A program made the translations under genes and the position numbers. From Streptomonospora litoralis (GTDB taxonomy: Bacteria > Actinomycetota > Actinomycetes > Streptosporangiales > Streptosporangiaceae), in NCBI RefSeq assembly GCF_004323735.1, contig NZ_CP036455.1, positions 2,041,101 to 2,105,100 on the forward strand: 64,000 bases of DNA, in the 5' to 3' direction. Positions 1 to 64,000 of this stretch are shown in pieces; position 1 is the first letter of the stretch; every line of letters starts with the position of its first letter. Below the pieces are notes generated by a model. That model ran no database searches and was not told where the DNA came from. It worked only from the letters and a program-made list of their open reading frames with translations.

Positions 1-534
1 TCCGTCGAAGGCGCGTGCGCCGGTGTCGATGGCCGCCAACACGTCGGTCCCCGCGTCGTCGGGGCCCGCCGGGGCCTGTTCGAGGGCGGCGGCCACTTGT
101 TCCTCGATGCAGGCTTGGATCCGGTCTGCCTGCTCGTCTGCTCCTTGATCGAGGGCATGAGGCCGAATCGTGTTCGCGAACGCGTAGTTGATATGCGACT
201 TCTGGCCGGAGAAGACCCCCAGGGTGAGCCGGCGCTGCGGTCCCCCCATGAATCCGTGCAGCATCTCGCCGGCGATGTCCTCGGTGAAGTCGGAGATCCT
301 GCCGGACTCCGACTGCATCATGGAGGCGGAGGCGTCGAGCATGACGACGGTCTCGCCTTCCGCTTCATCCGCGTCGGCGGAGGAGGCATCGGTGATCCAG
401 CTGCAGGGCTCCTCCGCCGCCGTCTCGATCTCTCCGAAAAGGAGGTCGCAGCCGCTCACGCCCATGCACACGCAGACCAGCAGCGCAGCGCTGCGCAAGG
501 CGGTAGAGCCCGGAATGTGGAAGTGAATGCGCAT
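1..534 (-). CDS. VWA-domain lipoprotein, C-terminus beyond the window
   Basis: Reading leftwards from ATG at 534, the frame stays open to the window edge, so 178 residues are visible and the C-terminus is missing. The N-terminus has a hydrophobic signal segment ending in a lipobox (GVSGC, Cys29), predicting a lipoprotein anchored outside the membrane. Residues 62-72 read VVMLDASASMM, containing the DxSxS metal-binding (MIDAS) signature of von Willebrand factor A domains (Asp67, Ser69, Ser71). VWA domains bind partner proteins in a metal-dependent way. It is the last visible gene of a minus-strand operon with an unknown protein (10 bp upstream), a STAND-like NTPase and a cyclase-like protein. 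Family call is firm; the specific role is unknown. Confidence 0.8.
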   Translation of the reverse strand, partial: MRIHFHIPGSTALRSAALLVCVCMGVSGCDLLFGEIETAAEEPCSWITDASSADADEAEGETVVMLDASASMMQSESGRISDFTEDIAGEMLHGFMGGPQRRLTLGVFSGQKSHINYAFANTIRPHALDQGADEQADRIQACIEEQVAAALEQAPAGPDDAGTDVLAAIDTGARAFDG

Positions 535-544
535 CTTCGCCTCT

Positions 545-1540
545 CTACGCGCTCTGCTTCTCGGAGGAATGCTCGGAAGGCCCCTCGGACTTGGGCGGGA
601 CGGGCAGGCCCATGTTGATCAGGAGCTGGCGGAAGATGTGCTCGGAGCTCATCATGAAGCTGACGTGGTCCAGCTCGCCCTGCTGGTGCGGCTCCAGGAT
701 CGAGTCGAGGTCGCTGAAGAGCTGGACGGTCTGGGACCGGCGCTCCTCCAGCATGTTCTGCAACTGGCGGGTCGCGTCCTTGGGCATCTCGGCGAGCTTG
801 AGGGCGTACGGCGCCATCCACGTCGTCCGCGCCGGATCCACCTCGCCGGCGCCGCGCAGCGCGTCCAGGAACAGCTCCTCCCACTGCTCGCGGAGCATGC
901 GCAGCTGTGCGATCCGGGCGGAGTGGTAGCGCCCCTCGGCGTCGAGCCGGATGAGGTCGCTGCTCGCGGCGGCCAGCATCGCCCGGACCTCGTCGCAGAC
1001 GTCGACCCGCACCCGGGTGGTGCACTGGACTTCGCCCTCGTCGAAGCAGCCGGCCAGCCGCCGCGCCAGCGCGGCCTCCAGAGCCGCGGCCTCGTGCGGC
1101 TCGTACTGCCGCGCGACGGGGCGGATCTCGTCGGTGACGCGGTCGGCGATGCGTGTGCGCAGCTGGGCGATGCGCGAGCGCAGCCGGTACTCGGTCTCCG
1201 CCTCCATGCTGCTGTCGATGATGCTGGCCTGGGCGTACCAGTCGCAGCGGATGTCGAACACGAACGGGTAGCCGTCGCCCTTGGCCGGCAGCGACAATCC
1301 CGACACCTCGTCCGGGTCGGCGTGCACCTGCACCTGCAGGGGCGTCTGCGGACCATCGGGGTCGGGCCACGGCGGGACGTCGGAGAAGGTGTCGCGCACG
1401 CGGTCGGCGATCCTGCGCGGCGGCGGCGAGCCCGCCCCCGACGGCGGGGGTGCGGACAGCGTTATGGGGAGCCCGAGCATGCCGCGGACGCGATCGGCGA
1501 ACCGCCGCAGCACGCCGTTTGCGGGCGGGGGTGAGGTCAC
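545..1540 (-). CDS. Hypothetical protein of the NTPase/cyclase operon
   Basis: 331 residues from GTG at 1540, seven bases after the stop of the upstream NTPase gene, with AAAGG about 10 bases before the start. I do not recognise a named family. After a proline-rich N-terminus (1-70) there is a short predicted beta region around DIRCDWYAQASI, followed by a long charged alpha-helical stretch (roughly 110-300, rich in Arg, Glu, Ala and Leu) that could form coiled coils. This loosely resembles a small beta domain plus helical stalk, as in SPFH-like proteins, but that is a guess. There is no signal peptide or membrane segment. Tight spacing argues for co-translation and a shared function with the NTPase. 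Confidence 0.7.
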   Translation of the reverse strand: MTSPPPANGVLRRFADRVRGMLGLPITLSAPPPSGAGSPPPRRIADRVRDTFSDVPPWPDPDGPQTPLQVQVHADPDEVSGLSLPAKGDGYPFVFDIRCDWYAQASIIDSSMEAETEYRLRSRIAQLRTRIADRVTDEIRPVARQYEPHEAAALEAALARRLAGCFDEGEVQCTTRVRVDVCDEVRAMLAAASSDLIRLDAEGRYHSARIAQLRMLREQWEELFLDALRGAGEVDPARTTWMAPYALKLAEMPKDATRQLQNMLEERRSQTVQLFSDLDSILEPHQQGELDHVSFMMSSEHIFRQLLINMGLPVPPKSEGPSEHSSEKQSA

Positions 1541-1547
1541 TGGTTCG

Positions 1548-3983
1548 TCACCTTTCGACAGAGGTGGGGCGGGGGGTCTGGCCGCGACCGCGATGGGCTC
1601 GCAACTGGTGGTACAGCGCGAGCCGCCGGCGCAGGTCGGGGTCGGTTCCGAGGTACTTGAGCAGCTCCTCGAACGCGGAGTGCTCCGGGGACTCCGGCGC
1701 GGCCGAGTCGTCCCAAAGGGACAGGAACTCCCAGGCGTAGCCGTACAACCGGGCGTCGAGCAGCGCGCGGCGCCACAGTCCGGCGACGTCGGCCGCGGCG
1801 ACAGCGCCCAGGCGGCCGTCCGCAAGCCGGACGAGCAGGTCGTAGCGTTCGGGCGCACCCGGCTCCGCCGGTCCGGCGGCCGACGAGCGCTCCGCTCCGC
1901 CGCTCTCCGCGGGGATGAGGGCGATGCGCAGGAAGGCGTCGGCCACTCCCATCCGGGCCCGGAACTCCAAGCGGGTCCAGGTGATCAGCTCCTTGAGCAC
2001 GTCCTCGCACCGCCCGGCCGCATACAGCTCGGCCAGCGCGGTGGGCACCAGTCGGCCGAAGCCGTCGAGCAGGCGGCGGCGGATCTCCTTCTCGGCCTCG
2101 AACCGGTCGTCGCGCGTGGGCTGCGCCTTCAGGTAGGCGACGTCGACGTCGCGCAACCGCAGTCGCGGGTCGAGCATGAACTCGCGGATGCTGCGCAGCG
2201 CCTCTTCGGGCTGCTCGGCGGCGATGTCGGTGGTGTAGCCGCGCAGGGCCACGGCGACCTGCGACCACTTGCCCGAGCGCGCCCACTTGCGCAGCAGGCC
2301 GCGCACCTCGGTCTCCCGCGTCCCGTCCTTGTACGCCTTCTCCAGCAGCCACGAAGCGGCCTGGTGGTGGACCGGCCGGGAGGAGTCGGCAAGCGGCACG
2401 ATTACGCGGCGCTTGATCTCCGGATAGTCCAGTCCGGCCAGGCGCCCCAGAGCCTGAGCGGAGCTGATCCGCACCCGGGTGTCGTGGTCCTCGCACAGCT
2501 CGCGCAGCCAGGTCAGCAGCGGGTCGCGCGCGGCGTCGAACTCCGCCCAGACCACGTCCAGGAGCGCTCCCGCCAGCCGCGGCTGCAGCAGCCGCACCAC
2601 CTGCGGCGGCGCCACACCGCCGGGTGGGTCCGCGCCTTCCTGGGTGGTCGTGCGCACGTGGCGCATCCGGCGGCGCAGGAAGTCGGAGAAGACCTCCCGG
2701 CCGAGCGCGTCCTCGGGGTTCTCGGTGGTGCGCAGGTGTCCGATGAGCCGCCCTGCGGCCCGGATGACGGTGCTCGCCGCATGGCCGTCCAGCACGGCGG
2801 TGGCCAGGACATAGCCCTGCTGGGTCGGGGAGTCGGTGTTGTGCGCCGCGCTGAGGAGGCGGCGGGCCTGGCCGCACAGCAGCCGGTGGCGGCGCTCGGC
2901 GAGGGCGGGCGCCCTGCCCGCGGCGGCGCTGCCGCCGCTCCACCACTCGGCGAGGACCGCCGCCAGTTCGACGGCCTCGGCCGGGGTCGCCATCTCGGCA
3001 CGCCACGCCTGGACCGAGGGGAAGGGCCGCGCGTAGTCCAGCGCCGCCCTGCCCGCGGAATCCAGGGACTCGTCGAGGTATGCCAGCAGGACCGCGTCGA
3101 GGTCGGGCGTCCGGTGCGCGACGAGGTAGGGACGGATCGCCTCGCTGGGCTCGGGATCGTCGATCAGCACCACCAGCGTGCTGCGGTGCTCCGCCAACCA
3201 GGTGTGCACCGTGTCGAGATCGGCGTGCGCCAGCGCGTCCGGCCAGGCCAGACCGGTGGCGTCGAGCAGGTGGCCGCTGCCCTCGGACATGCGCCGGGGC
3301 AGCGCGCCGAACTCGGTGGCCGCGTGCAGCACGGTGACCCGGGAGCCGCCGGCGCGTGTCCGCGTCCACTCCGCCAGCGCGGCGCAGGCCGAACTTGCGC
3401 GGCCGCTGAAGGCCGCGCCGGTCAGAAAGGCGATCCGGTGGTTGGCGAGGACCTCCGCCAGTGCTGTGTCGGAGGGGGCCGACCGGTAGCGGCGCAGCTC
3501 GCGGTTGAGCCGGGCGGGGTCGACCTGGCCGGGCGGCGGGGTCCCGGCCCCGCGGCCGGTCCCGCCGAAACTGATGGCCTCGCTGTCGTTGACGTAGACG
3601 GCACCGATGTAGGTGCCGGCATCGAAGCCCGCCCGGCGCTGGTCGCGCTGGGTGGTGCTGCGTCGGCGTTCGGCGGCGGAGAGGCCGTCCTCGCCGTCGA
3701 CGACCATCGTGGGAGTATCGGGCTGCTCGGGGGTCTGCTGTTGTCCGCCGGAAGGCGGGACGTCGTCCGCGCCCTCGGGCTTTCGAGAGCCGTCGGCGGC
3801 GCCGGAACCGGGAGCGGCCTCGCCTGCAGCGGAGCCGTCCCCGTCTTCGGCCCGGTGCCCGTGTTCGTCGCGACCCGTTTCCGTCTGCCCACCGGCGGTC
3901 CCGTCCGCGGTCGGCTCGTCGGTTCGCCCCGGCCCCGGCCCGTCGTCGGAGCCGGGTGCCGATGCGGTGGCGTTGTCGTCCAT
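1548..3983 (-). CDS. STAND-like NTPase with helical repeats and N-terminal SFGG motif
   Basis: 811 residues from ATG at 3983; AGGAGG lies 11 bases upstream and the start is 5 bases after the cyclase-like gene's stop. Residues 1-110 are low-complexity, acidic and Gly/Pro-rich. Residues 129-141 (VYVNDSEAISFGG) match a motif at the C-terminus of the upstream protein. The NTPase region follows: a degenerate P-loop at 188-197 (TGAAFSGRAS, with Arg in place of the catalytic Lys) and a Walker-B-like strand near 265 (TLVVLIDDPEP). The C-terminal half is alpha-helical and repeat-like, with HEAT-like signatures such as DTRVRISSAQALGRLA. The arrangement fits a signalling NTPase of bacterial conflict systems. 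The altered P-loop suggests weak or no hydrolysis. Exact family uncertain. Confidence 0.65.
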   Translation of the reverse strand: MDDNATASAPGSDDGPGPGRTDEPTADGTAGGQTETGRDEHGHRAEDGDGSAAGEAAPGSGAADGSRKPEGADDVPPSGGQQQTPEQPDTPTMVVDGEDGLSAAERRRSTTQRDQRRAGFDAGTYIGAVYVNDSEAISFGGTGRGAGTPPPGQVDPARLNRELRRYRSAPSDTALAEVLANHRIAFLTGAAFSGRASSACAALAEWTRTRAGGSRVTVLHAATEFGALPRRMSEGSGHLLDATGLAWPDALAHADLDTVHTWLAEHRSTLVVLIDDPEPSEAIRPYLVAHRTPDLDAVLLAYLDESLDSAGRAALDYARPFPSVQAWRAEMATPAEAVELAAVLAEWWSGGSAAAGRAPALAERRHRLLCGQARRLLSAAHNTDSPTQQGYVLATAVLDGHAASTVIRAAGRLIGHLRTTENPEDALGREVFSDFLRRRMRHVRTTTQEGADPPGGVAPPQVVRLLQPRLAGALLDVVWAEFDAARDPLLTWLRELCEDHDTRVRISSAQALGRLAGLDYPEIKRRVIVPLADSSRPVHHQAASWLLEKAYKDGTRETEVRGLLRKWARSGKWSQVAVALRGYTTDIAAEQPEEALRSIREFMLDPRLRLRDVDVAYLKAQPTRDDRFEAEKEIRRRLLDGFGRLVPTALAELYAAGRCEDVLKELITWTRLEFRARMGVADAFLRIALIPAESGGAERSSAAGPAEPGAPERYDLLVRLADGRLGAVAAADVAGLWRRALLDARLYGYAWEFLSLWDDSAAPESPEHSAFEELLKYLGTDPDLRRRLALYHQLRAHRGRGQTPRPTSVER

Positions 3984-3988
3984 CGCCG

Positions 3989-4873
3989 TCAGCGCCTCCT
4001 GTGATCATGGTGTTCGTGGTGGCCGCCGAAGCTGACGCCGCGGGCGCCGTCCATCCGGATTGACTCGTAGGTGTCGCCGTAGCGGGTGCTGTTGTCGACC
4101 GTCTTGTGCGTGCTGTTCTCGACGGTCCCGCTGACGTCGCGCGCGCTCGTGTTGTTGCCGCCGACGTCGCCCACCGTGTTCGTGGTGCTCTCGTCGACGC
4201 GGCCACCGTCGCCGCCCGAGTCGCCCGGACCGGCGCCGGCCGATCCGGCCGCCTCGTCGGGGCCCGTCGGCGGACGCCCGGGCAGGTAGACCCACGCGCG
4301 GGCCGCGAAGCCTTTGGCGGGTTCGGAGACGGCGACCTCGGTGAAGTCGGCGGAGAACAGGTCGAAGACGTTCTGGCTGACGACGTCGGCGTAGACCCGG
4401 TCGGAGACGATCAGCGCGAGGTCGGCGCGGGCGTCGGCGGCCAGTGCGTCCTTGACGGCGGCCGACGCGCACAGCCGGCTCACGGTGACCACCGCGTCGC
4501 CCGCGTAGCCGCTGTCCGCCAGATAGGTGATGCCCTCGTGCGCGGCCAGCCGGAGCCGCATCCGCGAGCGTTCGCTGCGGTGCCGGTTGTAGTGGAAGAG
4601 GCCCACGCGCAGTTCGCGGACGAGCCCGCTGATCGTGTACGCCTCGTCGATTCCGGGCGGCAGCAGGGCGAGCTCGCCGTCGCCCTGCTCCTGGCGCGCC
4701 CAGAAGGCGCGGTCCAGGCCGGCGCGCTCGCAGGCCGCGGTGAGCAGCTCGGGCAGCGCACGCTGTACCTCCAGCTGCCCGACGTCGTCCTGGCCGCTGT
4801 AGTTCTTCACGTCGGCGTTGATGCAGAGCCGGCGGATGCCGGGGTTGGCCGGTTGCGGAACGGTCGGCTGCAT
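3989..4873 (-). CDS. Class III nucleotidyl-cyclase-like protein with C-terminal SFGG tag
   Basis: 294 residues from ATG at 4873, chosen over an upstream in-frame ATG because GAAGGGA sits 7-8 bases before it. Residues 14-190 look like a divergent class III nucleotidyl cyclase domain. ADVKNYS (Asp21) and QGDGELALLPPG (Asp65) sit where the two metal-binding aspartates lie in that fold. Actinobacterial proteins of this type are often found beside STAND or AAA NTPases. After a Pro/Gly linker, residues 219-270 are rich in Asn, Thr, Asp and Gly. Residues 272-284 (IRMDGARGVSFGG) repeat a motif of the downstream NTPase, and the protein ends in a His/Arg tail. It heads the four-gene operon. Catalytic activity is not established: other cyclase determinants are not obvious. 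Confidence 0.6.
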   Translation of the reverse strand: MQPTVPQPANPGIRRLCINADVKNYSGQDDVGQLEVQRALPELLTAACERAGLDRAFWARQEQGDGELALLPPGIDEAYTISGLVRELRVGLFHYNRHRSERSRMRLRLAAHEGITYLADSGYAGDAVVTVSRLCASAAVKDALAADARADLALIVSDRVYADVVSQNVFDLFSADFTEVAVSEPAKGFAARAWVYLPGRPPTGPDEAAGSAGAGPGDSGGDGGRVDESTTNTVGDVGGNNTSARDVSGTVENSTHKTVDNSTRYGDTYESIRMDGARGVSFGGHHEHHDHRRR

Positions 4874-4978
4874 AGGTGTCCCTTCGTCTGGGTGCCGCGA
4901 GGCACCGGGTGCGGCAACAAAAGCCACTTTCCGGGCTTCTTAGGGCGCGGACCTCATCGTTTTACGGGTTTCCGCAAT

Positions 4979-5707
4979 TCAGTCGCCGCCATGGCCGCCG
5001 GGGCCGTCGGGGCCGTCGGCCATGGCGTGCAGGGCCGCGAGATCCTGGATGCGCAGGTTCCGGTAGGAGGTGGCGACGACGCCGTCCTTGCGCAGCACGG
5101 CCAGCGCCTTCTGCACCGAGGGCTCCGAAGCCGAGACCAACCCGGCCAGTTCGGGCTGCGTAAGCGAGATCCGCAGTTCCACGCCTTCGGGCGTGTGCTG
5201 CCCGTAGTTGGCGGCGAGTTCGGCCAGCACCCGGGCGACGCGCACCAGGACCTCCCGGCCGTTGAAGTCGACGAGCTTGCCGGTGGCGCGGCGCAGCTTG
5301 GCGGCGATGTAGGAGCTGACGGTCAGTGCCGCGGCCGGGTGCTCGGCGAGGAAGCCGTGGAACTGCGACTGGCTGAGCAGGCGGGCGATCACCGAGCCGC
5401 CCGCGGTGACGGTCGCCAGGCGCGGGGCGCGGTCGACGGCGGCGAGCTCGCCGATGAGGTCGCCGCCCGCGCGGATCGCCAGGAAGGTGGTGGTGCCTTG
5501 CCGCCCCACGGCGGTGACCTTGACATAGCCGTCGAGGAGCACGAGGACGTGCGCACTCTGCTCGCCTTGGACGACGAGGGCCTCGCCGGTCTCGAAGACG
5601 CGCCGGCGGCCTCTGTTCAGTAGCCCGTCGCGTGCCGTGTCGTCGAGTGCGGCGAGCACGGTTCCCGCAGGCCAGGTGCCGCGGCTGTGTCGAGAGGATG
5701 AGGACAC
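4979..5707 (-). CDS. Crp/Fnr-family transcriptional regulator
   Basis: 242 residues from GTG at 5707, chosen because AGGGG lies 8 bases upstream; an in-frame GTG at 5716 is less well placed. The N-terminal half is a cyclic-nucleotide-binding-like beta barrel (VFETGEALVVQGEQSAHVLVLLDG, then GGDLIGELAAVDRAPRLATV). A dimer helix follows, and then a C-terminal winged HTH (ISLTQPELAGLVSASEPSVQKALAVLRKDGVV). Length and order match the Crp/Fnr family. No cysteine cluster for an Fe-S centre is seen, so a small-molecule or cAMP-type signal is more likely than oxygen sensing. It starts about 105 bp from the cyclase-like gene on the same strand and could belong with it or stand alone. Confidence 0.88.
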   Translation of the reverse strand: MSSSSRHSRGTWPAGTVLAALDDTARDGLLNRGRRRVFETGEALVVQGEQSAHVLVLLDGYVKVTAVGRQGTTTFLAIRAGGDLIGELAAVDRAPRLATVTAGGSVIARLLSQSQFHGFLAEHPAAALTVSSYIAAKLRRATGKLVDFNGREVLVRVARVLAELAANYGQHTPEGVELRISLTQPELAGLVSASEPSVQKALAVLRKDGVVATSYRNLRIQDLAALHAMADGPDGPGGHGGD

Positions 5708-6381
5708 AGTGATCACCCCTGTTAAGACAGGCCCGAATCGGGCAAGGAAATAGGTCCCGTCCGTTTCTCGGTGGGATTTCGATTCCGTGGGCGCTGAGCG
5801 GCGCCGGGCGGTGTGAATTCCTATCTGTTGCGCGCGTGCTTTCGGGCATGCCGATAGGTGCACGGGTCGGCGCTGATCCGCCCGAGGAGTGGTGAGGGCG
5901 GCCAGGCCCGTCGGCGTCGGGTGCGGTGGTCCGAGGCGGGTGCATGCAGGTGAGGGCAGGGCTGTTCGGCGGGGTATTCCCGTTTCGCAGCTCCGGCCGG
6001 GCAGCGGGGGAGTTGCGGTCGGGACTATTTAACCGCGTGTCCGCGCTCCAGGAAGGATTTTCGGCCAAGAAGGCTCAGAATCACGGGCATTTGTCCGCCG
6101 CGCTCGACTCGCCCCGCCATGCAAGCCCGCCCGTGTCACCGATTGCGATATTCCTTGCGCGAAGAGTCGCCGTATTGTTCGCGCCGGCGGGCAGGGACTT
6201 CGGCGTTGATCTCGTACCTGTCGCCACGTTCGACGTCGACCATGGCCACAGGAGCGATATCAGCGCTGTACGCCGGCACTGCGTACTTCTTGAGCAGCCC
6301 GGAGCAGCGGAGAACGGCGTGCGGCGCGACGGCCGGAGGCCGCCGCGCCGCGGTCGCGGTATCAGGGGATGGGGGTCGGGA
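5708..6381. other. Non-coding region upstream of the Crp/Fnr gene
   Basis: About 670 bases between the regulator start and the xylanase stop. I see no credible gene here; open frames are short or follow the GC-rich shadow pattern. The first 150 bases must hold the promoter of the Crp/Fnr gene, but I cannot assign it. Confidence 0.5.
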
Positions 6382-7386
6382 TCAGTTCGCGCTGCAGGAG
6401 ACGGTCGGCCAGGTCCAGTTGCCGTTGTGGTCGATCGTCATGCCCCAGTTGTTGCCGTTCCCGTTGGGGGTGGCCTTGAGCACCTGGGCGCTGGGGTAGT
6501 TGGCGTTGACGTTCCACGTCGCGGAGATCTTGGCCGGCTCCGGCACGTTCACCGTCACGGTCCAGTCGCTGGAGCCGCTGACGTCGACGCTGAGGTTGTA
6601 CCGGTCGTTCCACTGCTGGCCCGCGGACAGGCTCGCGGTGCAGTTGCCGTTACCGGGGTCGCCGCCGCCCGGGTCCCCGCCGCCGGGGTCGCCGCCACCG
6701 CCGGTGGAACCGACGGTGATGTTGGAGCTGCCGCTGCTCTGGTAGCCCTCGGTCGCCATGATCATGTAGTCGTGGTTGCCCATGTTCATGCCGTGGCTGG
6801 CCCAGGCGTCGAAGTGGTTGCCCGCGGTGATCGTCCCGCCGGTGCGCCGCGACTGCCGCACGCTCCAGAACTGCGGGAACGTGGCGGTTCCCTCGATGGA
6901 GGGCTTGTCGTAGCGCATCGTGCGGTAGATGTCGTAGGTGCCGCCGTCACTGGTGACGGTGCCCTGGTACTCGCCCTCGGGGCGGTAGCTGCCCCAGTTC
7001 TCGACGACGTAGTACTCGACCAGCGGGTCCGTCGTCCAGCCGTACAGGGTCAGATACGAGTTGCCCGACGGGTTGTAGCTGCCGGAGTAGTCGACGGTGC
7101 GGCGCCCGCCGGTGCTCCAGCCCTTGCCGGCGACGAAGTTCCCGGTGTTGCTCCAGGAAGTGCTGTAGTTGCCACCGGACCCCAGCTCCATGGAGACGGT
7201 TCCCTCGGAGTCGGTCCAGAACGAGTAGAAGTACCCGCCGTCGTTGCCGGTCTGGTTGCTGGTGATGGCCGCGCTGGCGACACCGGTCGATGATGCGACC
7301 AGCGCCAGCACCGCGGAGAGGCAGGCGACGACCATGCCTGGGCGCCGGCGCCTGCGGCTCTGGGGGATTGCGGGGGCGTCATTCAT
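6382..7386 (-). CDS. GH11 endo-1,4-beta-xylanase with C-terminal CBM2
   Basis: 334 residues from ATG at 7386, preceded by AGGAGGAAG at 7 bases. Residues 1-39 are a secretion signal with Arg cluster and hydrophobic core, with probable cleavage after ASA at 39. Residues 41-225 are a GH11 jelly-roll domain. The nucleophile is Glu124 in [12 protein letters not shown] and the acid/base is Glu213 in [20 protein letters not shown] linker (about 227-247) leads to a CBM2-type domain (249-331) closed by Cys249 and Cys331. The enzyme hydrolyses xylan backbones outside the cell. It is divergent from a glucuronoyl esterase gene; together they attack glucuronoxylan and its ester links to lignin. CGAAA-N-TTTCG palindromes upstream probably mediate xylan control. 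Confidence 0.96.
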
Positions 7387-7640
7387 CTGTGTGCTTCCTC
7401 CTCGCGAAGGCTTGCGGGGTGCCGGGTAGCGGGGGCCGCCCGGCGGGTCCGCGGCCGGCGTGGCGACCGCGCATCGACGCCGTCCGACGCGGCGGTGTGC
7501 GCCCATCGTGCGGCGGTCGACGACTGGGGGAACTGGAAGGGCCACGGTGAGCGACCCGGATTGACGGTGGGTAAGGGGTCTTTGATCCCGACAGTGTTCG
7601 GTCGACTCTGCCGTGTTGTCAATAAGTTTCCGGAAGGTTT

Positions 7641-8012
7641 CGAAAATTTCTTAGTCGAAGTTTCTTGCGGCGCGTGGTGGGCCGCCCTGGTTTCTCCTGC
7701 TCGTGCGAGCCGATAAGGGCGGCGAAGAAAGTTTCGAGGGATCGGGGCCGGGAGTGCGGCCGTCGGCGGGCGCGAGAGGCGGCGGAGTATGCGTGGGCGG
7801 TCGACGGGGCCGATGCGGCGAGGTGGTGGCCATCGCTGCTGCGAGGGGGCCGCCCTGGGTCGGCGGTGGCGTTCGCATTGGGCCTCACGCATTCAGCCGT
7901 GTCCTGCGCATTCCGCACAATGGCCGGTGTCGCGCGATCGGAGGCCGATACTTTCGGGCAAAACTTTCCGGAAAAAATTCGCTATGACCCTGGCCTGAAG
8001 CCGAAACTTTCC
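7641..8012. promoter_or_regulatory. Cluster of CGAAA-N-TTTCG-type palindromes in the xylanase/esterase control region
   Basis: The 844-base divergent intergenic region (7387-8230) holds at least five 11-base near-palindromes, each one or two mismatches from CGAAA-N-TTTCG. They are CGAAAATTTCT (7641-7651), AGAAAGTTTCG (7726-7736), CGATACTTTCG (7946-7956), CAAAACTTTCC (7959-7969) and CGAAACTTTCC (8002-8012). From memory, similar boxes have been described upstream of Streptomyces xylanase genes. Their placement near both divergent starts suggests joint regulation. A related half-match lies at 7656-7665. The rest of the region holds no credible gene. Confidence 0.6.
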
Positions 8013-8018
8013 ATACGC

Positions 8019-8032
8019 TGAAAGCGCTTCCA
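8019..8032. promoter_or_regulatory. LacI-type operator upstream of the CE15 esterase
   Basis: TGAAAGCGCTTCCA is a 14-base palindrome with 6 of 7 pairs matching and the central AGCGCT typical of LacI-family operators. It is about 200 bases before the glucuronoyl esterase start and 7 bases from the nearest CGAAA-N-TTTCG box. A truncated LacI gene lies downstream at 10103-10405, so the cognate regulator may be lost or encoded elsewhere. Confidence 0.5.
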
Positions 8033-8230
8033 AAACCGGAACCGGGCTGCGAAGCGCAACACCCCTTCGCCGAGTGCGCAGGCGCTCTCCGAGCGCCGCG
8101 GCGGGGTGCGGCGCCTGCGCCAGGCCGGTCCGGCATACATCCCCCTTCGGCGTGCAGCGGCAGGCACGCGCCCCGGCCACCACCGCGGCGGGGCGGTCGG
8201 CCGATGGTGCGCCACTCTTGGAGGTCCTCG

Positions 8231-9868
8231 ATGCGTGTCCATCGCTATCGGCGTCGGGCTTGGTCGGCCGTCGCCTTCGCCGCCGTGCTGAGCGCGGCCG
8301 CCGCGCTCGCCCCGCACCCGGGCGCCGCGGCGCAGGCCGACTCCGGTGTGGAGTTCGACGGTGCCGACTGCCCTGTGCCCGACCCCGGATCGACTGCCGC
8401 GACGCCGCTGCTCCCGGACCCCTTCACCAAGCTGGACGGCACGCGCATCTCCGCCGAGTCCGAGTGGCGGTGCCGGCGGGCCGAGATCAAGGAGCTGGCG
8501 GAGAGCTCCGTCTACGGCCACAAGCCCGCCAGACCCGACAGCGTCACGGGATCGGTCTCCGGCAGCGAGATCACCGTGAACGTGACACACCAGGGCAGGA
8601 GCGCCGGTTTCTCGGCGAGCGTCGACCTGCCGAGCGGCTCGGGCCCCTTCCCGGCGGTCGTGGTCCTGGGAGGACTCGGCGCGGACACCCAGACCATCAA
8701 GTCCTCCGGTGCCGCCGTCGTCGAGTTCGACCCCTACCAGGTCGGCGAAGAGGGCACGGGACGGGACGGCAAGCAGGGCGCGTTCTACAGCATCTACGGC
8801 TCCTCCAGCGAAACGGGCCTGCTCATGGCCTGGTCCTGGGGTGTGAGCCGGATCATCGACGTCATCGAGCAGTCGGACGGCAGCGTCCTCCAGGCGGACT
8901 CGACCGGTGTCACGGGGTGCTCACGCTTCGGCAAGGGCGCCTTCGTCTCCGGCGCGTTCGATCAGCGCATCGATCTGACCATGCCGGTCGAGTCGGGCAC
9001 CGCCGGCGTGCCCGCGTTCCGCTCGGTGGCCCAGGAAGACGGGGCGCAGCCGCTGAGCAGCGCCTACTCCGAGCAGCCGTGGCTCGGCGACGCGTTCAGC
9101 GCCTACACGCAGAACCCGGACCGACTGCCGGTGGACACCCACGAGATCGTCGCCATGGTCGCGCCACGCGGGCTGTTCATCATGGAGAACCCGCACGTCG
9201 ACTGGCTCGGCGCCACTTCCGGCAGCGTGGCCGCCCTCGGGGGAGCCGAGGTCTACAAGGCGCTCGGTGCCGAGGAGAACATCTCCTACTCCTCCGACGT
9301 CCAGGACGGCACCCACTGCGCCTCCCGCTCCGAGTGGCAGGCGCCCCTGCGGCAGAGCATCGAGAAGTTCCTGCTGGGGACCGGCAGTGCGCCCGGTGAG
9401 TTCCGGATCGCGCCGAGCGAGTCCGGCGACCTGTCCCAGTGGCGGAGCTGGCAGACGCCGACACTCGACGACAGCGGTGGCGGGGACCCCGGCGACGGCG
9501 ACCCGGGTGACGGCGACCCGGGCGATGGGGACCCGGGTGACGGCGATCCCGGCGACGGGGGCGCAGAAGGCGCCTGCACCGCGGACTTCCGCGCGGTCAA
9601 CAGCTGGTCCGGCGGCTACCAGGGCGAGGTGACGGTGAACAACACCGCCTCCGGTGCGCTCGACGGCTGGAGCGTCGCCATGACGCTGGCATCCGGGCAG
9701 TCCATCAGCAACCTCTGGAACGGCGAATACACCAGCACAGGAGGCTCCGTGACGGTCAGCGGCACCGGCTGGAACGGCACGGTTCCGGTCGGCGGAAGCG
9801 CCACCTTCGGCTTCGTCGCGAGCGGGTCCTCCGCCGCGCCCACCGACATCACCTGCACCACCCCCTGA
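8231..9868 (+). CDS. CE15 4-O-methyl-glucuronoyl methylesterase with CBM2
   Basis: 545 residues from ATG at 8231, with GGAGGT 5-6 bases upstream; an earlier in-frame ATG at 8204 lacks this and would precede the Arg-rich signal peptide. Residues 1-35 are a signal peptide. The catalytic domain (about 50-400) carries the CE15 serine motif GCSRFGKGA (Ser231), MPVESG (Glu254) and DGTHC (His362). Five GDGDP units (about 418-445) form the linker, and residues 449-545 are a CBM2 domain. CE15 enzymes cut ester links between lignin alcohols and glucuronic acid on xylan, which complements the divergent GH11 xylanase. Secreted, cellulose- or xylan-targeted by the CBM. Confidence 0.93.
   Translation: MRVHRYRRRAWSAVAFAAVLSAAAALAPHPGAAAQADSGVEFDGADCPVPDPGSTAATPLLPDPFTKLDGTRISAESEWRCRRAEIKELAESSVYGHKPARPDSVTGSVSGSEITVNVTHQGRSAGFSASVDLPSGSGPFPAVVVLGGLGADTQTIKSSGAAVVEFDPYQVGEEGTGRDGKQGAFYSIYGSSSETGLLMAWSWGVSRIIDVIEQSDGSVLQADSTGVTGCSRFGKGAFVSGAFDQRIDLTMPVESGTAGVPAFRSVAQEDGAQPLSSAYSEQPWLGDAFSAYTQNPDRLPVDTHEIVAMVAPRGLFIMENPHVDWLGATSGSVAALGGAEVYKALGAEENISYSSDVQDGTHCASRSEWQAPLRQSIEKFLLGTGSAPGEFRIAPSESGDLSQWRSWQTPTLDDSGGGDPGDGDPGDGDPGDGDPGDGDPGDGGAEGACTADFRAVNSWSGGYQGEVTVNNTASGALDGWSVAMTLASGQSISNLWNGEYTSTGGSVTVSGTGWNGTVPVGGSATFGFVASGSSAAPTDITCTTP
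9485..9559 (+). repeat. Five tandem 15-bp repeats encoding the GDGDP linker
   Basis: Five consecutive 15-base units close to GACCCGGGTGACGGC lie inside the esterase gene and encode the Asp/Gly/Pro linker between catalytic domain and CBM2. Such tracts expand and contract by slippage, so linker length may vary between strains. It is coding and not a CRISPR or VNTR outside a gene. Confidence 0.85.
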
Positions 9869-9933
9869 CCCGCTCGGGGGCCCAGGCGAGCCCGCCCCGC
9901 ACCCGTACCCCCTCCCGCCGGGGCGGGCTTGGA

Positions 9934-9974
9934 CCACGCTGCCTCGGGCGGTGCATCCGCCCGAGGCAGCGTGG
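9934..9974 (+). terminator. Strong hairpin terminator after the esterase gene
   Basis: A perfect 18-bp stem (9934-9951 with 9957-9974) closes a five-base TGCAT loop 65 bases after the esterase stop. There is no U-tract, as is common for actinobacterial terminators. It could also serve transcription arriving from the truncated lacI gene on the minus strand. Confidence 0.8.
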
Positions 9975-10102
9975 CCGTGACCTCTCGCCGCCTGCGCCGA
10001 AACCGGACGACCGCCTCGCCGAAGCGCTGGGGAGGATATGCCGGTTCGGCGGTGCCGGGTGAGCGCCTGTGCTCGCCCCGCAGGGCGGCAGGGAGGCCGG
10101 CG

Positions 10103-10405
10103 TCACCCCGGCGCTGGCCCCGTCGAGTCGCGGATGACCAGGTGGGAGGGCAGTACAACGCGGCGCGGACCGGCGCCGTCCTCCGCCGCGGAGCCGCGGG
10201 TCAGCAGGATCTCCACGGCGGCGCGCCCGGCCTCTTCCTGGGGGCCGGACAGGGTGGTCAGGGCGGGTACGCAGAAGTCCGCGCCGAGGATGTCGTCGTA
10301 GCCGGCCACGCTCAGCTCGTCGGGTACCCGCACCCCGCGTTCGGCCAGGCGCCGCAGGATGCCGATGGCCAGCAGGTCGTTGTGCGCGACGACATCGCAC
10401 TGGCC
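10103..10405 (-). pseudogene. LacI-family regulator, C-terminal fragment only
   Basis: Reading leftwards from about 10405, the sequence encodes the last hundred residues of a LacI/GalR regulator: DVVAHNDLLAIGILRRLAERG, VPDELSVAGYDDI and ALTTLSGPQEEAGRAAVEILL, ending at a stop at 10103. The DNA-binding domain and most of the ligand domain are absent. Upstream of the fragment the frame runs into the antisense of an HPPD-like gene remnant. The fragment would neither bind DNA nor fold as a full sensor domain. It may be what is left of the regulator of the neighbouring xylan genes. Confidence 0.8.
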
Positions 10406-10685
10406 TGCGACGACGTGTTCGCCGCGGCTCACGCGCTGCGCACCGCCGGTATCGCGCCGCTGCGGATTCCCGGCAACTACTACGCCGACCTCGCCGCGCG
10501 CACCGACCTCGCGCCGGCCGTGCGCGAGCGGATGCGCGAGAACGGAGTCCTCTACGACCGCGCCGGCGGCGGCGAGTTCCTCCACTTCTACACGCCGATG
10601 CTCGATGGCCGCCTCTTCTTCGAGGTGGTGCAGCGCACCGGCGGATACCGCGGCTCACTTCGCGCGCCTGCTGGCCGCGGAGTGA
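10390..10685 (+). pseudogene. C-terminal fragment of a 4-hydroxyphenylpyruvate-dioxygenase-like (VOC) protein
   Basis: In the plus frame from about 10393 the translation reads DIALACDDVFAAAHALRTAG, then NYYADLAART, NGVLYDRAGGGEFLHFYTPML and LFFEVVQRTGGYRG. This is the C-terminal part of HPPD and HPPD-like domains, including the metal-ligand Glu in FFEVVQR. The N-terminal two thirds are missing; the fragment begins where the LacI fragment on the other strand ends. After GGYRG the frame runs on past the expected end, and the natural-looking LAAE-stop lies in another frame (10683-10685), so there is probably also a small indel. Non-functional remnant. Confidence 0.75.
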
Positions 10686-10910
10686 GCTGGACCCGGCCGG
10701 CGGTTCCCGCCGCGGGGCGTGCCGCCGCACGGCGGGGTGCGCGGTGCGGCCCTGCGCCGCCCTGCGTTACGGCGCCTCCGGCCCGGCGGATGGCCGGTTC
10801 CGGCCATCCGCCTCGGCGGGCAGGCCGGCGGTACCGCACCGACTGGTGGCGGACGGCGGGCACGGATAGGTTCGACCGGTCAGCCGATCAGCCGCCGAAG
10901 GAAACGCCGC

Positions 10911-11555
10911 ATGCACACGCCAGAGCACGGTCCCCCCGGCCCCGGGAATGCGCAGCAGATGCCGGACGCCCGGCAGCCGCAGCCCGGATGGGGGAACCCG
11001 CCTCCGCCGGGGCCGCCGTATCCGGGCGGACCGCAGCCGGGGCAGCCGCCCGCCGCACCCGGCGGCTATCCGCCGGGTGCGGGCTATCCCGGACCTCCCG
11101 CTCCCGGATGGCCGCCGCACCCGCGGCCCGCAAAGGCATCCCAGCCCGCTACGGTGATCGTGGCGCGCGTCCTGCACTTCGTGCTCGGCGGCTTCGCCGT
11201 GCTGGTGGCCTTCTTTCTCGGAATCGCCTCACTGGGCGCGCGGCTCGACCCGGCCATGGGCGCCGAGGCCGAGCAGGTCTCGAACGAGATCGCTGTCGCC
11301 GCACTCGTCGCGCTCCTGCTGGCGGCGGTGTTCTTCGTGCTGGGCGGCATCGGCGGCCGGCGTTCGCCGAAGGTGCTGTGGACGTCGGTCGGCGTTTACG
11401 CGGTGCTGGCGGCACTGGACGTCGTCGGCTTCTCCCTGGAGCCGGAGACGGGGCAGATCCTGATCGGGTTGGTGCCCTGCGCCGTGCTCATCACCCTGCT
11501 GCTCGTCGGGCCCTCCCGGAACCACTACCTGTCCGGGCGCGCACCAGCGGCTTGA
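10911..11555 (+). CDS. Proline-rich membrane protein with four TM helices
   Basis: 214 residues from ATG at 10911 with AAGGAAA upstream. Residues 1-78 are Pro/Gly/Gln-rich, cytoplasmic and disordered (repeats of PPG, PGG and GYP). Residues 80-205 hold four hydrophobic segments (VARVLHFVLGGFAVLVAFFLG, IAVAALVALLLAAVFFVLGG, LWTSVGVYAVLAALDVVGF and ILIGLVPCAVLITLLLV). This pattern is common in actinobacterial proteins of unknown function. No catalytic motif is seen. It stands alone between the HPPD remnant and the PucR-like gene. Confidence 0.75.
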   Translation: MHTPEHGPPGPGNAQQMPDARQPQPGWGNPPPPGPPYPGGPQPGQPPAAPGGYPPGAGYPGPPAPGWPPHPRPAKASQPATVIVARVLHFVLGGFAVLVAFFLGIASLGARLDPAMGAEAEQVSNEIAVAALVALLLAAVFFVLGGIGGRRSPKVLWTSVGVYAVLAALDVVGFSLEPETGQILIGLVPCAVLITLLLVGPSRNHYLSGRAPAA

Positions 11556-11752
11556 GCCGGGACCGCCCGTGGACGGCGCCTGCGCCCGTGATGCGGAAGC
11601 CGGGCGGTCTCGTCGGCTTTCCGCGGTGCGGGCGAATCTTGTAGAGGGGCGCCGGCGCAGGCGGTGGTGTCCGGTCCGGCGCCCGCCCCACCGGGTGCCC
11701 CGCCGGCAGGCATCCGACCCGACGACCAGGCATGTGTACGCTGAGAGGCCGC

Positions 11753-13255
11753 ATGGCTCCGACGGGTGGAGGTGGCGTGTCGACGTCCGGGATGCTCGAT
11801 GACCTGCTGCGCCAGCTGCGGCCCGGCGCCTCCCCGGAGTCCGGGCCCCGGCCGCAGCAGCTCGCCGATCGCCTGCGGGAGCAGACCGGCGTGGACGTCG
11901 CGCTCGTGGACGGCGAGGGGCGGGCGGAGGTGGCCACGGCCGGGATCTCGGGCGAGGTGCTCGCGGACCTGCAGCCGGTGCTGGTGCAGCTGCTGGGGGG
12001 CGAGCTCGCGGCGGCCGCCACGCGGGCGGGCGCGATGCACGTCCGATGCGAGGTGCTGCGGCGCGAACCCCCGCGCTCGGTACTGGTGGCGGCGGCCCCC
12101 TCGCCGCTGACCCCGGAGGCCGCCACGCTGGCCTCGCACACCGGGACCGTGCTCGACACGCTGCGGCGCGTCCGGAGCGCCGACGAGGCCGCCGACCGCT
12201 ACCGGCAGGCCGCCGACCGGCTCCGCGTCGCCGTCTTCATGGCCCTCATGACCGGCGACGTCACTCTGGCGCGCAGGATGACGGTCGGAGCCGTGCCCCC
12301 GTTGCTGGACGCCGAGCGCGTACGGCTCTACCTGCTGAACTGCCCTTCCGCCGAACGCGAGACCATCGCCGTGCAGAGTCAGGACGAACACGGCTATCAC
12401 GGCCGGAGCATGGTCGTGCGCTGTCCGGTCTACGACCCCCACCTCATCTGCCTGATCCCCGACGACGGGGACGGCGGGGCCGAGGCGGACAGCGGCCTGG
12501 CCGCGCTGCTGCACTCCCTGGCGCGGGAGAACCCGCGGTACTGCCTGGGTATCAGCGAGCCGCAGCCGCTCCACGCCACGGCCGAGGCCTATGAGCAGGC
12601 CCGCCACGCTCTGGCCGGCGCGCGGCATACGGGTTCCCGCGCCGTCCCCTACGACGGCCACGCGCCGCTCGCCCGCCTGCTGCCGCGCGCGCAGGCCCAC
12701 GCATGGGCCCGCGGGCTGCTGGCGCCCATCGAGGAGCTTCCCCGGATCACCGTCGACGTCACACGCCTCGCCCTCTCCTTCCCCCGCTTGGCGGTGGCGC
12801 GCCTGCTGGGCATCAGCCGCAACACCGTGACGGCCCACCTGCGGCGTGTCGAGGACGCCCTGGGCATGGACCTGCACGACGTCCACGACCGCGCCGTACT
12901 CGCCCTCGCGCTGGCCGCCGCCGGCCTCCCGCCCGCCGGCGGATCCGCCGAAGACACGCCCGACGCGCCGTCGCTGGACGCCCTGCTCATCACCGAGGAG
13001 GCTCTCCTCTGGGCGCGGAGGTTCCTCACACCGCTGCACGACGAGGCGCACGGCCCCCTGCCGGAGACGCTGCGCGCCTGGGTCGACGCCGGCGCCGACG
13101 CCCGGCGCGCGGCGCACACCCTGGACGTGAGCCGCACAACGGTCCGCGCCCGCCTGCGTACGGCCGAGGGGCTGCTGAACCGGGATCTGCTCACCCCCGG
13201 CCCCGGCACCCACGACCTCGTCCATGCGCTGCGCATCACCGAGAGTGCATCGTGA
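11753..13255 (+). CDS. PucR/CdaR-like transcriptional regulator with two HTH segments
   Basis: 500 residues from ATG at 11753 (GAGAGG upstream); GTG at 11777 with GGAGG is an almost equal alternative. The first 300 residues have no clear named domain and may form a ligand- or partner-binding region. Two helix-turn-helix segments follow: one near 345-370 (VARLLGISRNTVTAHLRRVEDALG) and one near 455-480 (RAAHTLDVSRTTVRARLRTAEGLL). This arrangement is typical of PucR-type regulators that have a duplicated HTH_30 domain. No target is evident; the downstream gene is convergent. The protein is long but within family range. Confidence 0.75.
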   Translation: MAPTGGGGVSTSGMLDDLLRQLRPGASPESGPRPQQLADRLREQTGVDVALVDGEGRAEVATAGISGEVLADLQPVLVQLLGGELAAAATRAGAMHVRCEVLRREPPRSVLVAAAPSPLTPEAATLASHTGTVLDTLRRVRSADEAADRYRQAADRLRVAVFMALMTGDVTLARRMTVGAVPPLLDAERVRLYLLNCPSAERETIAVQSQDEHGYHGRSMVVRCPVYDPHLICLIPDDGDGGAEADSGLAALLHSLARENPRYCLGISEPQPLHATAEAYEQARHALAGARHTGSRAVPYDGHAPLARLLPRAQAHAWARGLLAPIEELPRITVDVTRLALSFPRLAVARLLGISRNTVTAHLRRVEDALGMDLHDVHDRAVLALALAAAGLPPAGGSAEDTPDAPSLDALLITEEALLWARRFLTPLHDEAHGPLPETLRAWVDAGADARRAAHTLDVSRTTVRARLRTAEGLLNRDLLTPGPGTHDLVHALRITESAS

Positions 13256-13527
13256 ACAGTCGCCGCCGGGCGAGTGGGCACTGTGCGCATTGCCCCGGAG
13301 GTGACGCGGGCCTAACGTCGGCTTTGTTCGGTCGCCGAGCCGGTGAGCGGGGATTCCGGTGGCTGGGCCCGGACGGCGGGAGGGCGCCCGGGAGGCCGCG
13401 GACCGCCGTTCATGCGGGCGACCGGAGGTGCCGATCGCCGAGGGGGACGGTCGGCGGATCAGCTGAGGCACCGGATTGGGACGGAGTCCGGCGCCACGCG
13501 GCTCCGCCGAGCGGGATGACGGCGCCT

Positions 13528-13561
13528 CCGCCGGGGCCCGGCCGCGGCCGGGCCCCGGCGG
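13528..13561. terminator. 34-bp perfect palindrome between convergent genes
   Basis: A GC-only perfect palindrome spans 13528-13561 between the end of the PucR-like gene (plus) and the end of the HTH gene (minus). It would form a very stable hairpin in either transcript and is best read as a bidirectional terminator. The remainder of 13256-13640 shows no gene. Confidence 0.7.
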
Positions 13562-13640
13562 GCTCGACCCCGCAGGAACGCCAGAATGTCACCGGTCTGT
13601 CGGAGCGGCTGCGCACCGGTCACGCTGCTGTAGACGGTGC

Positions 13641-14072
13641 TCACGCGGTCACCACCGACTCGATGGAGCGCAGCAGTTCCGCGCTGTCGCCGAGCCCGCC
13701 GAGGACGACGACCTTCAGGCGCGCCCTCTCCTCGTCGTAGACCGTCTGCACCCGCACCGGCGCGCCGCCGTCGCGGGGACCGGCCGCGGCGCCGGTGAGG
13801 AGGGTGGAGACGCGGGACGCCGTTTCGGGATCGATCGCCTCGACCTCCACGACACTCGACACCTCGGCGTGCCGCCGACGCCCGGCCGTCTCGTGCGGCC
13901 GGGCCGACAGGTGGCGGCCGGTGAACGCCTCCAGATCCTCGCGGGCGATCCGGTACTGCTTGCCGATGCGCACCGCCTTGAGCCGACCGTCGCGCACGTA
14001 GCTGCGCACGGTCCGCACGTGCAGTCCCAGTCGATCGGCGACTTGCTCCGCGGAGAAGAGCTCCTGTTCCAT
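13641..14072 (-). CDS. Excisionase-type helix-turn-helix protein
   Basis: 143 residues from ATG at 14072. Residues 5-52 are a MerR/excisionase-like HTH_17 domain (LFSAEQVADRLGLHVRTVRSYVRDGRLKAVRIGKQYRIAREDLEAF). The C-terminal 85 residues contain a predicted alpha/beta segment (VVEVEAIDPETASRVSTLL, LKVVVLGGLGDSAELLRSIESVV) seen in stand-alone transcription factors of this type. The best SD (GGGAGG) is about 13 bases away, so the start is less certain. No integrase or phage genes lie nearby, so it is more likely a regulator, perhaps of the adjacent one-carbon and choline genes, than a recombination directionality factor. Confidence 0.8.
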   Translation of the reverse strand: MEQELFSAEQVADRLGLHVRTVRSYVRDGRLKAVRIGKQYRIAREDLEAFTGRHLSARPHETAGRRRHAEVSSVVEVEAIDPETASRVSTLLTGAAAGPRDGGAPVRVQTVYDEERARLKVVVLGGLGDSAELLRSIESVVTA

Positions 14073-14177
14073 ATACGCATCATAGCCTCCCTATCGAAGG
14101 GGAAGTGCGGAACGATGCGTAGTATCAAGGAACGATCCGCCACATGGTGAGGGGAGAATCGAGGCTGCCGGGAGGAG

Positions 14178-15095
14178 TCAGCGGAAGCGGAATCCGGGAG
14201 CCGGCCCCGCCTGCGCGGCCCACTGCCCCGCGGGGAGCTTGCCGGTGCCGGAGTGCTGCACCCGCCCGACGCGCAGCACGTCGCCGTTGAGCCGGACCGC
14301 GAACCCCGAATCGTCGACGTCGAGCACCTCACCGGGTCGGCCGGGGCGCCGCTCGCCGGTGAGACGGCAGTCGAAGAACCGCAGTTTCTCCTCCTCGAAG
14401 AGCGTCCAGGCGCCCGGCCGCGGATCCGCGCCGCGGATCAGGTCGTAGACGACGCGCGCGGGGCGGTGCCAGTGGATCTCGACGTGCCGGTCGCTGCAGC
14501 CGGGCTCGAACGTCGCCTCGGCGTGGTCCTGCTCGATCCGCGGCGCCTCGCCCGCCGCCACCAGGGCCACCGCCTCGGACACGGCGTCCACGCCCAAGGG
14601 GAAGAGCCGGTCGAAGTAGAGGCTGCCCACGGTGTCGTCGGGGCCGATCGGGCACCGCTTCTGCAGCAGGACCGGGCCGGTGTCGATGCCCCGGTCGGGC
14701 CAGAATATGCTCAGGCCGGTCTCCTGCTCGCCGTTGATGAGGGCCCAGTTGATCGCCGACTTGCCGCGGTGCAGCGGCAGCAGGCTCGGGTGGTACTGCG
14801 CCGTCCCGTGGGTGGGCAGCGTGAACACGTCGTCCGGCAGGAAATGGGTGACGAAGGCCATCAGGCAGAAGTCGGCCTCCAGTTCCTTCCACTTCACGAG
14901 CCCGCCGGGCTCTTTCAGGCTCGCGGTGGACACCCGCGGGATGCCGGCCTCCTCACTGGCGGACCAGAGCCGGTCCACCCGCCCGCCTTGGGCGGGCTCC
15001 GGCGCCGCGACGCCCGCTACGGTCACACCGTCGTCCTGCAGCCGCCGCAGCACCGCCTCTCCGAAGGCCGCCTGTCCGATGATGGCAACACGCAT
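14178..15095 (-). CDS. 10-formyltetrahydrofolate hydrolase-like formyltransferase
   Basis: 305 residues from ATG at 15095 with GGGAGAG upstream. The order is that of Fmt-type enzymes: Rossmann-like N-terminus (MRVAIIGQAAFGEAVLRRL), the folate motif YHPSLLPLHRGKSAINWALI with FWPDRGIDTG, and a C-terminal beta barrel. The segments around YHPSLLP, SIFW, LLLQK and IRGADPRPGAWT resemble the hydrolase domain of 10-formyl-THF dehydrogenase (ALDH1L1) more than Met-tRNA formyltransferase, where an Asn precedes the His. It probably handles formyl-THF made during oxidation of betaine methyl groups: choline oxidase is the next gene upstream on the same strand. That role is inferred. Confidence 0.75.
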   Translation of the reverse strand: MRVAIIGQAAFGEAVLRRLQDDGVTVAGVAAPEPAQGGRVDRLWSASEEAGIPRVSTASLKEPGGLVKWKELEADFCLMAFVTHFLPDDVFTLPTHGTAQYHPSLLPLHRGKSAINWALINGEQETGLSIFWPDRGIDTGPVLLQKRCPIGPDDTVGSLYFDRLFPLGVDAVSEAVALVAAGEAPRIEQDHAEATFEPGCSDRHVEIHWHRPARVVYDLIRGADPRPGAWTLFEEEKLRFFDCRLTGERRPGRPGEVLDVDDSGFAVRLNGDVLRVGRVQHSGTGKLPAGQWAAQAGPAPGFRFR

Positions 15096-15275
15096 ATATC
15101 TCTCCCGGCTGGAATTTCCGTGGATTCCCCCGTCTGAGCCTTTCGGCAACGTATCGGATCGGTTGGGACACGCCATGACTGCCGGGGTGAGAGCTCTGTT
15201 GCGGTTTCTTCGGTTTTCGGTTCCTCGCCTGGTCGGCGGCCTTCTCGGGGGTGTGCGACCGCCGCGGCGCCGCGG

Positions 15276-16832
15276 TCACCGGTCGGCGCGGATGAGGTCG
15301 GCCGCTCGCTCGCCCACCGCCAGGACGGTGACCATCGGGTTGGGGGAGGGCATCGTGGGAAACACCGACGCGTCGGCGATACGCAGCCCCGACAGCCCGC
15401 GTACCCGCAGCTCGGGGTCGACCACCGCCGCCGGGTCGTCCGCGGCCCCCATCCGGCAGGTGCCGGCGGGGTGGTACACGGTGTGGGCAGCGCGGCGCCC
15501 GTACTCCGAGAGCTCGGCGTCGGTGGTCAGCGCGGGGCCGGGGGCGACCTCGCGCTTGATCCAGGAGGCGAAGGGCTCGGTCGCGGCGATGTCGCGGGCG
15601 ATGCGCAGCCCGTCGACGATCGTCTGCGCGTCGTAGTCCTCGGGATCGGTGAAGTAGCGGAAGTCCAGCGCGGGCTTGACGCCGGGGTCGGCGCTGGTCA
15701 GCCACAGCTTGCCGCGCGAGCGCGACCGGGGAATGTTGGGCGTCATGCAGATCGCGTTGCGCGGGCCCGGCGAGTCGTAGCCCAGGCGGGCGGTGTTGTC
15801 GTCGAAGGGCACCTGGTAGATGTGGAACATCAGATCCGGGCGCGGATCACCGGTGTCGCGGCGCACGAACAGGCCGCCGTCGGAGGCCATCACGGTGGTC
15901 TCGGGCACTTCGCGCTCGGTCTCCCACATGATGATCGACTCGGGATGGTCGAGCAGGTGCTCGCCCACTCCGGGCAGGTCGTGGCCCACGTCCAGGCCGA
16001 CCTCGCGCAGATCGTCGGCCGGGCCCACCCCGGAGAGCATGAGCAGGCGCGGCGTGTCGATCGCGCCGGCGCACAGGATGACCTCGCGCTCGGCGGTGAC
16101 GGTCTGCTCGGAGCCGTCGGCGGCGGTGACGCGGACGCCCGTGGCGCGGTCGCCGTCGAAGACGAGCCGGTGGGCCCAGGTCTCCAGCATCAGGGTCAGG
16201 TTGCGGCGGACCCCGATGATCGGGTGCAGGTAGGCCACCGAGGCCGAGGAGCGGTAGCCGGTGTAGGGGTCGTAGGCGAGGGACAGGTACCCGGCACCGT
16301 CGCGGAAGCCGCCGCGGTGGGAGGTTTCGGCGTTGAAGTCGTCGATCACCGGCACGCCGATGGCCCGGGACGAGGCGGTGATCCAGTCGGTGACGATGGC
16401 GTTTCGGTCCTGGGGTGCAACCGGGATGATGTTGCACTTGATGCGGTCGGCGTAGGACTGCACGGTGGCGTTGTCCCACCCGCGGGCGCCGGCGGCCACC
16501 CAGTCGTCGAGGTCCTGGGGGAAGGGCCGGAAGCTGATGAGGGTGTTGTGGGAGGAGCAGCCGCCCAGCACCCGGGCGCGCGAGTGGACGATGTGGGAGT
16601 TGCCGCGCGGCTGGGGGGTCGTGGTGTAACCGTAGTCCAGGTCGCTTTCCAGCAGGTTCAGCCACTCGCCCAGGCGCAGGACACGTTCCAGGCCCTGGTC
16701 GGAGGGGCCGCCTTCGATGACGCACACGCTGGTGCCGGGGTCCTCGGTGAGCCGGTCGGCGATCACCGAGCCGGCTGTGCCGCCGCCCACGATGACGTAG
16801 TCGAAGGACGCGTCGCTCTGGTGTGGGGCCAC
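15276..16832 (-). CDS. Choline oxidase-like GMC flavoenzyme
   Basis: 518 residues from GTG at 16832, chosen for AAAAGGAG 8 bases upstream. The N-terminus has the FAD dinucleotide motif VIVGGGTAGSVIADRL. HSRARVLGGCSSHN (His95) matches the histidine that binds FAD covalently in choline oxidase CodA. The C-terminal active-site pair is present: His454 in TVYHPAGTCRMG and Asn498 in PSPNPMVTV. DHPES carries the Glu that holds the trimethylammonium group in CodA. The enzyme likely oxidises choline to glycine betaine. It is divergent from a betaine/choline ABC transporter across a 620-base control region. A second, broken copy lies at 52631-52981. Choline dehydrogenase or another alcohol oxidase activity cannot be excluded. 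Confidence 0.85.
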   Translation of the reverse strand: MAPHQSDASFDYVIVGGGTAGSVIADRLTEDPGTSVCVIEGGPSDQGLERVLRLGEWLNLLESDLDYGYTTTPQPRGNSHIVHSRARVLGGCSSHNTLISFRPFPQDLDDWVAAGARGWDNATVQSYADRIKCNIIPVAPQDRNAIVTDWITASSRAIGVPVIDDFNAETSHRGGFRDGAGYLSLAYDPYTGYRSSASVAYLHPIIGVRRNLTLMLETWAHRLVFDGDRATGVRVTAADGSEQTVTAEREVILCAGAIDTPRLLMLSGVGPADDLREVGLDVGHDLPGVGEHLLDHPESIIMWETEREVPETTVMASDGGLFVRRDTGDPRPDLMFHIYQVPFDDNTARLGYDSPGPRNAICMTPNIPRSRSRGKLWLTSADPGVKPALDFRYFTDPEDYDAQTIVDGLRIARDIAATEPFASWIKREVAPGPALTTDAELSEYGRRAAHTVYHPAGTCRMGAADDPAAVVDPELRVRGLSGLRIADASVFPTMPSPNPMVTVLAVGERAADLIRADR

Positions 16833-17196
16833 GTGTACAACTCCTTTTCTGTGCTCCGCGCCGGGGTCTTCGGCCGGGCGCGGCGGCGGTTTCGAAACGG
16901 TCTTGCGGGGGAGCGGGATTGAGGTCCCGCGTGCGTTCGCCGCCGGTTCGCGACAGATCTTCGCGGACGGCGGGAACACATCGGACCCGCCGGCTCCGCG
17001 GTGAGCCGGCTCACATACCCGAAGCCCCCGGCGGGCGAACGCACTCTCCATTCTGCCCGCGGACGCCCGTCTCGCAACCTCCCCCTTTGTGCGGCCCCGT
17101 ATGCGGGCGCCTGTGGTGCGGCGGGCCCGGGTGCGCTCGTGTTTCACGGACCTGGAGGCCCGCGGCGCGATTCTTCCGGGTTCCGGTTTTCCGTCC

Positions 17197-17234
17197 TATA
17201 GAGCGGCTCTATACCGACGAACAGGTATCGGTAT
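17197..17234. promoter_or_regulatory. Paired inverted repeats between choline oxidase and betaine transporter
   Basis: TATAGAG-CGG-CTCTATA (17197-17213) is a perfect 7-bp-arm inverted repeat. It is chained to ATACCGA...TCGGTAT (17211-17234), a second 7-bp-arm repeat with a ten-base spacer. They lie in the AT-richest part of the divergent region (17190-17300), about 365 bases from the oxidase start and 220 from the transporter start. This looks like an operator array for a dimeric repressor that couples choline uptake and oxidation. No cognate regulator is identified. The rest of 16833-17452 holds no gene. Confidence 0.5.
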
Positions 17235-17452
17235 GACTTGTATTGTTTTGGATATTGATTCTCCATTGTTTCTGCATCACCATCGGTCATTGTCAATATG
17301 CGGCGCTTTCGCGGAAGCGTGAAAGTCCCGCATCCGCTGTTTCGTATGGCGAGAACAGGTGTAAATGGAGCACACGCGTACGCACGCCGTTCCGGGGTTC
17401 TGCGGGATCCCGGAATGCACGGATTTCTTTCGTCTGGATTGGAAATCGAGAT

Positions 17453-18403
17453 ATGGTTTCGCTGCAGCGCCCTGCCGCCTCGGCCTCGATCGTGGCGCTC
17501 ACCATGCTGATGGCCGCCTCATGCGGTAGCCCCTCCGAAGGCGGGTTCGACTCCGGTGGCGGGACGGACACCGAGGTCGTCCTCGTCGAGCAGCCGTGGG
17601 AAGACCTCATGGTGGAGAACCGCATCGCCCGCCAGGTCCTGAAGGAGGCGGGCTACAGCGTCGAGATCGAGGACCTGTCGGTCCCCCTCGGCGCCCAGGC
17701 GCTGACCAAGGGCGACGCCGACGCCTACCTCGGCAACTGGTGGCCCAGCCAGAAGGAGGTCTACGGCGACCCCATCGACGCGGGCAAGATCGAGGTCCTG
17801 GGCACCGTCGTCACCGGTGTCGCCTACGAACCCGCCGTGCCGAAGTACGTCGCCGACGAGTACGGCGTCACCTCGCTGGCCGACCTCGACGAGAACGCTC
17901 AAAAATTCAACCGGGAGTTCCTGGGGATCGAGCCCGGCACGCCCGGCAACAACTCCATCCAGGAGGCGATCGACGCCGACGCCTACGGGCTCGGCGACTG
18001 GAATCTCGTCGAGTCGAGCACTCCGGCGATGCTGGCCGAGGTCGACAAGCGGACGCAGGACGAGCAGCCCGTGGTCTTCCTCGCGTGGGCGCCCCACTGG
18101 ATGAACATCGAGTGGGACCTCGTCTACCTGGACGACCCCGAAGAGGCCTGGCCGGGCGCCGGCGAGGTCCGCAGCGTCTCCCGCGAGGGTTTCAAGGACG
18201 ACAACCCGAACGCGGCGCGCTTCCTGTCCCGGATCGAGGTCGACCGCGAAACCGCCTCCGACTGGGTCTACCAGGTCAGCCAGGAGGACCGCTCGCCCGC
18301 CGACGTCGCCCGCGAGTGGATCAGCCAGAACCCCGACCGGGTCGGCGAATGGCTCAAGGGCGTCGAGACCGTGGAGGGCGACCCGGCGGAGGCCCCCGCG
18401 TGA
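17453..18403 (+). CDS. Glycine betaine/choline ABC transporter substrate-binding lipoprotein
   Basis: 316 residues from ATG at 17453. The signal peptide ends in a lipobox (LMAASCGS, Cys24). The mature part is an OpuAC/ProX-like type II binding protein: VVLVEQPWEDLMVENRIARQVL, DADAYLGNWWPSQ, and WAPHWMNIEWDLVYLDDP. The Trp-rich segments (EQPW, NWWP, WAPHW) are those that form the aromatic cage for quaternary ammonium ligands. It is the first gene of a three-gene transporter operon and overlaps the ATPase gene by four bases. Choline, glycine betaine or a related compound is the likely ligand, given the divergent choline oxidase. Confidence 0.9.
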   Translation: MVSLQRPAASASIVALTMLMAASCGSPSEGGFDSGGGTDTEVVLVEQPWEDLMVENRIARQVLKEAGYSVEIEDLSVPLGAQALTKGDADAYLGNWWPSQKEVYGDPIDAGKIEVLGTVVTGVAYEPAVPKYVADEYGVTSLADLDENAQKFNREFLGIEPGTPGNNSIQEAIDADAYGLGDWNLVESSTPAMLAEVDKRTQDEQPVVFLAWAPHWMNIEWDLVYLDDPEEAWPGAGEVRSVSREGFKDDNPNAARFLSRIEVDRETASDWVYQVSQEDRSPADVAREWISQNPDRVGEWLKGVETVEGDPAEAPA

Positions 18404-19593
18404 TCGATGTCCGCAACCTCACCAAGGTCTTCAACATGGCACCCGGCCGCGCACGCCGCGCCCTCGACACCGCCGACGGCGGGGCGCAGGCCGTGCGGGA
18501 CTCCGGCGGAGCCGTAGCCGTCGACGACGTCTCCTTCTCCGTCGAACGCGGAGAGCTTTTCGCCGTCATGGGCCTTTCCGGGTCCGGGAAGTCCACCGTC
18601 GTCCGGATGATCAACCGGCTCGTGGAACCGACCGCGGGGACCGTCGCCTACGAGGGCGCCGACGTCGGGTCCATGACGCCGGAGAAGCTCCGCGAGCTGC
18701 GCAACAGGCGCATCAGCATGGTTTTCCAGCACTTCGCGCTGTTCCCGCACCGCACAGTCAGGGAGAACACCGCCTACGGGCTCAAGGCCCGCGGTGTAGC
18801 CAGAAGCGAGCGGCTCGAACGCGCCGACAAGGCGCTGGAACAGGTCGGACTCGCCCATCGCGGGGATGCCTACCCCGACGAGTTCAGCGGCGGGATGAAG
18901 CAGCGCGTGGGACTCGCGCGCGCCCTGGCCACCGACCCGGACGTGCTGATCATGGACGAGCCGTTCAGCGCGCTGGACCCGCTGACCCGGCGGTCCATGC
19001 AGGAGCAGTTGCTCGAACTCCAGCAGGACTTGGGCAAGACCATCATCTTCGTCACCCACGACCTGAACGAGGCGATGCGCATCGGCGACCGCATCATGGT
19101 GATGAAGGACGGCCGCGTCGTCCAACTCGCCACCGGGCCGGAGATCATCTCCCGCCCGGCGACCGACTACGTCCGCGACTTCGTCTCCGACGTCGACCGC
19201 ACGCGGGGCCTGACGGCCGGCGCGGTCATGCAGCGCCCCTGGGCCACCGCCGGCCTCGGCGAGCACCCTCAGCAGGTGCTGGACCGCTTGGCGGACGTGG
19301 CCGGCCGGTGCGCCTACGTCACCGGCGACGACGGCCGCATCGCCGGAGTCGCCACGACCGAGGCCCTGACGCAGGCGGTGCGGCGCGACCGGACGGACCT
19401 GGGCGACTGCGTCGCCGACGAGTACACCGCCGTCACCGACGACACCCCCGTCGTCGAGTTCTGCCATCTGACGGGCGGCCACCGGGTGCCGCTCGCGGTC
19501 GTCGACGGCGGCGGGCACCTGGTCGGGGTCGTCCCCCGCAGCCGGGTGCTGAACGCCATCGCGGCGTCGGAGGAGGTGAGTGAGCATGCCTAG
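18400..19593 (+). CDS. Glycine betaine/choline ABC transporter ATPase with CBS region
   Basis: 397 residues from GTG at 18400, overlapping the previous stop (GTGA). The ATPase has Walker A GLSGSGKST (58-66), the signature FSGGMKQR and Walker B VLIMDEPFSALD, followed by FVTHDLNEAMRIGD with the switch His. The last 120 residues form a tandem CBS-like region (GRCAYVTGDDGRIAGVATTEAL, VPLAVVDGGGHLVGVVPRS). In OpuA and ProV this region senses ionic strength or c-di-AMP. Residues 20-36 carry an insertion after the first strand, as in some ProV-type ATPases. It energises uptake with the next gene's permease. Confidence 0.93.
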   Translation: MIDVRNLTKVFNMAPGRARRALDTADGGAQAVRDSGGAVAVDDVSFSVERGELFAVMGLSGSGKSTVVRMINRLVEPTAGTVAYEGADVGSMTPEKLRELRNRRISMVFQHFALFPHRTVRENTAYGLKARGVARSERLERADKALEQVGLAHRGDAYPDEFSGGMKQRVGLARALATDPDVLIMDEPFSALDPLTRRSMQEQLLELQQDLGKTIIFVTHDLNEAMRIGDRIMVMKDGRVVQLATGPEIISRPATDYVRDFVSDVDRTRGLTAGAVMQRPWATAGLGEHPQQVLDRLADVAGRCAYVTGDDGRIAGVATTEALTQAVRRDRTDLGDCVADEYTAVTDDTPVVEFCHLTGGHRVPLAVVDGGGHLVGVVPRSRVLNAIAASEEVSEHA

Positions 19594-20503
19594 AATCCCG
19601 CTCGGCGACGCGGTCGAAGCCGGCCTGCAGTGGCTCACCGACAACGCCGGAGGCTTCTTCGAAGCGGTCTCGGCCGTCCTCCTGATGGCGGTGAACGGGA
19701 TCTACACGGTGCTCGCCGCACCCGTGCCGTGGGTGCTTATCGCGGTCTTCGGCCTCCTCATCGCCCTGGCGACCCGCAGCGTGGCGCTGACCCTGTTCAC
19801 TGTGCTCGCGTTCGCGCTCGTGGTGGGCATGAACCTGTGGACGCAGACACTGGAGACGCTCGCCGTGGTGGTCATGGCGACGTTCTTCTCGATCCTGGTG
19901 GGCGTCCCCCTGGGCGTGCTCGCCGCGAGCAGCCCGCGGGTCAGCTTCGCCGTGCGGCCGGTCCTCGACTTCATGCAGACCCTGCCGGTCTTCGTCTACC
20001 TCGTCCCGTCGGTGTTCCTCTTCGGGATCGGCGTCGTTCCGGGCGTCGTCGCCACCACCGTCTTCGCGATCCCGCCGGCGGTCCGGCTCACCGAACTCGG
20101 AATCCGCCAGGTGGACGAGGAGGTCCTGGAGGCCGCCCGCGCGTTCGGGTCGCGTCCCCGGCAGGTGCTGCGCGAAGTGCAGCTGCCGCTGGCGCTGCCC
20201 TCCATCATGGCCGGCGTCAACCAGGTCATCATGCTCGCCCTGTCGATGGTCGTCGTCGCCGGCCTGGTCGGTGCCAAGGGGCTGGGCGGCGTCGTCGTCA
20301 ACGGTGTCACCCAGTTCGACATCGGCACCGCCTTCGAAGGGGGAGTCGCCGTCGTCGTCCTGGCGATCTTCCTCGACCGGGTGACCGGAGCCCTGGGACG
20401 CGGCGGCGGTGTTCAGCGGTGGCAGACCGCCCTGCGGCGCCTCCTCGGGCGCAGGCGCCGAGGCGGCGACCGAGAGCCCGAAACGGTGAAGGCCCCCGCC
20501 TGA
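19586..20503 (+). CDS. Glycine betaine/choline ABC transporter permease
   Basis: 305 residues from ATG at 19586, preceded by GGAGGAGG at 9 bases and overlapping the ATPase gene by eight bases. There are six or seven hydrophobic segments (for example VPWVLIAVFGLLIALATRSVAL, LAVVVMATFFSILVGVPLGVLA). The EAA loop reads EAARAFGSRPRQVLREVQLPLALPSI, which docks the ATPase. Order and sequence match ProW/OpuAB permeases. With the two preceding genes it makes a complete importer. A sulfatase gene follows after 122 bases, perhaps in the same transcript. Confidence 0.93.
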   Translation: MPRIPLGDAVEAGLQWLTDNAGGFFEAVSAVLLMAVNGIYTVLAAPVPWVLIAVFGLLIALATRSVALTLFTVLAFALVVGMNLWTQTLETLAVVVMATFFSILVGVPLGVLAASSPRVSFAVRPVLDFMQTLPVFVYLVPSVFLFGIGVVPGVVATTVFAIPPAVRLTELGIRQVDEEVLEAARAFGSRPRQVLREVQLPLALPSIMAGVNQVIMLALSMVVVAGLVGAKGLGGVVVNGVTQFDIGTAFEGGVAVVVLAIFLDRVTGALGRGGGVQRWQTALRRLLGRRRRGGDREPETVKAPA

Positions 20504-20625
20504 CCACGGCCGCGCAGCCCCGACCGGGTCGCCGGCCGGTGCCGCCCACCGGCCGCACCGGCCGGCGACCCGGTCGATCCCGTACAGCCGCAGCACAACT
20601 GCGCAGACGAAAGAGGAGATGCTCG

Positions 20626-22986
20626 TTGAGCGATGTACATCCCAACCGGCACAACCTGCCGATCGAGGAACGGCGGCACGCTCCGGCCACGTCGATCGAC
20701 GTGCGCGAACAGGACCCGCCCTACCGGCCGGACGACCCCTTGCGGCCGCCGAAAGGCGCCCCCAACGTCGTGCTGGTCCTCCTCGACGACATGGGGTTCG
20801 GGGCGCCCAGCGCGTTCGGCGGCCCGTGCGAGATGCCGACCGCCGACCGGCTGGCGCGCGACGGGCTGCGCTACACCCGCTTCCACGTCACGGCCGTCTG
20901 CTCGCCGACGCGGCAGTCGCTGCTGACCGGGCGCAACCACCACTCCGTCGGTATGGGGGTCACGACCGAGATGTCCAGCGCGGCGCCCGGGTACTCCGGC
21001 ATCCGCCCGCGCAGCGCCGCGACCGTCGCGGAGATCCTCCGGGGCAACGGCTACAACACCGCCGCGTTCGGCAAGTGGCACCAGACCCCGGCGCGCGACG
21101 TGAGCCCGGCCGGGCCCTTCGACCGCTGGCCCACCGGTGAGGGCTTCGAGAAGTTCTACGGATTCCTGTGCGCGGAGATGAACCACTGGTACCCGGTGCT
21201 CTTCGACGGGACCGTACCGAGTGAACCGGCCAAGCGCCCGGAGGACGGGTACCACCTGTCCGAGGACCTCGTCGACCAGGCCATCGAGTGGATCGACACG
21301 CAGCGCAGCCTCAAACCCGGCACCCCCTTCTTCGCCTACCTCCCGTTCGGCGCCACCCACGCGCCCTACCACGTGCCCCGGCACTACCGCGACAAGTACC
21401 GGGGCCGCTTCGACCACGGGTGGGACCGCCAGCGCGAGATCACCCTGGAGCAGCAGAAGCGGCTCGGAGTCGTGCCCCAGGACGCGGAACTGGCGCCGTG
21501 GGCCGAGGGCGTGCCGCACTGGGACGAGCTCTCCGCGGCCGAGCAGCGGTCGGCGGCCTCGCTGATGGAGCTCTACGCCGGGTTCGCCGAGCACACCGAC
21601 GTCCAGATCGGACGGCTCGTCGACGCGCTGGAGGAGAACGGCGCGCTTGAGGACACCCTGTTCATCTACATCCTCGGCGACAACGGAGCCTCGGCGGAGG
21701 GCGGACTGGGCGGCACGCTCAACGAACACCGCTACGCCAGCGGCATCCCCGACAGCGCGGAGTTCATCAACGCCCACGCCGACGCGCTCGGCGACGAGAC
21801 GACGCACGCCCACTACCCGGTGGGGTGGGCGCTGGCGATGAACACCCCCTACCAGTGGACTAAGCAGGTCGCCTCGCACTTCGGAGGCACCCGTGACGGC
21901 ATGATCGCCCACTGGCCCGGCGGAATCCGGGAGCGCGGCGGCCTGCGCCACCAGTTCCACCACGTCATCGACGTGCTGCCGACCATCCTCGAAGCGGCGC
22001 GCATCCCCGATCCCCACTCGGTGGACGGCGTCGCGCAGCAGCCGATCGAGGGCACCAGCATGCTCTACACCTTCAACGACGCCGAAGCCGCGGACCGCCG
22101 CCGCCTCCAGTACTTCGAGATGGTCGGCAACCGCGGCATCTACCACGACGGGTGGATGGCGGTCACCCGCCACGGCACCCCCTGGGAGATGGTGCAGGAC
22201 GGCCGCCGCTACTTCGACGACGACGTCTGGGAGCTCTACGACACCAACGTCGACTGGACCCAGGCGCGCGACGTCTCGGCCGAGCACCCCGGCAGGCTCC
22301 GCGAGCTGCAGCAGCTGTTCCTCGTCGAGGCCGCCAAGTACAACGTGTTCCCGCTGGACGACCGGATGACCGAACGGGAGAACCCGCGGGAGGCGGGCCG
22401 GCTGGACCTGTTCGGCGACCGCAGCACCGTCACCTTCAACGGCCCCGGTCTGCGGCTCACCGAAGAGACCGCGCCCAACGTCAAGAACCGGTCGCACACG
22501 ATTACCGCAGTCGTCGACGTCCCCGACGACGGGGGCGAGGGGGTACTCGTCGCCCAGGGCGGGCGGTTCGGCGGATGGTCGCTCTACGTCCGCGAAGGGC
22601 GGCCGCACTACGCCTACAACTACTTCGGGCTGCGGGTGCACACGGTCTCCGGCGGCGAGCGGCTCGGCGCCGGCGAGCACGAGATCCGCCTGGAGTTCGG
22701 CTACGACGGCGGGGGAGTCGGACGCGGCGGAACCGCGTCCCTGGCCGTCGACGGCAAGCGGGTCGCCGAAGGCAGGGTGGAGGCCACCATCCCCTACTAC
22801 TTCGCCTTCGACGAGACGTTCGACCTCGGAGTCGACCGCGCCTCGCCGGTGACCGACGACTACCCCACGGCCGACAACCACTTCACCGGGCGGCTGCGCC
22901 AGGTGCGCCTCGACCTCGGCGACGACCTGTGCAGCGACGCCGACAGCGAAGGCGAACGAGAGCGGTTCCGAGCGGCACATGACTGA
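20626..22986 (+). CDS. Arylsulfatase-type sulfatase (formylglycine class)
   Basis: 786 residues from TTG at 20626, chosen because GAGGAG lies seven bases upstream and no in-frame ATG is near. The type I sulfatase signature CSPTR (Cys92) supplies the formylglycine nucleophile, with Asp54-Asp55 (LLDDMGFG), GKWH (Lys150) and ILGDNGAS as further metal or sulfate ligands. The catalytic domain covers about 45-560; the remaining 220 residues form a beta-rich C-terminal domain. It has no signal peptide, so it probably works in the cytoplasm on an imported sulfate ester. It is linked to choline transport and oxidation genes, so choline-O-sulfate is a plausible substrate. However, it is longer than BetC choline sulfatases and resembles arylsulfatases. 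Confidence 0.9.
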   Translation: MSDVHPNRHNLPIEERRHAPATSIDVREQDPPYRPDDPLRPPKGAPNVVLVLLDDMGFGAPSAFGGPCEMPTADRLARDGLRYTRFHVTAVCSPTRQSLLTGRNHHSVGMGVTTEMSSAAPGYSGIRPRSAATVAEILRGNGYNTAAFGKWHQTPARDVSPAGPFDRWPTGEGFEKFYGFLCAEMNHWYPVLFDGTVPSEPAKRPEDGYHLSEDLVDQAIEWIDTQRSLKPGTPFFAYLPFGATHAPYHVPRHYRDKYRGRFDHGWDRQREITLEQQKRLGVVPQDAELAPWAEGVPHWDELSAAEQRSAASLMELYAGFAEHTDVQIGRLVDALEENGALEDTLFIYILGDNGASAEGGLGGTLNEHRYASGIPDSAEFINAHADALGDETTHAHYPVGWALAMNTPYQWTKQVASHFGGTRDGMIAHWPGGIRERGGLRHQFHHVIDVLPTILEAARIPDPHSVDGVAQQPIEGTSMLYTFNDAEAADRRRLQYFEMVGNRGIYHDGWMAVTRHGTPWEMVQDGRRYFDDDVWELYDTNVDWTQARDVSAEHPGRLRELQQLFLVEAAKYNVFPLDDRMTERENPREAGRLDLFGDRSTVTFNGPGLRLTEETAPNVKNRSHTITAVVDVPDDGGEGVLVAQGGRFGGWSLYVREGRPHYAYNYFGLRVHTVSGGERLGAGEHEIRLEFGYDGGGVGRGGTASLAVDGKRVAEGRVEATIPYYFAFDETFDLGVDRASPVTDDYPTADNHFTGRLRQVRLDLGDDLCSDADSEGERERFRAAHD

Positions 22987-23935
22987 CGGACACCACGCAT
23001 GCTGCGCCCCCTCGGCGGGTCCTCGGCCGGGTGCCGCCCCGGCCGCCCCCGACGGGGACCCGCCCACCACCGCCGGCAGGGGGAGCACCCGCGGCATGGT
23101 GCTCCTCGACGGCGGGGAGTTCCTGATGGGCAGCGAAGACGCACGCGCCTACCCCGACGACGGCGAGGGGCCCGTCCGCACGGTCGGGCTCAGCCCGTTC
23201 CTGATCGGCGCGACCGCGGTGACCAACGCGGAATTCGCCGCGTTCGCCGAGGCCACGGGCTACCGGACCGATGCACAACGCTTCGGCTGGTCGTTCGTGT
23301 TCGGCGGGCTGCTGCCCGACGACTTCCCGCCCACCCGCGGGGTCGTCGGCGCCCCCTGGTGGCGGCAGGTCGAGGGCGCTGACTGGCGCCGCCCCGCGGG
23401 CCCGCAGTCCGGAATCGACGACCTCGCCGACCACCCGGCGGTCCACGTCTCGTGGAACGACGCGCAGGCGTACTGCGCCTGGGCGGGTCTGCGGCTGCCG
23501 ACCGAAGCCGAATGGGAGTACGCCGCCCGAGGCGGCCTGGTCGGATGCGCGTTCCCGTGGGGGGACGAGCTGGAGCCCGCGGGCGAGCACCGCATGAACG
23601 TGTGGCAGGGGGAGTTCCCCGGGCGCAACACCCGCGCCGACGGCTGGTACGGCACCTGTCCGGCCGACGCGTTTCCCGCCAACGGGTTCGGGCTGCACAA
23701 CACGACGGGCAACGTCTGGGAGTGGTGCGCCGACCGGTTCGCCCCGGACCCGGCCGCGGCGGGAGCCGGGCGCCGCCTGGGCGGAGACGACGGCGGGACG
23801 CGGCGCAGTGCGCGCGGGGGTTCCTACCTGTGCCACGAGTCCTACTGCCGCAGGTACCGGGTCAGCGCGCGCCAGGGGATCGCCCCCGACTCCTCGATGG
23901 GCAACACCGGGTTCCGCTGCGCCCGGGACGTGTGA
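22979..23935 (+). CDS. Formylglycine-generating enzyme (sulfatase maturase)
   Basis: 318 residues from ATG at 22979, overlapping the sulfatase stop by eight bases, so the two are translationally coupled. The SUMF1/FGE fold is clear: GMVLLDGGEFLMGSED, VSWNDAQAYCAWAGLRLPTEAEWEYAARGG, GNVWEWCADRF and GNTGFRC. The copper-binding catalytic cysteines are Cys285 and Cys290 in SYLCHESYC. The N-terminal HHACCAPS segment is typical of actinobacterial FGEs. It oxidises Cys92 of the neighbouring sulfatase to formylglycine using oxygen. Confidence 0.95.
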   Translation: MTDGHHACCAPSAGPRPGAAPAAPDGDPPTTAGRGSTRGMVLLDGGEFLMGSEDARAYPDDGEGPVRTVGLSPFLIGATAVTNAEFAAFAEATGYRTDAQRFGWSFVFGGLLPDDFPPTRGVVGAPWWRQVEGADWRRPAGPQSGIDDLADHPAVHVSWNDAQAYCAWAGLRLPTEAEWEYAARGGLVGCAFPWGDELEPAGEHRMNVWQGEFPGRNTRADGWYGTCPADAFPANGFGLHNTTGNVWEWCADRFAPDPAAAGAGRRLGGDDGGTRRSARGGSYLCHESYCRRYRVSARQGIAPDSSMGNTGFRCARDV

Positions 23936-23974
23936 TCCGCGGCGGTTTCGGCGGTTGCGCTGGTCCCGCGGATC
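23934..23974. terminator. Hairpin between FGE and LysR genes
   Basis: GATCCGCGG (23934-23942) pairs with CCGCGGATC (23966-23974). A further CGGCGG-rich inner pairing follows just downstream. It lies at the convergent junction of the FGE gene and the LysR gene and may terminate transcription from either side. Confidence 0.5.
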
Positions 23975-24014
23975 CGCCGAGGCCGCCGCCCGAGCCCCCG
24001 GCCCGCTCCCCGCC

Positions 24015-24938
24015 TCACCCGGGGTGGGCGCCGTCCAGCGGGCCGGGGCCCTGGGCCCCGTCGTCGGGCGACCGCTGTGAAACGAGGTCGATGAACGCCT
24101 GGGCCGCCGGCGACAGGGGCTCCGGCGGCCAGACCAGGACGCCGCGGCGAGCGAGCGGCGGGGCGAGGCCGACGACGACCGCGCCGAGTCCCGCAGCCTC
24201 CATGGCCAGCCGGTACGGAAGGAGGGTGGCGCCGGCGCCGGCGATCACCAGCGGCACGATGGCGGCGCGGTGGGTGGTTTCCACGGCGATCCGCGGTGAG
24301 GTCCCGGTGACAGCAAGCGCGCTGTCGAGCGCGCTTCTGGTGGTGGTGCCGTTCGGCGTGGTCACGAGGTCCAACTCGGCGATCCGCTGCAGCGGGAGGG
24401 GGCCCTCGGGTTCGGCCGTGGAGGGTGGGAGCACGGCCAGCACCTCCTGCTGGGGCAGGTCGAGCACCCGCATCCCCGCCGCGGGGATGCCGTGCTCGGT
24501 GAGCCCCACCTCGCACTGCCCGCGGCGGACGAGGTCGACGATCGACGCGGCGTTCTCCGCATCCACGATCCGGAACTCGACTCCGGGGTGCAGGTTGCGG
24601 AACGCGCCCACGAACGACGCGAGCGGGTCGACGGCCAGGGTGGTGACGGCGGCGATGTCGATGCGCCCCGACACCAGCCCGGACACCCGCTGGGCCGCGG
24701 TCTGCACGCGCATGAAGTCGTGCAGCACCTGCCGGGCCGGGTCGAGCAGCGCCTCGCCCACGGGTGTCAGCACCACACCCCGCCCGACGCGGCGGAACAG
24801 CGGGGCCCCGACCTCGCGCTCCAGGACGCGTATGGCATAGGACAGCGACGGCTGCGCGATCCGCAGCGAGTTCGAAGCGCTGGTGAAACTCCCGTGGCTC
24901 GCGATCGAGAGAAAGTACTCCAGATGCTTCCGCTCCAC
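24015..24938 (-). CDS. LysR-family transcriptional regulator
   Basis: 307 residues from GTG at 24938 (VERKHLEYFLSIASHGSF), with GGAGGAAG five bases upstream. Residues 1-60 are the LysR winged HTH (SFTSASNSLRIAQPSLSYAIRVLEREVGAPLFRR). Residues 90-300 are a periplasmic-binding-protein-like effector domain (GRIDIAAVTTLAVDPLASFVGAF, VTTPNGTTTRSALD, IVPLVIAGAGATLLP). It is convergent with the sulfatase/FGE operon. LysR regulators usually act on a divergent neighbour, but here the next gene upstream (25257-26804) is on the same strand, so its target is open. Confidence 0.93.
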   Translation of the reverse strand: MERKHLEYFLSIASHGSFTSASNSLRIAQPSLSYAIRVLEREVGAPLFRRVGRGVVLTPVGEALLDPARQVLHDFMRVQTAAQRVSGLVSGRIDIAAVTTLAVDPLASFVGAFRNLHPGVEFRIVDAENAASIVDLVRRGQCEVGLTEHGIPAAGMRVLDLPQQEVLAVLPPSTAEPEGPLPLQRIAELDLVTTPNGTTTRSALDSALAVTGTSPRIAVETTHRAAIVPLVIAGAGATLLPYRLAMEAAGLGAVVVGLAPPLARRGVLVWPPEPLSPAAQAFIDLVSQRSPDDGAQGPGPLDGAHPG

Positions 24939-25256
24939 CCGAACTTCCTCCGACTCCGCGACGCGTCCGGCACCTGGACGCACCCGCTCCGGTCGTCTTC
25001 GACGCCCGCCACCGCCGGTGCGGCACCGATCCGAACGCCTGCGCGCACGGACTCAGTGCAACCTATCCGATCCCGGCCAAGGCGACGGCGCAGCGCAGCC
25101 GCCCCGGGACCGGATCCGAGCCGGATTCCGCCGAAAGGCGCGAGTCGTCGGGAGGCGACCAGGGCGCGGCGGCGCGGCGGATGCGTTCGCAACCGCCGGC
25201 GAGACCACGTATCCGGGGCCGGCGGCCTGCGCGCCGGCCCCGGACCCCGGTAGCTG
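24939..25256. other. Short non-coding interval upstream of the LysR gene
   Basis: 318 bases between the LysR start and the stop of the beta-helix protein gene. No credible gene, tRNA or strong palindrome was seen. It must contain the LysR promoter. Confidence 0.4.
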
Positions 25257-26804
25257 CTAGCAGACGTCGCGGCTGCTGTTCTGCAGGGTGTTGTTCTCGA
25301 AGGTGACGTTGTCGCCGCAGGGCCGTTCCACGAGTGCGGAGTCGGTGACCCTGAGGTTGCGGATTCTCACGTCGGAGGTGTTGGCGAACTCGTCGCGGGC
25401 GGCGATGCGGATGGTGCCACCGCCCTCCACCGAGCCGCCCTCGGGGGCGATGTCGACGTTGTGGCAGTTCTCGATCAGGATCGAGTTGCTGCCGGTGTCG
25501 GCGATGTCGACGCGGTCGATGACGGCGCCGCCGCTTTCGGAGACGCAGAACACGCCGCGGCCGCCGCCCCGGGCGATCACCTCGTCGACGTGGATGTTGG
25601 TGGGGTAGGAGCCGCCGATGCGGCCGTTGCGGTTGGCCATGCGGAAGGCGGCGTAGCCGGTGCCGGTCCCGGCGCCGTCGGCGTCGACCGTGCCCACCTC
25701 GGCGTTGACGGTGTCGTTGAGCAGCAGGCCGGAGTAGGCGGTGTCGCGGGCGATGACCGTGCCGATGTCCAGTCCGTCCACGCCGTAGGTCTCCACGCCG
25801 TGGTTGTTCGTGCCCGAGACGTAGACGTGGTCGACGGTGACGTCGCGGGTGGGCTGACTGCGGTCGCTGTGGTTGTCGATGCGGATACCGAGCCCGCCGG
25901 ACAGCCGCAGGTCGATGCGGCCCAGGTGGATGTCCTCGCCGTTGCGCACGAAGATCCCGAAGTAGGGGTTGCCGGTGACGCTCAGGTGGGGCACCGCGAT
26001 GTCGCGGACGCCGCGGGCGCGCACCACGGCGTTGTCCCCTTCGGGACTACCGGTGACGTCGATGGTTCCGCAGACCTCCAGCGAAGTGTGGCTGGGCAGG
26101 TCCAGCGACCGGTCGGCCCGCATCGAGCCCGATCCGCGCACGACCACCCGCTCCTGGGAGTTGCGGCCCGGTGTGAGGCTGTCCACGGCCGCGCGCATGG
26201 CCTCCAGCATGCTGCCGCCGGTGTAGACGGTTTCTCCGCCGTTGCGCGATGTCCAGGAGCCGCCCGAGCGCACCGCCTCGGCGTCGCCGGTGCCGCTTCC
26301 GCAGTCCCCCGTCTGGCCGCCGTCATCTCCGCCGTCATCTCCGCCGCCGTCGTCTCCACCGTCGTTGCCGCCGTCGGTGCTGCCGTCGCACACGGTGCCG
26401 TTGAGCGTGAAGGTCGGGGGTGCGTCGTTGGCGCCGGAGTGCGTGGCCTGGAAACCGAAGGTCACGCTGCCCCCGCTGGGGATGGCGGCGTTGTAGCCCG
26501 CATCGGAGGCGCTGACGCTCTGTCCCGACTGGCTGTACTCGGTGTTCCAGGCGTTGGTGATCTCCTGGCCGCCGGGGAACTCCCAGTCGAGGCTCCAGCC
26601 GTCGACGGGGTCGCCCAGGTTGGTGACCTCCACGCCGGCCGTGAAGCCGGAGTTCCACTCGTTCACCGTGTAGTCGACGGCGCAGCCCGTAGCCGCGGCG
26701 GCCGGGGCGGCCACGCTCAGCAGCCCGGCGCCCAGAGCCAGGCCGGCGGCGGCGGCCACGGCGGAACGCAATCGGGTACGGGGTGTTCTCTGGGGGATGT
26801 CCAT
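25257..26804 (-). CDS. Secreted CBM2 plus right-handed beta-helix protein
   Basis: 515 residues from ATG at 26804 with AAGGAG eight bases upstream. A signal peptide (1-38, ending AAAA) is followed by a CBM2 domain (about 40-139: CAVDYTVNEWNSGFTAGVEVTNLG through a second Cys at 139) and a Gly/Asp linker (140-165). The rest is a parallel beta-helix with repeated short strands (GIFVRNGEDIHLGRIDL, GVETYGVDGLDIGTVIARD, SILIENCHNVDIAP). Such folds occur in pectate lyases, rhamnogalacturonases and other polysaccharide-active enzymes. I cannot assign catalytic residues or a CAZy family. It is likely an extracellular plant-polysaccharide enzyme, and its promoter carries a perfect CebR-type operator. 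Confidence 0.8.
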   Translation of the reverse strand: MDIPQRTPRTRLRSAVAAAAGLALGAGLLSVAAPAAAATGCAVDYTVNEWNSGFTAGVEVTNLGDPVDGWSLDWEFPGGQEITNAWNTEYSQSGQSVSASDAGYNAAIPSGGSVTFGFQATHSGANDAPPTFTLNGTVCDGSTDGGNDGGDDGGGDDGGDDGGQTGDCGSGTGDAEAVRSGGSWTSRNGGETVYTGGSMLEAMRAAVDSLTPGRNSQERVVVRGSGSMRADRSLDLPSHTSLEVCGTIDVTGSPEGDNAVVRARGVRDIAVPHLSVTGNPYFGIFVRNGEDIHLGRIDLRLSGGLGIRIDNHSDRSQPTRDVTVDHVYVSGTNNHGVETYGVDGLDIGTVIARDTAYSGLLLNDTVNAEVGTVDADGAGTGTGYAAFRMANRNGRIGGSYPTNIHVDEVIARGGGRGVFCVSESGGAVIDRVDIADTGSNSILIENCHNVDIAPEGGSVEGGGTIRIAARDEFANTSDVRIRNLRVTDSALVERPCGDNVTFENNTLQNSSRDVC

Positions 26805-26936
26805 GTACGTCGCTCCTTCGATCCGGTCGAGAGGGATGTCGCGCCTGTGGACCGAGCCGGCAGTCCTGCTCGACCGCGGCCGCGCCGGTCCGGGAACACG
26901 GGGACCGGCCCCGCCTCTTCGCGAGGACGGCCCTGG

Positions 26937-26956
26937 CTATGGGAGCGCTCCCATAG
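26937..26956. promoter_or_regulatory. CebR/CelR-type operator
   Basis: The perfect 20-base palindrome CTATGGGAGCGCTCCCATAG contains TGGGAGCGCTCCCA, the established binding site of the cellobiose-responsive LacI regulators CebR (Streptomyces) and CelR (Thermobifida). It is 133 bases upstream of the CBM2 beta-helix gene, so that gene is probably induced by cello-oligosaccharides. The rest of 26805-27295 shows no gene. Confidence 0.85.
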
Positions 26957-27295
26957 CACTGAGTGTGACGAGGCTAACACGGTGGATGCGGCCGGGGACA
27001 GGGATGCAATGAAACGTTTTATCGCCGCGGCGAGGTGTTCGGAAGGCGATCTCCCGAAAGGGTCGGCGGGCCACGGCGGCGTCCTTGGGTGCTCCCGATT
27101 GCACACCGCAGCAGCCGATCGTCGGATCACCGGGCCGAGGAGTGCGGCGCGGCGGCAGCCGCCGCGCGGCGGCGCTTCCCGACGAGGCACCGTCCGTATA
27201 CCAGGCCGTCGGTTATTAGTTGTGACGAACGATTTTCTCGTCCGCGCGGCGCACGGAGCGGTCGCCGCGGGAAGGTGCCGGGTAGGCGGTTCACC

Positions 27296-27948
27296 TCACC
27301 GGGTGCCGGGGGAGTCCGGAGGCGGCCCCGTGCTCGACCGCTCCACCAGCCGGGCGGGAACCAGCGTCGTCCCCCGCTCCGCCGACCGGGTGCGCAGTTG
27401 GCGCAGCACGCCTTCCACCAGCAGTCGGCCGACCTCGGCGAAATCCTGGTGGACCGTGGTGAGCGGGGGCAGAAAAGATCCCGACTCGGAGATGTCGTCG
27501 AACCCGACCACGCTGACGTCCTCCGGCACCGCCCGCCCCTTCTCGTGCAGAGCACGCAGCAGGCCCAGCGCCATCTGGTCGTTGGCGGCGAATACCGCGC
27601 TGCACTCCGGCTCCTCGGCCAGGCGCAGCCCCGCCCGGTAGCCGGAGTCGGCCGACCAGTCGCCGCGCAGCATCGGCGGGATCGGGCACCCGGCCTCGCC
27701 CAGGACCTCCCGCCAGGTGTCCGCGCGGCGCTGCGCGGCGAAGGACTGCTCGGGGCCGGCCAGGTGCCAGACCGTGCGGTGGCCGAGGCCCAGCAGATGC
27801 CGTACCGCGGCGGCGGCGCCGCCCACCTGGTCGGTGTCGACCACGCCGTAGCGGTCGCCGGCGTTCCGCCGACCCGCCGGGCGACGTCGGCCATCGACAC
27901 CCGCTTCGCGCGGTGCGGCACCTGCTCGGGGGCAGAGCCCTGGTCCAT
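27296..27948 (-). pseudogene. LacI-family regulator with internal deletion and frameshift
   Basis: Starting at ATG 27948 the frame encodes the beginning of a LacI HTH (VSMADVARRVGG). It then joins, out of frame, the second half of the ligand domain (GDRYGVVDTDQVGGAAAAVRHLLGLGHRTVWHLAGP, CSAVFAANDQMALGLLRAL, DVSVVGFDDISESGSFLPPLTT) ending at 27296. About 120 codons, covering the rest of the HTH, the hinge and the first half of the sensor, are missing at about 27860-27880. The product cannot bind DNA. A perfect operator remains 60 bases upstream of the start, and a truncated GH42 gene lies beyond it. It is probably the former repressor of a galactoside operon. Confidence 0.85.
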
Positions 27949-28007
27949 CTGCGCTTCCTCGATCCCTTGATGCCCGCCACCGGGCAGTGTAGACATCTCG
28001 CAACACG

Positions 28008-28023
28008 ATGTTTACGTAAACAT
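28008..28023. promoter_or_regulatory. Perfect LacI-type operator ATGTTTACGTAAACAT
   Basis: A 16-base perfect palindrome in an otherwise GC-rich area, 60 bases upstream of the broken lacI gene and just before the GH42 fragment. The central TTTACGTAAA is typical of GalR/LacI operators. The site is intact although both flanking genes are broken, so the loss is recent or another regulator still uses the site. Confidence 0.7.
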
Positions 28024-28034
28024 TCCGCGCCGCA

Positions 28035-28496
28035 CCCGAGGAGGACGTCCGCCTGGACGACGGCTCCGCGGGCACCCTGTGGAGCGAGGACGTCAGCGTT
28101 ACCGACCCCTCGGTGGCGGTGGTGGCCTCCTACGCCGAAGGGCCCCGGGCAGGGCAGGCGGCGATCACCCGCCGGCCGGCGGGTGCCGGATCGGCGGCCT
28201 ACGTCTCCACCCGACTCGGCGCGCACGGACTGGCGGACCTGCTGCCGCGGTTGCTGGATGAGGCCGGGGTGGTCGGCGAACTCCCGCCCGAGGTGCGCGG
28301 ACGGGTGGAGTTGGCGGTGCGTGCCGACGAGCGAGCCGAGTACTGGTTCCTGGTGAACCGTACGCAGGAGCGGGTCTCCCTCGCCGGGATCACGGGCGAG
28401 GTGCTGGATCCGGTGGAGCAGAGCGCGGCGGACGCGCTCACGCTGGCCCCCCGCGGTGTGGCGGTGGTGCGCAAGGCGGGCGATGCGCCCCGCTGA
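28035..28496 (+). pseudogene. C-terminal remnant of a GH42 beta-galactosidase
   Basis: An open frame from about 28035 encodes PEEDVRLDDGSAGTLWSEDV, VVASYAEGPRAGQAAITRR, AAYVSTRLG and YWFLVNRTQERVSL, ending VAVVRKAGDAPR. This is the trimerisation domain and C-terminal beta domain of GH42 beta-galactosidases. The whole catalytic TIM barrel (about 400 residues) is missing, and the remnant begins 12 bases after the lacI operator. There is no start codon with an SD. Deletion remnant. Confidence 0.8.
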
Positions 28497-28614
28497 GCGG
28501 GAGCGGATCATCGAGGGGGCTCGGCGGCCCGGGTGAGTGCTTCGGCGCCTCCGCCGGGGCGGGACGGCGGTCTTGCGCGTTCCGCCCGGGTGCACCGCCG
28601 AGGCCCACCGCGAG

Positions 28615-29868
28615 CTATGTGCCCGGGCGGTCGCCCGCGGCCGCCCGCACGTCACGCCGACCGAAGGCGGGGGCGCGCTCGGGGCGTACGCCCACCCCGA
28701 TCAGGTACGCGGGCACGGCCGACAGCTGCGGCAGCGCCCTGACCGCGGACAGCAGCGGCTTGGGCGCCGTGGGGCGCCGACCCGCCAGGATCGGACCCAC
28801 CACCCGCTTATGCAGGATCCGCTGCAGGGTCTGGGTCGCGACGGTGGGCAGGAGGCGCCGGCGGCGGACGGCGTCCAGCCGCCGGCCGGTGGCGCGACCG
28901 CTCCGCAGCGGCTCGGCGAGCAGCCTGGCGGCGGCCACGGCGTCCTGGACGGCCAGGTTGATGCCGACACCGGCGATCGGCGACATCGCGTGCGCGGCGT
29001 CGCCGATGCACAGCAGGCCCTCGGTGTGCCAGCGGCGCAGCCGGTCCACCCGCACGTCCAGGTGCTTGACGTCGTCCATGCTCGCCAGTCCGCCGATCGT
29101 GTCGGCCAGTTCGGGCATCAGTTCCACGACCTCGCGGCGCAGCGCCTCGATACCCCGTTCGCGCAGTTCGGCGTCGGTGCCCTTGCGCCCCATCAAGGCC
29201 ATCTGCAGGTAGCCGTCGCGCGGGATCGGGATGATGAGCCTGCCAAGGCCGGCGCGCGGGATCAGGGCCGGAACAGGTCGGCCGCGAACGGGCACGCGGA
29301 ACCACCAGGCGTCGAAGGTGACGGGGTACTCCCGCACCGTCAGGCCCGACGTGCCGCGGACCATCGACCCGCGGCCGTCGCAGGCGACCGTCAGATCGGC
29401 GCGCAGTTCGCCGGGTCCTTCGGGCCCGGTGTAGCGCACGCCCGCGACGCGGCCGTTCTCGTGTAGCAGGCCGGTGGCCTCGGTGCTCATGCGCAGATCG
29501 AAGGCCGGCTCGTCGGCGCCGGCCTCGGCGAGCACGTTGAGCAAATCCCATTGCGGGACCATCGCGATATAGGGGTGGTCGACCCGCAGGCGGGTGAAGT
29601 CGGCCAAGGTCAGCTGCCGGCCTTCGCCGAGGCCGGCGGTCAGCCGTTCGACCCTGCTCTGCGGCAGGGCGGCGAAGCGTTCGCCCAGGCCCAGTTCGTC
29701 CAGCAGACCGGCGGTCGTGGGGTGGACCGTGTCGCCGCGGAAGTCGCGCAGGAAGTCGGCGTGCTTCTCCAGCACCGTGACATGCACTCCGGCGCGGGAC
29801 AGCAGCAGGCCGAGCATCATCCCGGCGGGTCCGCCGCCGATGATCGCGCAGGTCGTCGTCTCGCTCAT
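28615..29868 (-). CDS. FAD-dependent monooxygenase
   Basis: 417 residues from ATG at 29868 with AAGGGAG seven bases upstream. The N-terminal FAD motif (CAIIGGGPAGMMLGLLLSRAG) and the second FAD motif (LLCIGDAAHAMSPIAGVGINLAVQDAVAAARLL) place it in the PHBH-like group A flavin monooxygenases; a DG motif (ACDGRGSMVR) is also present. It should hydroxylate or epoxidise a small organic substrate using NAD(P)H and oxygen. It is divergent from a TetR regulator with an inverted repeat between them. This is the classic layout of an inducible detoxification or antibiotic-inactivation pair (compare tetX-like and rifampicin monooxygenases), but the substrate is unknown. Confidence 0.88.
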   Translation of the reverse strand: MSETTTCAIIGGGPAGMMLGLLLSRAGVHVTVLEKHADFLRDFRGDTVHPTTAGLLDELGLGERFAALPQSRVERLTAGLGEGRQLTLADFTRLRVDHPYIAMVPQWDLLNVLAEAGADEPAFDLRMSTEATGLLHENGRVAGVRYTGPEGPGELRADLTVACDGRGSMVRGTSGLTVREYPVTFDAWWFRVPVRGRPVPALIPRAGLGRLIIPIPRDGYLQMALMGRKGTDAELRERGIEALRREVVELMPELADTIGGLASMDDVKHLDVRVDRLRRWHTEGLLCIGDAAHAMSPIAGVGINLAVQDAVAAARLLAEPLRSGRATGRRLDAVRRRRLLPTVATQTLQRILHKRVVGPILAGRRPTAPKPLLSAVRALPQLSAVPAYLIGVGVRPERAPAFGRRDVRAAAGDRPGT

Positions 29869-29974
29869 CGGTGAACTCCCTTGTTCTCGATGCCCGGGGC
29901 ATAGGCGAACGCCCTGGGAGGGCCGACTCGCCGGAGCGGGCCGGATCGATGCCGATCGATATCCACAAACGTAG

Positions 29975-30010
29975 AATTCCACGCCTGTAGATGTCAACGG
30001 GTGTGGAATT
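29975..30010. promoter_or_regulatory. Inverted repeat AATTCCAC...GTGGAATT, probable TetR operator
   Basis: Eight-base perfect arms (29975-29982 and 30003-30010) with a 20-base spacer lie in the divergent promoter region of the FAD monooxygenase and TetR genes. The AT-containing arms stand out from the GC-rich background. Position and symmetry suit autoregulation and repression of the monooxygenase. Confidence 0.65.
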
Positions 30011-30094
30011 ATTCGGCTGCCAAACCCTCCGGCGGCGGTCGGCGCGCCCGACCGCGGCTAGAGTTCCATGCGGGACACGGCTGGAGGAGGCGCC

Positions 30095-30730
30095 ATGACC
30101 ACGGGGGACGCGGAAAGGGCCGGCAGGCGGCCGGGCGGGCGCAGGCCCGGGCAGAGCGGTACCAAAGCGGCGATTCTGGCCGCGGCCCGCGAGCAGTTCG
30201 CCGCCAAGGGCTACGCCGGCGCCACCTTTCGCGGCATCGCCGCCGAGGCCGGTGTCGACCCGGCCCTGGTGCGCCACTTCTACGGCACCAAGGACCAGCT
30301 GTTCGCGGCCACGCTGCACATCCCCGAGGAGGTGCTGTACCGGATCCAGCGGGCCTTCGACGGTGACCTCGACCACTTGGGGGAGCGGTTCGCCCGCGCG
30401 TACCTCGGCCTGTGGGAGGACCCGCAGACCGGACCCGCGCTGAAAGCGATGATGCGCACCGCCCTGACCAGCGAGCAGACCGCCGACCTGCTGCGGGACT
30501 TCCTGCAGACCCGCATCCTGGAGCAGGTCGCCTCCCGGCTGGGGAGCGACCGGCCGCGCCTGCGGTCCTCCCTGGCCGGCGCCAACGTCGTCGGCGTGGC
30601 GGTGGCCCGCCACGTGGCCCGCGTCGAACCGCTGGCCTCGCTCGCCTTCGACGACATGGTGGCCCTGCTCGCGCCCAACCTGCAGCACTACCTCACCGGC
30701 GACCTCCCCGAACACGCGCGCGAGCGCTGA
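30095..30730 (+). CDS. TetR-family transcriptional regulator
   Basis: 211 residues from ATG at 30095 with GGAGGAGG upstream. Residues 25-70 are the TetR HTH (ILAAAREQFAAKGYAGATFRGIAAEAGVDPALVRHFYGTKDQLFAATL). The C-terminal domain has a TetR_C-like helical pattern (LSLWEDP-type LGLWEDPQTGPALKAMMRTAL). It is divergent from an FAD monooxygenase across an inverted repeat and most likely represses it. Confidence 0.95.
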   Translation: MTTGDAERAGRRPGGRRPGQSGTKAAILAAAREQFAAKGYAGATFRGIAAEAGVDPALVRHFYGTKDQLFAATLHIPEEVLYRIQRAFDGDLDHLGERFARAYLGLWEDPQTGPALKAMMRTALTSEQTADLLRDFLQTRILEQVASRLGSDRPRLRSSLAGANVVGVAVARHVARVEPLASLAFDDMVALLAPNLQHYLTGDLPEHARER

Positions 30731-31027
30731 GCTCGACCGGTGCGAAAGAGCGCCGCGGCTCCTCACCCCCGGTGAAGACCGCGGGACTCGCCCACGGGGG
30801 TGGGTGGCAGCTCACCTCGGCGGCCGCACCTGCCGCTTTCCTCCGCTGTGGGGCCTGTCCTTCCTGTTCGTGCAGTCGCCGGTGCCGATGGTCCGATCGG
30901 CGGCGTCGGGGGGCGCCTGCGCTGCCACCGCCGCGCCGCTGCGAGGGCATCACCGCGGCTCCAGCTTCCTGCTCGCCGAGCCCGTGGAGTCGCCGGGCCG
31001 GGGCGCGGCCGGCGTCCACGCGGAAAC
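30731..31027. other. Non-coding interval before the catabolic cluster
   Basis: No gene is supported between the TetR stop and the first operator of the aromatic-acid cluster. The interval is GC-rich and without a clear terminator hairpin. Confidence 0.4.
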
Positions 31028-31071
31028 TACCCGAAAGGGTAACGCGACGGACCGGAGTATTTCCTTAGGCT
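31028..31071 (+). promoter_or_regulatory. Operator 1 plus -10 hexamer, LigAB operon
   Basis: CTACCCGAAAGGGTAACG contains the inverted repeat TACCC-GAAA-GGGTA (31028-31041). A -10-like TAGGCT begins at 31066, 31.5 bases after the repeat centre. This puts the repeat about 43 bases before the expected start of transcription, overlapping -35, as for class II activators. The same sequence and spacing recur at 38482 and 41666. First gene start is 31200. Confidence 0.65.
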
Positions 31072-31199
31072 TTGGGAACCAACCGGGAACTCCCGCTTCG
31101 CGGGCCGGAATCAGGGGTCTTCCAAAACGGATGCCAACAGGTGGGCGCTGCCATGCCGTGTCGGCGCAATACCAGCAGAGGAACGAGGAAGGTGATCCG

Positions 31200-31451
31200 G
31201 TGTACAGCCTCCACAAACTGCTGTGGGATATCCGCAAGGACCCGGACCTGGCGGAACGGTACCTCGCAGACCCGGACCCGATACTCGATTCCTACGGTAT
31301 TGCGGGCGGCGACCGGGCGGCGATGCGCGGACTCGACTTCAAATCCATGCACGAGCGCGGGTTCAACCCCTATTTGATCTACTTCTGCGCGATCCAGTTG
31401 AAGGTCGACCGCGCCGACTACTACGCCCAGATACGGGGGGAGAAGAACTGA
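31200..31451 (+). CDS. LigA-like small subunit of an extradiol dioxygenase
   Basis: 83 residues from GTG at 31200 with GAGGAAGG upstream. The helical domain (LLWDIRKDPDLAERYLADPDPILDSYGI, FKSMHERGFNPYLIYFCAIQLK) is the LigA fold of class III ring-cleavage dioxygenases such as protocatechuate 4,5-dioxygenase. It caps the active site of the catalytic subunit encoded next. The stop overlaps the start of that gene (TGATG), so the two are co-translated. Confidence 0.85.
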   Translation: MYSLHKLLWDIRKDPDLAERYLADPDPILDSYGIAGGDRAAMRGLDFKSMHERGFNPYLIYFCAIQLKVDRADYYAQIRGEKN

Positions 31452-32296
31452 TGGCCGAGACCACCGGACGTATCGTGGGTGCGTTTACCGCTTCGCACTC
31501 ACCCGGTATCACAGCATGGCCTGAGCGCGCGGAGCCCGCTAAGCGCGAAGCGGTGGAATCGGCGTTCACCGAGGTTCGGCGGCGAATCGACGAACTCGCG
31601 CCGGACGCGATCGTCGCCGTATCCGTCGAGCATTTCACCAATTTCCACCTGGGGAACCTCCCCGCATTCGCCGTCGCGACGAGCGACTCCTACCTCGGGC
31701 CGGTCACCGAGGAGATGGGAGAGTTCCTAAACGTAGCGCAGCGGCAGTACCCCGGGCACTCCGCGCTCGGCCGGCACGTGTACGAGTTCGCCCTCCAGTC
31801 GGATTTCGACCCCGCCCTGGTGGAAGGCGGACTAGAGTTCGACGAGAACTTCTGCGTCCCCTTCAAGCACCTCGATCCCGAGTCGAAGCACCCCCTCGTG
31901 CCCATCATCGTCAACGGGGTCAACCCGCCCTGGCCGACCGTGAGCCGCTGCCACGACTTCGGACGGATGATCCGCCGCGCGGTCGAGGCGCAGACCGCGG
32001 CCCAGCGGGTCGTCGTCGTCGCCACGGGCGGCCTGTCCCACTGGGTGGGCCTACCGGAGTCGGGCAAGGTCAACGAGGAGTTCGACCGCGACTTCATCGC
32101 CCGGTTCGAGAGCGCGGACGAGAGCCGCCTCCTCGACTACACCGCCGAGGAGATCGACGCAGCAGGAAACGGCGCCCACGAAATCCGGACGTGGCTCGTG
32201 GCGGCGGGCGCCGTCCAGGTGCCGTTCGACGTCCTGGCCTACGAGCCGGTCCCCGAGTGGCTCACCGGGACCGCAGTCGCGGCCGCGCGGCTGTGA
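31451..32296 (+). CDS. LigB-like catalytic subunit of an extradiol dioxygenase
   Basis: 281 residues from ATG at 31451. Fe(II) ligands of the LigB superfamily are visible: His16 in ASHSPGI and His61 in SVEHFTNF. The catalytic His197 lies in TGGLSHW, followed by a Glu-rich helix that should provide the third ligand. With LigA it should open a catecholic ring next to its hydroxyls (meta-cleavage). Standing before a hydratase-aldolase and downstream of a Rieske oxygenase in pathway order, it fits a naphthalene- or phenanthrene-like route, but the natural substrate is probably a carboxylated (hetero)aromatic because of the TRAP transporter. Confidence 0.88.
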   Translation: MAETTGRIVGAFTASHSPGITAWPERAEPAKREAVESAFTEVRRRIDELAPDAIVAVSVEHFTNFHLGNLPAFAVATSDSYLGPVTEEMGEFLNVAQRQYPGHSALGRHVYEFALQSDFDPALVEGGLEFDENFCVPFKHLDPESKHPLVPIIVNGVNPPWPTVSRCHDFGRMIRRAVEAQTAAQRVVVVATGGLSHWVGLPESGKVNEEFDRDFIARFESADESRLLDYTAEEIDAAGNGAHEIRTWLVAAGAVQVPFDVLAYEPVPEWLTGTAVAAARL

Positions 32297-32368
32297 ACCC
32301 GGCCGCCCCGAACCCGCGGACACCCCGCGAATCCGCCGTCCAACACTGAGCAGAAGGTGAGTGACCCC

Positions 32369-33415
32369 ATGAGCAGCAGGCTTCCCAAGGTGACCGGTCG
32401 CGACATGCGCGGCGTCATGGCCTATCCCCCTACCCCCGCTCTTGATGGAGCCGACGAGGTCGATGCCCGGAACACGGTGAATCTCGAAGAGACCGAGCGC
32501 ATGATCCGGTCCCTCATCCGCGACGGTGTGGACGCGATCGCCACCAACGGCACGCTCGGCGAGATGCACACGCTGACACTGGACGAGTGGAAGGCCTACG
32601 CCTCCTGCGTCGCCGAGACCGCGCAGTCGGAGAACCCCGACTTCCCCGTCTTCATCGGCGCCACCACCCTCAACACCCGCGACACCATCGAGCGGATGAG
32701 GTTCCTGGCCGACCTCGGCGTCACCGGGACCCTGCTCGGCCGCCCCATGTGGGGAGACATGGTCGCGCCGATCATGGAGCGGTTCTACCGGCACGTCGCC
32801 GAAGCGGTACCCGAGATGGCCATCGTCGTCTACGACAACACGGCCGCCTTCGGGGGCGTCATCCCGCGCTCCGTCTACCGCACCCTCGTCGACCTCCCCC
32901 AGGTGGTGGCGGTCAAGTACGCCGGCGGCGCTTCGGTCGGGTTCCGCTACCACAACGACATGGCCCACACGCAGACGAGCTTCCCCCTGATGCCGATCGA
33001 GACCGACTGGTTCCCGGCCTGGGAGATGTACGGCGAGGAACTGGCCGGTATGGCGTGGTCGTCGACCACCGCCATGGGCCCGGCCCCCGTCCTCGCGCTG
33101 CGCGACGCCCTGCGCGAGGGGCGCACCGAGGACGCCCGCTGGCTGACCGAGCGCCTGCGGTGGGCCCACGAGCCCTTCATCGTCGGCCAGGACTTCTTCG
33201 AGTTCGCGAAGTACAACATCCCCCTGGAGAAGATCCGCGTCAACGCCGCGGGCTACATGGACGTCGGCAAGAGCCGGGTCCCCTACACCGAGGACCTCGT
33301 TCCCGAGGTCCACCACAAGACGACGCACGAGCACGTCGAGCGCTACAAGCAGATCACCGCCGAGATCGAGGCGCGGCTGGGCTCCTCCTCCCCCCGGACC
33401 GCCGAGAAGGTGTGA
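32369..33415 (+). CDS. DHDPS-family hydratase-aldolase
   Basis: 348 residues from ATG at 32369 (AAGGTGAG at seven bases; the in-frame GTG at 32357 is an alternative). The TIM-barrel family signatures are GTLGEMHTL (61-69), VVYDNT (Tyr155) and the Schiff-base Lys183 in VVAVKYAGG. Length and N-terminus (RGVMAYPPTPAL) fit trans-o-hydroxybenzylidenepyruvate or carboxybenzalpyruvate hydratase-aldolases (NahE, PhdJ), which release pyruvate and an aromatic aldehyde after meta-cleavage. The aldehyde could then pass to the aldehyde dehydrogenase at 47594. Other DHDPS-family lyases are possible. Confidence 0.82.
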   Translation: MSSRLPKVTGRDMRGVMAYPPTPALDGADEVDARNTVNLEETERMIRSLIRDGVDAIATNGTLGEMHTLTLDEWKAYASCVAETAQSENPDFPVFIGATTLNTRDTIERMRFLADLGVTGTLLGRPMWGDMVAPIMERFYRHVAEAVPEMAIVVYDNTAAFGGVIPRSVYRTLVDLPQVVAVKYAGGASVGFRYHNDMAHTQTSFPLMPIETDWFPAWEMYGEELAGMAWSSTTAMGPAPVLALRDALREGRTEDARWLTERLRWAHEPFIVGQDFFEFAKYNIPLEKIRVNAAGYMDVGKSRVPYTEDLVPEVHHKTTHEHVERYKQITAEIEARLGSSSPRTAEKV

Positions 33416-33418
33416 GCC

Positions 33419-34735
33419 ATGGCGACGGATTCCGCAGGCACCCGCACCGAAGCGGGCCTGGAAGGCATCAGAGACGGCATCGCCCAGGGGCGGTTCCCGG
33501 CTCATGTCTTCAACGACCGGGAGATCTTCGACACCGAGCAGCGCCGCGTGTTCTCCAAGGCCTGGTGCTTTCTGGCCCACGAGTCCGAGATCCCCAACCG
33601 CGGCGACTACGTCACCCGCTACATCGCCGACAACAACCTCATCGTCGCCCGCGCCGAGTCGGGGGAGATCCACGCCAGCCTCAACATGTGCCGCCACCGC
33701 GGCAACATGATGTGCAAATCCGAGATGGGCAACGCCTCCCACTTCCGCTGCTCGTATCACGGATGGGTCTACAAGAACTCCGGCGAGCTCGTCGGGGTCC
33801 CCTATATGAAGGAGGGCTACGGGGGCCGGATCGACAAGCGCGACTGGGGTCTGGTCAAGGTGCGCACCGACACCTACGCGGGCCTGGTGTTCGGCACGCT
33901 CGACCCGGACGCGCCGACGCTCGAGGAGTACCTCGGGGGGTTCCAGTTCTACCTGGACCTCTACCTCAAGCAGGGCTCCTCGGGCAGCGAGGTGCACGGT
34001 CCCCCCGACCACTGGGTGACCGAGACCGACTGGAAGATCGCCGCCGAGAACTTCTCGGGCGACGGCTACCACACCCCGGTCGCCCACCAGTTCGGGTTCA
34101 ACCTGGGCTATTTCGCCTCCTCGGGCTCGACGCACAGCCAGGGCTGGGCCGCGAGCATCCCCGGCAAGGGGCACGGCATCGGGCTCGGCCACACGCCGGG
34201 CTTCCCGCCCTTCGCCGGGTTCCCCGAGGAACTCGCCGAGGAGATGCGCAGCAGCCTCTCGCCCGAGCAGGTCGAGGTCTTCTCCCAGACCCGGACCGCG
34301 GTCGGGACCGTTTTCCCCAACCTGTCCTTCCTGATGCAGCCGTTCAGCATCGTCCCCGGTGAGGCGGGTGTGCGGTTCGTGACCATGCGGCTCTACCACC
34401 CGATCGGCCCGGGCAGGACCGAAATGTACTCCTGGTGCCTGGTCCCCAAGGACGCCTCGGACGAGTACAAGCAGGAGGCCTACCGCGCCTACACGCTCGC
34501 CTTCGCCCAGGCGGGGACCTTCGAGCAGGACGACTTGGAGAACTGGGCGCGCGTCACCCGCTCCGCCGGGTCGACCATGGCCAGAAACATCGAGTTCCCC
34601 TACGTCATGGGCATGGACAGCACCCCCGACCCGGACTTCCCCGGGCCCGGACACGTGGTCACGCCCTACGTCAACGACTCCAACTTCCGGAACCTGTGGT
34701 CCCGGTGGTCCGAATACATGACCGGGCGGGTGTGA
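33419..34735 (+). CDS. Rieske ring-hydroxylating oxygenase, alpha subunit
   Basis: 438 residues from ATG at 33419, three bases after the previous stop. The Rieske [2Fe-2S] cluster ligands are Cys91-x-His93 and Cys111-x2-His114 (CRHRGN, CSYHGW). The catalytic iron ligands are His218 and His223 in GDGYHTPVAH, with the bridging Asp215. The family activates oxygen to form cis-dihydrodiols. The electron donors are the ferredoxin and reductase encoded at 43591-44989, in a different transcription unit that has the same operator. The beta subunit follows directly. Confidence 0.95.
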   Translation: MATDSAGTRTEAGLEGIRDGIAQGRFPAHVFNDREIFDTEQRRVFSKAWCFLAHESEIPNRGDYVTRYIADNNLIVARAESGEIHASLNMCRHRGNMMCKSEMGNASHFRCSYHGWVYKNSGELVGVPYMKEGYGGRIDKRDWGLVKVRTDTYAGLVFGTLDPDAPTLEEYLGGFQFYLDLYLKQGSSGSEVHGPPDHWVTETDWKIAAENFSGDGYHTPVAHQFGFNLGYFASSGSTHSQGWAASIPGKGHGIGLGHTPGFPPFAGFPEELAEEMRSSLSPEQVEVFSQTRTAVGTVFPNLSFLMQPFSIVPGEAGVRFVTMRLYHPIGPGRTEMYSWCLVPKDASDEYKQEAYRAYTLAFAQAGTFEQDDLENWARVTRSAGSTMARNIEFPYVMGMDSTPDPDFPGPGHVVTPYVNDSNFRNLWSRWSEYMTGRV

Positions 34736-34740
34736 TCGGC

Positions 34741-35256
34741 GTGGCAGCGACGAAACCCGACCGCGACACCGTTCTCGACGCCACCGAGTTCCTCTACCGG
34801 GAGGCCCGCGCACTCGACGAGCGCCGTTTCCGGGACTGGCTCGACTACCTCAGTGACGACGTCCGCTACGAGGTGCCGCTGCGGGTGACCCGGGAGGGCC
34901 AGGCCGAATGGGAGGTATCGCCGACCTCCAGGATCTTCGACGACGACAAGCAGACGCTCACACTGCGGGTCGAGCGGCTGGAGACCGACTTCGCCTGGGC
35001 GGAGCAGCCGCCCTCACGCACGCGCCACTACGTCGCCAACGTCGTGGTCGACCCCGGCGAGCGGGACGACGAACTCCGCGTGTCGTCGAACTGCCTCATC
35101 TACCGGAGCCGGGGCGACAGCATCGAGCCGAACCTCTACTCGGCCGCCCGCACGGACACCATCCGCCGCGTGGACGGCCGGCTGCTGCTGGCGCGGCGCT
35201 ACGCCGTGCTCGACCAGTCCGTCATCAACGGGCACAACCTGTCGATCCTCCTCTGA
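34741..35256 (+). CDS. Ring-hydroxylating oxygenase, beta subunit
   Basis: 171 residues from GTG at 34741; GTG at 34732, overlapping the alpha stop, is the alternative. The SnoaL/NTF2-like beta-subunit pattern is clear: EFLYREARALDERRFRDWLDYLSDDVRYEVPLR, TRHYVANVVV, SNCLIYRSRG and a closing ARRYAVLDQSVINGHNLSILL. It forms the structural part of the alpha3beta3 oxygenase. Confidence 0.93.
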   Translation: MAATKPDRDTVLDATEFLYREARALDERRFRDWLDYLSDDVRYEVPLRVTREGQAEWEVSPTSRIFDDDKQTLTLRVERLETDFAWAEQPPSRTRHYVANVVVDPGERDDELRVSSNCLIYRSRGDSIEPNLYSAARTDTIRRVDGRLLLARRYAVLDQSVINGHNLSILL

Positions 35257-35278
35257 CCAGCACCCAAGGAGCGCAGCT

Positions 35279-35557
35279 ATGAGTGAAGCCGTTCCCCGAC
35301 CAGAGGCGGAGAACCCCGACGACGGAGAGGTTCTCCACTACCCGCGCGACGGCGGCAACGACGGCCCCATCGTCGTGGCCAACGAATTCGTCGACGTCGT
35401 CGTCCGCAAAGTCCAGACCCGCAACGGGGTGCGGCTGGAGATCTTCTCTCCCAAGCACAACACCTGCGTCCGCTTCGACGCGGTCGCGCTGGACTGCCTG
35501 AGCTATCAGGAACCGGAGTTCATCACGTCCCTGCTGGCGCGGAGCCCGGCACCGTGA
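35279..35557 (+). CDS. Small conserved protein of ring-hydroxylating-oxygenase operons
   Basis: 92 residues from ATG at 35279 with AAGGAG seven bases upstream. It has no Cys cluster, membrane segment or signal peptide. The core (VVANEFVDVVVRKVQTRNGVRLEIFSP, VRFDAVALDCLSYQEPEFITSLL) looks like a compact beta-rich fold. Similar small proteins accompany aromatic oxygenases in actinobacteria and are sometimes loosely named dihydrodiol dehydrogenase, without clear support. Its stop overlaps the SDR start, suggesting a partner or assembly role. Function unknown. Confidence 0.7.
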   Translation: MSEAVPRPEAENPDDGEVLHYPRDGGNDGPIVVANEFVDVVVRKVQTRNGVRLEIFSPKHNTCVRFDAVALDCLSYQEPEFITSLLARSPAP

Positions 35558-36336
35558 ACGGGGGCCTGCACGGACTGAGCATGCTGGTCACCGGGGGCGG
35601 ATCGGGTATCGGGCAGGCCGTCTGCCGGCATTACCTCGCCCACGGTGCCCGCGTCACGGTACTGGAGAGGTCCCCCGAGCACGCCGACGCGCTGCGCCGC
35701 GGCGGCGGCGATCGCCTGCGGGTGATCGTCGGCGACGCCCTGGACGGCGACTCCCTGGCCGAGGCCCTGGCCGCCGCACGCGACGACGACGGCGGCCTCG
35801 ACCACCTCACCGCCTGCGTCGGGGTCTTCGACAACTACGTATCCGTGCGCGACCTCACCGCGGCCGAGTTGGAATCGGCGGGTGCGGAAATGTGGCGCAC
35901 CAACGTCCTCAGCTCGCTGAAGGCGGTCAACGTCTGCTACGAGGCGCTGAAAGCGGCCCGCGGCTCGGTGACGCTGACGCTGTCGGAGTCGGCGTTTCGC
36001 CCGCGCGGCGGCGGCGTGCTCTACGGCAGTTCGAAGTGGGCCCTGCGGGGGGTCGTGGACCACCTCGCGGCCGACCTCGCACCGCACGTCCGGGTCAACG
36101 GTGTCGCGCCGGGCGGGACCGGCGGCACGCGTTTCGCCGGATTGCGCTCGCTCGGCCAAGAGACGACGGCGGACCGGGTCGTCGGACGCGACGAGCGCAT
36201 CGCCCGCGGCAGCGCCCTCAAAACCACGCCGCGGCCCCAGGACCACAGCGGCGCCTACGCCTATCTCGCCGATCCCAGCGCCGCCCGGGTCGTCACCGGG
36301 ATCGTCATCAACACCGATGCCGGGAGTGCCGCATGA
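35554..36336 (+). CDS. Short-chain dehydrogenase, probable cis-dihydrodiol dehydrogenase
   Basis: 260 residues from GTG at 35554 (GTGA overlap). The NAD-binding motif is TGGGSGIG (13-20) and the catalytic residues are Tyr157 and Lys161 (YGSSK) with Ser144 or Ser146 (LSESAF). This is the position in the pathway of BphB/NahB-type enzymes that rearomatise the dihydrodiol made by the Rieske oxygenase to a catechol for LigAB. Substrate inferred from context. Confidence 0.88.
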   Translation: MNGGLHGLSMLVTGGGSGIGQAVCRHYLAHGARVTVLERSPEHADALRRGGGDRLRVIVGDALDGDSLAEALAAARDDDGGLDHLTACVGVFDNYVSVRDLTAAELESAGAEMWRTNVLSSLKAVNVCYEALKAARGSVTLTLSESAFRPRGGGVLYGSSKWALRGVVDHLAADLAPHVRVNGVAPGGTGGTRFAGLRSLGQETTADRVVGRDERIARGSALKTTPRPQDHSGAYAYLADPSAARVVTGIVINTDAGSAA

Positions 36337-38000
36337 ACGTGAGCGAGGAGTCCGCACAAAGAGCCGCCACCGGGGCCGAAGCGGTGGGGGAGACGCTCGC
36401 CGCCTGCGGGATCGACACCGTCTACGGGGTCGTGGGCAGCGGCAACTTCGTCGCCACCGACGCGCTGGTGCGAAGCGGGGCGCGGTTCGCCGGCGCCCGC
36501 CACGAGGCGGGTGCCCTGGCCATGGCCGACGCCCACTGGCGGACCACCGGGCTGATCGCCGCATGCAGCGTCCACCAGGGGCCGGGCCTGACCAACACCC
36601 TGACCGCACTCGCCGAGGCCGCCAAGAGCCGGAGCCCGGTGGTGGTCGTCGCGGGGGCGACATCGGCCGGAATGACCCGCTCCAACTTCTACCTCGACCA
36701 GGCCGCCCTGATCACCGCCGCCGGCGGGGCGGCCGAGTACCTGCACCGGCCCGACACGGTCGCCGCCGACACGGCCCGCGCCTTTCGCCGGGCACGCGAC
36801 GAGCAGCGTCCGGTCGTCCTCAACATGCCGCTGGACGTGCAGGCCTCCACCGCGCCTCCGCCAGAGGGCCGCGGCCCCGTCCCGGTCTTGGAGCCCGCGG
36901 GACGTACGCAACCGGAGGCCGGTCTCCTCGCCGAACTGGCCGAGGACCTGCTGTCGGCCAGCCGTCCCGTGCTCCTCGCGGGCCGGGGCGCATGGCTGTC
37001 AGGGGCGCGTGAGGCGATCACCGCGCTCGCCGACAAGGTGGGGGCACGCCTGGCGACGACCGCGGTCGTCAAGGGCATGTTCACCGGGCACCCCCGGGAC
37101 GTGGGCATCGCGGGAGGATTCTCCGGACCCGCCGCGGTGGAGACTCTGGAGTCCGCCGACCTCATCGTGGCGCTGGGAGCCACGCTCACGACCTGGACGA
37201 CGCGCGGGGACACGATCTTCTCCGGTCGGGTCAAGGTGGTCCAGGTGGACCGGGAACACAGCGCGCTCGGCCGCAACGCCCGCGTCGACGTCGGCATCGT
37301 CGCCGACGCCGACGCCGCGGCACGCGCGCTGCTGGCCGAGGTCGGCGACCGCCCCGGCGCAAGCCGGTTCGGCCCGGTCGAACGATCCGCCGACCCGGTC
37401 GCGCCCGGACCGCCCTCGACCGAGGGCACCTGCCATCCCGCCGGCATCACCGCCCGGCTGGAGGAGATGCTGCCCGCCGAGCGCACCGTCGTGCTGGACG
37501 GCGGCCACTTCATCGGCTGGCCGGCGATGGGCTGGTCCGTGCCCGACCCCGCCGGGTTCGTCTTCACCAGCGCGGGTTTCCAGTCCATCGGGCTGGGCCT
37601 GGGCGCGGCCGCGGGCGCCGCCGTGGCCAGACCCGACCGGCTCACCGTCCTCGCCACCGGAGACGGCGGGTTCCTCATGGCGGTATCGGAACTGGAGACC
37701 CTCGTCCGGCTGAACCTGGACGTCCTGATCGTGGTCTACGACGACCGCGCCTACGGCGCCGAGGTCCACCATTTCCTGCACCACGGTTCCGGACTCGACC
37801 TCGTGCGGTTCCCCGACGCGGGGGACATCGCGGGGATCGCCCGAGGCGCCGGCGCGCGGGCCGTGACCGTCCGGGAGCAGCACGACATCGCGCAGGCCGC
37901 CGACTGGTTCGCCCAACCGCGCGGTGTGCTCGTCCTCGACGTCCGGATCGACCCGACGGTGGTCGGCCCCTGGGCAGAGCAGGATTTCGCGGGCCACTGA
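36333..38000 (+). CDS. Thiamine-diphosphate-dependent enzyme (acetolactate synthase-like)
   Basis: 555 residues from ATG at 36333 (ATGA overlap). Three ThDP domains are visible: Pyr domain with the activating Glu58 (ARHEAGALAMADA), central domain (SRPVLLAGRGAWLSGA), and PP domain with GDGGFLMAVSELETLVRLNLDVLIVVYDDRAYG. In the last motif Asp replaces the usual Mg-ligand Asn, as in a subgroup of such enzymes. Homologues decarboxylate or ligate 2-keto acids. Here it could decarboxylate an aromatic or aliphatic 2-oxo acid produced by the pathway. It ends the first transcription unit; 620 non-coding bases follow. Confidence 0.85.
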   Translation: MNVSEESAQRAATGAEAVGETLAACGIDTVYGVVGSGNFVATDALVRSGARFAGARHEAGALAMADAHWRTTGLIAACSVHQGPGLTNTLTALAEAAKSRSPVVVVAGATSAGMTRSNFYLDQAALITAAGGAAEYLHRPDTVAADTARAFRRARDEQRPVVLNMPLDVQASTAPPPEGRGPVPVLEPAGRTQPEAGLLAELAEDLLSASRPVLLAGRGAWLSGAREAITALADKVGARLATTAVVKGMFTGHPRDVGIAGGFSGPAAVETLESADLIVALGATLTTWTTRGDTIFSGRVKVVQVDREHSALGRNARVDVGIVADADAAARALLAEVGDRPGASRFGPVERSADPVAPGPPSTEGTCHPAGITARLEEMLPAERTVVLDGGHFIGWPAMGWSVPDPAGFVFTSAGFQSIGLGLGAAAGAAVARPDRLTVLATGDGGFLMAVSELETLVRLNLDVLIVVYDDRAYGAEVHHFLHHGSGLDLVRFPDAGDIAGIARGAGARAVTVREQHDIAQAADWFAQPRGVLVLDVRIDPTVVGPWAEQDFAGH

Positions 38001-38069
38001 ACCGCCGGATGCTCGCGAGGACGTCCTGGTGAGGAACCCGCCGGGAGGTTGTGGAGCCGGACAGCCACT

Positions 38070-38253
38070 CAGGCTGCGGCAATGAGGCTCGTACGCGCGA
38101 AGCGCTGTGCGCCGGCTTGCCGCCGAGCGCACGCCGCGGCTTTTAGCCGGTGTCCGACTACCGGTGGCCGGGTTCCGGCTGGAGGGTGCACGGCGTGCGC
38201 GGCGGCAAGCCGGCTCGCTCGCTGAGCGAGCTGCGCCCCATTGCCGCAACCTC
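38070..38253. repeat. MITE-like inverted-repeat element, copy 1
   Basis: 184 bases whose ends are inverted repeats: CAGGCTGCGGCAATGAGGC on the left, and the reverse complement of the right end reads GAGGTTGCGGCAATGGGGC. Further in, both arms carry CCGGCTTGCCGCCG followed by GCGCACGCCG-like sequence, so the element could fold into a long imperfect hairpin. It encodes no protein. A second copy with the same organisation lies at 61908-62088. It sits between the ThDP gene and the TRAP operator. Confidence 0.75.
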
Positions 38254-38481
38254 TGCGGCTCAAGTCCGCGGTGGTTCGCGGAGGGTGCCTGGATACATGT
38301 CCGCCTGAGGGCGCACAAAGTTCAGCGCGCCCCAAGCGCGTACGCCGAACGCCTCAGCCCTCGTCGTCACCGTCCGCAGGCGACGCCCCCCGCCACCGTC
38401 ACGACATGCACGGACCTTCAACGGTCCGGACACGCGGTGTAGCCGTCGACTGCTGGTCACTGTGATTTCGGTCCTACTTAG

Positions 38482-38525
38482 TACCCGTTTGGGTCACGAC
38501 CAGCTCGGTGCGCGGTGCGTAATGT
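38482..38525 (+). promoter_or_regulatory. Operator 2 plus -10 hexamer, TRAP operon
   Basis: GTACCCGTTTGGGTCACG contains TACCC-GTTT-GGGTC (38482-38495). TAATGT begins at 38520, 31.5 bases after the repeat centre, exactly as in operator 1. The TRAP binding-protein gene starts at 38621. Apart from this site and the repeat element, 38001-38620 shows no gene. Confidence 0.65.
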
Positions 38526-38620
38526 TCCTCACCACGCTCACTGCGGCACGGGGTTCGGCCCTCGCCGCCTCTTCCGCTCGTTCCCACCGCTTTTCGCCGG
38601 CTATACCCCTGGAGATCGAG

Positions 38621-39691
38621 ATGTCCCGAAGAAACCGCTTTGCCGCGGCGATCACCGCGTCGGGCACCGCACTTCTGCTCACCGCGTGTACGGGCGGGGG
38701 AGGGAGCGCCGCCGCGACCGCCTCCGGCGAGGAGATCCGGTTGAGCTACGCGTTCTTTGCACCGGCCGCGTCGTTTCCGGCGGTGCAGATGGAGGAGTGG
38801 TCCGACCGGCTCGCGGAGAAGACCGACGGGCAGGTGACGGTCCAGACCTACCCGGGTGGAACCCTGATGGCGGCAGGCGACATCTACAGCGGTGTCTCCG
38901 CCGGCGCGGTGGACATCGGTCTGGACTCCCCGGCCTACGACAGCAGCCGGTTTCCGTTCTCCTCGGTGATCAACCAGCCGATCGGGATCGAGAACGCCCG
39001 CGTAGGCAGCGCCACGTTCCTCGACCTGCTGCTCGAATACGAACCCGCGGAGTTCGAGGACTACCAGATCATCACCGCGTTCACCACGGAACCGGCCTAC
39101 CTGCAAACCCAGACACCGGTGCAGAGCGTCTCGGACCTCGCCGGACGCAACCTCCGCAGCTCCGGCGCCACGATCCCGATGCTGGAGGCCCTGGGCGCGA
39201 CGCCGCTCAGCCTGTCCATGTCCGACGTCGCGGAGAACCTGCAAATCGGCGCCATCGACGGTTACGTGTCCTCCCGCGAGGTGCTGCGGGACTTCTCGCT
39301 CGCCGAGCAGGTCGGATACGTCACCGACTACCCCTTCGGCATTTCGACCAGCTTCGTCGCCGTCATGGACAAGCAGGCCTTCGAGGACCTGCCCGCGGAT
39401 GTCCAGCAGGCCATCCTCGACCTGCGCGAGGAGATGGCGGTCTACGCCGCAGAATTCCACGACACCCAGAACGTCGGAAAGGCCCTCGAATGGGCGGAAA
39501 GTGAGCACGGCGTGGAGACGACCGACCTGGAACCGGAGGTCCGCAAGGAGCTGGACGAGCGCATGGACCGGGTCACCGGCGACTGGGTCGCCCGGCACTC
39601 CGATGCGGGATTCGATTCCCAGGAGGTGCTGGACCGCATGCGCGAACTGGCCGACGAGCACGCCGCGGAACTCGGAACGGAGGCCCGGTGA
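38621..39691 (+). CDS. TRAP transporter substrate-binding lipoprotein (DctP type)
   Basis: 356 residues from ATG at 38621 with GGAG six bases upstream. The signal peptide ends in a lipobox (LLLTACTGG). The DctP fold is shown by LSYAFFAPAASFPAVQMEEWSDRLAEKT, QTYPGGTLMAAGDIYSGVSAGAVDIG, LAGRNLRSSGATIPMLEALGATPLSLS and LQIGAIDGYVSS. The Arg in GRNLRSSG is at the place of the conserved TRAP arginine that binds a carboxylate. This points to an organic-acid ligand, presumably the cluster's growth substrate. The gene overlaps dctQ (TGATG). Confidence 0.93.
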   Translation: MSRRNRFAAAITASGTALLLTACTGGGGSAAATASGEEIRLSYAFFAPAASFPAVQMEEWSDRLAEKTDGQVTVQTYPGGTLMAAGDIYSGVSAGAVDIGLDSPAYDSSRFPFSSVINQPIGIENARVGSATFLDLLLEYEPAEFEDYQIITAFTTEPAYLQTQTPVQSVSDLAGRNLRSSGATIPMLEALGATPLSLSMSDVAENLQIGAIDGYVSSREVLRDFSLAEQVGYVTDYPFGISTSFVAVMDKQAFEDLPADVQQAILDLREEMAVYAAEFHDTQNVGKALEWAESEHGVETTDLEPEVRKELDERMDRVTGDWVARHSDAGFDSQEVLDRMRELADEHAAELGTEAR

Positions 39692-40197
39692 TGACGACGT
39701 TCGTCGCTGCGACAGACCGGATCGCGCGCTTCCTCGCCCATATCGGCGGCGCGGCGCTGGTCGCGATGATGCTGCTGCTCATCGCCAACATCGTGCTGCG
39801 GACGTTCTCCGCCCCGATCCAGAGCACCTACGAGCTCGTCTCGATGGCGGCCCTGGTCGTCACCGCGATGGCGCTCGGCGAGGCCCAAGTCCACAAATCG
39901 CACGTGGCCGTCGACATCCTCACCACCAGGATGGGCCGGCGCGTCCGCACCGCCACGGCGGCCGTGGTCACGCTCGCCTCCGTCGCGCTGTTCGCCGAGC
40001 TGGCGCTGAGCCTGGCCGACTACGCACGCGACATGTATGCGACCGGTTCCGCCACCGAGGCCCTGGGCGTCATGCACTGGCCCCTGGTGGGCCTGGTCCT
40101 GGTCGGCGTCCTCGGCCTGCTCGCCGCCCTCGTCGGCGACCTCGGACGCGTCGCCCGCGCATGGCGCTCCCCGTCGGCCGAAGCGGACATCTGGTGA
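39691..40197 (+). CDS. TRAP transporter small permease (DctQ type)
   Basis: 168 residues from ATG at 39691. Four hydrophobic helices (ALVAMMLLLIANIVLRTF, TYELVSMAALVVTAMALG, VVTLASVALFAELALSLA, WPLVGLVLVGVLGLLAALVGDL) and length match DctQ subunits, which couple the binding protein to the large permease. 65 bases separate it from dctM. Confidence 0.9.
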   Translation: MTTFVAATDRIARFLAHIGGAALVAMMLLLIANIVLRTFSAPIQSTYELVSMAALVVTAMALGEAQVHKSHVAVDILTTRMGRRVRTATAAVVTLASVALFAELALSLADYARDMYATGSATEALGVMHWPLVGLVLVGVLGLLAALVGDLGRVARAWRSPSAEADIW

Positions 40198-40262
40198 AGC
40201 CCGCCGACGGCCCGGCCCGCCGGCCCCCGACTCTTCCTCCCCCGCGCTGAACGGAGCATCCC

Positions 40263-41555
40263 GTGACACCGACACTCGTCGCGATCCTCGGCATCGCCAT
40301 CATGCTGGGCATCCTCTTCCTCCGGATGCCGGTCTCCTTCGCCATGCTCGGTGTCGGCTTCGTCGGCGTCGTGATCATCGAAGACGTCGAAGCGGCGCAG
40401 CACCTGATGGCCGCGGACATCTACCGGCAGTTCTCCAGCTACACGATGGCGGTCGTACCGCTGTTCATCCTCATGGGCCAGATCGTCTTCCGCACGGGGA
40501 TGAGCGAGAAACTCTTCGCCGCCGCCTACACCTGGGTGGGGCACCTTCCCGGCGGCGTCGCCGCAACCACGATCACCGCGAGCATCGGCTTCGCGGCCGT
40601 CTCCGGCTCGAACTCGGCCTCGACCGCGACCATCGGCGCGGTGGCCCTGCCCGAGATGAAGAAGTACGGCTACAGCCGGCGGCTGTCCGGGGGAGCGGTC
40701 GCGGTCGGCGGGACGCTGGGCATCCTCATTCCGCCCTCGACCGCGCTCATCATCGTCGCGGTCCAGTCCCAGCAGTCCATCACCAAGCTCTTCCAGGCCG
40801 CCCTCGTTCCGGGGGCCCTCGTCGGCCTGCTGCTGCTCGCCACCGTATTCGTCATGTGCTGGTTCAAACCGGAGCTGGGGCCGCCCGGACCGAAGACGAG
40901 CTGGAGGCAGCGGTTCGCCTCCCTGCCCGGAGTGGTCCAGGTCGGCGTGCTCTTCCTCGTCGCCATCGGCGGACTCTTCGCGGGCCTGTTCACCCCGACG
41001 GAGGCGGCCGCGGTCGGGGCGTTCGGCGCCATCGTCCTCGGCCTCATCGGAGGCAACCTGACCTGGGCCGTGTTCTGGAAGTCGATCATCGAAACGCTGC
41101 GGATCTCGGCGATGGTGATCCTGCTCGTGGCCGGCGCCATCGTCTTCGGCCGGTTCCTCACGCTCAGCCGGCTGCCGTTCGACCTCGCCGCATGGGTGGC
41201 GAACCTGCCGGTCGCACCCATCGTCGTCGTGCTCGTCGTCCTGGCGATCTACCTGGTCGGCGGCGCGATCATGGACGCGCTGGGGTTCCTCGTCATCAGC
41301 ATCCCACTGCTGTTCCCGCTGATCACGGGATTGGGCTACGACATCGTCTGGTTCACGGTCATCGTCGTCCTGGTGACCACGATCGGCGCGATCACGCCGC
41401 CGGTGGGTGTCAACGCCTTCATCACCTCAGGGCTGGACACGTCCCTGGACATCGTGACGGTGTTCCGCGGGACGCTGCCCTTCCTGATCCCGTTCGCCGT
41501 GGCGTTGGCGGTCCTCATCGCCTGGCCGCAGGCGGTCCTCTTCGCCCTCGGCTGA
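40263..41555 (+). CDS. TRAP transporter large permease (DctM type)
   Basis: 430 residues from GTG at 40263 with GGAG seven bases upstream. About twelve hydrophobic segments follow. The DctM signatures are SIGFAAVSGSNSASTATIGAVALPEMKKYGYSRRLSGGAVAVGGTLGILIPPS and TPPVGVNAFITSG, which line the sodium and substrate sites. Length is normal. It completes a Na+-driven high-affinity uptake system for an organic acid. Confidence 0.95.
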   Translation: MTPTLVAILGIAIMLGILFLRMPVSFAMLGVGFVGVVIIEDVEAAQHLMAADIYRQFSSYTMAVVPLFILMGQIVFRTGMSEKLFAAAYTWVGHLPGGVAATTITASIGFAAVSGSNSASTATIGAVALPEMKKYGYSRRLSGGAVAVGGTLGILIPPSTALIIVAVQSQQSITKLFQAALVPGALVGLLLLATVFVMCWFKPELGPPGPKTSWRQRFASLPGVVQVGVLFLVAIGGLFAGLFTPTEAAAVGAFGAIVLGLIGGNLTWAVFWKSIIETLRISAMVILLVAGAIVFGRFLTLSRLPFDLAAWVANLPVAPIVVVLVVLAIYLVGGAIMDALGFLVISIPLLFPLITGLGYDIVWFTVIVVLVTTIGAITPPVGVNAFITSGLDTSLDIVTVFRGTLPFLIPFAVALAVLIAWPQAVLFALG

Positions 41556-41665
41556 GTCTTGCGGCCCCGGTCCGCCGGGGGCGACGGCACCGAGGGCCGC
41601 CGCCCCCGGGACTCGGCCTGCCTTCGGCCCGGGCCCGAGGAACCGCAGCCCGCAACCCGCGGAAC

Positions 41666-41710
41666 TACCCGACCGGGTGATGTTGCCGAAGCCACAGCCG
41701 GCCGTAGCGT
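41666..41710 (+). promoter_or_regulatory. Operator 3 plus -10 hexamer, AmAS-enamidase operon
   Basis: CTACCCGACCGGGTGATG contains TACCC-GACC-GGGTG (41666-41679). TAGCGT begins at 41705, about 32.5 bases from the repeat centre, one base more than in the other two sites. The first gene, of the amino-acid-synthesis family, starts at 41776. Confidence 0.6.
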
Positions 41711-41775
41711 CGCCGTAATCACAGCGGCCGGACTCGACGAGCCCGGCGAACACCATGGAGAAGGAGGCGGTCTGA

Positions 41776-42363
41776 GTGACCGACTCGCCGCTTGAGGTCC
41801 GAAAGACCTTCGCGCAGATCGAGGAGATCCGCTCGTCGGCAGGCAGATCCGACGGCAGGGAACTGCGCAGGGTCGCCGTCTGCGCGGTCGTGCGGAACCC
41901 GTATGCAGGACAGGGGTACGTCGAGGACCTCTCCGCGGTCATCGACTCCTCCGGCGAACTGGGGCGGTCCCTGGGGCTGGAGGCCGCCCGCCTGCTCGGG
42001 GAGCCGGTGGAGAGCTACGGCAAGGGCGGGCTCGTCGGCTCCCAGGGGGAGCAGGAGCACGTCAACGCGGCCCTGACCTCGGTCTTCGGCGATGCCTTCC
42101 GCGAGGCCATCGGCGGCGGGAAGGCCTGGATCACCTCCATGACCAAACCCGCGGCCGCCGGCGACGTCATCGACGTACCGACCGCCTACAAGGACGACGT
42201 CTGGGTGCGCAGCCACTACGACGGCGTGCAGATCCGCGTTCCCGACGCGCCCCACCCGGACGAGCTCGTGATCATCGGCGTGGTGACCAACCGCGGCCGG
42301 CTCAACGCGCGGGTCGGCGGCATGAGCGTCGCCGAGGCCGCCGCGAAGGGCGGGTCGCAGTGA
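41776..42363 (+). CDS. Amino-acid-synthesis (AmAS/DUF1185) family protein
   Basis: 195 residues from GTG at 41776 with AAGGAGG eight bases upstream. The sequence matches the family known as amino acid synthesis (PF06684): VRKTFAQIEEIRSSAG, VAVCAVVRNPYAGQGYVEDLSAVID, VESYGKGGLVGSQGEQEHVNAAL and a C-terminal VIIGVVTNRGRLNARVGG. Structures exist but the reaction is not known to me. The gene overlaps an enamidase-like amidohydrolase by four bases, so it may help open or hydrolyse a nitrogen-containing ring. Confidence 0.85.
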   Translation: MTDSPLEVRKTFAQIEEIRSSAGRSDGRELRRVAVCAVVRNPYAGQGYVEDLSAVIDSSGELGRSLGLEAARLLGEPVESYGKGGLVGSQGEQEHVNAALTSVFGDAFREAIGGGKAWITSMTKPAAAGDVIDVPTAYKDDVWVRSHYDGVQIRVPDAPHPDELVIIGVVTNRGRLNARVGGMSVAEAAAKGGSQ

Positions 42364-43559
42364 GCACGCTCGCCGTCACCGGGGCCGCAACCGTCTTCTC
42401 GGGCGACATCGACGCGCCCGTCGTGGACGGAGCGGACACCGTCGTCGTGACCGACGGCGTGATCAGCGGTGTAGGCGACGCGCGGGATCTGCGAACGGCG
42501 ATCGACGGCGCCGACACCGTCGTCGACGCGCAGGGTTCGACCATTGCGCCGGGACTCATCGACTCCCACTGCCATGTCGTGCTCGGCGACTACACGCCGC
42601 GGCAGAAGACCGTCGACTTCCTGGCCTCCTACGTCCACGGCGGGATCACCAGCGTGGTGAGCCCCGGGGAGATCCACGCCCCGGGACGCCCGCACACCGC
42701 GGTCGGCGTCAAGTCGCTGGCCATCGCCGCACGGACCTGCTTCGAGAACTTCCACCCCGGCGGGATGACCGTCCACGCCGGTGCCGTGGTCCTGGAGCCG
42801 ACGCTGCAGGAGCGCGACTTCGCCGAGCTCGAAGAAGCCGGCGTCGTCCTCGCGAAGTTCGGCTTCGGGCGCTACCTGGACCCCGCTGAAGGGGCCGACC
42901 AGGTCAGGTGGGCCCAGCAGCACGGCATCACGGTCATGTGCCACTCGGGTGGAGCGAGCATCCCGGGCAGCAAGCCGATCACGCCCGAGCACCTGCTGGC
43001 GCTGGCGCCCGACGTGTGCGGTCACATCAACGGCGGACCGACGTCGCTGGACCCCGACGGCGTCGACACGATCATGGACGAGACCGGCATGGCGCTCCAG
43101 CTGGTCCAAGCGGGCAACCTCAGATCGGCGGTGCGGATCCTCGAACGCGCGGCCCGCCAGGATGTCCTGCCCCGGGTCGTCATCGGATCGGACACGCCCA
43201 CCGGTACCGGCGTCATGCCCCTGGGGGTGATCAAGACCGTCGCCGAACTCGCGTCGCTGACCGGCCTGGACCCCGCACTCGTGTGGGCGGCCGCCTCGGG
43301 CAACAACGCCCGTACCTGGAACCTGCCGGCCGGCTTGGTCGCCGCGGGCCGGGCGGGCGATCTCGTCGTCATGGACGCGCCGTGGGGATCGACCCGCGAC
43401 AGCGCGCGCGACGCGCTCGCCGTCGGCGACATCCCGGGAATCTCCGCGGTCATCACCGCGGGCGGCGTTCGCGCACTGAGAAGCCGCAACACCCCCGCTT
43501 CCGCGCGCAGCGCAACCGTCGAACCGCGGATCCCGCACCTGGAGTCGAGCGCTCACTGA
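42360..43559 (+). CDS. Enamidase-like metal-dependent amidohydrolase
   Basis: 399 residues from GTG at 42360. Amidohydrolase-fold metal ligands are visible: His70-x-His72 (DSHCH), Lys166 (AKFGFG, candidate bridging carboxylated Lys), His195 (CHSGG), His222 (GHINGG) and Asp278 (GSDTPTG). The overall sequence resembles enamidase (1,4,5,6-tetrahydro-6-oxonicotinate hydrolase), a step in anaerobic nicotinate breakdown. It should hydrolyse a cyclic or linear amide or enamide in the pathway. Its presence is the main hint that the substrate contains nitrogen. Confidence 0.8.
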   Translation: MSTLAVTGAATVFSGDIDAPVVDGADTVVVTDGVISGVGDARDLRTAIDGADTVVDAQGSTIAPGLIDSHCHVVLGDYTPRQKTVDFLASYVHGGITSVVSPGEIHAPGRPHTAVGVKSLAIAARTCFENFHPGGMTVHAGAVVLEPTLQERDFAELEEAGVVLAKFGFGRYLDPAEGADQVRWAQQHGITVMCHSGGASIPGSKPITPEHLLALAPDVCGHINGGPTSLDPDGVDTIMDETGMALQLVQAGNLRSAVRILERAARQDVLPRVVIGSDTPTGTGVMPLGVIKTVAELASLTGLDPALVWAAASGNNARTWNLPAGLVAAGRAGDLVVMDAPWGSTRDSARDALAVGDIPGISAVITAGGVRALRSRNTPASARSATVEPRIPHLESSAH

Positions 43560-43590
43560 GCCTCGAACGACGTCACGGAGGTGACAGCAC

Positions 43591-43794
43591 ATGGCAATGA
43601 AGCTGGTCCTCGATCTGGACGCGTGCCAGGGGTACGCGAACTGCCTGATCGAGAGCCCCGGGTTGTTCGACATCGACGACGGCACCGACAAGGCGGTGCT
43701 GCTCGACGAGACCCCGGCCGAGGACCGCCGCGCCGAGGCCGAGGCCGCCGTACGAGGGTGCCCCGCACGTGCGATCTCCATCGAGAATTCCTGA
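43591..43794 (+). CDS. [3Fe-4S]-type ferredoxin
   Basis: 67 residues from ATG at 43591 with GGAGG nine bases upstream. The cysteine pattern is Cys12-x5-Cys18 (DACQGYANC) and a later CPARAI motif, as in the single-cluster ferredoxins that serve actinobacterial P450s and Rieske oxygenases. It is encoded two bases before its reductase and probably feeds electrons to the oxygenase at 33419-35256. Confidence 0.9.
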   Translation: MAMKLVLDLDACQGYANCLIESPGLFDIDDGTDKAVLLDETPAEDRRAEAEAAVRGCPARAISIENS

Positions 43795-43795
43795 C

Positions 43796-44989
43796 ATGCG
43801 GCGGATCGTCGTGGTCGGGGGTTCGCTGGCCGGGGTGCACGCCGCCGAGGCGCTCCGGGAGCGCGGGTTCGAGGGCGACGTCACGCTCATCTCAGCGGAG
43901 AACGAACTGCCCTACGACCGGCCGCCCCTGTCCAAGGAAGCGCTGCTGCGCGGCGTGGCGATGGAGAAGCTGGGCCTTCGCGCACCCGAGTGGTACACCG
44001 ACAACGCCGTGACCACCCGGCTCGGGAGCGCCGCCGTCCGGCTCGACACCGCGCGGCGCGCGGTGGTGCTCGACGACGGCACGCGAGTGGAATACGACGG
44101 CCTCGTCATCGCCACCGGTTCGCGGCCGCGCCGCCTGCCCAGCACGGAGAACGCCCCGCCCGTCCAGGTCCTCCGGTCGATCGAGGACAGCCTGCGGCTT
44201 CGCGAGCGCATGCGCCCCGGTCGGCACCTGGTTCTCATCGGAGCCGGGTTCATCGGATTGGAGATCGCCGCGACCGCCCGGCAACTCGGGCTCGACGTCA
44301 CGGTCATCGAGGTCGGGCAGGTCCCGCTGGGCCGTGCTCTGGGCGACGAGGTCGGGGGCTGGTTCCGCACCCTGCACGAACGCAACGGGGTGGAGGTCGT
44401 CTGCACGTGCACCGTGGAGACGATCGAGCGCCGCGGCGACGGCGCCGTCCTCACGCTGAGCAATGGGCGCGTCGTCGGCGCCGACATCGTCGCCGCGGGA
44501 GTCGGGGCGAGTCCGGCGACCGAGTGGCTCGACGGCAGCGGCGTCCAGACGGCCAACGGTGTGCTCTGCTACGCGGACCTGTCGACCTCGGTGCCCGGTG
44601 TGGTGGCGGCAGGCGACGTCGCACGCTGGTACAACCCGCTGTTCGACGAGGAGATCCGCGTCGAGCACTGGACGAACGCCGTCGAACAGGGGCGGCGCGC
44701 CGCCCACACCCTGCTGGGGCAGGGCGAGGCGTTCAGCGCGGTCCCCTATTTCTGGACCGACCAGTACGAGGCCCGGATGCGCTTCGTGGGGCGCGCGACC
44801 GCGGCGAGCGAGGTCGCCATCAAGGAATGCGACGACGACAGGCTCGTGGCGCTGTTCGGGCGCGACGGCCTGGTGAGGGGCGCGGTGTGCGTCAACGCGC
44901 CCCGTGAACTGGCCCGCTACCGCACCGCTATCCGTGACCAGGTCCGCTGGGACGACGTCAGCGAGAAGCCGTCGCGGATCGGCGGATGA
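43796..44989 (+). CDS. Ferredoxin reductase, FAD/NAD(P)H dependent
   Basis: 397 residues from ATG at 43796. FAD motif (RIVVVGGSLAGVHAAEALRERG), NAD motif (LVLIGAGFIGLEIAATARQLG) and a second FAD motif (VPGVVAAGDVARWYNPL) match oxygenase-coupled ferredoxin reductases (BphA4/ThcD type). The C-terminal domain (PYFWTDQYEARMRFVG) is also typical. It passes electrons from NAD(P)H to the preceding ferredoxin. Confidence 0.95.
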   Translation: MRRIVVVGGSLAGVHAAEALRERGFEGDVTLISAENELPYDRPPLSKEALLRGVAMEKLGLRAPEWYTDNAVTTRLGSAAVRLDTARRAVVLDDGTRVEYDGLVIATGSRPRRLPSTENAPPVQVLRSIEDSLRLRERMRPGRHLVLIGAGFIGLEIAATARQLGLDVTVIEVGQVPLGRALGDEVGGWFRTLHERNGVEVVCTCTVETIERRGDGAVLTLSNGRVVGADIVAAGVGASPATEWLDGSGVQTANGVLCYADLSTSVPGVVAAGDVARWYNPLFDEEIRVEHWTNAVEQGRRAAHTLLGQGEAFSAVPYFWTDQYEARMRFVGRATAASEVAIKECDDDRLVALFGRDGLVRGAVCVNAPRELARYRTAIRDQVRWDDVSEKPSRIGG

Positions 44990-45059
44990 GGAACCGGCAA
45001 CCGCCCGCGAGCCCTCTTCCGGAACGGCCGAAACGACCAACAGAACAACAGGAGTAGAC

Positions 45060-46199
45060 GTGACCGAGACCAAGCCTCAGGGCGACGCCCTGTCCATCAT
45101 CGAATTGTTTCCCCAGCATGAGGACTGGTCGTTGCAGACCATGCGCCTCCTCGCCCAGGTCGCGGTCGGGGGATCCGACCTGTTCGAGTGCGCGCGCACG
45201 GCGGCCCGTATCGGTTCGCAGACCACAGACCCCGAGGTCTGGCAGCAGGAGTGGAGCCGCACCGCCAAGGAGACCGCGGAGGCCGGCCGCGCCGCCCTGG
45301 CGGCGGGCGACATCACCACCGGCCGCCGCGCCCTGTTCCGCTCGATGAGCTACTGGCGGCATTCCGAGTTCTTCCTCGCCTCCACCGACCCGCGCAGGAA
45401 CGAGGCCTATACCGAGGGGACGCGCAACTTCCAAGAGGCGGCGGAGCTCACCGGCGGGCTCATCGAACGGATCAACGTTCCGTTCGAGGGGCAGACGATG
45501 GACGGCTACGTCGTCCGTCCCGACGCCTCGGGCCGCAAGCGCCCCACGGTGCTCATGCTCGGCGGCGCCGACTCGTGGGCGGAGGAACTGTACTTCCTCG
45601 GCGGAACCGAGTTCCCGGCCCGCGGCATGAACGTCGTCATGGTCGACACCCCCGGGCGCGGCAGCTCCCTGCGTTTCAAGCAGATGTACAGCCGCCACGA
45701 CTACGAGGTCCCCGTGAAGGCCATCCTCGACTTCCTGGCCGAGCGCGGCGACATCGACATCGACCGCCTCGGCCTCGCCGGAGTCAGCTTCGGCGGGTAC
45801 TACGCGCCGCGCGCGGCGGCCTTCGAGCCCCGCGTCAAGGCCGTGGCCGCGTGGTGCGGCACCTGGAGCATCCTGACGGACTTCTACGAGTACTACCCGC
45901 CGTTGCAGGAGCAGCTTCAGTGGTTGTCCGGATCGAAGGACGACGCCGAGGCCCGCGAGAAGCTCGCCCGTTTCACCCTGGACGGCGTCGCCGAGAAGCT
46001 GGACGTACCGGTATACGTCATGCACGGTGAGAACGACATCATCATGGACATCGAGGGCGCGCGCCGCTTCCAAGCGGCGCTGACGGTTGAGGACGTGACC
46101 GTCGACTATTACAGCGGGGCCGGTTCGCTGCACTGCAACTACGACTACCTGGCCGTCGCCGCGGCGAGGCTGGCCGACTGGATGGCGCACAGAATCTGA
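45060..46199 (+). CDS. Alpha/beta hydrolase of the dihydroxypseudooxynicotine-hydrolase/FrsA type
   Basis: 379 residues from GTG at 45060 with AGGAG five bases upstream. A helical N-terminal cap (1-120) precedes the alpha/beta core, with nucleophile motif GVSFGGYYAPRAA, an acid segment VMHGENDIIMDIEGA and the final His in GAGSLHCNYDY. Cap-first architecture and sequence style resemble 2,6-dihydroxypseudooxynicotine hydrolase, which breaks a C-C bond in nicotine catabolism, and FrsA-like esterases. It could act on a ring-fission ketone. Last gene of the third transcription unit; a terminator follows. Confidence 0.8.
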   Translation: MTETKPQGDALSIIELFPQHEDWSLQTMRLLAQVAVGGSDLFECARTAARIGSQTTDPEVWQQEWSRTAKETAEAGRAALAAGDITTGRRALFRSMSYWRHSEFFLASTDPRRNEAYTEGTRNFQEAAELTGGLIERINVPFEGQTMDGYVVRPDASGRKRPTVLMLGGADSWAEELYFLGGTEFPARGMNVVMVDTPGRGSSLRFKQMYSRHDYEVPVKAILDFLAERGDIDIDRLGLAGVSFGGYYAPRAAAFEPRVKAVAAWCGTWSILTDFYEYYPPLQEQLQWLSGSKDDAEAREKLARFTLDGVAEKLDVPVYVMHGENDIIMDIEGARRFQAALTVEDVTVDYYSGAGSLHCNYDYLAVAAARLADWMAHRI

Positions 46200-46296
46200 G
46201 GCCGCGATGGCTCCGGAGTAGTAACTCCGGAAGCACCGGCGTGAGGTTCTCGCTACGATCCGCTGTTCCCTCGGGTTCTCCCGGCTTCCCGGGCTT

Positions 46297-46339
46297 CCCG
46301 GGCTGCCCGCGTCCCGGCAGGGAGCGCGGGCAGCCCGGG
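46297..46339 (+). terminator. Terminator of the catabolic operon
   Basis: A perfect 15-bp stem (46297-46311 with 46325-46339) encloses a 13-base loop, about 100 bases after the hydrolase stop. Pure GC stem without U-tract. Confidence 0.8.
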
Positions 46340-46357
46340 TAACGATAATGCAAAATT

Positions 46358-46384
46358 AACATTCGTTTTCAAAACGTTAATGTT
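46358..46384. promoter_or_regulatory. AT-rich inverted repeat upstream of the LuxR gene
   Basis: AACATT-CGTTTT...AAAACG-tt-AATGTT is a nearly perfect inverted repeat in an AT-rich island (46345-46390) within very GC-rich DNA. It is about 70-90 bases before the LuxR regulator start. It is a likely operator or promoter element for that gene and does not resemble the TACCC operators. Confidence 0.55.
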
Positions 46385-46450
46385 TGCAGCGTCGGCTCGG
46401 GTAGCATCTGGCCACAGTATCCCGCCGCTCGGAAAATTGGGGGTGGTCTG

Positions 46451-47539
46451 GTGAGTGGAAAAGTCGACATCGCTAACAACGGATTCTTCAAATTCGTCCG
46501 CGAACTCAACGACACCCAGACGATCGATGACGTTCGAGACGTCTACTTCGCGACCGTGGAGGAAGTGCTCCCCGCCGATGGGATCGGGTTCTACCGTTTC
46601 GCGGACGACCGGGACTCGGCTTCGCCACTAGAGCGGTCCTCGACTCTCAGCGACGTCTTCATGCGCACCTACGAAGAGTGGGGGCGCGGTGACGATCCGG
46701 TGCTGGAGGCCGTTCTCGAACACGGCCTCCCGGCGGACTCCCACGTGATGCTGAGTTCACTGCGGTGGAACTCGTCGGCAGCGAGATCGATCCTGCTCAG
46801 CGAAGGCCTTTCGTTCTCGCTGGAAGCTCCGATCACCGAGTCGGGGAGCGTGGTCGGCACCGTCAACTTCGCTCGCGCAGTCGGTGGCCGGCCCTTCCGC
46901 GAAGAGGATCTGAGTCTGGCGCGACTCATCAGCGAACACCTCAGCCTGGCGATCGAACGCGTCCGCAGGGCAAACGCGCTGAGCGAGCACGTGTGTATGG
47001 TGCAAGGCGCACTCGACCGTTTCCCGCACGGCGTCGTCGTCAGTGATACCCACGGAAAGAAGCTGTTCTCCAACCGCAGTGCAAAACGGATGATGGGCTG
47101 CCTGAACAGGGCATCCGGAAGTCATCCCACGGGCAACCTTGAAAGTCTCGTCGACGGTGCGGTAGCCGAATTCTCAGAGTTCGGTGGGCAGACCGGTACG
47201 ACCAGTGTGTGCGATGACGCATCCGGGCGGAGGATCATCGTCCGATCCTACCGCGATCCCGTCCGGGGATCGGTCATCAGCCTGCTTTACGACTGCGCCG
47301 ACGAGGAATCCGCGGAGCTCCCCGCCTGGGGAGTGCTGTCCCCTCGGGAGCAGGAAATAGCCGCGCTTGTCAGTCAAGGGCTCACGACCAAGCAGATCGC
47401 GCAGAAAGCCTTTGTCAGCGAGAACACGGTAAAGCAGCATCTCAAGCGAATATTCGCCAAGACCAGCGTGCGCAACCGTGCCGAACTCGTCCAACTCATC
47501 TGGTCCTCCCGCGAACGGCCGCCGATTCCCGGGCGCTGA
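46451..47539 (+). CDS. LuxR-family regulator with GAF-like sensor domain
   Basis: 362 residues from GTG at 46451 (GGGGGTGG upstream). Residues 10-180 look like a GAF sensor domain (TIDDVRDVYFATVEEVLPADGIGFYRF, SFSLEAPITESGSVVGTVNFAR, FREEDLSLARLISEHLSLAIERV). Residues 185-275 may be a degenerate PAS region. Residues 290-350 are the LuxR/NarL HTH (LSPREQEIAALVSQGLTTKQIAQKAFVSENTVKQHLKRIFAKTSVRNRAEL). It is the only regulator inside the catabolic cluster and therefore the best candidate to bind the three TACCC operators as an activator. Codon use is slightly less GC-biased than that of its neighbours. Confidence 0.9.
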   Translation: MSGKVDIANNGFFKFVRELNDTQTIDDVRDVYFATVEEVLPADGIGFYRFADDRDSASPLERSSTLSDVFMRTYEEWGRGDDPVLEAVLEHGLPADSHVMLSSLRWNSSAARSILLSEGLSFSLEAPITESGSVVGTVNFARAVGGRPFREEDLSLARLISEHLSLAIERVRRANALSEHVCMVQGALDRFPHGVVVSDTHGKKLFSNRSAKRMMGCLNRASGSHPTGNLESLVDGAVAEFSEFGGQTGTTSVCDDASGRRIIVRSYRDPVRGSVISLLYDCADEESAELPAWGVLSPREQEIAALVSQGLTTKQIAQKAFVSENTVKQHLKRIFAKTSVRNRAELVQLIWSSRERPPIPGR

Positions 47540-47593
47540 ACCGCCCGTTTCCCCGCGCGCCGCAATTCCTCAGTATTCCGAAGGCAGGATGGC

Positions 47594-49036
47594 ATGACAA
47601 CACCGGTTTCCTATTGGGTCGCGGGCACCGCGCGCCGCGGCGCGGAGTCGATGCCGGTCACCCACCCCTACGACGGCTCCCCGGTGGCGCGCGCGGCCGT
47701 CGCATCCGAGGCTGACGTGGCCGAAGCGGTCGCGGCCGCGCACACCGTCGCCGAACCGCTGGCCCGCACCAGCGCGGCTCAGCGGTCGGCCGCCCTGAGC
47801 CACGTCGCCCGCAGGCTCGTCGAACGCGGCGAGGAAGTCGCCCGCCTGATCACAGCGGAGAACGGAAAGCCGCTGCGGTGGGCGCGGGCGGAGGCCGGGC
47901 GGGCCGCATCGGTGTTCCGCTGGGCCGCCGAGGAAGCCCGCCGCTTCGGCGGCGAGTGGCAGCGGCTCGACACCGACACCCAGTCCCCGGGCGGGGCCGC
48001 CTTCGTCGGCCGATTCCCGCGCGGACCGGTCCTGGGCATCACACCGTTCAACTTCCCCTTGAACCTCGTGGCGCACAAGGTCGCCCCGGCGCTGGCCGCC
48101 GGGGCCCCCATCATCGTCAAGCCCGCGCCGGCCACACCGCTGAGCGCGCTGCTCCTGGGCGAACTGCTGGCGGAGACGGAGCTGCCCCCCGGCGCCTGGT
48201 CGGTCGTGCCCGTACCCAACGACCGCATGCCGGCGCTGGTCGCCGATCCGTTGCTGCCGGTGGTGTCCTTCACCGGGTCCGGGCCCGTGGGGCGGTCGAT
48301 CCAGGAGGCCGTACCGCACAAGCACGTCACCCTGGAGCTGGGCGGCAACGCGGCGGCGGTGGTCTGCGCCGACTGGTCGACGCCCGAGGACCTGGCCCGG
48401 GCGGCCGAACGCATCGCGGTGTTCGCCAACTACCAGGCCGGCCAGTCCTGCATCGCGGTGCAGCGGGTCTTCGCCGACCGCTCGGTCGCCGACGAACTCA
48501 CCGAGCGGGTGGTCGAGCGCGTCGCGGCGCTGGCAACGGGCGACCCGCGCGAGGAGAAGACCGAGGTCGGGCCGCTCATCGACGAGGACGCCGCCCGCCG
48601 GGTGGAGACCTGGGTCGAGGAGGCCGTCGGCGCCGGTGCGCGCGTGCTCACCGGCGGGTACCGCGACGGCGCCGAGTACGCGCCCACCGTGCTCACGGGT
48701 GTGCCGCCCGCGGCTAGGATCGCTTGTGAGGAGGTTTTCGGTCCGGTCATCGCCATCGGCGAGGTCGAGGGCGACGCAGAGGCGTTCGACCGGGTCAACG
48801 ACTCCCGTTTCGGGTTGCAGACCGGGGTATTCACCCACCGAAGCGACACCGCGTTCGCCGCGTTCACCCGGCTGCACGTCGGCGGCGTCGTCATCGGCGA
48901 CGTGCCCAGCCTTCGCGCCGAACATGTGCCCTATGGCGGTGTGAAGGAGTCGGGTGTGGGCCGCGAGGGGGTGTCGGCCGCGATGGCCGACTTCACCGAG
49001 CCGCGCGTCCTGGCGTTTCCCGGAATGCCGCTGTAG
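47594..49036 (+). CDS. NAD(P)-dependent aldehyde dehydrogenase
   Basis: 480 residues from ATG at 47594. ALDH signatures: PFNFPLNLVAHKVAPALAAG (Asn153), IIVKPAPATPLSA (Lys176), general base Glu248 in LELGGN and nucleophile Cys286 in QAGQSCIAVQR; EEVFGPV and PYGGVKESGVGREG near the end. It follows the LuxR gene by 55 bases and could oxidise the aldehyde released by the hydratase-aldolase to an acid. No TACCC operator is in front, so it may be co-transcribed with the regulator. Confidence 0.93.
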   Translation: MTTPVSYWVAGTARRGAESMPVTHPYDGSPVARAAVASEADVAEAVAAAHTVAEPLARTSAAQRSAALSHVARRLVERGEEVARLITAENGKPLRWARAEAGRAASVFRWAAEEARRFGGEWQRLDTDTQSPGGAAFVGRFPRGPVLGITPFNFPLNLVAHKVAPALAAGAPIIVKPAPATPLSALLLGELLAETELPPGAWSVVPVPNDRMPALVADPLLPVVSFTGSGPVGRSIQEAVPHKHVTLELGGNAAAVVCADWSTPEDLARAAERIAVFANYQAGQSCIAVQRVFADRSVADELTERVVERVAALATGDPREEKTEVGPLIDEDAARRVETWVEEAVGAGARVLTGGYRDGAEYAPTVLTGVPPAARIACEEVFGPVIAIGEVEGDAEAFDRVNDSRFGLQTGVFTHRSDTAFAAFTRLHVGGVVIGDVPSLRAEHVPYGGVKESGVGREGVSAAMADFTEPRVLAFPGMPL

Positions 49037-49217
49037 CGGGACAGTCCACGGGAGGAGCAGGGCGGGCCGGTCGCCGGCGGCGTCGGGTGGCCCCCTGCCC
49101 TTCCCGCTGCCGACGGGCCTCAACCGGCCCTCACCAGAGGCGACGCTGCTCCCGCCGACGGACATTCACCCCAGGCTCGGACAGACGCACAAGATCGCGA
49201 ACAGCTACGATGGCCCG

Positions 49218-51158
49218 GTGAACGACACCCCCCGCGCTTTATTGCGCTTGTCCGCAATCCCCGCATTGCTGGCGCTCGCCGTTCTCGCCCTCCTGCCCGG
49301 CGAAGCCTCGGCCGATGGCGAGAAGGCCGTCACGCCGGCTGAGCACTACGCCGAACTGCTCGCCGAAGAGCCCGAGGGTGCCGCGGTCGCGGTCGACGGC
49401 GCGATCGGGGGAGCGCTGGAGCCGGAGGAGATGACCGACGATCTCCACACCGTCTTCGGCGGTCTGGGCCTGCCCTACTACGTCGTGGTCTCCCCCTTCC
49501 TCGGATGGGGCGCGGAGATCGCGGAGGGGAAGATCGCGGCGTCGCTGCACGACCGGTTGGGTGCCGACGGGCTGTATGTGGTGCTGGAGCCGCAGGGCAG
49601 AGCGCTCGAGGTCGAGGCATACGGGGTCGACGCCGACACGGAGACCGCTCTGCACGTGGCGCTCACCCATCCCGAACTGCCCTACGACGCTCCCGCGACC
49701 GAGGTGGCCGGGGTGATCGTCGACGCGCTCAAGGACCCCTCCATCGCCGACGAGCTCCGCGCCGAACGCGAGACCTTCTGGCTGCTGCGCGAGGAAACCT
49801 GGGCCGACCTGCACCCCAGCGGCCCCGACGGCCCCGAGTCCCTCGGGTTCCTCCTCGGAGCCGTCGGAGGCGCGGCCGTGGCCGTCGGCGGCTGGGGGGC
49901 CTGGCGGCTGGCGCGCCACCGCCGCTCCGGCCGTGCCACCACCGTCGGACTGAGCGCCGTGGTCGTCGCCGCGGGGGTGGTCATCGCGCCGGGGGCGTGG
50001 GTGGCCGCGGCGCCCGTCGCCGACTACGAGAAACCCGATCCCGAAGACGTGGCTCGCACGCAGCCGCCCTACGTGGTCTCCACCGCCCGCGCGGCGCATA
50101 TCGCCGAAGAACTGGGCGAGGATCCCCTCTACGTCGACCCGCTGCTCCAGCTTCCGCGAGCGGGTCTGGACGAAGAAGCGGCGGAGTTCGGCGGTGCGCC
50201 GGTGCCGGTGTACGCGGCGGTGGTACCGCTGAGCAGCAACGACGAATCCGGCGGCGACCACGAGGTGCTCGCCGCCGCGGTGGCCTCGCTGGCCGAACGC
50301 GAAGGCGTCTACCTCGTCGTCGGACGCGGCATCGGAGACACCGTCAGCGTCGGGGCCGCCGCCCACGGCCTGAAGACCGGCTATTCCCTCGACTCCGAAA
50401 TGTACGAGGCCGACGCGGACAACCCTGCCGCGGCCCTGCGCAAGGCCGTCGCGGCACTCGACGAGGTCGACTTCGCTTCGGGCGGCACGTACATCCCGGG
50501 GTTCGCCGACAGCGAACCCGGCACGCCGGAGCCGCGCATGGTGCGCTACTGGGGAGAAGGCGTGGCGCTCGGGTTCCTGGTGTACGGCCTGTTCGTCGCT
50601 CCCGCGGCCATCGCCGGGGTCTGGCTGGGGCTCTACGGGTTCCGGGTGTGGCGCGGCGGCGGCCGCGTCGTCGGTGACAGTGTCCTGCGCCGCCTTGCGC
50701 AGCGGGAGGCGGAACGGCTGCGCGCGCTGCTCGCCCGCCGCGAGGGCGGTTTCCCCGAGGAGCTGCTTCCGCAGGCCGACGCCGCGCTGCTGACCCTGGA
50801 CGCCCAACCGCGAACCCTGGACATGCTGGGAGTGGTGGTCCTCGCGCGGCGGCTACTGGCCGAGGCCGAGGAGCCCGCCGCCACCCGGCGGGAGCCGTGC
50901 GCGGTGAACCCGCTCCACCCGTGGGCCACCGAACGCGGCCGGCCCCGGGAGCGCAGTGGCAGCCGTCCCCGGGTGTGCGTACGCTGCGCGCAGCTGTCGC
51001 CCGAGGCGCGTTCCGCGCGCGTGCTGCGACTGCGATCCCGCACAACCGCCCACGCCTACAACTCCCACCCCGCTGACCCGTGGATCCGCTACCGCTTCGG
51101 CGCCGACGACCCCGCCGCCATGGTCGAGGCATTGTTGAAGGAGCAGCATGTCAGCTAG
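49218..51158 (+). CDS. Membrane protein with Cys/His zinc-ribbon-like C-terminus
   Basis: 646 residues from GTG at 49218. A signal sequence (1-33) leads into an extracytoplasmic domain (35-200: LPYYVVVSPFLGWGAEIAEG, GLYVVLEPQGRALEVEAYGV). Two TM helices (about 215-280), a second similar extracytoplasmic domain (285-440) and another TM helix (about 455-480) follow. The cytoplasmic tail has a possible metal site: PCAVNPLHPWAT with VCVRCAQ. The two outer domains look like an internal duplication. I do not recognise the family. The next gene overlaps it and has the same tail motif, so the two probably form one complex. Confidence 0.75.
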   Translation: MNDTPRALLRLSAIPALLALAVLALLPGEASADGEKAVTPAEHYAELLAEEPEGAAVAVDGAIGGALEPEEMTDDLHTVFGGLGLPYYVVVSPFLGWGAEIAEGKIAASLHDRLGADGLYVVLEPQGRALEVEAYGVDADTETALHVALTHPELPYDAPATEVAGVIVDALKDPSIADELRAERETFWLLREETWADLHPSGPDGPESLGFLLGAVGGAAVAVGGWGAWRLARHRRSGRATTVGLSAVVVAAGVVIAPGAWVAAAPVADYEKPDPEDVARTQPPYVVSTARAAHIAEELGEDPLYVDPLLQLPRAGLDEEAAEFGGAPVPVYAAVVPLSSNDESGGDHEVLAAAVASLAEREGVYLVVGRGIGDTVSVGAAAHGLKTGYSLDSEMYEADADNPAAALRKAVAALDEVDFASGGTYIPGFADSEPGTPEPRMVRYWGEGVALGFLVYGLFVAPAAIAGVWLGLYGFRVWRGGGRVVGDSVLRRLAQREAERLRALLARREGGFPEELLPQADAALLTLDAQPRTLDMLGVVVLARRLLAEAEEPAATRREPCAVNPLHPWATERGRPRERSGSRPRVCVRCAQLSPEARSARVLRLRSRTTAHAYNSHPADPWIRYRFGADDPAAMVEALLKEQHVS

Positions 51159-52386
51159 AGCCCGCACCCTTGCGATGCTGACCTTCCTGGCGGTACTGGT
51201 CGCACCGGTCACCGCCGCGGCGGCCTCGGCCGACCCCGGCACCGGCCGATCGGCACCCACTCCCACCCAGGAGATCGCCGAGGCCCTGGCCGAATCCCCG
51301 GTCTACGTGGCCCCGGCCTACGACACCGCCTTTCCCGAGGACGAACGTAAGCGCATCGCCGAACTGACCGAGAAGGGAGCGCTCGACCTGTACGTCATCG
51401 CGGTCCCCCTCGCCCCGGGCGACGCCTGGGACGGCGACCCCGAAGCGCTGATATCCGCGGTCAACGACCGCATGGGCGCGGGCACGCGGCACGTCATGGC
51501 CTACGAGCAGGCCATCGACGGCAGACTGACCGGTGCGGACTTCGGCTCGGAAAGTTCCCGGGAAGCCTTCTACGGCGCCTTGACCTCCAATACCCTTCAC
51601 CGGGGGGATGACGGAGCCTCGATCGCCGACCGGCTGGAGTCGGCCGTCAACGCCGCCAACTCCAAGAATCCCGCGGCCGCCTACGAGGAGGCGCAGGACG
51701 ACGCGGAACCGCCGGCCTCGTCCGGTTTCCTGGTCCTGCCGTCGTGGGCGCTGTGGGCCGGGGCGGCCGTCCTCGTGCTGCTGGCGGCCGGAGCCGCCTT
51801 TCTCCTGCTGCGGCGCCGCGAAGCCTCCGCAGCCGTTCCTCAGCCGGCTGCGTTCGACAACGCCGACCGGGCGCAACTGGAATCCCTCGTGGAGCGCGGC
51901 GAACGCGACCTCATCGACATCGGCGAGCGGCTCAGCGCGGCGACCGGGTTGCCCCAGCGCCACCTGTCGCACGCGCTGGACGCCCGCGACGCCGCAGCTC
52001 GGGTCTACGACGGGATGAAAGCCGACGGTCCCGTACTGGCCGAGGCGGTCGGCGTGCTCGTGCTGCTGGGTCTGGCCGAGGATGCGCTGGCGGGGCGCGA
52101 AACGCCGCGCCGACCGTGCTACGCCAACCCCCTGCACGGCAGCCGGACCCGCTCGGTGCAGTGGCGGGAGTTCGGCGGCAGCCGCAGGATCCAGGTGCCA
52201 CTGTGCGCCGAGTGCGCCGGGGCGATACGCAAGCGGGTAGGGCCCCGGGTGCTGCCGGCGGAGCACGGCGGGCACACCGTGCCCTACTACGAAGTGCCCG
52301 CACAGGAGAGCGTATGGGCGGCGACCGGGTTCGGCACGCTTACCGACGACCTCGTCCACCGGATCCTGACCGGCCGGCCCCGGTAA
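51148..52386 (+). CDS. Shorter paralogue: membrane protein with Cys/His zinc-ribbon-like C-terminus
   Basis: 412 residues from ATG at 51148, overlapping the preceding gene by eleven bases. Signal sequence (1-28), one extracytoplasmic domain (30-190: ALDLYVIAVPLAPGD, VMAYEQAIDGRLTG), one TM helix (about 195-220) and a cytoplasmic tail with PCYANPLHGSR and PLCAECAGAI. The tail motif (PCxxNPLH...CxxC) is the same as in the upstream protein, so these are paralogues of one unnamed family, here with a single outer domain. Function unknown; a membrane-stress or cell-wall role is only a guess. Confidence 0.75.
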   Translation: MSARARTLAMLTFLAVLVAPVTAAAASADPGTGRSAPTPTQEIAEALAESPVYVAPAYDTAFPEDERKRIAELTEKGALDLYVIAVPLAPGDAWDGDPEALISAVNDRMGAGTRHVMAYEQAIDGRLTGADFGSESSREAFYGALTSNTLHRGDDGASIADRLESAVNAANSKNPAAAYEEAQDDAEPPASSGFLVLPSWALWAGAAVLVLLAAGAAFLLLRRREASAAVPQPAAFDNADRAQLESLVERGERDLIDIGERLSAATGLPQRHLSHALDARDAAARVYDGMKADGPVLAEAVGVLVLLGLAEDALAGRETPRRPCYANPLHGSRTRSVQWREFGGSRRIQVPLCAECAGAIRKRVGPRVLPAEHGGHTVPYYEVPAQESVWAATGFGTLTDDLVHRILTGRPR

Positions 52387-52630
52387 AGCGGCACCACCCA
52401 TCGGCGCGGCCCCGTCCGCGCCCTGGGTATGCAAACGGCAAAGAAACCGAGCGCAGCGTTAGCAGACGTGACTAACGGGGAGCACCGGGCCTGTGAGCCA
52501 ACCCTTCGCCACGACTGCCGAAGCGGTGCTTCCCGGCGCCGATATCTGTCCGAACCCGAATCCGCAGCGGCCGCCAGCCACTGCATCGACGGCTCGCGGC
52601 GCCCGGCCGCCGTTGGCGGCGTCCGGGACA

Positions 52631-52981
52631 TCCGTCGTGGACGGTCTGAAGATCGCCCGCGAGATCGCCGCCACCGAGCCCTTCGAGTCCGCGCTGAAGC
52701 GGGAGGTCGCGCCGGGTCCCGGCGTCACCACCGACGAAGCGCTTTCCGAGTTCGGCCGCCGTGCCGCCCACACCGTGTACCACCCCGCGGGGGCGTGCCG
52801 CATGGGCGCCGAGGACGACGACCTCGCCGTGGTCGACCCGCGGCTGCGGGTGCGCGGCCTGTCCGGGCTGCGGATCGCCGACGCGTCGGTCTTCCCGTCA
52901 CTGCCCACCCCCGACCCCATGGTCACCGTGCCGGCGACCGGCGAGCGAGCCGCCGATCTCATCCGCGACGACCACCGGTGA
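52631..52981 (+). pseudogene. C-terminal remnant of a choline-oxidase-like GMC gene
   Basis: From about 52631 the frame reads VVDGLKIAREIAATEPF, EFGRRAAHTVYHPAGACRMGAED and VRGLSGLRIADASVFPSLPTPDPMVTV, closely matching the last 115 residues of the intact oxidase at 15276-16832. The FAD domain and most of the substrate domain are absent. The active-site Asn of the PNPMVTV motif is replaced by Asp (PDPMVTV). The open frame extends upstream to 52493 but without homology. The fragment lies directly before a BCCT choline/betaine transporter, suggesting that a transporter-oxidase pair once existed here. Confidence 0.85.
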
Positions 52982-53153
52982 AGCCGTACGCGCGAAAAGC
53001 GGCCGGTGTGCGTACCGCGGCGGCGGACACGTTACGGTGACCTGCGCATCCGCTTCGGGCGAGGGAAGCCCCGACTCCCTACCCCCGCGGTGACCCGCAT
53101 CCGCCGCCGGTGCGGATCCATGACCAGCGTCGAAGGCATGAGAGGTGAGGTCG

Positions 53154-55262
53154 GTGTCGACCACCGGAGGAAATCGCAAAGAGCCGGAACCGGGGGATCC
53201 GGCGACCGCGGTCAAACAGCGGCCCGCGAGGAGCACACTCAAACCGGTGGTCTTCGTCGGCTCGTCGGTAGTGATCCTCGCGGTCTCGATCTGGGCGATC
53301 ATCACGCCGACGGGCGCCAACTACGTCATCGGGACGCTCGTCGGCTGGATCTCCCGCGGATTCGGCTGGTACTACTTCCTCGTCGCCACCCTGTACCTGC
53401 TGTTCGTGGTGGTCATCGCGCTGTCGCGGTTCGGCAACGTCAAGCTCGGTCCCCAGCACTCCACACCCGACTACGGCATGTTCGCCTGGGCCTCCATGCT
53501 GTTCGCCGCGGGTATCGGCATCGACCTGCTGTTCTTCTCCGTGTCCGGGCCGGTCACCCACTACCTGGCGCCGCCCGCGGGAGACGCGCAGACCACCGAG
53601 GCCGCCCGGCAGGCCGTCGTGTGGTCGCTGTTCCACTACGGCATCACCGGATGGGCGATGTACGCGCTGATGGGCATGGCGCTGGGCTACTTCGCGTTCC
53701 GCTACCGCCTCCCGCTGGCGATCCGCTCGGCCCTGTACCCGCTCATCGGCAAGCGCATCCACGGCGGCGTCGGCGACGCGGTCGACCTCGCGGCCATCAT
53801 CGGCACCGTCTTCGGCATCTCCGTGTCGCTGGGGATCGGCGTCGTGCAGCTCAACTACGGGTTGAACGTCCTCTTCGGCATCCCGGAGGGCGTCGCGGCG
53901 CAGACCGGGCTGATCATCGTCGCCGTGCTCGTGGCGACGGTGTCCGCCGTCGCCGGCGTCGACCGGGGCATCCGGCGGCTTTCCGAGCTCAACGTCGTGC
54001 TCGCCATCGTCCTGATGGTATACGTGCTGATCGCCGAGGGACCCGTCTGGCTGCTCAACGCCCTCGTCCTGAACATCGGCGACTACCTCAGCCGCTTCCC
54101 GTCGATCACCCTGAACACCTTCGCCTACGACCAGCCGATCGACTGGCTCAACGCCTGGACGCTGTTCTTCTGGGCCTGGTGGATCGCCTGGGCGCCGTTC
54201 GTCGGGATGTTCCTCGCGCGGATCTCGCGCGGCCGCACCATCCGGCAGTTCGTCGCCGCCACGCTGGTGATCCCGCTGCTGTACACGCTGACGTTCCTGT
54301 CGATCTTCGGGAACAGCGCGCTGAGCATCGTGATGGGCGGCAACACCGAGTTCGGCGAGACCACCATGAACACGCCGGAGCAGGGGTTCTACACGCTGCT
54401 CACGCAGTACCCGGGTTTCACCTTCACCGCCGGGCTGGCCACGGTCGTGGGGTTGCTGCTCTACGTCACCTCGGCCGACTCCGGCGCGCTGGTGACCGGC
54501 AACCTCAGCTCGCATCTGCCCACACCGATCACCGACGCGCGACCGTGGCTGCGCATCTACTGGGCGGCGGCGACCGGCCTGCTCACCCTGGCCATGCTCA
54601 TCGTCGGCGGGGTGGACGCGTTGACCAACGCGACCATCATCATGGGGCTGCCGTTCTCGTTCGTGATGCTCCTGGTCATGTGGGGCCTGTACCGGGCGCT
54701 GCGGGTCGAAGGCTTCCGCACGGACGCGTCCCGGACCGCCCTGCCGTCGCCGCCCGGAGGCCGGCCCTGGCGGCAGCGGCTCGCGCGGGCGACGACCTTC
54801 CCCGGCAGGCGCGCGGCAGCCAGATTCGTGCAGGAGGTGTGCCGTCCCGCGTTCCACGATGTCGCGGCGGAGCTGCGCGAACAGGGCGCGGACGCGTCGA
54901 TCGTCGAGGAGACCGACGAGGACACCGGCATCCCGCACCTGGAACTGCAGGTGCCCATGGGCGCCGAGGAGGCGTTCAGCTACCGGGTGTGGCCGATCGA
55001 GGTGCCCACTCCGGCGTTCGCCATGCGGGTGCTGACCGAGAACGACACCTACGTGCGCTTCGAGGTGTACCTCACCGAGGGCAGCCAGGGCTATGACGTG
55101 ATGGGCTACAGCAAGGAGCAGCTCATCGGCAACATCCTCGACGAGTACGAGCGGCACCTCGAATTCCTGCGCCTGCACCGGGAGGCCGTGGCCGACTCCG
55201 CGCTACCCGACCACGGGCCCGGCACGGCCGACGTCCAGCAGGAGGAAGACGGGGAGCGCTGA
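53154..55262 (+). CDS. BCCT-family choline/betaine transporter (BetT-like)
   Basis: 702 residues from GTG at 53154; GTG at 53145 is an in-frame alternative. Twelve TM helices with the BCCT glycine-rich segment GIGIDLLFFSVSGP and the Trp/Phe-rich core FFWAWWIAWAPFVGMFLARISRGRTIRQF, which binds quaternary amines. Residues beyond about 510 form a hydrophilic C-terminal domain (YRVWPIEVPTPAFA, DTYVRFEVYLTEGSQGYDVMGYSKEQLIGNILDEYERHLEFL), as in BetT, where it takes part in osmotic control. It imports choline or betaine using the ion gradient, complementing the ABC system at 17453-20503. Confidence 0.95.
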   Translation: MSTTGGNRKEPEPGDPATAVKQRPARSTLKPVVFVGSSVVILAVSIWAIITPTGANYVIGTLVGWISRGFGWYYFLVATLYLLFVVVIALSRFGNVKLGPQHSTPDYGMFAWASMLFAAGIGIDLLFFSVSGPVTHYLAPPAGDAQTTEAARQAVVWSLFHYGITGWAMYALMGMALGYFAFRYRLPLAIRSALYPLIGKRIHGGVGDAVDLAAIIGTVFGISVSLGIGVVQLNYGLNVLFGIPEGVAAQTGLIIVAVLVATVSAVAGVDRGIRRLSELNVVLAIVLMVYVLIAEGPVWLLNALVLNIGDYLSRFPSITLNTFAYDQPIDWLNAWTLFFWAWWIAWAPFVGMFLARISRGRTIRQFVAATLVIPLLYTLTFLSIFGNSALSIVMGGNTEFGETTMNTPEQGFYTLLTQYPGFTFTAGLATVVGLLLYVTSADSGALVTGNLSSHLPTPITDARPWLRIYWAAATGLLTLAMLIVGGVDALTNATIIMGLPFSFVMLLVMWGLYRALRVEGFRTDASRTALPSPPGGRPWRQRLARATTFPGRRAAARFVQEVCRPAFHDVAAELREQGADASIVEETDEDTGIPHLELQVPMGAEEAFSYRVWPIEVPTPAFAMRVLTENDTYVRFEVYLTEGSQGYDVMGYSKEQLIGNILDEYERHLEFLRLHREAVADSALPDHGPGTADVQQEEDGER

Positions 55263-55283
55263 CCGGGCCGCCGGCGGCACCCG

Positions 55284-55321
55284 CGGGTGCTCGCGGCGGG
55301 CGCGCCCGCCGCGAGCACCCG
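55284..55321. terminator. 38-bp perfect palindrome between convergent genes
   Basis: A GC-only perfect palindrome lies between the BCCT stop (55262) and the stop of the DUF262 gene (55352, minus strand). It forms a long hairpin in both directions and is best read as a bidirectional terminator. Confidence 0.8.
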
Positions 55322-55351
55322 GCTCGCTCGACCGTCCGGCCCCTGTACCGG

Positions 55352-57667
55352 CTAACCGCGCGCTGCGGCCCGCCCGGTGTAGCCGAACTGCTCCAGCCGG
55401 GTACGGGCACGCGTGGCCTCGGCGTCGGTGAACAGCGGCGCGAAGCGCTCGTCCAGGACCAGGGCCTCGACGGTCAGGTCCAGGCGGCCGCGCTCCCACA
55501 GCTCGGCGAAGCAGTCGGAGACCGCCGGGGCGTTGAGCAGCCGGCGGGCGGTCTCCAGCGGGCCGATGTCGGCGAGCATGCCCAGGAAGCGGGGGGCCCG
55601 GTACCCGGCCTCGTCGAGGGCGCGCTGGTAGACCCTGCGCATGGCCGAGCCGAACTCCCGCAGCAGGGCGCCGTCGCCCGCGGAGGCGTCCGGAACGGAT
55701 GCCTCGGCGGCGTCCTGCGGGCGGGGTTGCGCGTCCGGCTCGTTGGCCGCCCCGCCGCCCGCCGCTTCGGCGTGCTGCCGGTTGACGAACCCCAGCAGGG
55801 CGTCGGGGGAGGTGAAGACGTCGTAGTCGAGTTCCTTGAGCCGCTGCACGTCCGCCTGGTCGGAGTCGAGCTCCAGCACCACCGGCCGCCCCTGGCCCGG
55901 CTGCAGGCCGTCGGGCCAGAACGCCTCGGCGACGGCCAGCTCGCGGCCGGTGTCGGGGTCGCTGATGCCGGCATCGGTCAGCGGCTCGGCGCACCCGTTG
56001 CGCTGCAGCTCCTCGATCAGCTCGCGGATCTGCACCGCACGGGGGTCGTCGTCGGCGGCGTCGGTGACCAGTTGTACGGGTGTCAGCTCCTGCGTCTGTC
56101 CGCTCGGCGCTCCGCCGTCGCGCAGTTCGCCGAGGAACTCCCGGGCCGCTTGGGCGAGCAGTTCGCGCCGCGCCTGCAGGAAGTCGGGGTAGCGCTCCAC
56201 CCGCCACAGGTCGGGGTCGGTCGGGATCCACTGCGAGGCGAGGGCCCCCGGGTGGCGCTCCTCCACCTCGGCGAAGTACTCCTGCGGATGCTTCTTGCCG
56301 ATCTCCAGGTTCGACTTCTGGGTGAGGAAGCAGAAGTTGGCGATGGCGTTGACCTGCCCCGAGTGGGGACCCTTGTCGAGCAGAGCCTTGGGGAAGATGT
56401 GGTGCATCTCCAGCGAGGTGAGTTTGCCCAGCGATTCCGCTTTCAGTTCCAGTCCGCTGCCGAAGTCCCGCGCGCCCTTCACGCGGGTGAGCATGTAGAG
56501 CAGGGGGTAGAAGCGAGACCCTCGGGTGAACGCTTCGAAGTCGTCGGCGTGGATGTCCAGGGTCCCGCCCCGCGACCGTTCCAGGGTGTCGATGAGACCG
56601 TCGACGCCGTTGGTCTTGGCCGCGTCGTAGTCGACTTGCAGAGTGGTTTCTGTGGAGCCGCTGAAACGGCCGCGCAGTGCGGCGTGGATGTACCAGAACA
56701 GCACCCGGTCGCGGTGTGCGGAGTTTTGCAGGGCGCTAGGGTCCAGGCTGAGTAGCCGTGAGATCACCGGTATCGCGTAGCGGCCCATGAGGACCTGGTG
56801 GTGGTCTAGGCCCAAGCGACCCGAGGCCGCGTCGAGGAACGCGTCGATGTGGTCGACGGACTTCCGTAGCGCCGAGTCGAAGTCCGCAGCCGACATTCCT
56901 TCCAGGGAGCTGAACAGCGCGCGTCCCATGGCGACCGCTGTGGCGTTGCGCAGTAGCCAGTCCAGCGAGAACGAGAATCCCGCGCCCTCCCAGCGGTCGA
57001 GGTATTCACGCATGTCCTGCCGTGTCTCGGGCCGCTTCGCGCACCGTTGGGCCAGGGCCAGATCGCCCTTGGACAGCTTGGTGCCGCCGCTGTTGACCGT
57101 GTTGAAGATCTCGACGACCTTGTCCACGTTCATGTCGGCGCCGGTGATCTCCTCCTGGTGGAAGTCGTGCTTGGTGATCTGCGACAGTTGGTTGAGCCGT
57201 TGCAGGTAGAGCTTGGCGTCCGGGTGGTCCGCGAAGGCCGGGTAGAAGTCCACTGGGCTGGATGCGAACAACTCGGAAACGTTGATCCAGCGGTCGTCGC
57301 CGTTCATCTTGGTGGGCGCGTAGAACTGGAACTTTTCGGTGTCGACGTTGAAGTACAGGTCGTTGAACGCCTTTTCGTCGCCGTGGAAGAACGCCGGGGG
57401 ACGGCCCCGGATGATCGCATAGAGGGTCGTCATCCGCTGCTGCCCGTCGAGCAGCAGCAGATGGGTGCCGTTGCCCCGGATGCCGCCGGTGACCGCGACA
57501 TCGGTGGCGGTCTCCCACATCAGCAGGCCACCGACGGGGTGCCCCTGGTAGATCGAGCTCATCAGGTTGCGCACCTGCTCGCGGTTCCATACGTAACCGC
57601 GCTGAAAAGCGGGCAGTAGCACCGTTCCAGATTCGATCTGGTCGAGCAGCATCGACAGTTTGGCCAT
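55352..57667 (-). CDS. DUF262/HNH nuclease-like protein (GmrSD type)
   Basis: 771 residues from ATG at 57667 with AAGGACGG eight bases upstream. N-terminal DUF262 (ParB-like NTPase of GmrS): LPAFQRGYVW (18-27) and LLLDGQQRMTTLYAI (71-85, DGQQR). Then a helical middle part and a DUF1524-like HNH: LEMHHIFPKALL (His422-His423) with Asn440, Asn444 and SNLEIGKKHPQEYF. This is the fused GmrSD architecture, linked to cleavage of modified phage DNA. Residues 500-640 hold an extra domain (PVVLELDSDQADVQRLKELDYDVFTSP) and the last 120 a helical domain ending RLEQFGYTG. It is the last gene of a four-gene operon with helicase, kinase and methyltransferase. Confidence 0.88.
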   Translation of the reverse strand: MAKLSMLLDQIESGTVLLPAFQRGYVWNREQVRNLMSSIYQGHPVGGLLMWETATDVAVTGGIRGNGTHLLLLDGQQRMTTLYAIIRGRPPAFFHGDEKAFNDLYFNVDTEKFQFYAPTKMNGDDRWINVSELFASSPVDFYPAFADHPDAKLYLQRLNQLSQITKHDFHQEEITGADMNVDKVVEIFNTVNSGGTKLSKGDLALAQRCAKRPETRQDMREYLDRWEGAGFSFSLDWLLRNATAVAMGRALFSSLEGMSAADFDSALRKSVDHIDAFLDAASGRLGLDHHQVLMGRYAIPVISRLLSLDPSALQNSAHRDRVLFWYIHAALRGRFSGSTETTLQVDYDAAKTNGVDGLIDTLERSRGGTLDIHADDFEAFTRGSRFYPLLYMLTRVKGARDFGSGLELKAESLGKLTSLEMHHIFPKALLDKGPHSGQVNAIANFCFLTQKSNLEIGKKHPQEYFAEVEERHPGALASQWIPTDPDLWRVERYPDFLQARRELLAQAAREFLGELRDGGAPSGQTQELTPVQLVTDAADDDPRAVQIRELIEELQRNGCAEPLTDAGISDPDTGRELAVAEAFWPDGLQPGQGRPVVLELDSDQADVQRLKELDYDVFTSPDALLGFVNRQHAEAAGGGAANEPDAQPRPQDAAEASVPDASAGDGALLREFGSAMRRVYQRALDEAGYRAPRFLGMLADIGPLETARRLLNAPAVSDCFAELWERGRLDLTVEALVLDERFAPLFTDAEATRARTRLEQFGYTGRAAARG

Positions 57668-57753
57668 TGTGCACCGTCCTTCGGGGGTATTCGCGACTCT
57701 CGGGGCGAAATTCTCGGTCTGAAGTTCTCGGGTGGAAGAGCGCGCTCCGCCGC

Positions 57754-59856
57754 TCAACCCTCACCACTCGGCAGGAACGGGCTCGGCTCGCCCTGCCAGG
57801 TCACATTCAGCAGTTCGCGCGCCCGCGTGCAGGCGACGAACAGCAGGCAGCGCTCGCGCTGGGTGTCGTGGGCGTGGGTGGTGGCGTCCTCGGACTCGGG
57901 AGTGACGGCCTTGGCCGCGGGGACCTGGTCGGCGTCGGCGCCGACCACCGCCAGGCAGCGGAACTCCAGCCCCTTCATCCGGTGCATCGTGCCCACCGAG
58001 ACCGCGTCCTCCTCGGCCTGCCCGCCGCTGAGCATGCGCGCGGGCAGGCCCGCCCCCGCCAGCGCGTCGGCCGCCTCCTGCGCCAGCCGGTTGGAGCGCG
58101 CGGCCACCCCGATCTCCGCGGCCTCGACGTCGGAGTCCAGCCACTCCCGCACGCTGTCGGCCAGGTGGCGCAGCTCGGCGCGGCGGTTGGCGAAGCCGGT
58201 GAGCTGCGGTGGGAAGCCGCGCACCTCCGAGCGGCACCCGGCCACCGACTCCAGCCCGCCGTCCATGTCGTCGATGCGTTCACCGTGCAGCAGTTCCAGG
58301 CTCCAGCCCAGGATCTCGGCGGTGGTGCGGTAGTTGACGCGCAGCCGCCGCGAGCGCCCCGCGATGTGCACGCCGACGTCGCGGAAGCTGATGCGGTGCT
58401 GATAGATCCGCTGGTGGGTGTCGCCCGCGATGAACAGGTCGTCGGGGCCCGCGGGAACGGCGGCGCGCAGCAGCCGCCACTTCTCGGCGCTCAAGTCCTG
58501 GGCCTCGTCGACGATCACGTGGCGGTAGGGCTTGTCGTCGCGCCCGGCGAGGATGCGCGCCGCCTCCTCGCACACCGTCTCGTGGGTCCAGGCGCCCTGT
58601 TCGCGCATCTCGCGCCGGAACTCGCAGACGGCCTGCCACACGCGCGCCTTCTGCGCGGCGCCGAGCCGCCGCCCGCGCCCGGTGCGTTTGGCCCGCAGGT
58701 AGTCGTCGGCCGACTCCACCTGCTGGGCCAGGATCACCTGGCGCCACTCCTCGGAGAGGAAGGCGGGGCTGAAGTCGGTGTCGGTCCGCTCGACGACGGC
58801 GGTCCACATCTCGCGCTCCTGGTGGCCCGACAGCAGCCGCGGCGGGCCGTGCACCTCGCGGAAGACGCGGTGGGCGAGCCGGTCGACGTGTTCCACGGTG
58901 ACCGCGTCCAGCACCTCGGGCGTCTCCGCCAGCACCTTCACGCCTGCCGCCAGGGACTCGGCCAGCGTCGAGGTGAAGGTGGTCACCAGGACCGGCCCCT
59001 CGCCGCGCTCGGCCAGAGCGCGGGCGCGGTGCAGAGCGACCACGGTCTTGCCGGTGCCGGGACCGCCGGTGACACGGGCCGGGCCGCTGTGGCGGGCCTC
59101 GGCCGCCTCGCGCTGCAGGGGGTGCAGGTAGACGCGCCACAGGTCGAACGGCCGGGCGAACACCGCCATCAGCTCGCGCGGGCCGTCGACCAGCACCACC
59201 CGGTCGGGGCTGCGCCGCACCGCGGCGTCCAGGTCCTCGGGGTCGTACTCCTCGCCGGTGATGGCCGCGCCCAGCTCCTCCCAGACCGCCTCGGGGGTCA
59301 TGCCCGAGGCCAGGCCGTAGAGCACCTCCCACTGCGCGGGCGGCAGGAACGCCTGGGCGGCCTCCAGTTGCACGGGGTCGGTCAGCGCGCGGGCCAGTGC
59401 CAGCGTCTGCGGGTCGACGCCCAGCCGGTGCATGTCGGCGTCGGAGACCTCCCCGAACAGCCGCTCGTCCGCGGCGGTCCGACCGGAGGCCATGCGTTCC
59501 AGATGCGGCATGGTGGTGTCGATGGCCTCGCTGTCGCGGATCTCGATGCGCCCGGTGGCGGTGTTGACGGAGGCGGTGCGCCGCCGCGCCCAGGTGTAGG
59601 CGTCGTCGTGCGGCATCACCTTCAGCAGCGTGTAGATGTCGCCGGAGTCGGGCGCGATCACCACGCCGCGCCAGAACTTGTCGATGCGGATGGTGCGGAA
59701 CCGCTGGTCGCGGGCGTGCAGGATCTTCTCCAGGTGCAGGCCGGCGTGGGTGGCGTGGTCGAACTTCGCGAACACCTCCTCCACCCGGTCCTGCACGTGC
59801 TTCTCCAGCCGGGCGTACTCGCGGAGGAAGTCGCGGTCGATGGCGAGTCGGGGCAC
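57754..59856 (-). CDS. SF1 (UvrD-like) helicase with RelE/ParE-like N-terminus
   Basis: 700 residues from GTG at 59856, chosen because GAGGAG lies eight bases upstream; TTG at 59862 is too close. Residues 1-95 look like a RelE/ParE-type fold (FLREYARLEKHVQDRVEEVFAKF, FRTIRIDKFWRGVVIAPDSGDIYTLLKVMPHDDAYTWA). Residues 245-690 are a UvrD/Rep helicase: Walker A TGGPGTGKT (263-271), Walker B VIVDEAQDLS, motif III GDTHQRIY, motif IV VNYRTT, motif V VGTMHRMKGLEF and motif VI VACTRARELL. An active ATP-dependent 3'-5' translocase is expected. It sits between kinase (58 bases) and DUF262 gene (86 bases) in a putative defence operon. Confidence 0.9.
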   Translation of the reverse strand: MPRLAIDRDFLREYARLEKHVQDRVEEVFAKFDHATHAGLHLEKILHARDQRFRTIRIDKFWRGVVIAPDSGDIYTLLKVMPHDDAYTWARRRTASVNTATGRIEIRDSEAIDTTMPHLERMASGRTAADERLFGEVSDADMHRLGVDPQTLALARALTDPVQLEAAQAFLPPAQWEVLYGLASGMTPEAVWEELGAAITGEEYDPEDLDAAVRRSPDRVVLVDGPRELMAVFARPFDLWRVYLHPLQREAAEARHSGPARVTGGPGTGKTVVALHRARALAERGEGPVLVTTFTSTLAESLAAGVKVLAETPEVLDAVTVEHVDRLAHRVFREVHGPPRLLSGHQEREMWTAVVERTDTDFSPAFLSEEWRQVILAQQVESADDYLRAKRTGRGRRLGAAQKARVWQAVCEFRREMREQGAWTHETVCEEAARILAGRDDKPYRHVIVDEAQDLSAEKWRLLRAAVPAGPDDLFIAGDTHQRIYQHRISFRDVGVHIAGRSRRLRVNYRTTAEILGWSLELLHGERIDDMDGGLESVAGCRSEVRGFPPQLTGFANRRAELRHLADSVREWLDSDVEAAEIGVAARSNRLAQEAADALAGAGLPARMLSGGQAEEDAVSVGTMHRMKGLEFRCLAVVGADADQVPAAKAVTPESEDATTHAHDTQRERCLLFVACTRARELLNVTWQGEPSPFLPSGEG

Positions 59857-59914
59857 GGTCAACGCTCCTCGGGGCTTGGGCGGGGGCGGAGCCGGGGCGC
59901 GGGATGCGGCCGGT

Positions 59915-61681
59915 TCATCCGCCGTCGGTCTCGGCGAGGGGGCCCTGGAGCAGGGCCAGGACCTGGGCGAGTGCGGGATGGTCGGGGCCGTGGATCCGTC
60001 TCAGATCGTCGGCGAGGGTGTGCAGCGTGTGCCCGGCCCGGTCGCGCCGCCCCGCGCCGAGCTCCAGCAGGCCGATCTGGCGGCGCAGCTCCAGCGGGCG
60101 CTGGTCCTCGGCGCCGTAGACGCGCTCCTCGTCGGCCAGCAGGCGGCGCAGGGTCTCCAGCGCCGCATCGGTCTCGCCGAGCAGCGCACGGCAGGTGGCG
60201 TGCTGCAGGCGGCAGCGGAACACCAGGGGGTCGTCTTCGCCGTGGCGCCGGGTCAGGTCGGTGGCGACCGAGGCGTAGACCGGCGCGGCGCCCCGGAAGT
60301 CGCCTCCCTCGAACAGCACGTTGGCCCAGTCCATGCGGAGCTCCACCACGTCGGAGTCGGCGGAGCCGAACGCGGCTGTCGCGGTCTCCACGGCGGCCTG
60401 CAGCACGTCGGCGGCCTGCCGGTAGCGGGAGTCGGTCGCCAGCGCGGCGGCCCGCGACCGGGCGGCGCCGATGTCGGGTCGTGCCATGCCGCCGGTCGCG
60501 GACGACGGCGCGGACGACGGCGCGGGCGCGGTTCCGGACGAGGACGCGGCCGTCGGCGCCGCCGGAAGCGTCGTGCCGGGACGCCCCCGCCCGTCCGCGG
60601 GCGGTTCGGAGCCGCCGGCGGCCGACGCGGGCGGGTCGGCCGCCACCGGGTCGGGTGCAGCGTCAGCGGCAGCGGTGGCACCGGCGTCGGCGGTGCCGGT
60701 GTCGGTGTCGGCGGCGGCGCCCGGCCCGCCCGGCCGGTCGGCGAAGACGCGGTCGAGGACTGCGGCCTGCATCCGCACCGGGCTCGGCAGCGCCGGCGGG
60801 TGCAGCACACCGGGGATCGGCCCGAGAGCCGAGGCGTGCGGAAGCAGGGCCCGGTACGCCTCCTCGGCGCCCCCGGGGCGCTCCTCCGGCGCCTTGGCCA
60901 GCAGCGCCTCCACCACCCGGCGCAGCCCTTCCGGCGCATCGGGGCGCAGCGTCGCCAGCTGCGGCGGTGCCTCGCCGACCTGCTTGGCCATCACGGCGAA
61001 CGGCGTCGAACCGGTGAAGGCGCGCACTCCCGTCAGCATCTCGTAGAGGGCGCAGCCCAGCGCGTACAAGTCGCTCCGCGGCGTACTCACCCCCGTCAGC
61101 AGCTGCTCGGGGGACATGTAGGCGGCTGTTCCCGGTGTCTCGCCGCTGCGGGTGATCCGGGAGCCGTCGGAGCCCTCCAGCGCCACCGCCAGCCCGAAGT
61201 CCAGCACCTTCACCGTCCCCTCGGGCTCCAGCATCAGGTTGGTGGGCTTCAGGTCGCGGTGCACCAGCGAGGCGCCGTGCGCGGCGGCGAGCACCGAGCA
61301 GACCTGGGCCGCGACAGCGGCGGCCCAGCCCGGCTCCAGACGCTCCTGCTCGGCCACCAGGTCGGCGATGCTGATGCCGTGCACGCGCTCCATCACCAGA
61401 TAGGGGCGGCCTTCGTAGGACCCCGCGTCGTACACGGCGGGCACCCCGGGATGGCGCAGCCGCGCGGTGATGCGCGACTCCCGGACGAAGCGCCGCACCA
61501 TCTCCTCGTCCCGCTCGCCGTCGGGGAACCGGATGAACTTGACGGCGACCTCCCGGTCCAGCCGGGTGTCGTGGCCCTCCCAGACCTCGCCCATCCCGCC
61601 GCGGGCCAGCGGCACCGGTCTGAGATCGTAGCGCCCGTCCAGCACGGTGGATCGGGGCTGCGGCGCGTTCGCCGGGCTCAT
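59915..61681 (-). CDS. Serine/threonine protein kinase with TPR-like C-terminus
   Basis: 588 residues from ATG at 61681 with CAGGAGG eight bases upstream. The kinase domain covers 15-280: Gly loop LARGGMGEVWEG, Lys48 in VAVKFIRF, HRDLKPTN with Asp143, DFG (161-163), GTAAYMSPEQL and SDLYALGCALYEMLTG. An Ala/Pro-rich linker (320-410) follows, then TPR-like helices (415-585: YRQAADVLQAAVETATAAFG, LETLRRLLADEERVYGAEDQRPLELRRQIGLLELGAGRRD). No TM helix, so it is cytoplasmic, unlike PknB-type cell-wall kinases. It may control the neighbouring nuclease and helicase by phosphorylation, as kinases do in Pgl- and BREX-type systems; that is inferred. Confidence 0.93.
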   Translation of the reverse strand: MSPANAPQPRSTVLDGRYDLRPVPLARGGMGEVWEGHDTRLDREVAVKFIRFPDGERDEEMVRRFVRESRITARLRHPGVPAVYDAGSYEGRPYLVMERVHGISIADLVAEQERLEPGWAAAVAAQVCSVLAAAHGASLVHRDLKPTNLMLEPEGTVKVLDFGLAVALEGSDGSRITRSGETPGTAAYMSPEQLLTGVSTPRSDLYALGCALYEMLTGVRAFTGSTPFAVMAKQVGEAPPQLATLRPDAPEGLRRVVEALLAKAPEERPGGAEEAYRALLPHASALGPIPGVLHPPALPSPVRMQAAVLDRVFADRPGGPGAAADTDTGTADAGATAAADAAPDPVAADPPASAAGGSEPPADGRGRPGTTLPAAPTAASSSGTAPAPSSAPSSATGGMARPDIGAARSRAAALATDSRYRQAADVLQAAVETATAAFGSADSDVVELRMDWANVLFEGGDFRGAAPVYASVATDLTRRHGEDDPLVFRCRLQHATCRALLGETDAALETLRRLLADEERVYGAEDQRPLELRRQIGLLELGAGRRDRAGHTLHTLADDLRRIHGPDHPALAQVLALLQGPLAETDGG

Positions 61682-61907
61682 CGGGAGCGCCTCCTGGGGG
61701 AGAGTGCTGTCGGGCGAGTTCGGCCGCCGCACGGGCCGCGGCAGGGAGCCTCGAAGCGGGGAGCGCGGCCCGCGCCACGGGCGGATGTCGGCGGCGGCCC
61801 CAGTTTCCCGTATCGGCGTCGTTTCGCGGCGGGAATCGCACGATTCGGGCGCCGGTGCGGCTGCGGAGAGAAGGACCCGCTGGGAGGTCGGGCGGGTGGA
61901 GCCCGTC

Positions 61908-62088
61908 GAGGCTGCGGCGATGGGGCCCGGCGCGCGAAGCGTCGTCCGTCGGCCTGCCGCCGAGCGCACGCCGCGGCTGAAGCGGCAGTCCGCCCCCTGC
62001 GGCGCGGAGCCGGCGCAAAGGTGCACGATGTGCTCGGCAGCAAGCCGTCTCGCTCGCAGGGCGAGCTTCGACCCATTGCCGCGACCTC
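61908..62088. repeat. MITE-like inverted-repeat element, copy 2
   Basis: 181 bases with inverted ends: GAGGCTGCGGCGATGGGGC at the left and, reading the other strand, GAGGTCGCGGCAATGGGTC at the right. It shares CTGCCGCCGAGCGCACGCCGCG and the CAAGCCG...TCGCTCG segment with copy 1 at 38070-38253. It lies in the 479-base gap between the methyltransferase stop and the kinase start and may disturb or tune the operon. It holds no open frame of its own. The rest of the gap shows nothing. Confidence 0.7.
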
Positions 62089-62160
62089 GGTGGTGTCGGC
62101 GCCGGGGCGTCCCGGTGGGTTCCCGGCCGGGCGCCTGCGGCTGCGTCGGCGCCCCGAGCA

Positions 62161-64000
62161 TCACGGGGCCTCCTCGGTGGCGAGGGTGCGGGAGAACAGG
62201 CCCTGTCGGCCCAGGCCGGCCAGGCGCTCGCCGAGGCCGGCGAGGCGGGCGAGGTCCCGCTCGGTCTGTGCGAGGCGGCGCAGCGCCTCGGCTCGGACGC
62301 GCTGCTGCTCCACCGGCAGCGCGGGCACGCGCACGGCCCGCGGATCGAAGCGCGACGAGCGGGACCGGTGGCCGTCGTCCGCGGCGGCGGCCGTGAGCAG
62401 CCCGGCGAGGTATTCCGCGTCGAGGTGCTCGGGGTCGCAGCGCAGCAGCACCAGCCGCGGCCCCAGCGCCGCCCCGGCTTCGGCGGCGCCCGCCACCCGC
62501 GCCGCGGCGCGGCCGGCGGCCGCCGCGAGCACGTCACCCGGGCGGATCACCACCCGGCCGGGCACCTCTTCCCCGCGGCCGCTGGGCGCCCGCCCCTCGC
62601 GCAAGTCCTTGTGCGTGAGCACGGCGAGCGGGCCCCGCTCCACCTGCGCGCCCAGCGGAGCCTGGTGAACCTCCAGCACCCCCGCCGCGGCCAGTTCGGC
62701 GACCGCGCGTCCGCCGGTCCCGGGCCCGCCGGTCTCCTCGGTCCCCGCGGCCGCGTCGGCGAAGAGTTCCGGCGGCAGGTCGGCCGCGGCACTCAGGGCG
62801 TCGAGCAGCTCCGCCCGCAGCTTCGGGTACGCGCTTGCGGCGGCGCGGGCGTCGGAGGCGCGCTCCCGTCCCGGCCGCAGGTCCATGCCGGCGGCCACGA
62901 GTTCGGCGGCGGGCACCGGCGCGGCAACGGACTCGTCGGGACCGCCACCGGTGAGCGCCGCCGGCGCCTCGCGCCGTTCCCAGATCCGCACGAGGTCGCG
63001 CGCGTCGCGCACCCCGGCCACCGTCAGCACCACCGGTGCGCCCCCGGGCCCGCGGTCTTCGGCGTCCGGGCGCAGCAGCACCCACAGGTGGGCACTCGCC
63101 GGGCCGTCGCCGCCGGGCAGTTCGGCGACCATGCGCAGCGCGCCCGAGGAGACCAGTTCCGCGCGCACCCGCCGCCCGGACGGCCGCTCGGCGGCGGCCG
63201 CGGGCATGCGCACCACCACCGTGCCGCCGGGGCGGACACGGGCCAGGCAGTGCTGCACCCACGCCAGCTCCCCCTCGCCGCGCGGCGGCTGTCCGAAGAC
63301 CCACCGGGGGTCGCCCTCCAGTTCCTCGTAACCCCAGTGCCGGTCGCGGAACGGGGGGTCGCACAGCACCGCGTCGGCCGTGCGGTCGCCGAAGGCGTCG
63401 GCGCGCAGCGTGTCCCCGTCGGCCGTGGCGCAGTCGCGGCCCGCCAGCAGCAGCCGCGAACGCGCCATGACGGCGTGCGCGGGGTCGAGGTCCTGGCCCA
63501 GCAGCACGGCGGCGCCGCGGTCGGCGGCGGCACGCAGCAGCGCACCCGTGCCGCACGCCGGGTCCAGCACCGCGCTTCCGGGCTCGATTCCGGCGATCTC
63601 CGCCATCGCCGCGCAGACCCCGTCGTCCAGTACGCCTGCGCGCTCCCGCGCCGCCGTGAACCGGGAGCACAGTCGCTCGTACAGGACCTCGGCTTCGGCC
63701 GGGCGGTCCCGGACGGTGTCGGCTACCGCGCCCAGCAGCTCCGTCCACTGCCCGCCCGGCGCATCCAGGTTCGTGCCGTCGGCGGGCAGCCCGGTGAGCA
63801 CCAGCCCGGCATGGGCGAGGAAGGCCGCCGTGCGCACGCCGTCGACCTCGGCCAGCATCCGCTGCCAGAGCCGCTCGGCCGCATCGGCCTCGAACGGTTT
63901 GCCGTGGTCGCGGCACCAGTGTTCCACCTCCGCCAGGGAGAACAGCGGGTTCGCCGAACTACCCGCTACCGGCCGGGGGAAGTCGGCGAAGCGGCGCCGC
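62161..64000 (-). CDS. N-6 DNA methyltransferase with specificity-like C-terminus, N-terminus beyond the window
   Basis: The frame is open to the right edge, so the start is outside; about 612 residues are visible. The first visible part (WRRRFADFPRPVAG-like, then NPLFSLAEVEHWCRDHGK) looks like the end of a DNA-binding HTH domain. The gamma-class N6-adenine methyltransferase core follows: VLDPACGTGALL (SAM motif) and LCDPPFRDRHWGYEE (catalytic DPPF). The last 200 residues resemble half of an HsdS specificity subunit (RVVIRPGDVLAAA, LDAEYLAGLL, VPALPVEQQ), suggesting fused modification and recognition. It is the first visible gene of the defence-like operon and would mark self DNA. Confidence 0.88.
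   Translation of the reverse strand, partial: RRRFADFPRPVAGSSANPLFSLAEVEHWCRDHGKPFEADAAERLWQRMLAEVDGVRTAAFLAHAGLVLTGLPADGTNLDAPGGQWTELLGAVADTVRDRPAEAEVLYERLCSRFTAARERAGVLDDGVCAAMAEIAGIEPGSAVLDPACGTGALLRAAADRGAAVLLGQDLDPAHAVMARSRLLLAGRDCATADGDTLRADAFGDRTADAVLCDPPFRDRHWGYEELEGDPRWVFGQPPRGEGELAWVQHCLARVRPGGTVVVRMPAAAAERPSGRRVRAELVSSGALRMVAELPGGDGPASAHLWVLLRPDAEDRGPGGAPVVLTVAGVRDARDLVRIWERREAPAALTGGGPDESVAAPVPAAELVAAGMDLRPGRERASDARAAASAYPKLRAELLDALSAAADLPPELFADAAAGTEETGGPGTGGRAVAELAAAGVLEVHQAPLGAQVERGPLAVLTHKDLREGRAPSGRGEEVPGRVVIRPGDVLAAAAGRAAARVAGAAEAGAALGPRLVLLRCDPEHLDAEYLAGLLTAAAADDGHRSRSSRFDPRAVRVPALPVEQQRVRAEALRRLAQTERDLARLAGLGERLAGLGRQGLFSRTLATEEAP

Follow-up and report, generated by a model that had tools for sequence, protein, structure and literature searches.

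In Streptomonospora litoralis, a one-component regulator of GAF-PAS-GerE architecture probably (roughly 85%, judged from sequence) binds the palindrome TACCC-N4-GGGTA near -43.5 and activates three promoters of an aromatic-degradation cluster. The cluster lies within a stretch of 64,000 nucleotides (contig NZ_CP036455.1, positions 2,041,101 to 2,105,100), referred to as the window, and its features are listed in Table 1. The N-terminal GAF and PAS-like domains would sense a compound, presumably an aromatic substrate or intermediate, and the GerE helix-turn-helix, as a dimer, would bind TACCC-N4-GGGTA. The centre of the site lies about 43.5 bp upstream of the expected transcription start, and its edge borders the position of the -35 element. 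The bound regulator would help RNA polymerase to the TANNNT -10 box, because operators 1 and 2 lack a -35-like hexamer at that position and operator 3 has only a fair one. Three putative transcription units would thereby be switched on together: ligAB/DHDPS/Rieske/SDR/TPP enzyme, dctPQM, and AA_synth/amidohydrolase/ferredoxin/reductase/hydrolase.

Table 1. Operators, -10-like boxes and genes of the cluster (window positions; box distances run from the repeat centre to the first base of the TANNNT box)
Feature	Position	Strand	Remarks
Operator 1, CTACCCGAAAGGGTAACG	31027..31044	+	before ligA-ligB; 18/18 columns invariant, 5 genomes
Operator 1 -10-like box TAGGCT	31066..31071	+	31.5 bp after repeat centre; -10 region 8/9 columns invariant
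ligA, small subunit of extradiol dioxygenase	31200..31451	+	PF07746
ligB, catalytic subunit of extradiol dioxygenase	31451..32296	+	PF02900
DHDPS-family protein, probably aldolase	32357..33415	+	start approximate
Rieske ring-hydroxylating dioxygenase alpha subunit	33419..34735	+	best NCBIfam model HcaE, below cut-off
Ring-hydroxylating dioxygenase beta subunit	34738..35256	+	start approximate; ORF 34435-35256
Conserved 92-aa protein without family	35279..35557	+	
SDR, dihydrodiol-dehydrogenase-like	35554..36336	+	
Thiamine-pyrophosphate enzyme	36369..38000	+	start approximate
Operator 2, GTACCCGTTTGGGTCACG	38481..38498	+	before dctP; 15/18 columns invariant, 3 variable in spacer
Operator 2 -10-like box TAATGT	38520..38525	+	31.5 bp after repeat centre; -10 region 7/9 columns invariant
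dctP, TRAP transporter solute-binding protein	38621..39691	+	
dctQ, TRAP small membrane subunit	39688..40197	+	
dctM, TRAP large membrane subunit	40263..41555	+	
Operator 3, CTACCCGACCGGGTGATG	41665..41682	+	before AA_synth; 18/18 columns invariant
Operator 3 -10-like box TAGCGT	41705..41710	+	32.5 bp after repeat centre; -10 region 9/9 columns invariant
AA_synth family protein	41776..42363	+	PF06684
Amidohydrolase	42360..43559	+	
Ferredoxin, 4Fe-4S single-cluster families	43585..43794	+	start approximate
Ferredoxin reductase	43769..44989	+	start approximate
Alpha/beta hydrolase	44904..46199	+	start approximate
GAF-(PAS-like)-GerE regulator, proposed binder of three operators	46451..47539	+	Pfam GAF + GerE; predicted fold; co-occurrence with operators

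An earlier, sequence-only reading of the window had described three copies of one operator, each at a fixed distance from a -10-like hexamer, before genes that it named ligA, dctP and AmAS (the AA_synth gene). All three strings are present on the + strand, the hexamers stand at exactly the distances claimed, and the gene names hold, with Pfam placing LigA in the frame listed. TANNNT occurs only once in the 50 positions scanned downstream of each operator. The operator pattern, the 15-mer TACCCGNNNGGGTNA, has 3 matches in the window, compared with a mean of 0.02 and at most 1 in 100 shuffles. The same reading had suggested a genome-wide scan, which returns these 3 matches in 5,814,190 bases, all of them in the aromatic cluster, and 1 for a reversed-pattern control. 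Since the pattern was derived from the sites themselves, these chance figures flatter it, and fairer evidence comes from the tests across genomes.

The two features that argue for activation over repression are the position of the operator and the poor -35 sequences. At operators 1 and 2 the -35 positions read CGCGAC and CGACCA (17-nt spacing), unlike TTGACA, and operator 3 has a fair -35, TTGCCG (16 nt). A scan for consensus promoters and terminators returned nothing at the three operators. The same protein and operator could instead form a repressor system released by its ligand. The sign of regulation is not readable from sequence, and a LuxR-family protein called NarL is described as repressing cyp108j1 in Rhodococcus P14 via a palindrome (PMC7037279). 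Repression is nonetheless unlikely: the operator does not cover the -35 to +1 region but is upstream of it, the -35 sequences of operators 1 and 2 are poor, and NarL at Escherichia coli ogt is described as activating from -44.5 (PMC7419079).

The proposed activator belongs to the LuxR family by its C-terminal GerE domain (PF00196, 60.3 bits, cut-off 23.5, residues 295-349), and the helix-turn-helix has PDB sequence matches to those of NarL, GerE, VpsT and DosR. GAF_2 (30.3 bits, cut-off 28.6) and GAF (26.2, cut-off 22.4) are also recognized, and the predicted fold places a sensor domain at residues about 10-175. Its Pfam hits include no receiver domain, which sets it apart from response regulators of the NarL/FixJ type, and no autoinducer-binding family at E up to 0.001, so it is not of the AHL-receptor type. 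The 18 NCBIfam matches are confined to the helix-turn-helix region and all fall below their cut-offs. Within the helix-turn-helix, ENTVKQHLKR is invariant across 11 aligned cluster homologues.

Among close relatives, the operators follow the regulator gene. LuxR is encoded in 5 of 345 genomes of the order, and the comparison of orthologous upstream regions, also suggested earlier, finds all three operators in each of the five. This supports the proposal of a single regulon that joins ring cleavage and uptake to the AA_synth/amidohydrolase branch. Three other genomes of the genus have no LuxR match; two have one stray pattern match and the third has none. The operators are conserved islands within diverged intergenic DNA, with 18/18, 15/18 and 18/18 invariant columns versus 86/312, 105/466 and 83/176 in the rest of the respective alignments. 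In the window's own group, no such operator lies upstream of luxR itself.

The palindrome is very probably the binding site of LuxR, because it accompanies this regulator gene in distantly related actinobacteria. Another family (f21) has four LuxR-bearing genomes in which LuxR is 42-45% identical with an unchanged recognition-helix core and the cluster is rearranged. Operators precede the ligA operon and dctP in 4/4 of them, and a third lies between dctM and AA_synth in 3/4, the contig of the fourth genome stopping short of that part. The box is TAGCGT at 30.5-31.5 in 11/11 of these sites. Over all 26 sites, the centre-to-box distance is 30.5-32.5; in their flanks, a TANNNT beginning within a set of three neighbouring positions occurs in 6 of 5,226 cases. 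Class II-type activator-dependent promoters have the operator centred near -41 to -45 and a weak -35, and judged by the expected start the promoters here may be of that type.

The f21 and close sites gave a rule of at most 2 mismatches and a TANNNT box at 30.5-32.5. Its two parts had each been applied earlier; their combination dates from after the sequence of the Rhodococcus sp. USK13 plasmid had been obtained. This plasmid is the only one of 72,556 with a LuxR homologue. It has 5 rule matches (100 shuffles: mean 0.14, maximum 2), whose 30.5-32.5 box spacing is given by construction of the rule. Downstream of every match, 37-135 nt from its end, an annotated gene begins on the same strand; for one match this gene is luxR itself. 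Two further elements on the plasmid fall outside the rule, one before the Rieske gene (box at 24.5) and one before the amidohydrolase operon (3 mismatches).

A profile trained on the 15 close sites only gave 7 matches (E up to 10) in 235,819 distant bases, all at f21 operators, thus finding 7 of the 11 and missing 4; it recovers 1/5 USK13 sites. The profile lacks genome-wide specificity in distant genomes. Its ranking puts true sites first in G513 and G429, 4th and 5th in G440 and 7th in G362, with none found in G361, and a hit at E 4.4e-4 falls in G005, a genome without LuxR. A candidate fourth regulon member in the window genome, the profile's next-best hit (G000:C1:292997-293040, 18.5 bits), is not counted because G005, which has no LuxR match, holds a near-identical copy. 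In G361, where LuxR is 40% identical, the rule finds nothing, and a 3-mismatch version before AA_synth is seen by eye only. The LuxR of G361 was sought in 372 genomes of its order (E up to 1e-45) and occurs in no other. By the rule, there is no such operator with the LuxR homologues at about 30% in G585 and G524, which likewise lie near Rieske genes.

Another possibility is that the cluster is controlled, through this operator, by a different regulator whose gene lies elsewhere in the genome. Action in trans is common among regulators, binding of LuxR to the operators is a prediction, and a TetR gene (30068-30730) adjoins the cluster. This is decidedly unlikely. The matches listed for the other four clusters include none to the TetR frame (summed bits under 200), which was set aside as a candidate. 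LuxR is the only regulator recognized by Pfam among the genes of the conserved unit, and the USK13 plasmid holds operators and LuxR together. Every genome in which a LuxR of at least 40% identity was found has the cluster as well, so that only one locus, on a plasmid of Thermomicrobium roseum, serves to separate the two. This locus contains part of the cluster (DHDPS, AA_synth) and a GntR gene, and it has 0 rule matches. The plasmid has no LuxR match at E up to 1e-15; this control is a cluster only distantly related, and the search covered the plasmid alone. The LuxR/GAF protein at 46451, already proposed as the activator in the sequence-only reading, is therefore the best candidate: it is the sole Pfam regulator of the conserved unit, family f21 and a Rhodococcus plasmid have the operator together with it, and the related cluster with GntR has no rule match. 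The failure of the rule in G361 speaks against it.

That an alternative sigma factor recognizes the palindrome as one element of its promoter is highly improbable. The right half-site with its fixed-distance -10 box resembles a two-part promoter, and beyond the cluster of G440 there is a gene of the sigma-70 family. Yet the gap from GGGTNA to the box is 22-24 bp, which is too long for a -35/-10 pair, and this spacing led to rejection. Both half-sites are conserved, and the Pfam hits of the conserved unit include no sigma factor, bar region-4-like matches to the LuxR helix-turn-helix. Chance likeness of three GC-rich palindromes deserves next to no credence: the pattern was fitted to its sites after the fact, but operators occur in 5/5 close genomes with the LuxR gene, and new sites appear in two further lineages, f21 and USK13.

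Regulator, operator and catabolic genes may well make up a single portable regulon that has travelled between actinobacterial orders, with TACCC-N4-GGGTA and the -10 distance held constant and the set of promoters rewired in each host. The operator would then serve three units in the window's group and, in f21, a ligA operon led by COXG; on the Rhodococcus plasmid it would bring about autoregulation and act at the promoters of cupin and aldoxime-dehydratase genes.

The palindrome is a precise candidate operator, and hence defines a testable regulon, for an uncharacterised GAF-PAS-LuxR family in the aromatic-degradation clusters of several actinobacterial lineages. Being short and strict in layout, the module could be put to use as an inducible promoter or biosensor when its ligand has been identified. 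The operator can also aid the search for more clusters and help to narrow down the substrate, because the genes placed under it should share one physiological response.

No earlier description of TACCC-N4-GGGTA was found under six spellings in the open-access literature, subscription papers being outside the scope, nor was literature on Streptomonospora, LuxR and aromatic compounds found. Its nearest counterparts belong to other regulator types. As summarized in PMC5874301, the NarL/FixJ-type regulators StyR, TodT and TmoT share a LuxR-type helix-turn-helix, a palindrome with a 4-bp spacer and a role in aromatic catabolism, and the site of the TodT group is ATAAACN4GTTTAT. These have a receiver domain and a histidine kinase, where GAF and PAS-like domains are found here, and the half-sites differ. 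The PAS-LuxR regulators of Streptomyces (PimM group) likewise join a sensor domain to a LuxR helix-turn-helix in actinomycetes and bind a 16-bp palindrome in the -35 region (PMC9774167). Their operator is given as CTVGGGAWWTCCCBAG, with other letters than TACCC-N4-GGGTA and a 2-bp centre, and the regulators themselves govern mainly antibiotic clusters. The present regulator has a GAF domain ahead of its PAS-like part. At ogt of E. coli, NarL is a LuxR/GerE-type activator with a site centred at -44.5 (PMC7419079), close to the -43.5 proposed here, but it is a Gram-negative two-component regulator with a 7-2-7 site geometry. The regulator is of the DfdR-like GAF-LuxR type, with GAF and GerE and no receiver domain. 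DfdR, the GAF-like-domain LuxR-type sensor of dibenzofuran in Rhodococcus YK2 and Terrabacter YK3, serves another pathway and is likened here by its description in citing papers. In that description it also combines a GAF-like domain with a LuxR-type helix-turn-helix, belongs to an actinobacterial aromatic-degradation cluster and acts on the promoter of the gene for initial attack (PMC6099782, PMC7037279).

The three operators of the cluster are candidate binding sites of the cluster's own GAF/LuxR protein (LuxR), which would act from them as an activator; this reading is given a probability of about 0.85, and we infer the ligand, the binding, and the sign. The pattern TACCCGNNNGGGTNA occurs on the forward strand of the window with starts at 31028, 38482, and 41666, where the sequence-only reading had placed three copies of one operator, and its centre-to-box distances of 31.5, 31.5, and 32.5 are correct on recount. 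Dinucleotide shuffles of the window (n = 100) give a mean of 0.02 matches. The genome-wide scan that the same reading had proposed (5,814,190 bases) confines the motif to the cluster, with three forward matches, none in reverse, and all three inside it. A control pattern, read backwards, matches once in the whole genome. Allowing up to two mismatches, the window contains 31 matches (16.6 expected); a TANNNT box 30.5-32.5 bp after the centre accompanies the three perfect copies and none of the rest.

Features of the cluster in the window
Feature	Position	Description
Operator 1	31027-31044 (+)	before ligA
ligA	31200-31451	Pfam LigA; first gene behind operator 1
ligB	31451-32296	behind operator 1, after ligA
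Later genes behind operator 1		DHDPS-family protein, Rieske dioxygenase alpha and beta subunits, 92-aa protein, SDR, TPP enzyme
92-aa protein	35279-35557	between Rieske beta subunit and SDR
Operator 2	38481-38498 (+)	before dctP
dctPQM		TRAP transporter, behind operator 2
Operator 3	41665-41682 (+)	before AA_synth
Genes behind operator 3		AA_synth, amidohydrolase, ferredoxin, ferredoxin reductase, alpha/beta hydrolase
Different palindrome	46364-46384	upstream of luxR; CGTTTTCAAAACG then TTAATGTT
luxR	46451-47539 (+)	GAF/LuxR gene, after the operator 3 gene group

LuxR is present in five of 345 genomes of the order (protein search, E up to 1e-30): the window's, two of the five others in the genus, and two from other genera of the family (72-86% identity). 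Comparison of upstream regions of orthologous clusters, also proposed earlier, recovers all three operators in each of the five. A slightly looser pattern has two extra matches outside the cluster in each of two genomes (G004 and G067). Three other genomes of the genus yield no LuxR match; two of them contain a single stray occurrence of the pattern and the third contains none. In the five-way alignments of operators 1, 2, and 3, invariant columns make up 18/18, 15/18, and 18/18 of the operator, 8/9, 7/9, and 9/9 of the -10 region, and 86/312, 105/466, and 83/176 of the remainder. The 18-column windows conserved at least as well as the operator, itself included, number 6 of 321, 8 of 475, and 1 of 185. 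The spacer letters of operator 2 vary (TTT, AAC, TAT), with both half-sites unchanged.

The conserved unit runs from ligA through luxR in the five close clusters compared. Among the matches listed, the TetR gene upstream of the unit in the window has no counterpart in the other four, and the aldehyde dehydrogenase after luxR has one only in the two genus members. The 92-aa protein, which is without Pfam or NCBIfam match, is kept in the four other close clusters and in five distant ones.

Across the five close genomes the palindrome upstream of luxR shows partial conservation; three of them have CGTTTNNNAAACG exactly, and the window has it once. A different regulator, one that controls luxR, may bind this palindrome. 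A further conserved element, RCCCGTCTGGGTCATGCG then CGTAGCCT, is found in the window's genome (G000:C1:292997) and in G005, a genome without a LuxR match (L068 1998-2041, L069 2007-2052), and may be a different regulatory site.

LuxR homologues are found in nine of 394 genomes of the class (E up to 1e-20). Seven genomes, every one among these nine, encode the DHDPS protein at 78% or above, and an eighth (G364) does so at 44%. In another family, f21, luxR is carried by 4 of 22 genomes (protein 42-45% identical), and the cluster is rearranged relative to the window's. Its operators are TACCCGATYGGGTGA before dctP (4/4), GACCCRGWGGGGTAA before the ligA operon (4/4), which begins with a COXG-family gene in both genomes inspected, and GACCCGTCRGGGGGA between dctM and AA_synth (3/4; the G429 contig stops short of that part). 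All 11 are followed by a TAGCGT box, ten times at a distance of 31.5 and once at 30.5.

A sequence-only profile trained on the 15 close sites alone gives ten hits across the window and 14 distant loci (E up to 10), which are the three window sites and seven f21 operators; 4 of the 11 f21 operators are missed. The profile performs less well on 13 whole genomes, with 150 candidates scored per genome: true sites come top in G513 and G429, fourth and fifth in G440, and seventh in G362. In G361 it recovers none, and in G005 unrelated hits are as strong as E 4.4e-4.

The rule of at most two mismatches plus a box 30.5-32.5 bp from the centre takes both parts from the close and f21 sites and was coded jointly only after the Rhodococcus sp. 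USK13 locus was fetched. Over 14 loci it gives 31 hits, of which 26 are known sites, the rule's own source, and five lie in USK13. The G361, G585, G524, and Thermomicrobium roseum loci give zero. G361 encodes a LuxR at 40%, with the cluster genes AA_synth to SDR all on one strand. Upstream of these genes is CACCCGAACGGGGAC, whose centre is followed at 30.5 bp by TAGTGT (by eye, hand count); this site has three mismatches and is left uncounted. Two GAF-LuxR-like genes (40% and 29%) lie near the G361 cluster (L041/L042/L049), and G361 also has extra palindromes with a common GATT...GGGTGACAC, perhaps the operator of the second regulator.

Among 72,556 plasmid records (E up to 1e-15), a single LuxR homologue was found, at 43%, on pUSK13_1 of Rhodococcus sp. 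USK13, which also carries DHDPS (79.5%), ligA, ligB, and AA_synth. Its 40-kb locus has 21 matches at up to two mismatches, five of them with the box; shuffles of the locus (n = 100) give a rule mean of 0.14 and a maximum of 2. Each of the five shares the strand of the annotated gene that follows it, and the gap from its end to that gene's start is 37-135 nt. The genes behind them encode a TPP enzyme, an aldoxime dehydratase, LuxR itself, a cupin protein, and an alpha/beta hydrolase. Two other likely sites fall outside the rule, at 31774 (three mismatches) and 36540 (box at 24.5), and the profile recovers the luxR site alone. Aldoxime dehydratase and cupin genes under the same operator are a clue to substrate. 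IS110, IS4, and other transposase genes are scattered through the plasmid copy (L070 1022-38943).

The next-best DHDPS belongs to a T. roseum record (59%). Besides AA_synth, this locus carries annotated Rieske-dioxygenase genes and a GntR regulator, with no match to LuxR, LigA, LigB, or DctP; in this related catabolic core (L071 13149-29029), the GntR gene and an ABC transporter stand in place of LuxR and TRAP. Across its 29 kb, none of the ten two-mismatch sites has the box, and at three mismatches both hits are within genes.

LuxR is composed of a GAF region (residues about 10-175), a PAS-like region (190-282), and a GerE helix-turn-helix, where "PAS-like" is our own label, drawn from strands and helices of the predicted structure. 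That structure has a mean pLDDT of 74.1, and query TM-scores run from 0.19 to 0.40 over the 50 fold matches listed for it. ENTVKQHLKR is invariant across the 11 aligned cluster homologues. At operators 1 and 2 the sequence in the -35 position bears little resemblance to TTGACA; at operator 3 it is TTGCCG, with a spacing of 16 nt. Applying the usual distance from -10 box to transcription start places the operator centre near -43.5. An activator would be expected to combine a poor -35 box with an operator at a strictly kept position.

No description of a TACCC-N4-GGGTA operator was found in the open-access papers searched, in agreement with the sequence-only reading, which had matched it to no described regulator. 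The kind of sensor is already known, since DfdR, a GAF-LuxR sensor of aromatics, is mentioned in passages of PMC6099782 and PMC7037279. Palindromes with a 4-bp spacer under LuxR-type helix-turn-helix proteins are likewise known from the TodT group (PMC5874301). The position of the operators also resembles that used by E. coli NarL, which activates from -44.5 (PMC7419079), compared with an estimated centre near -43.5 here.
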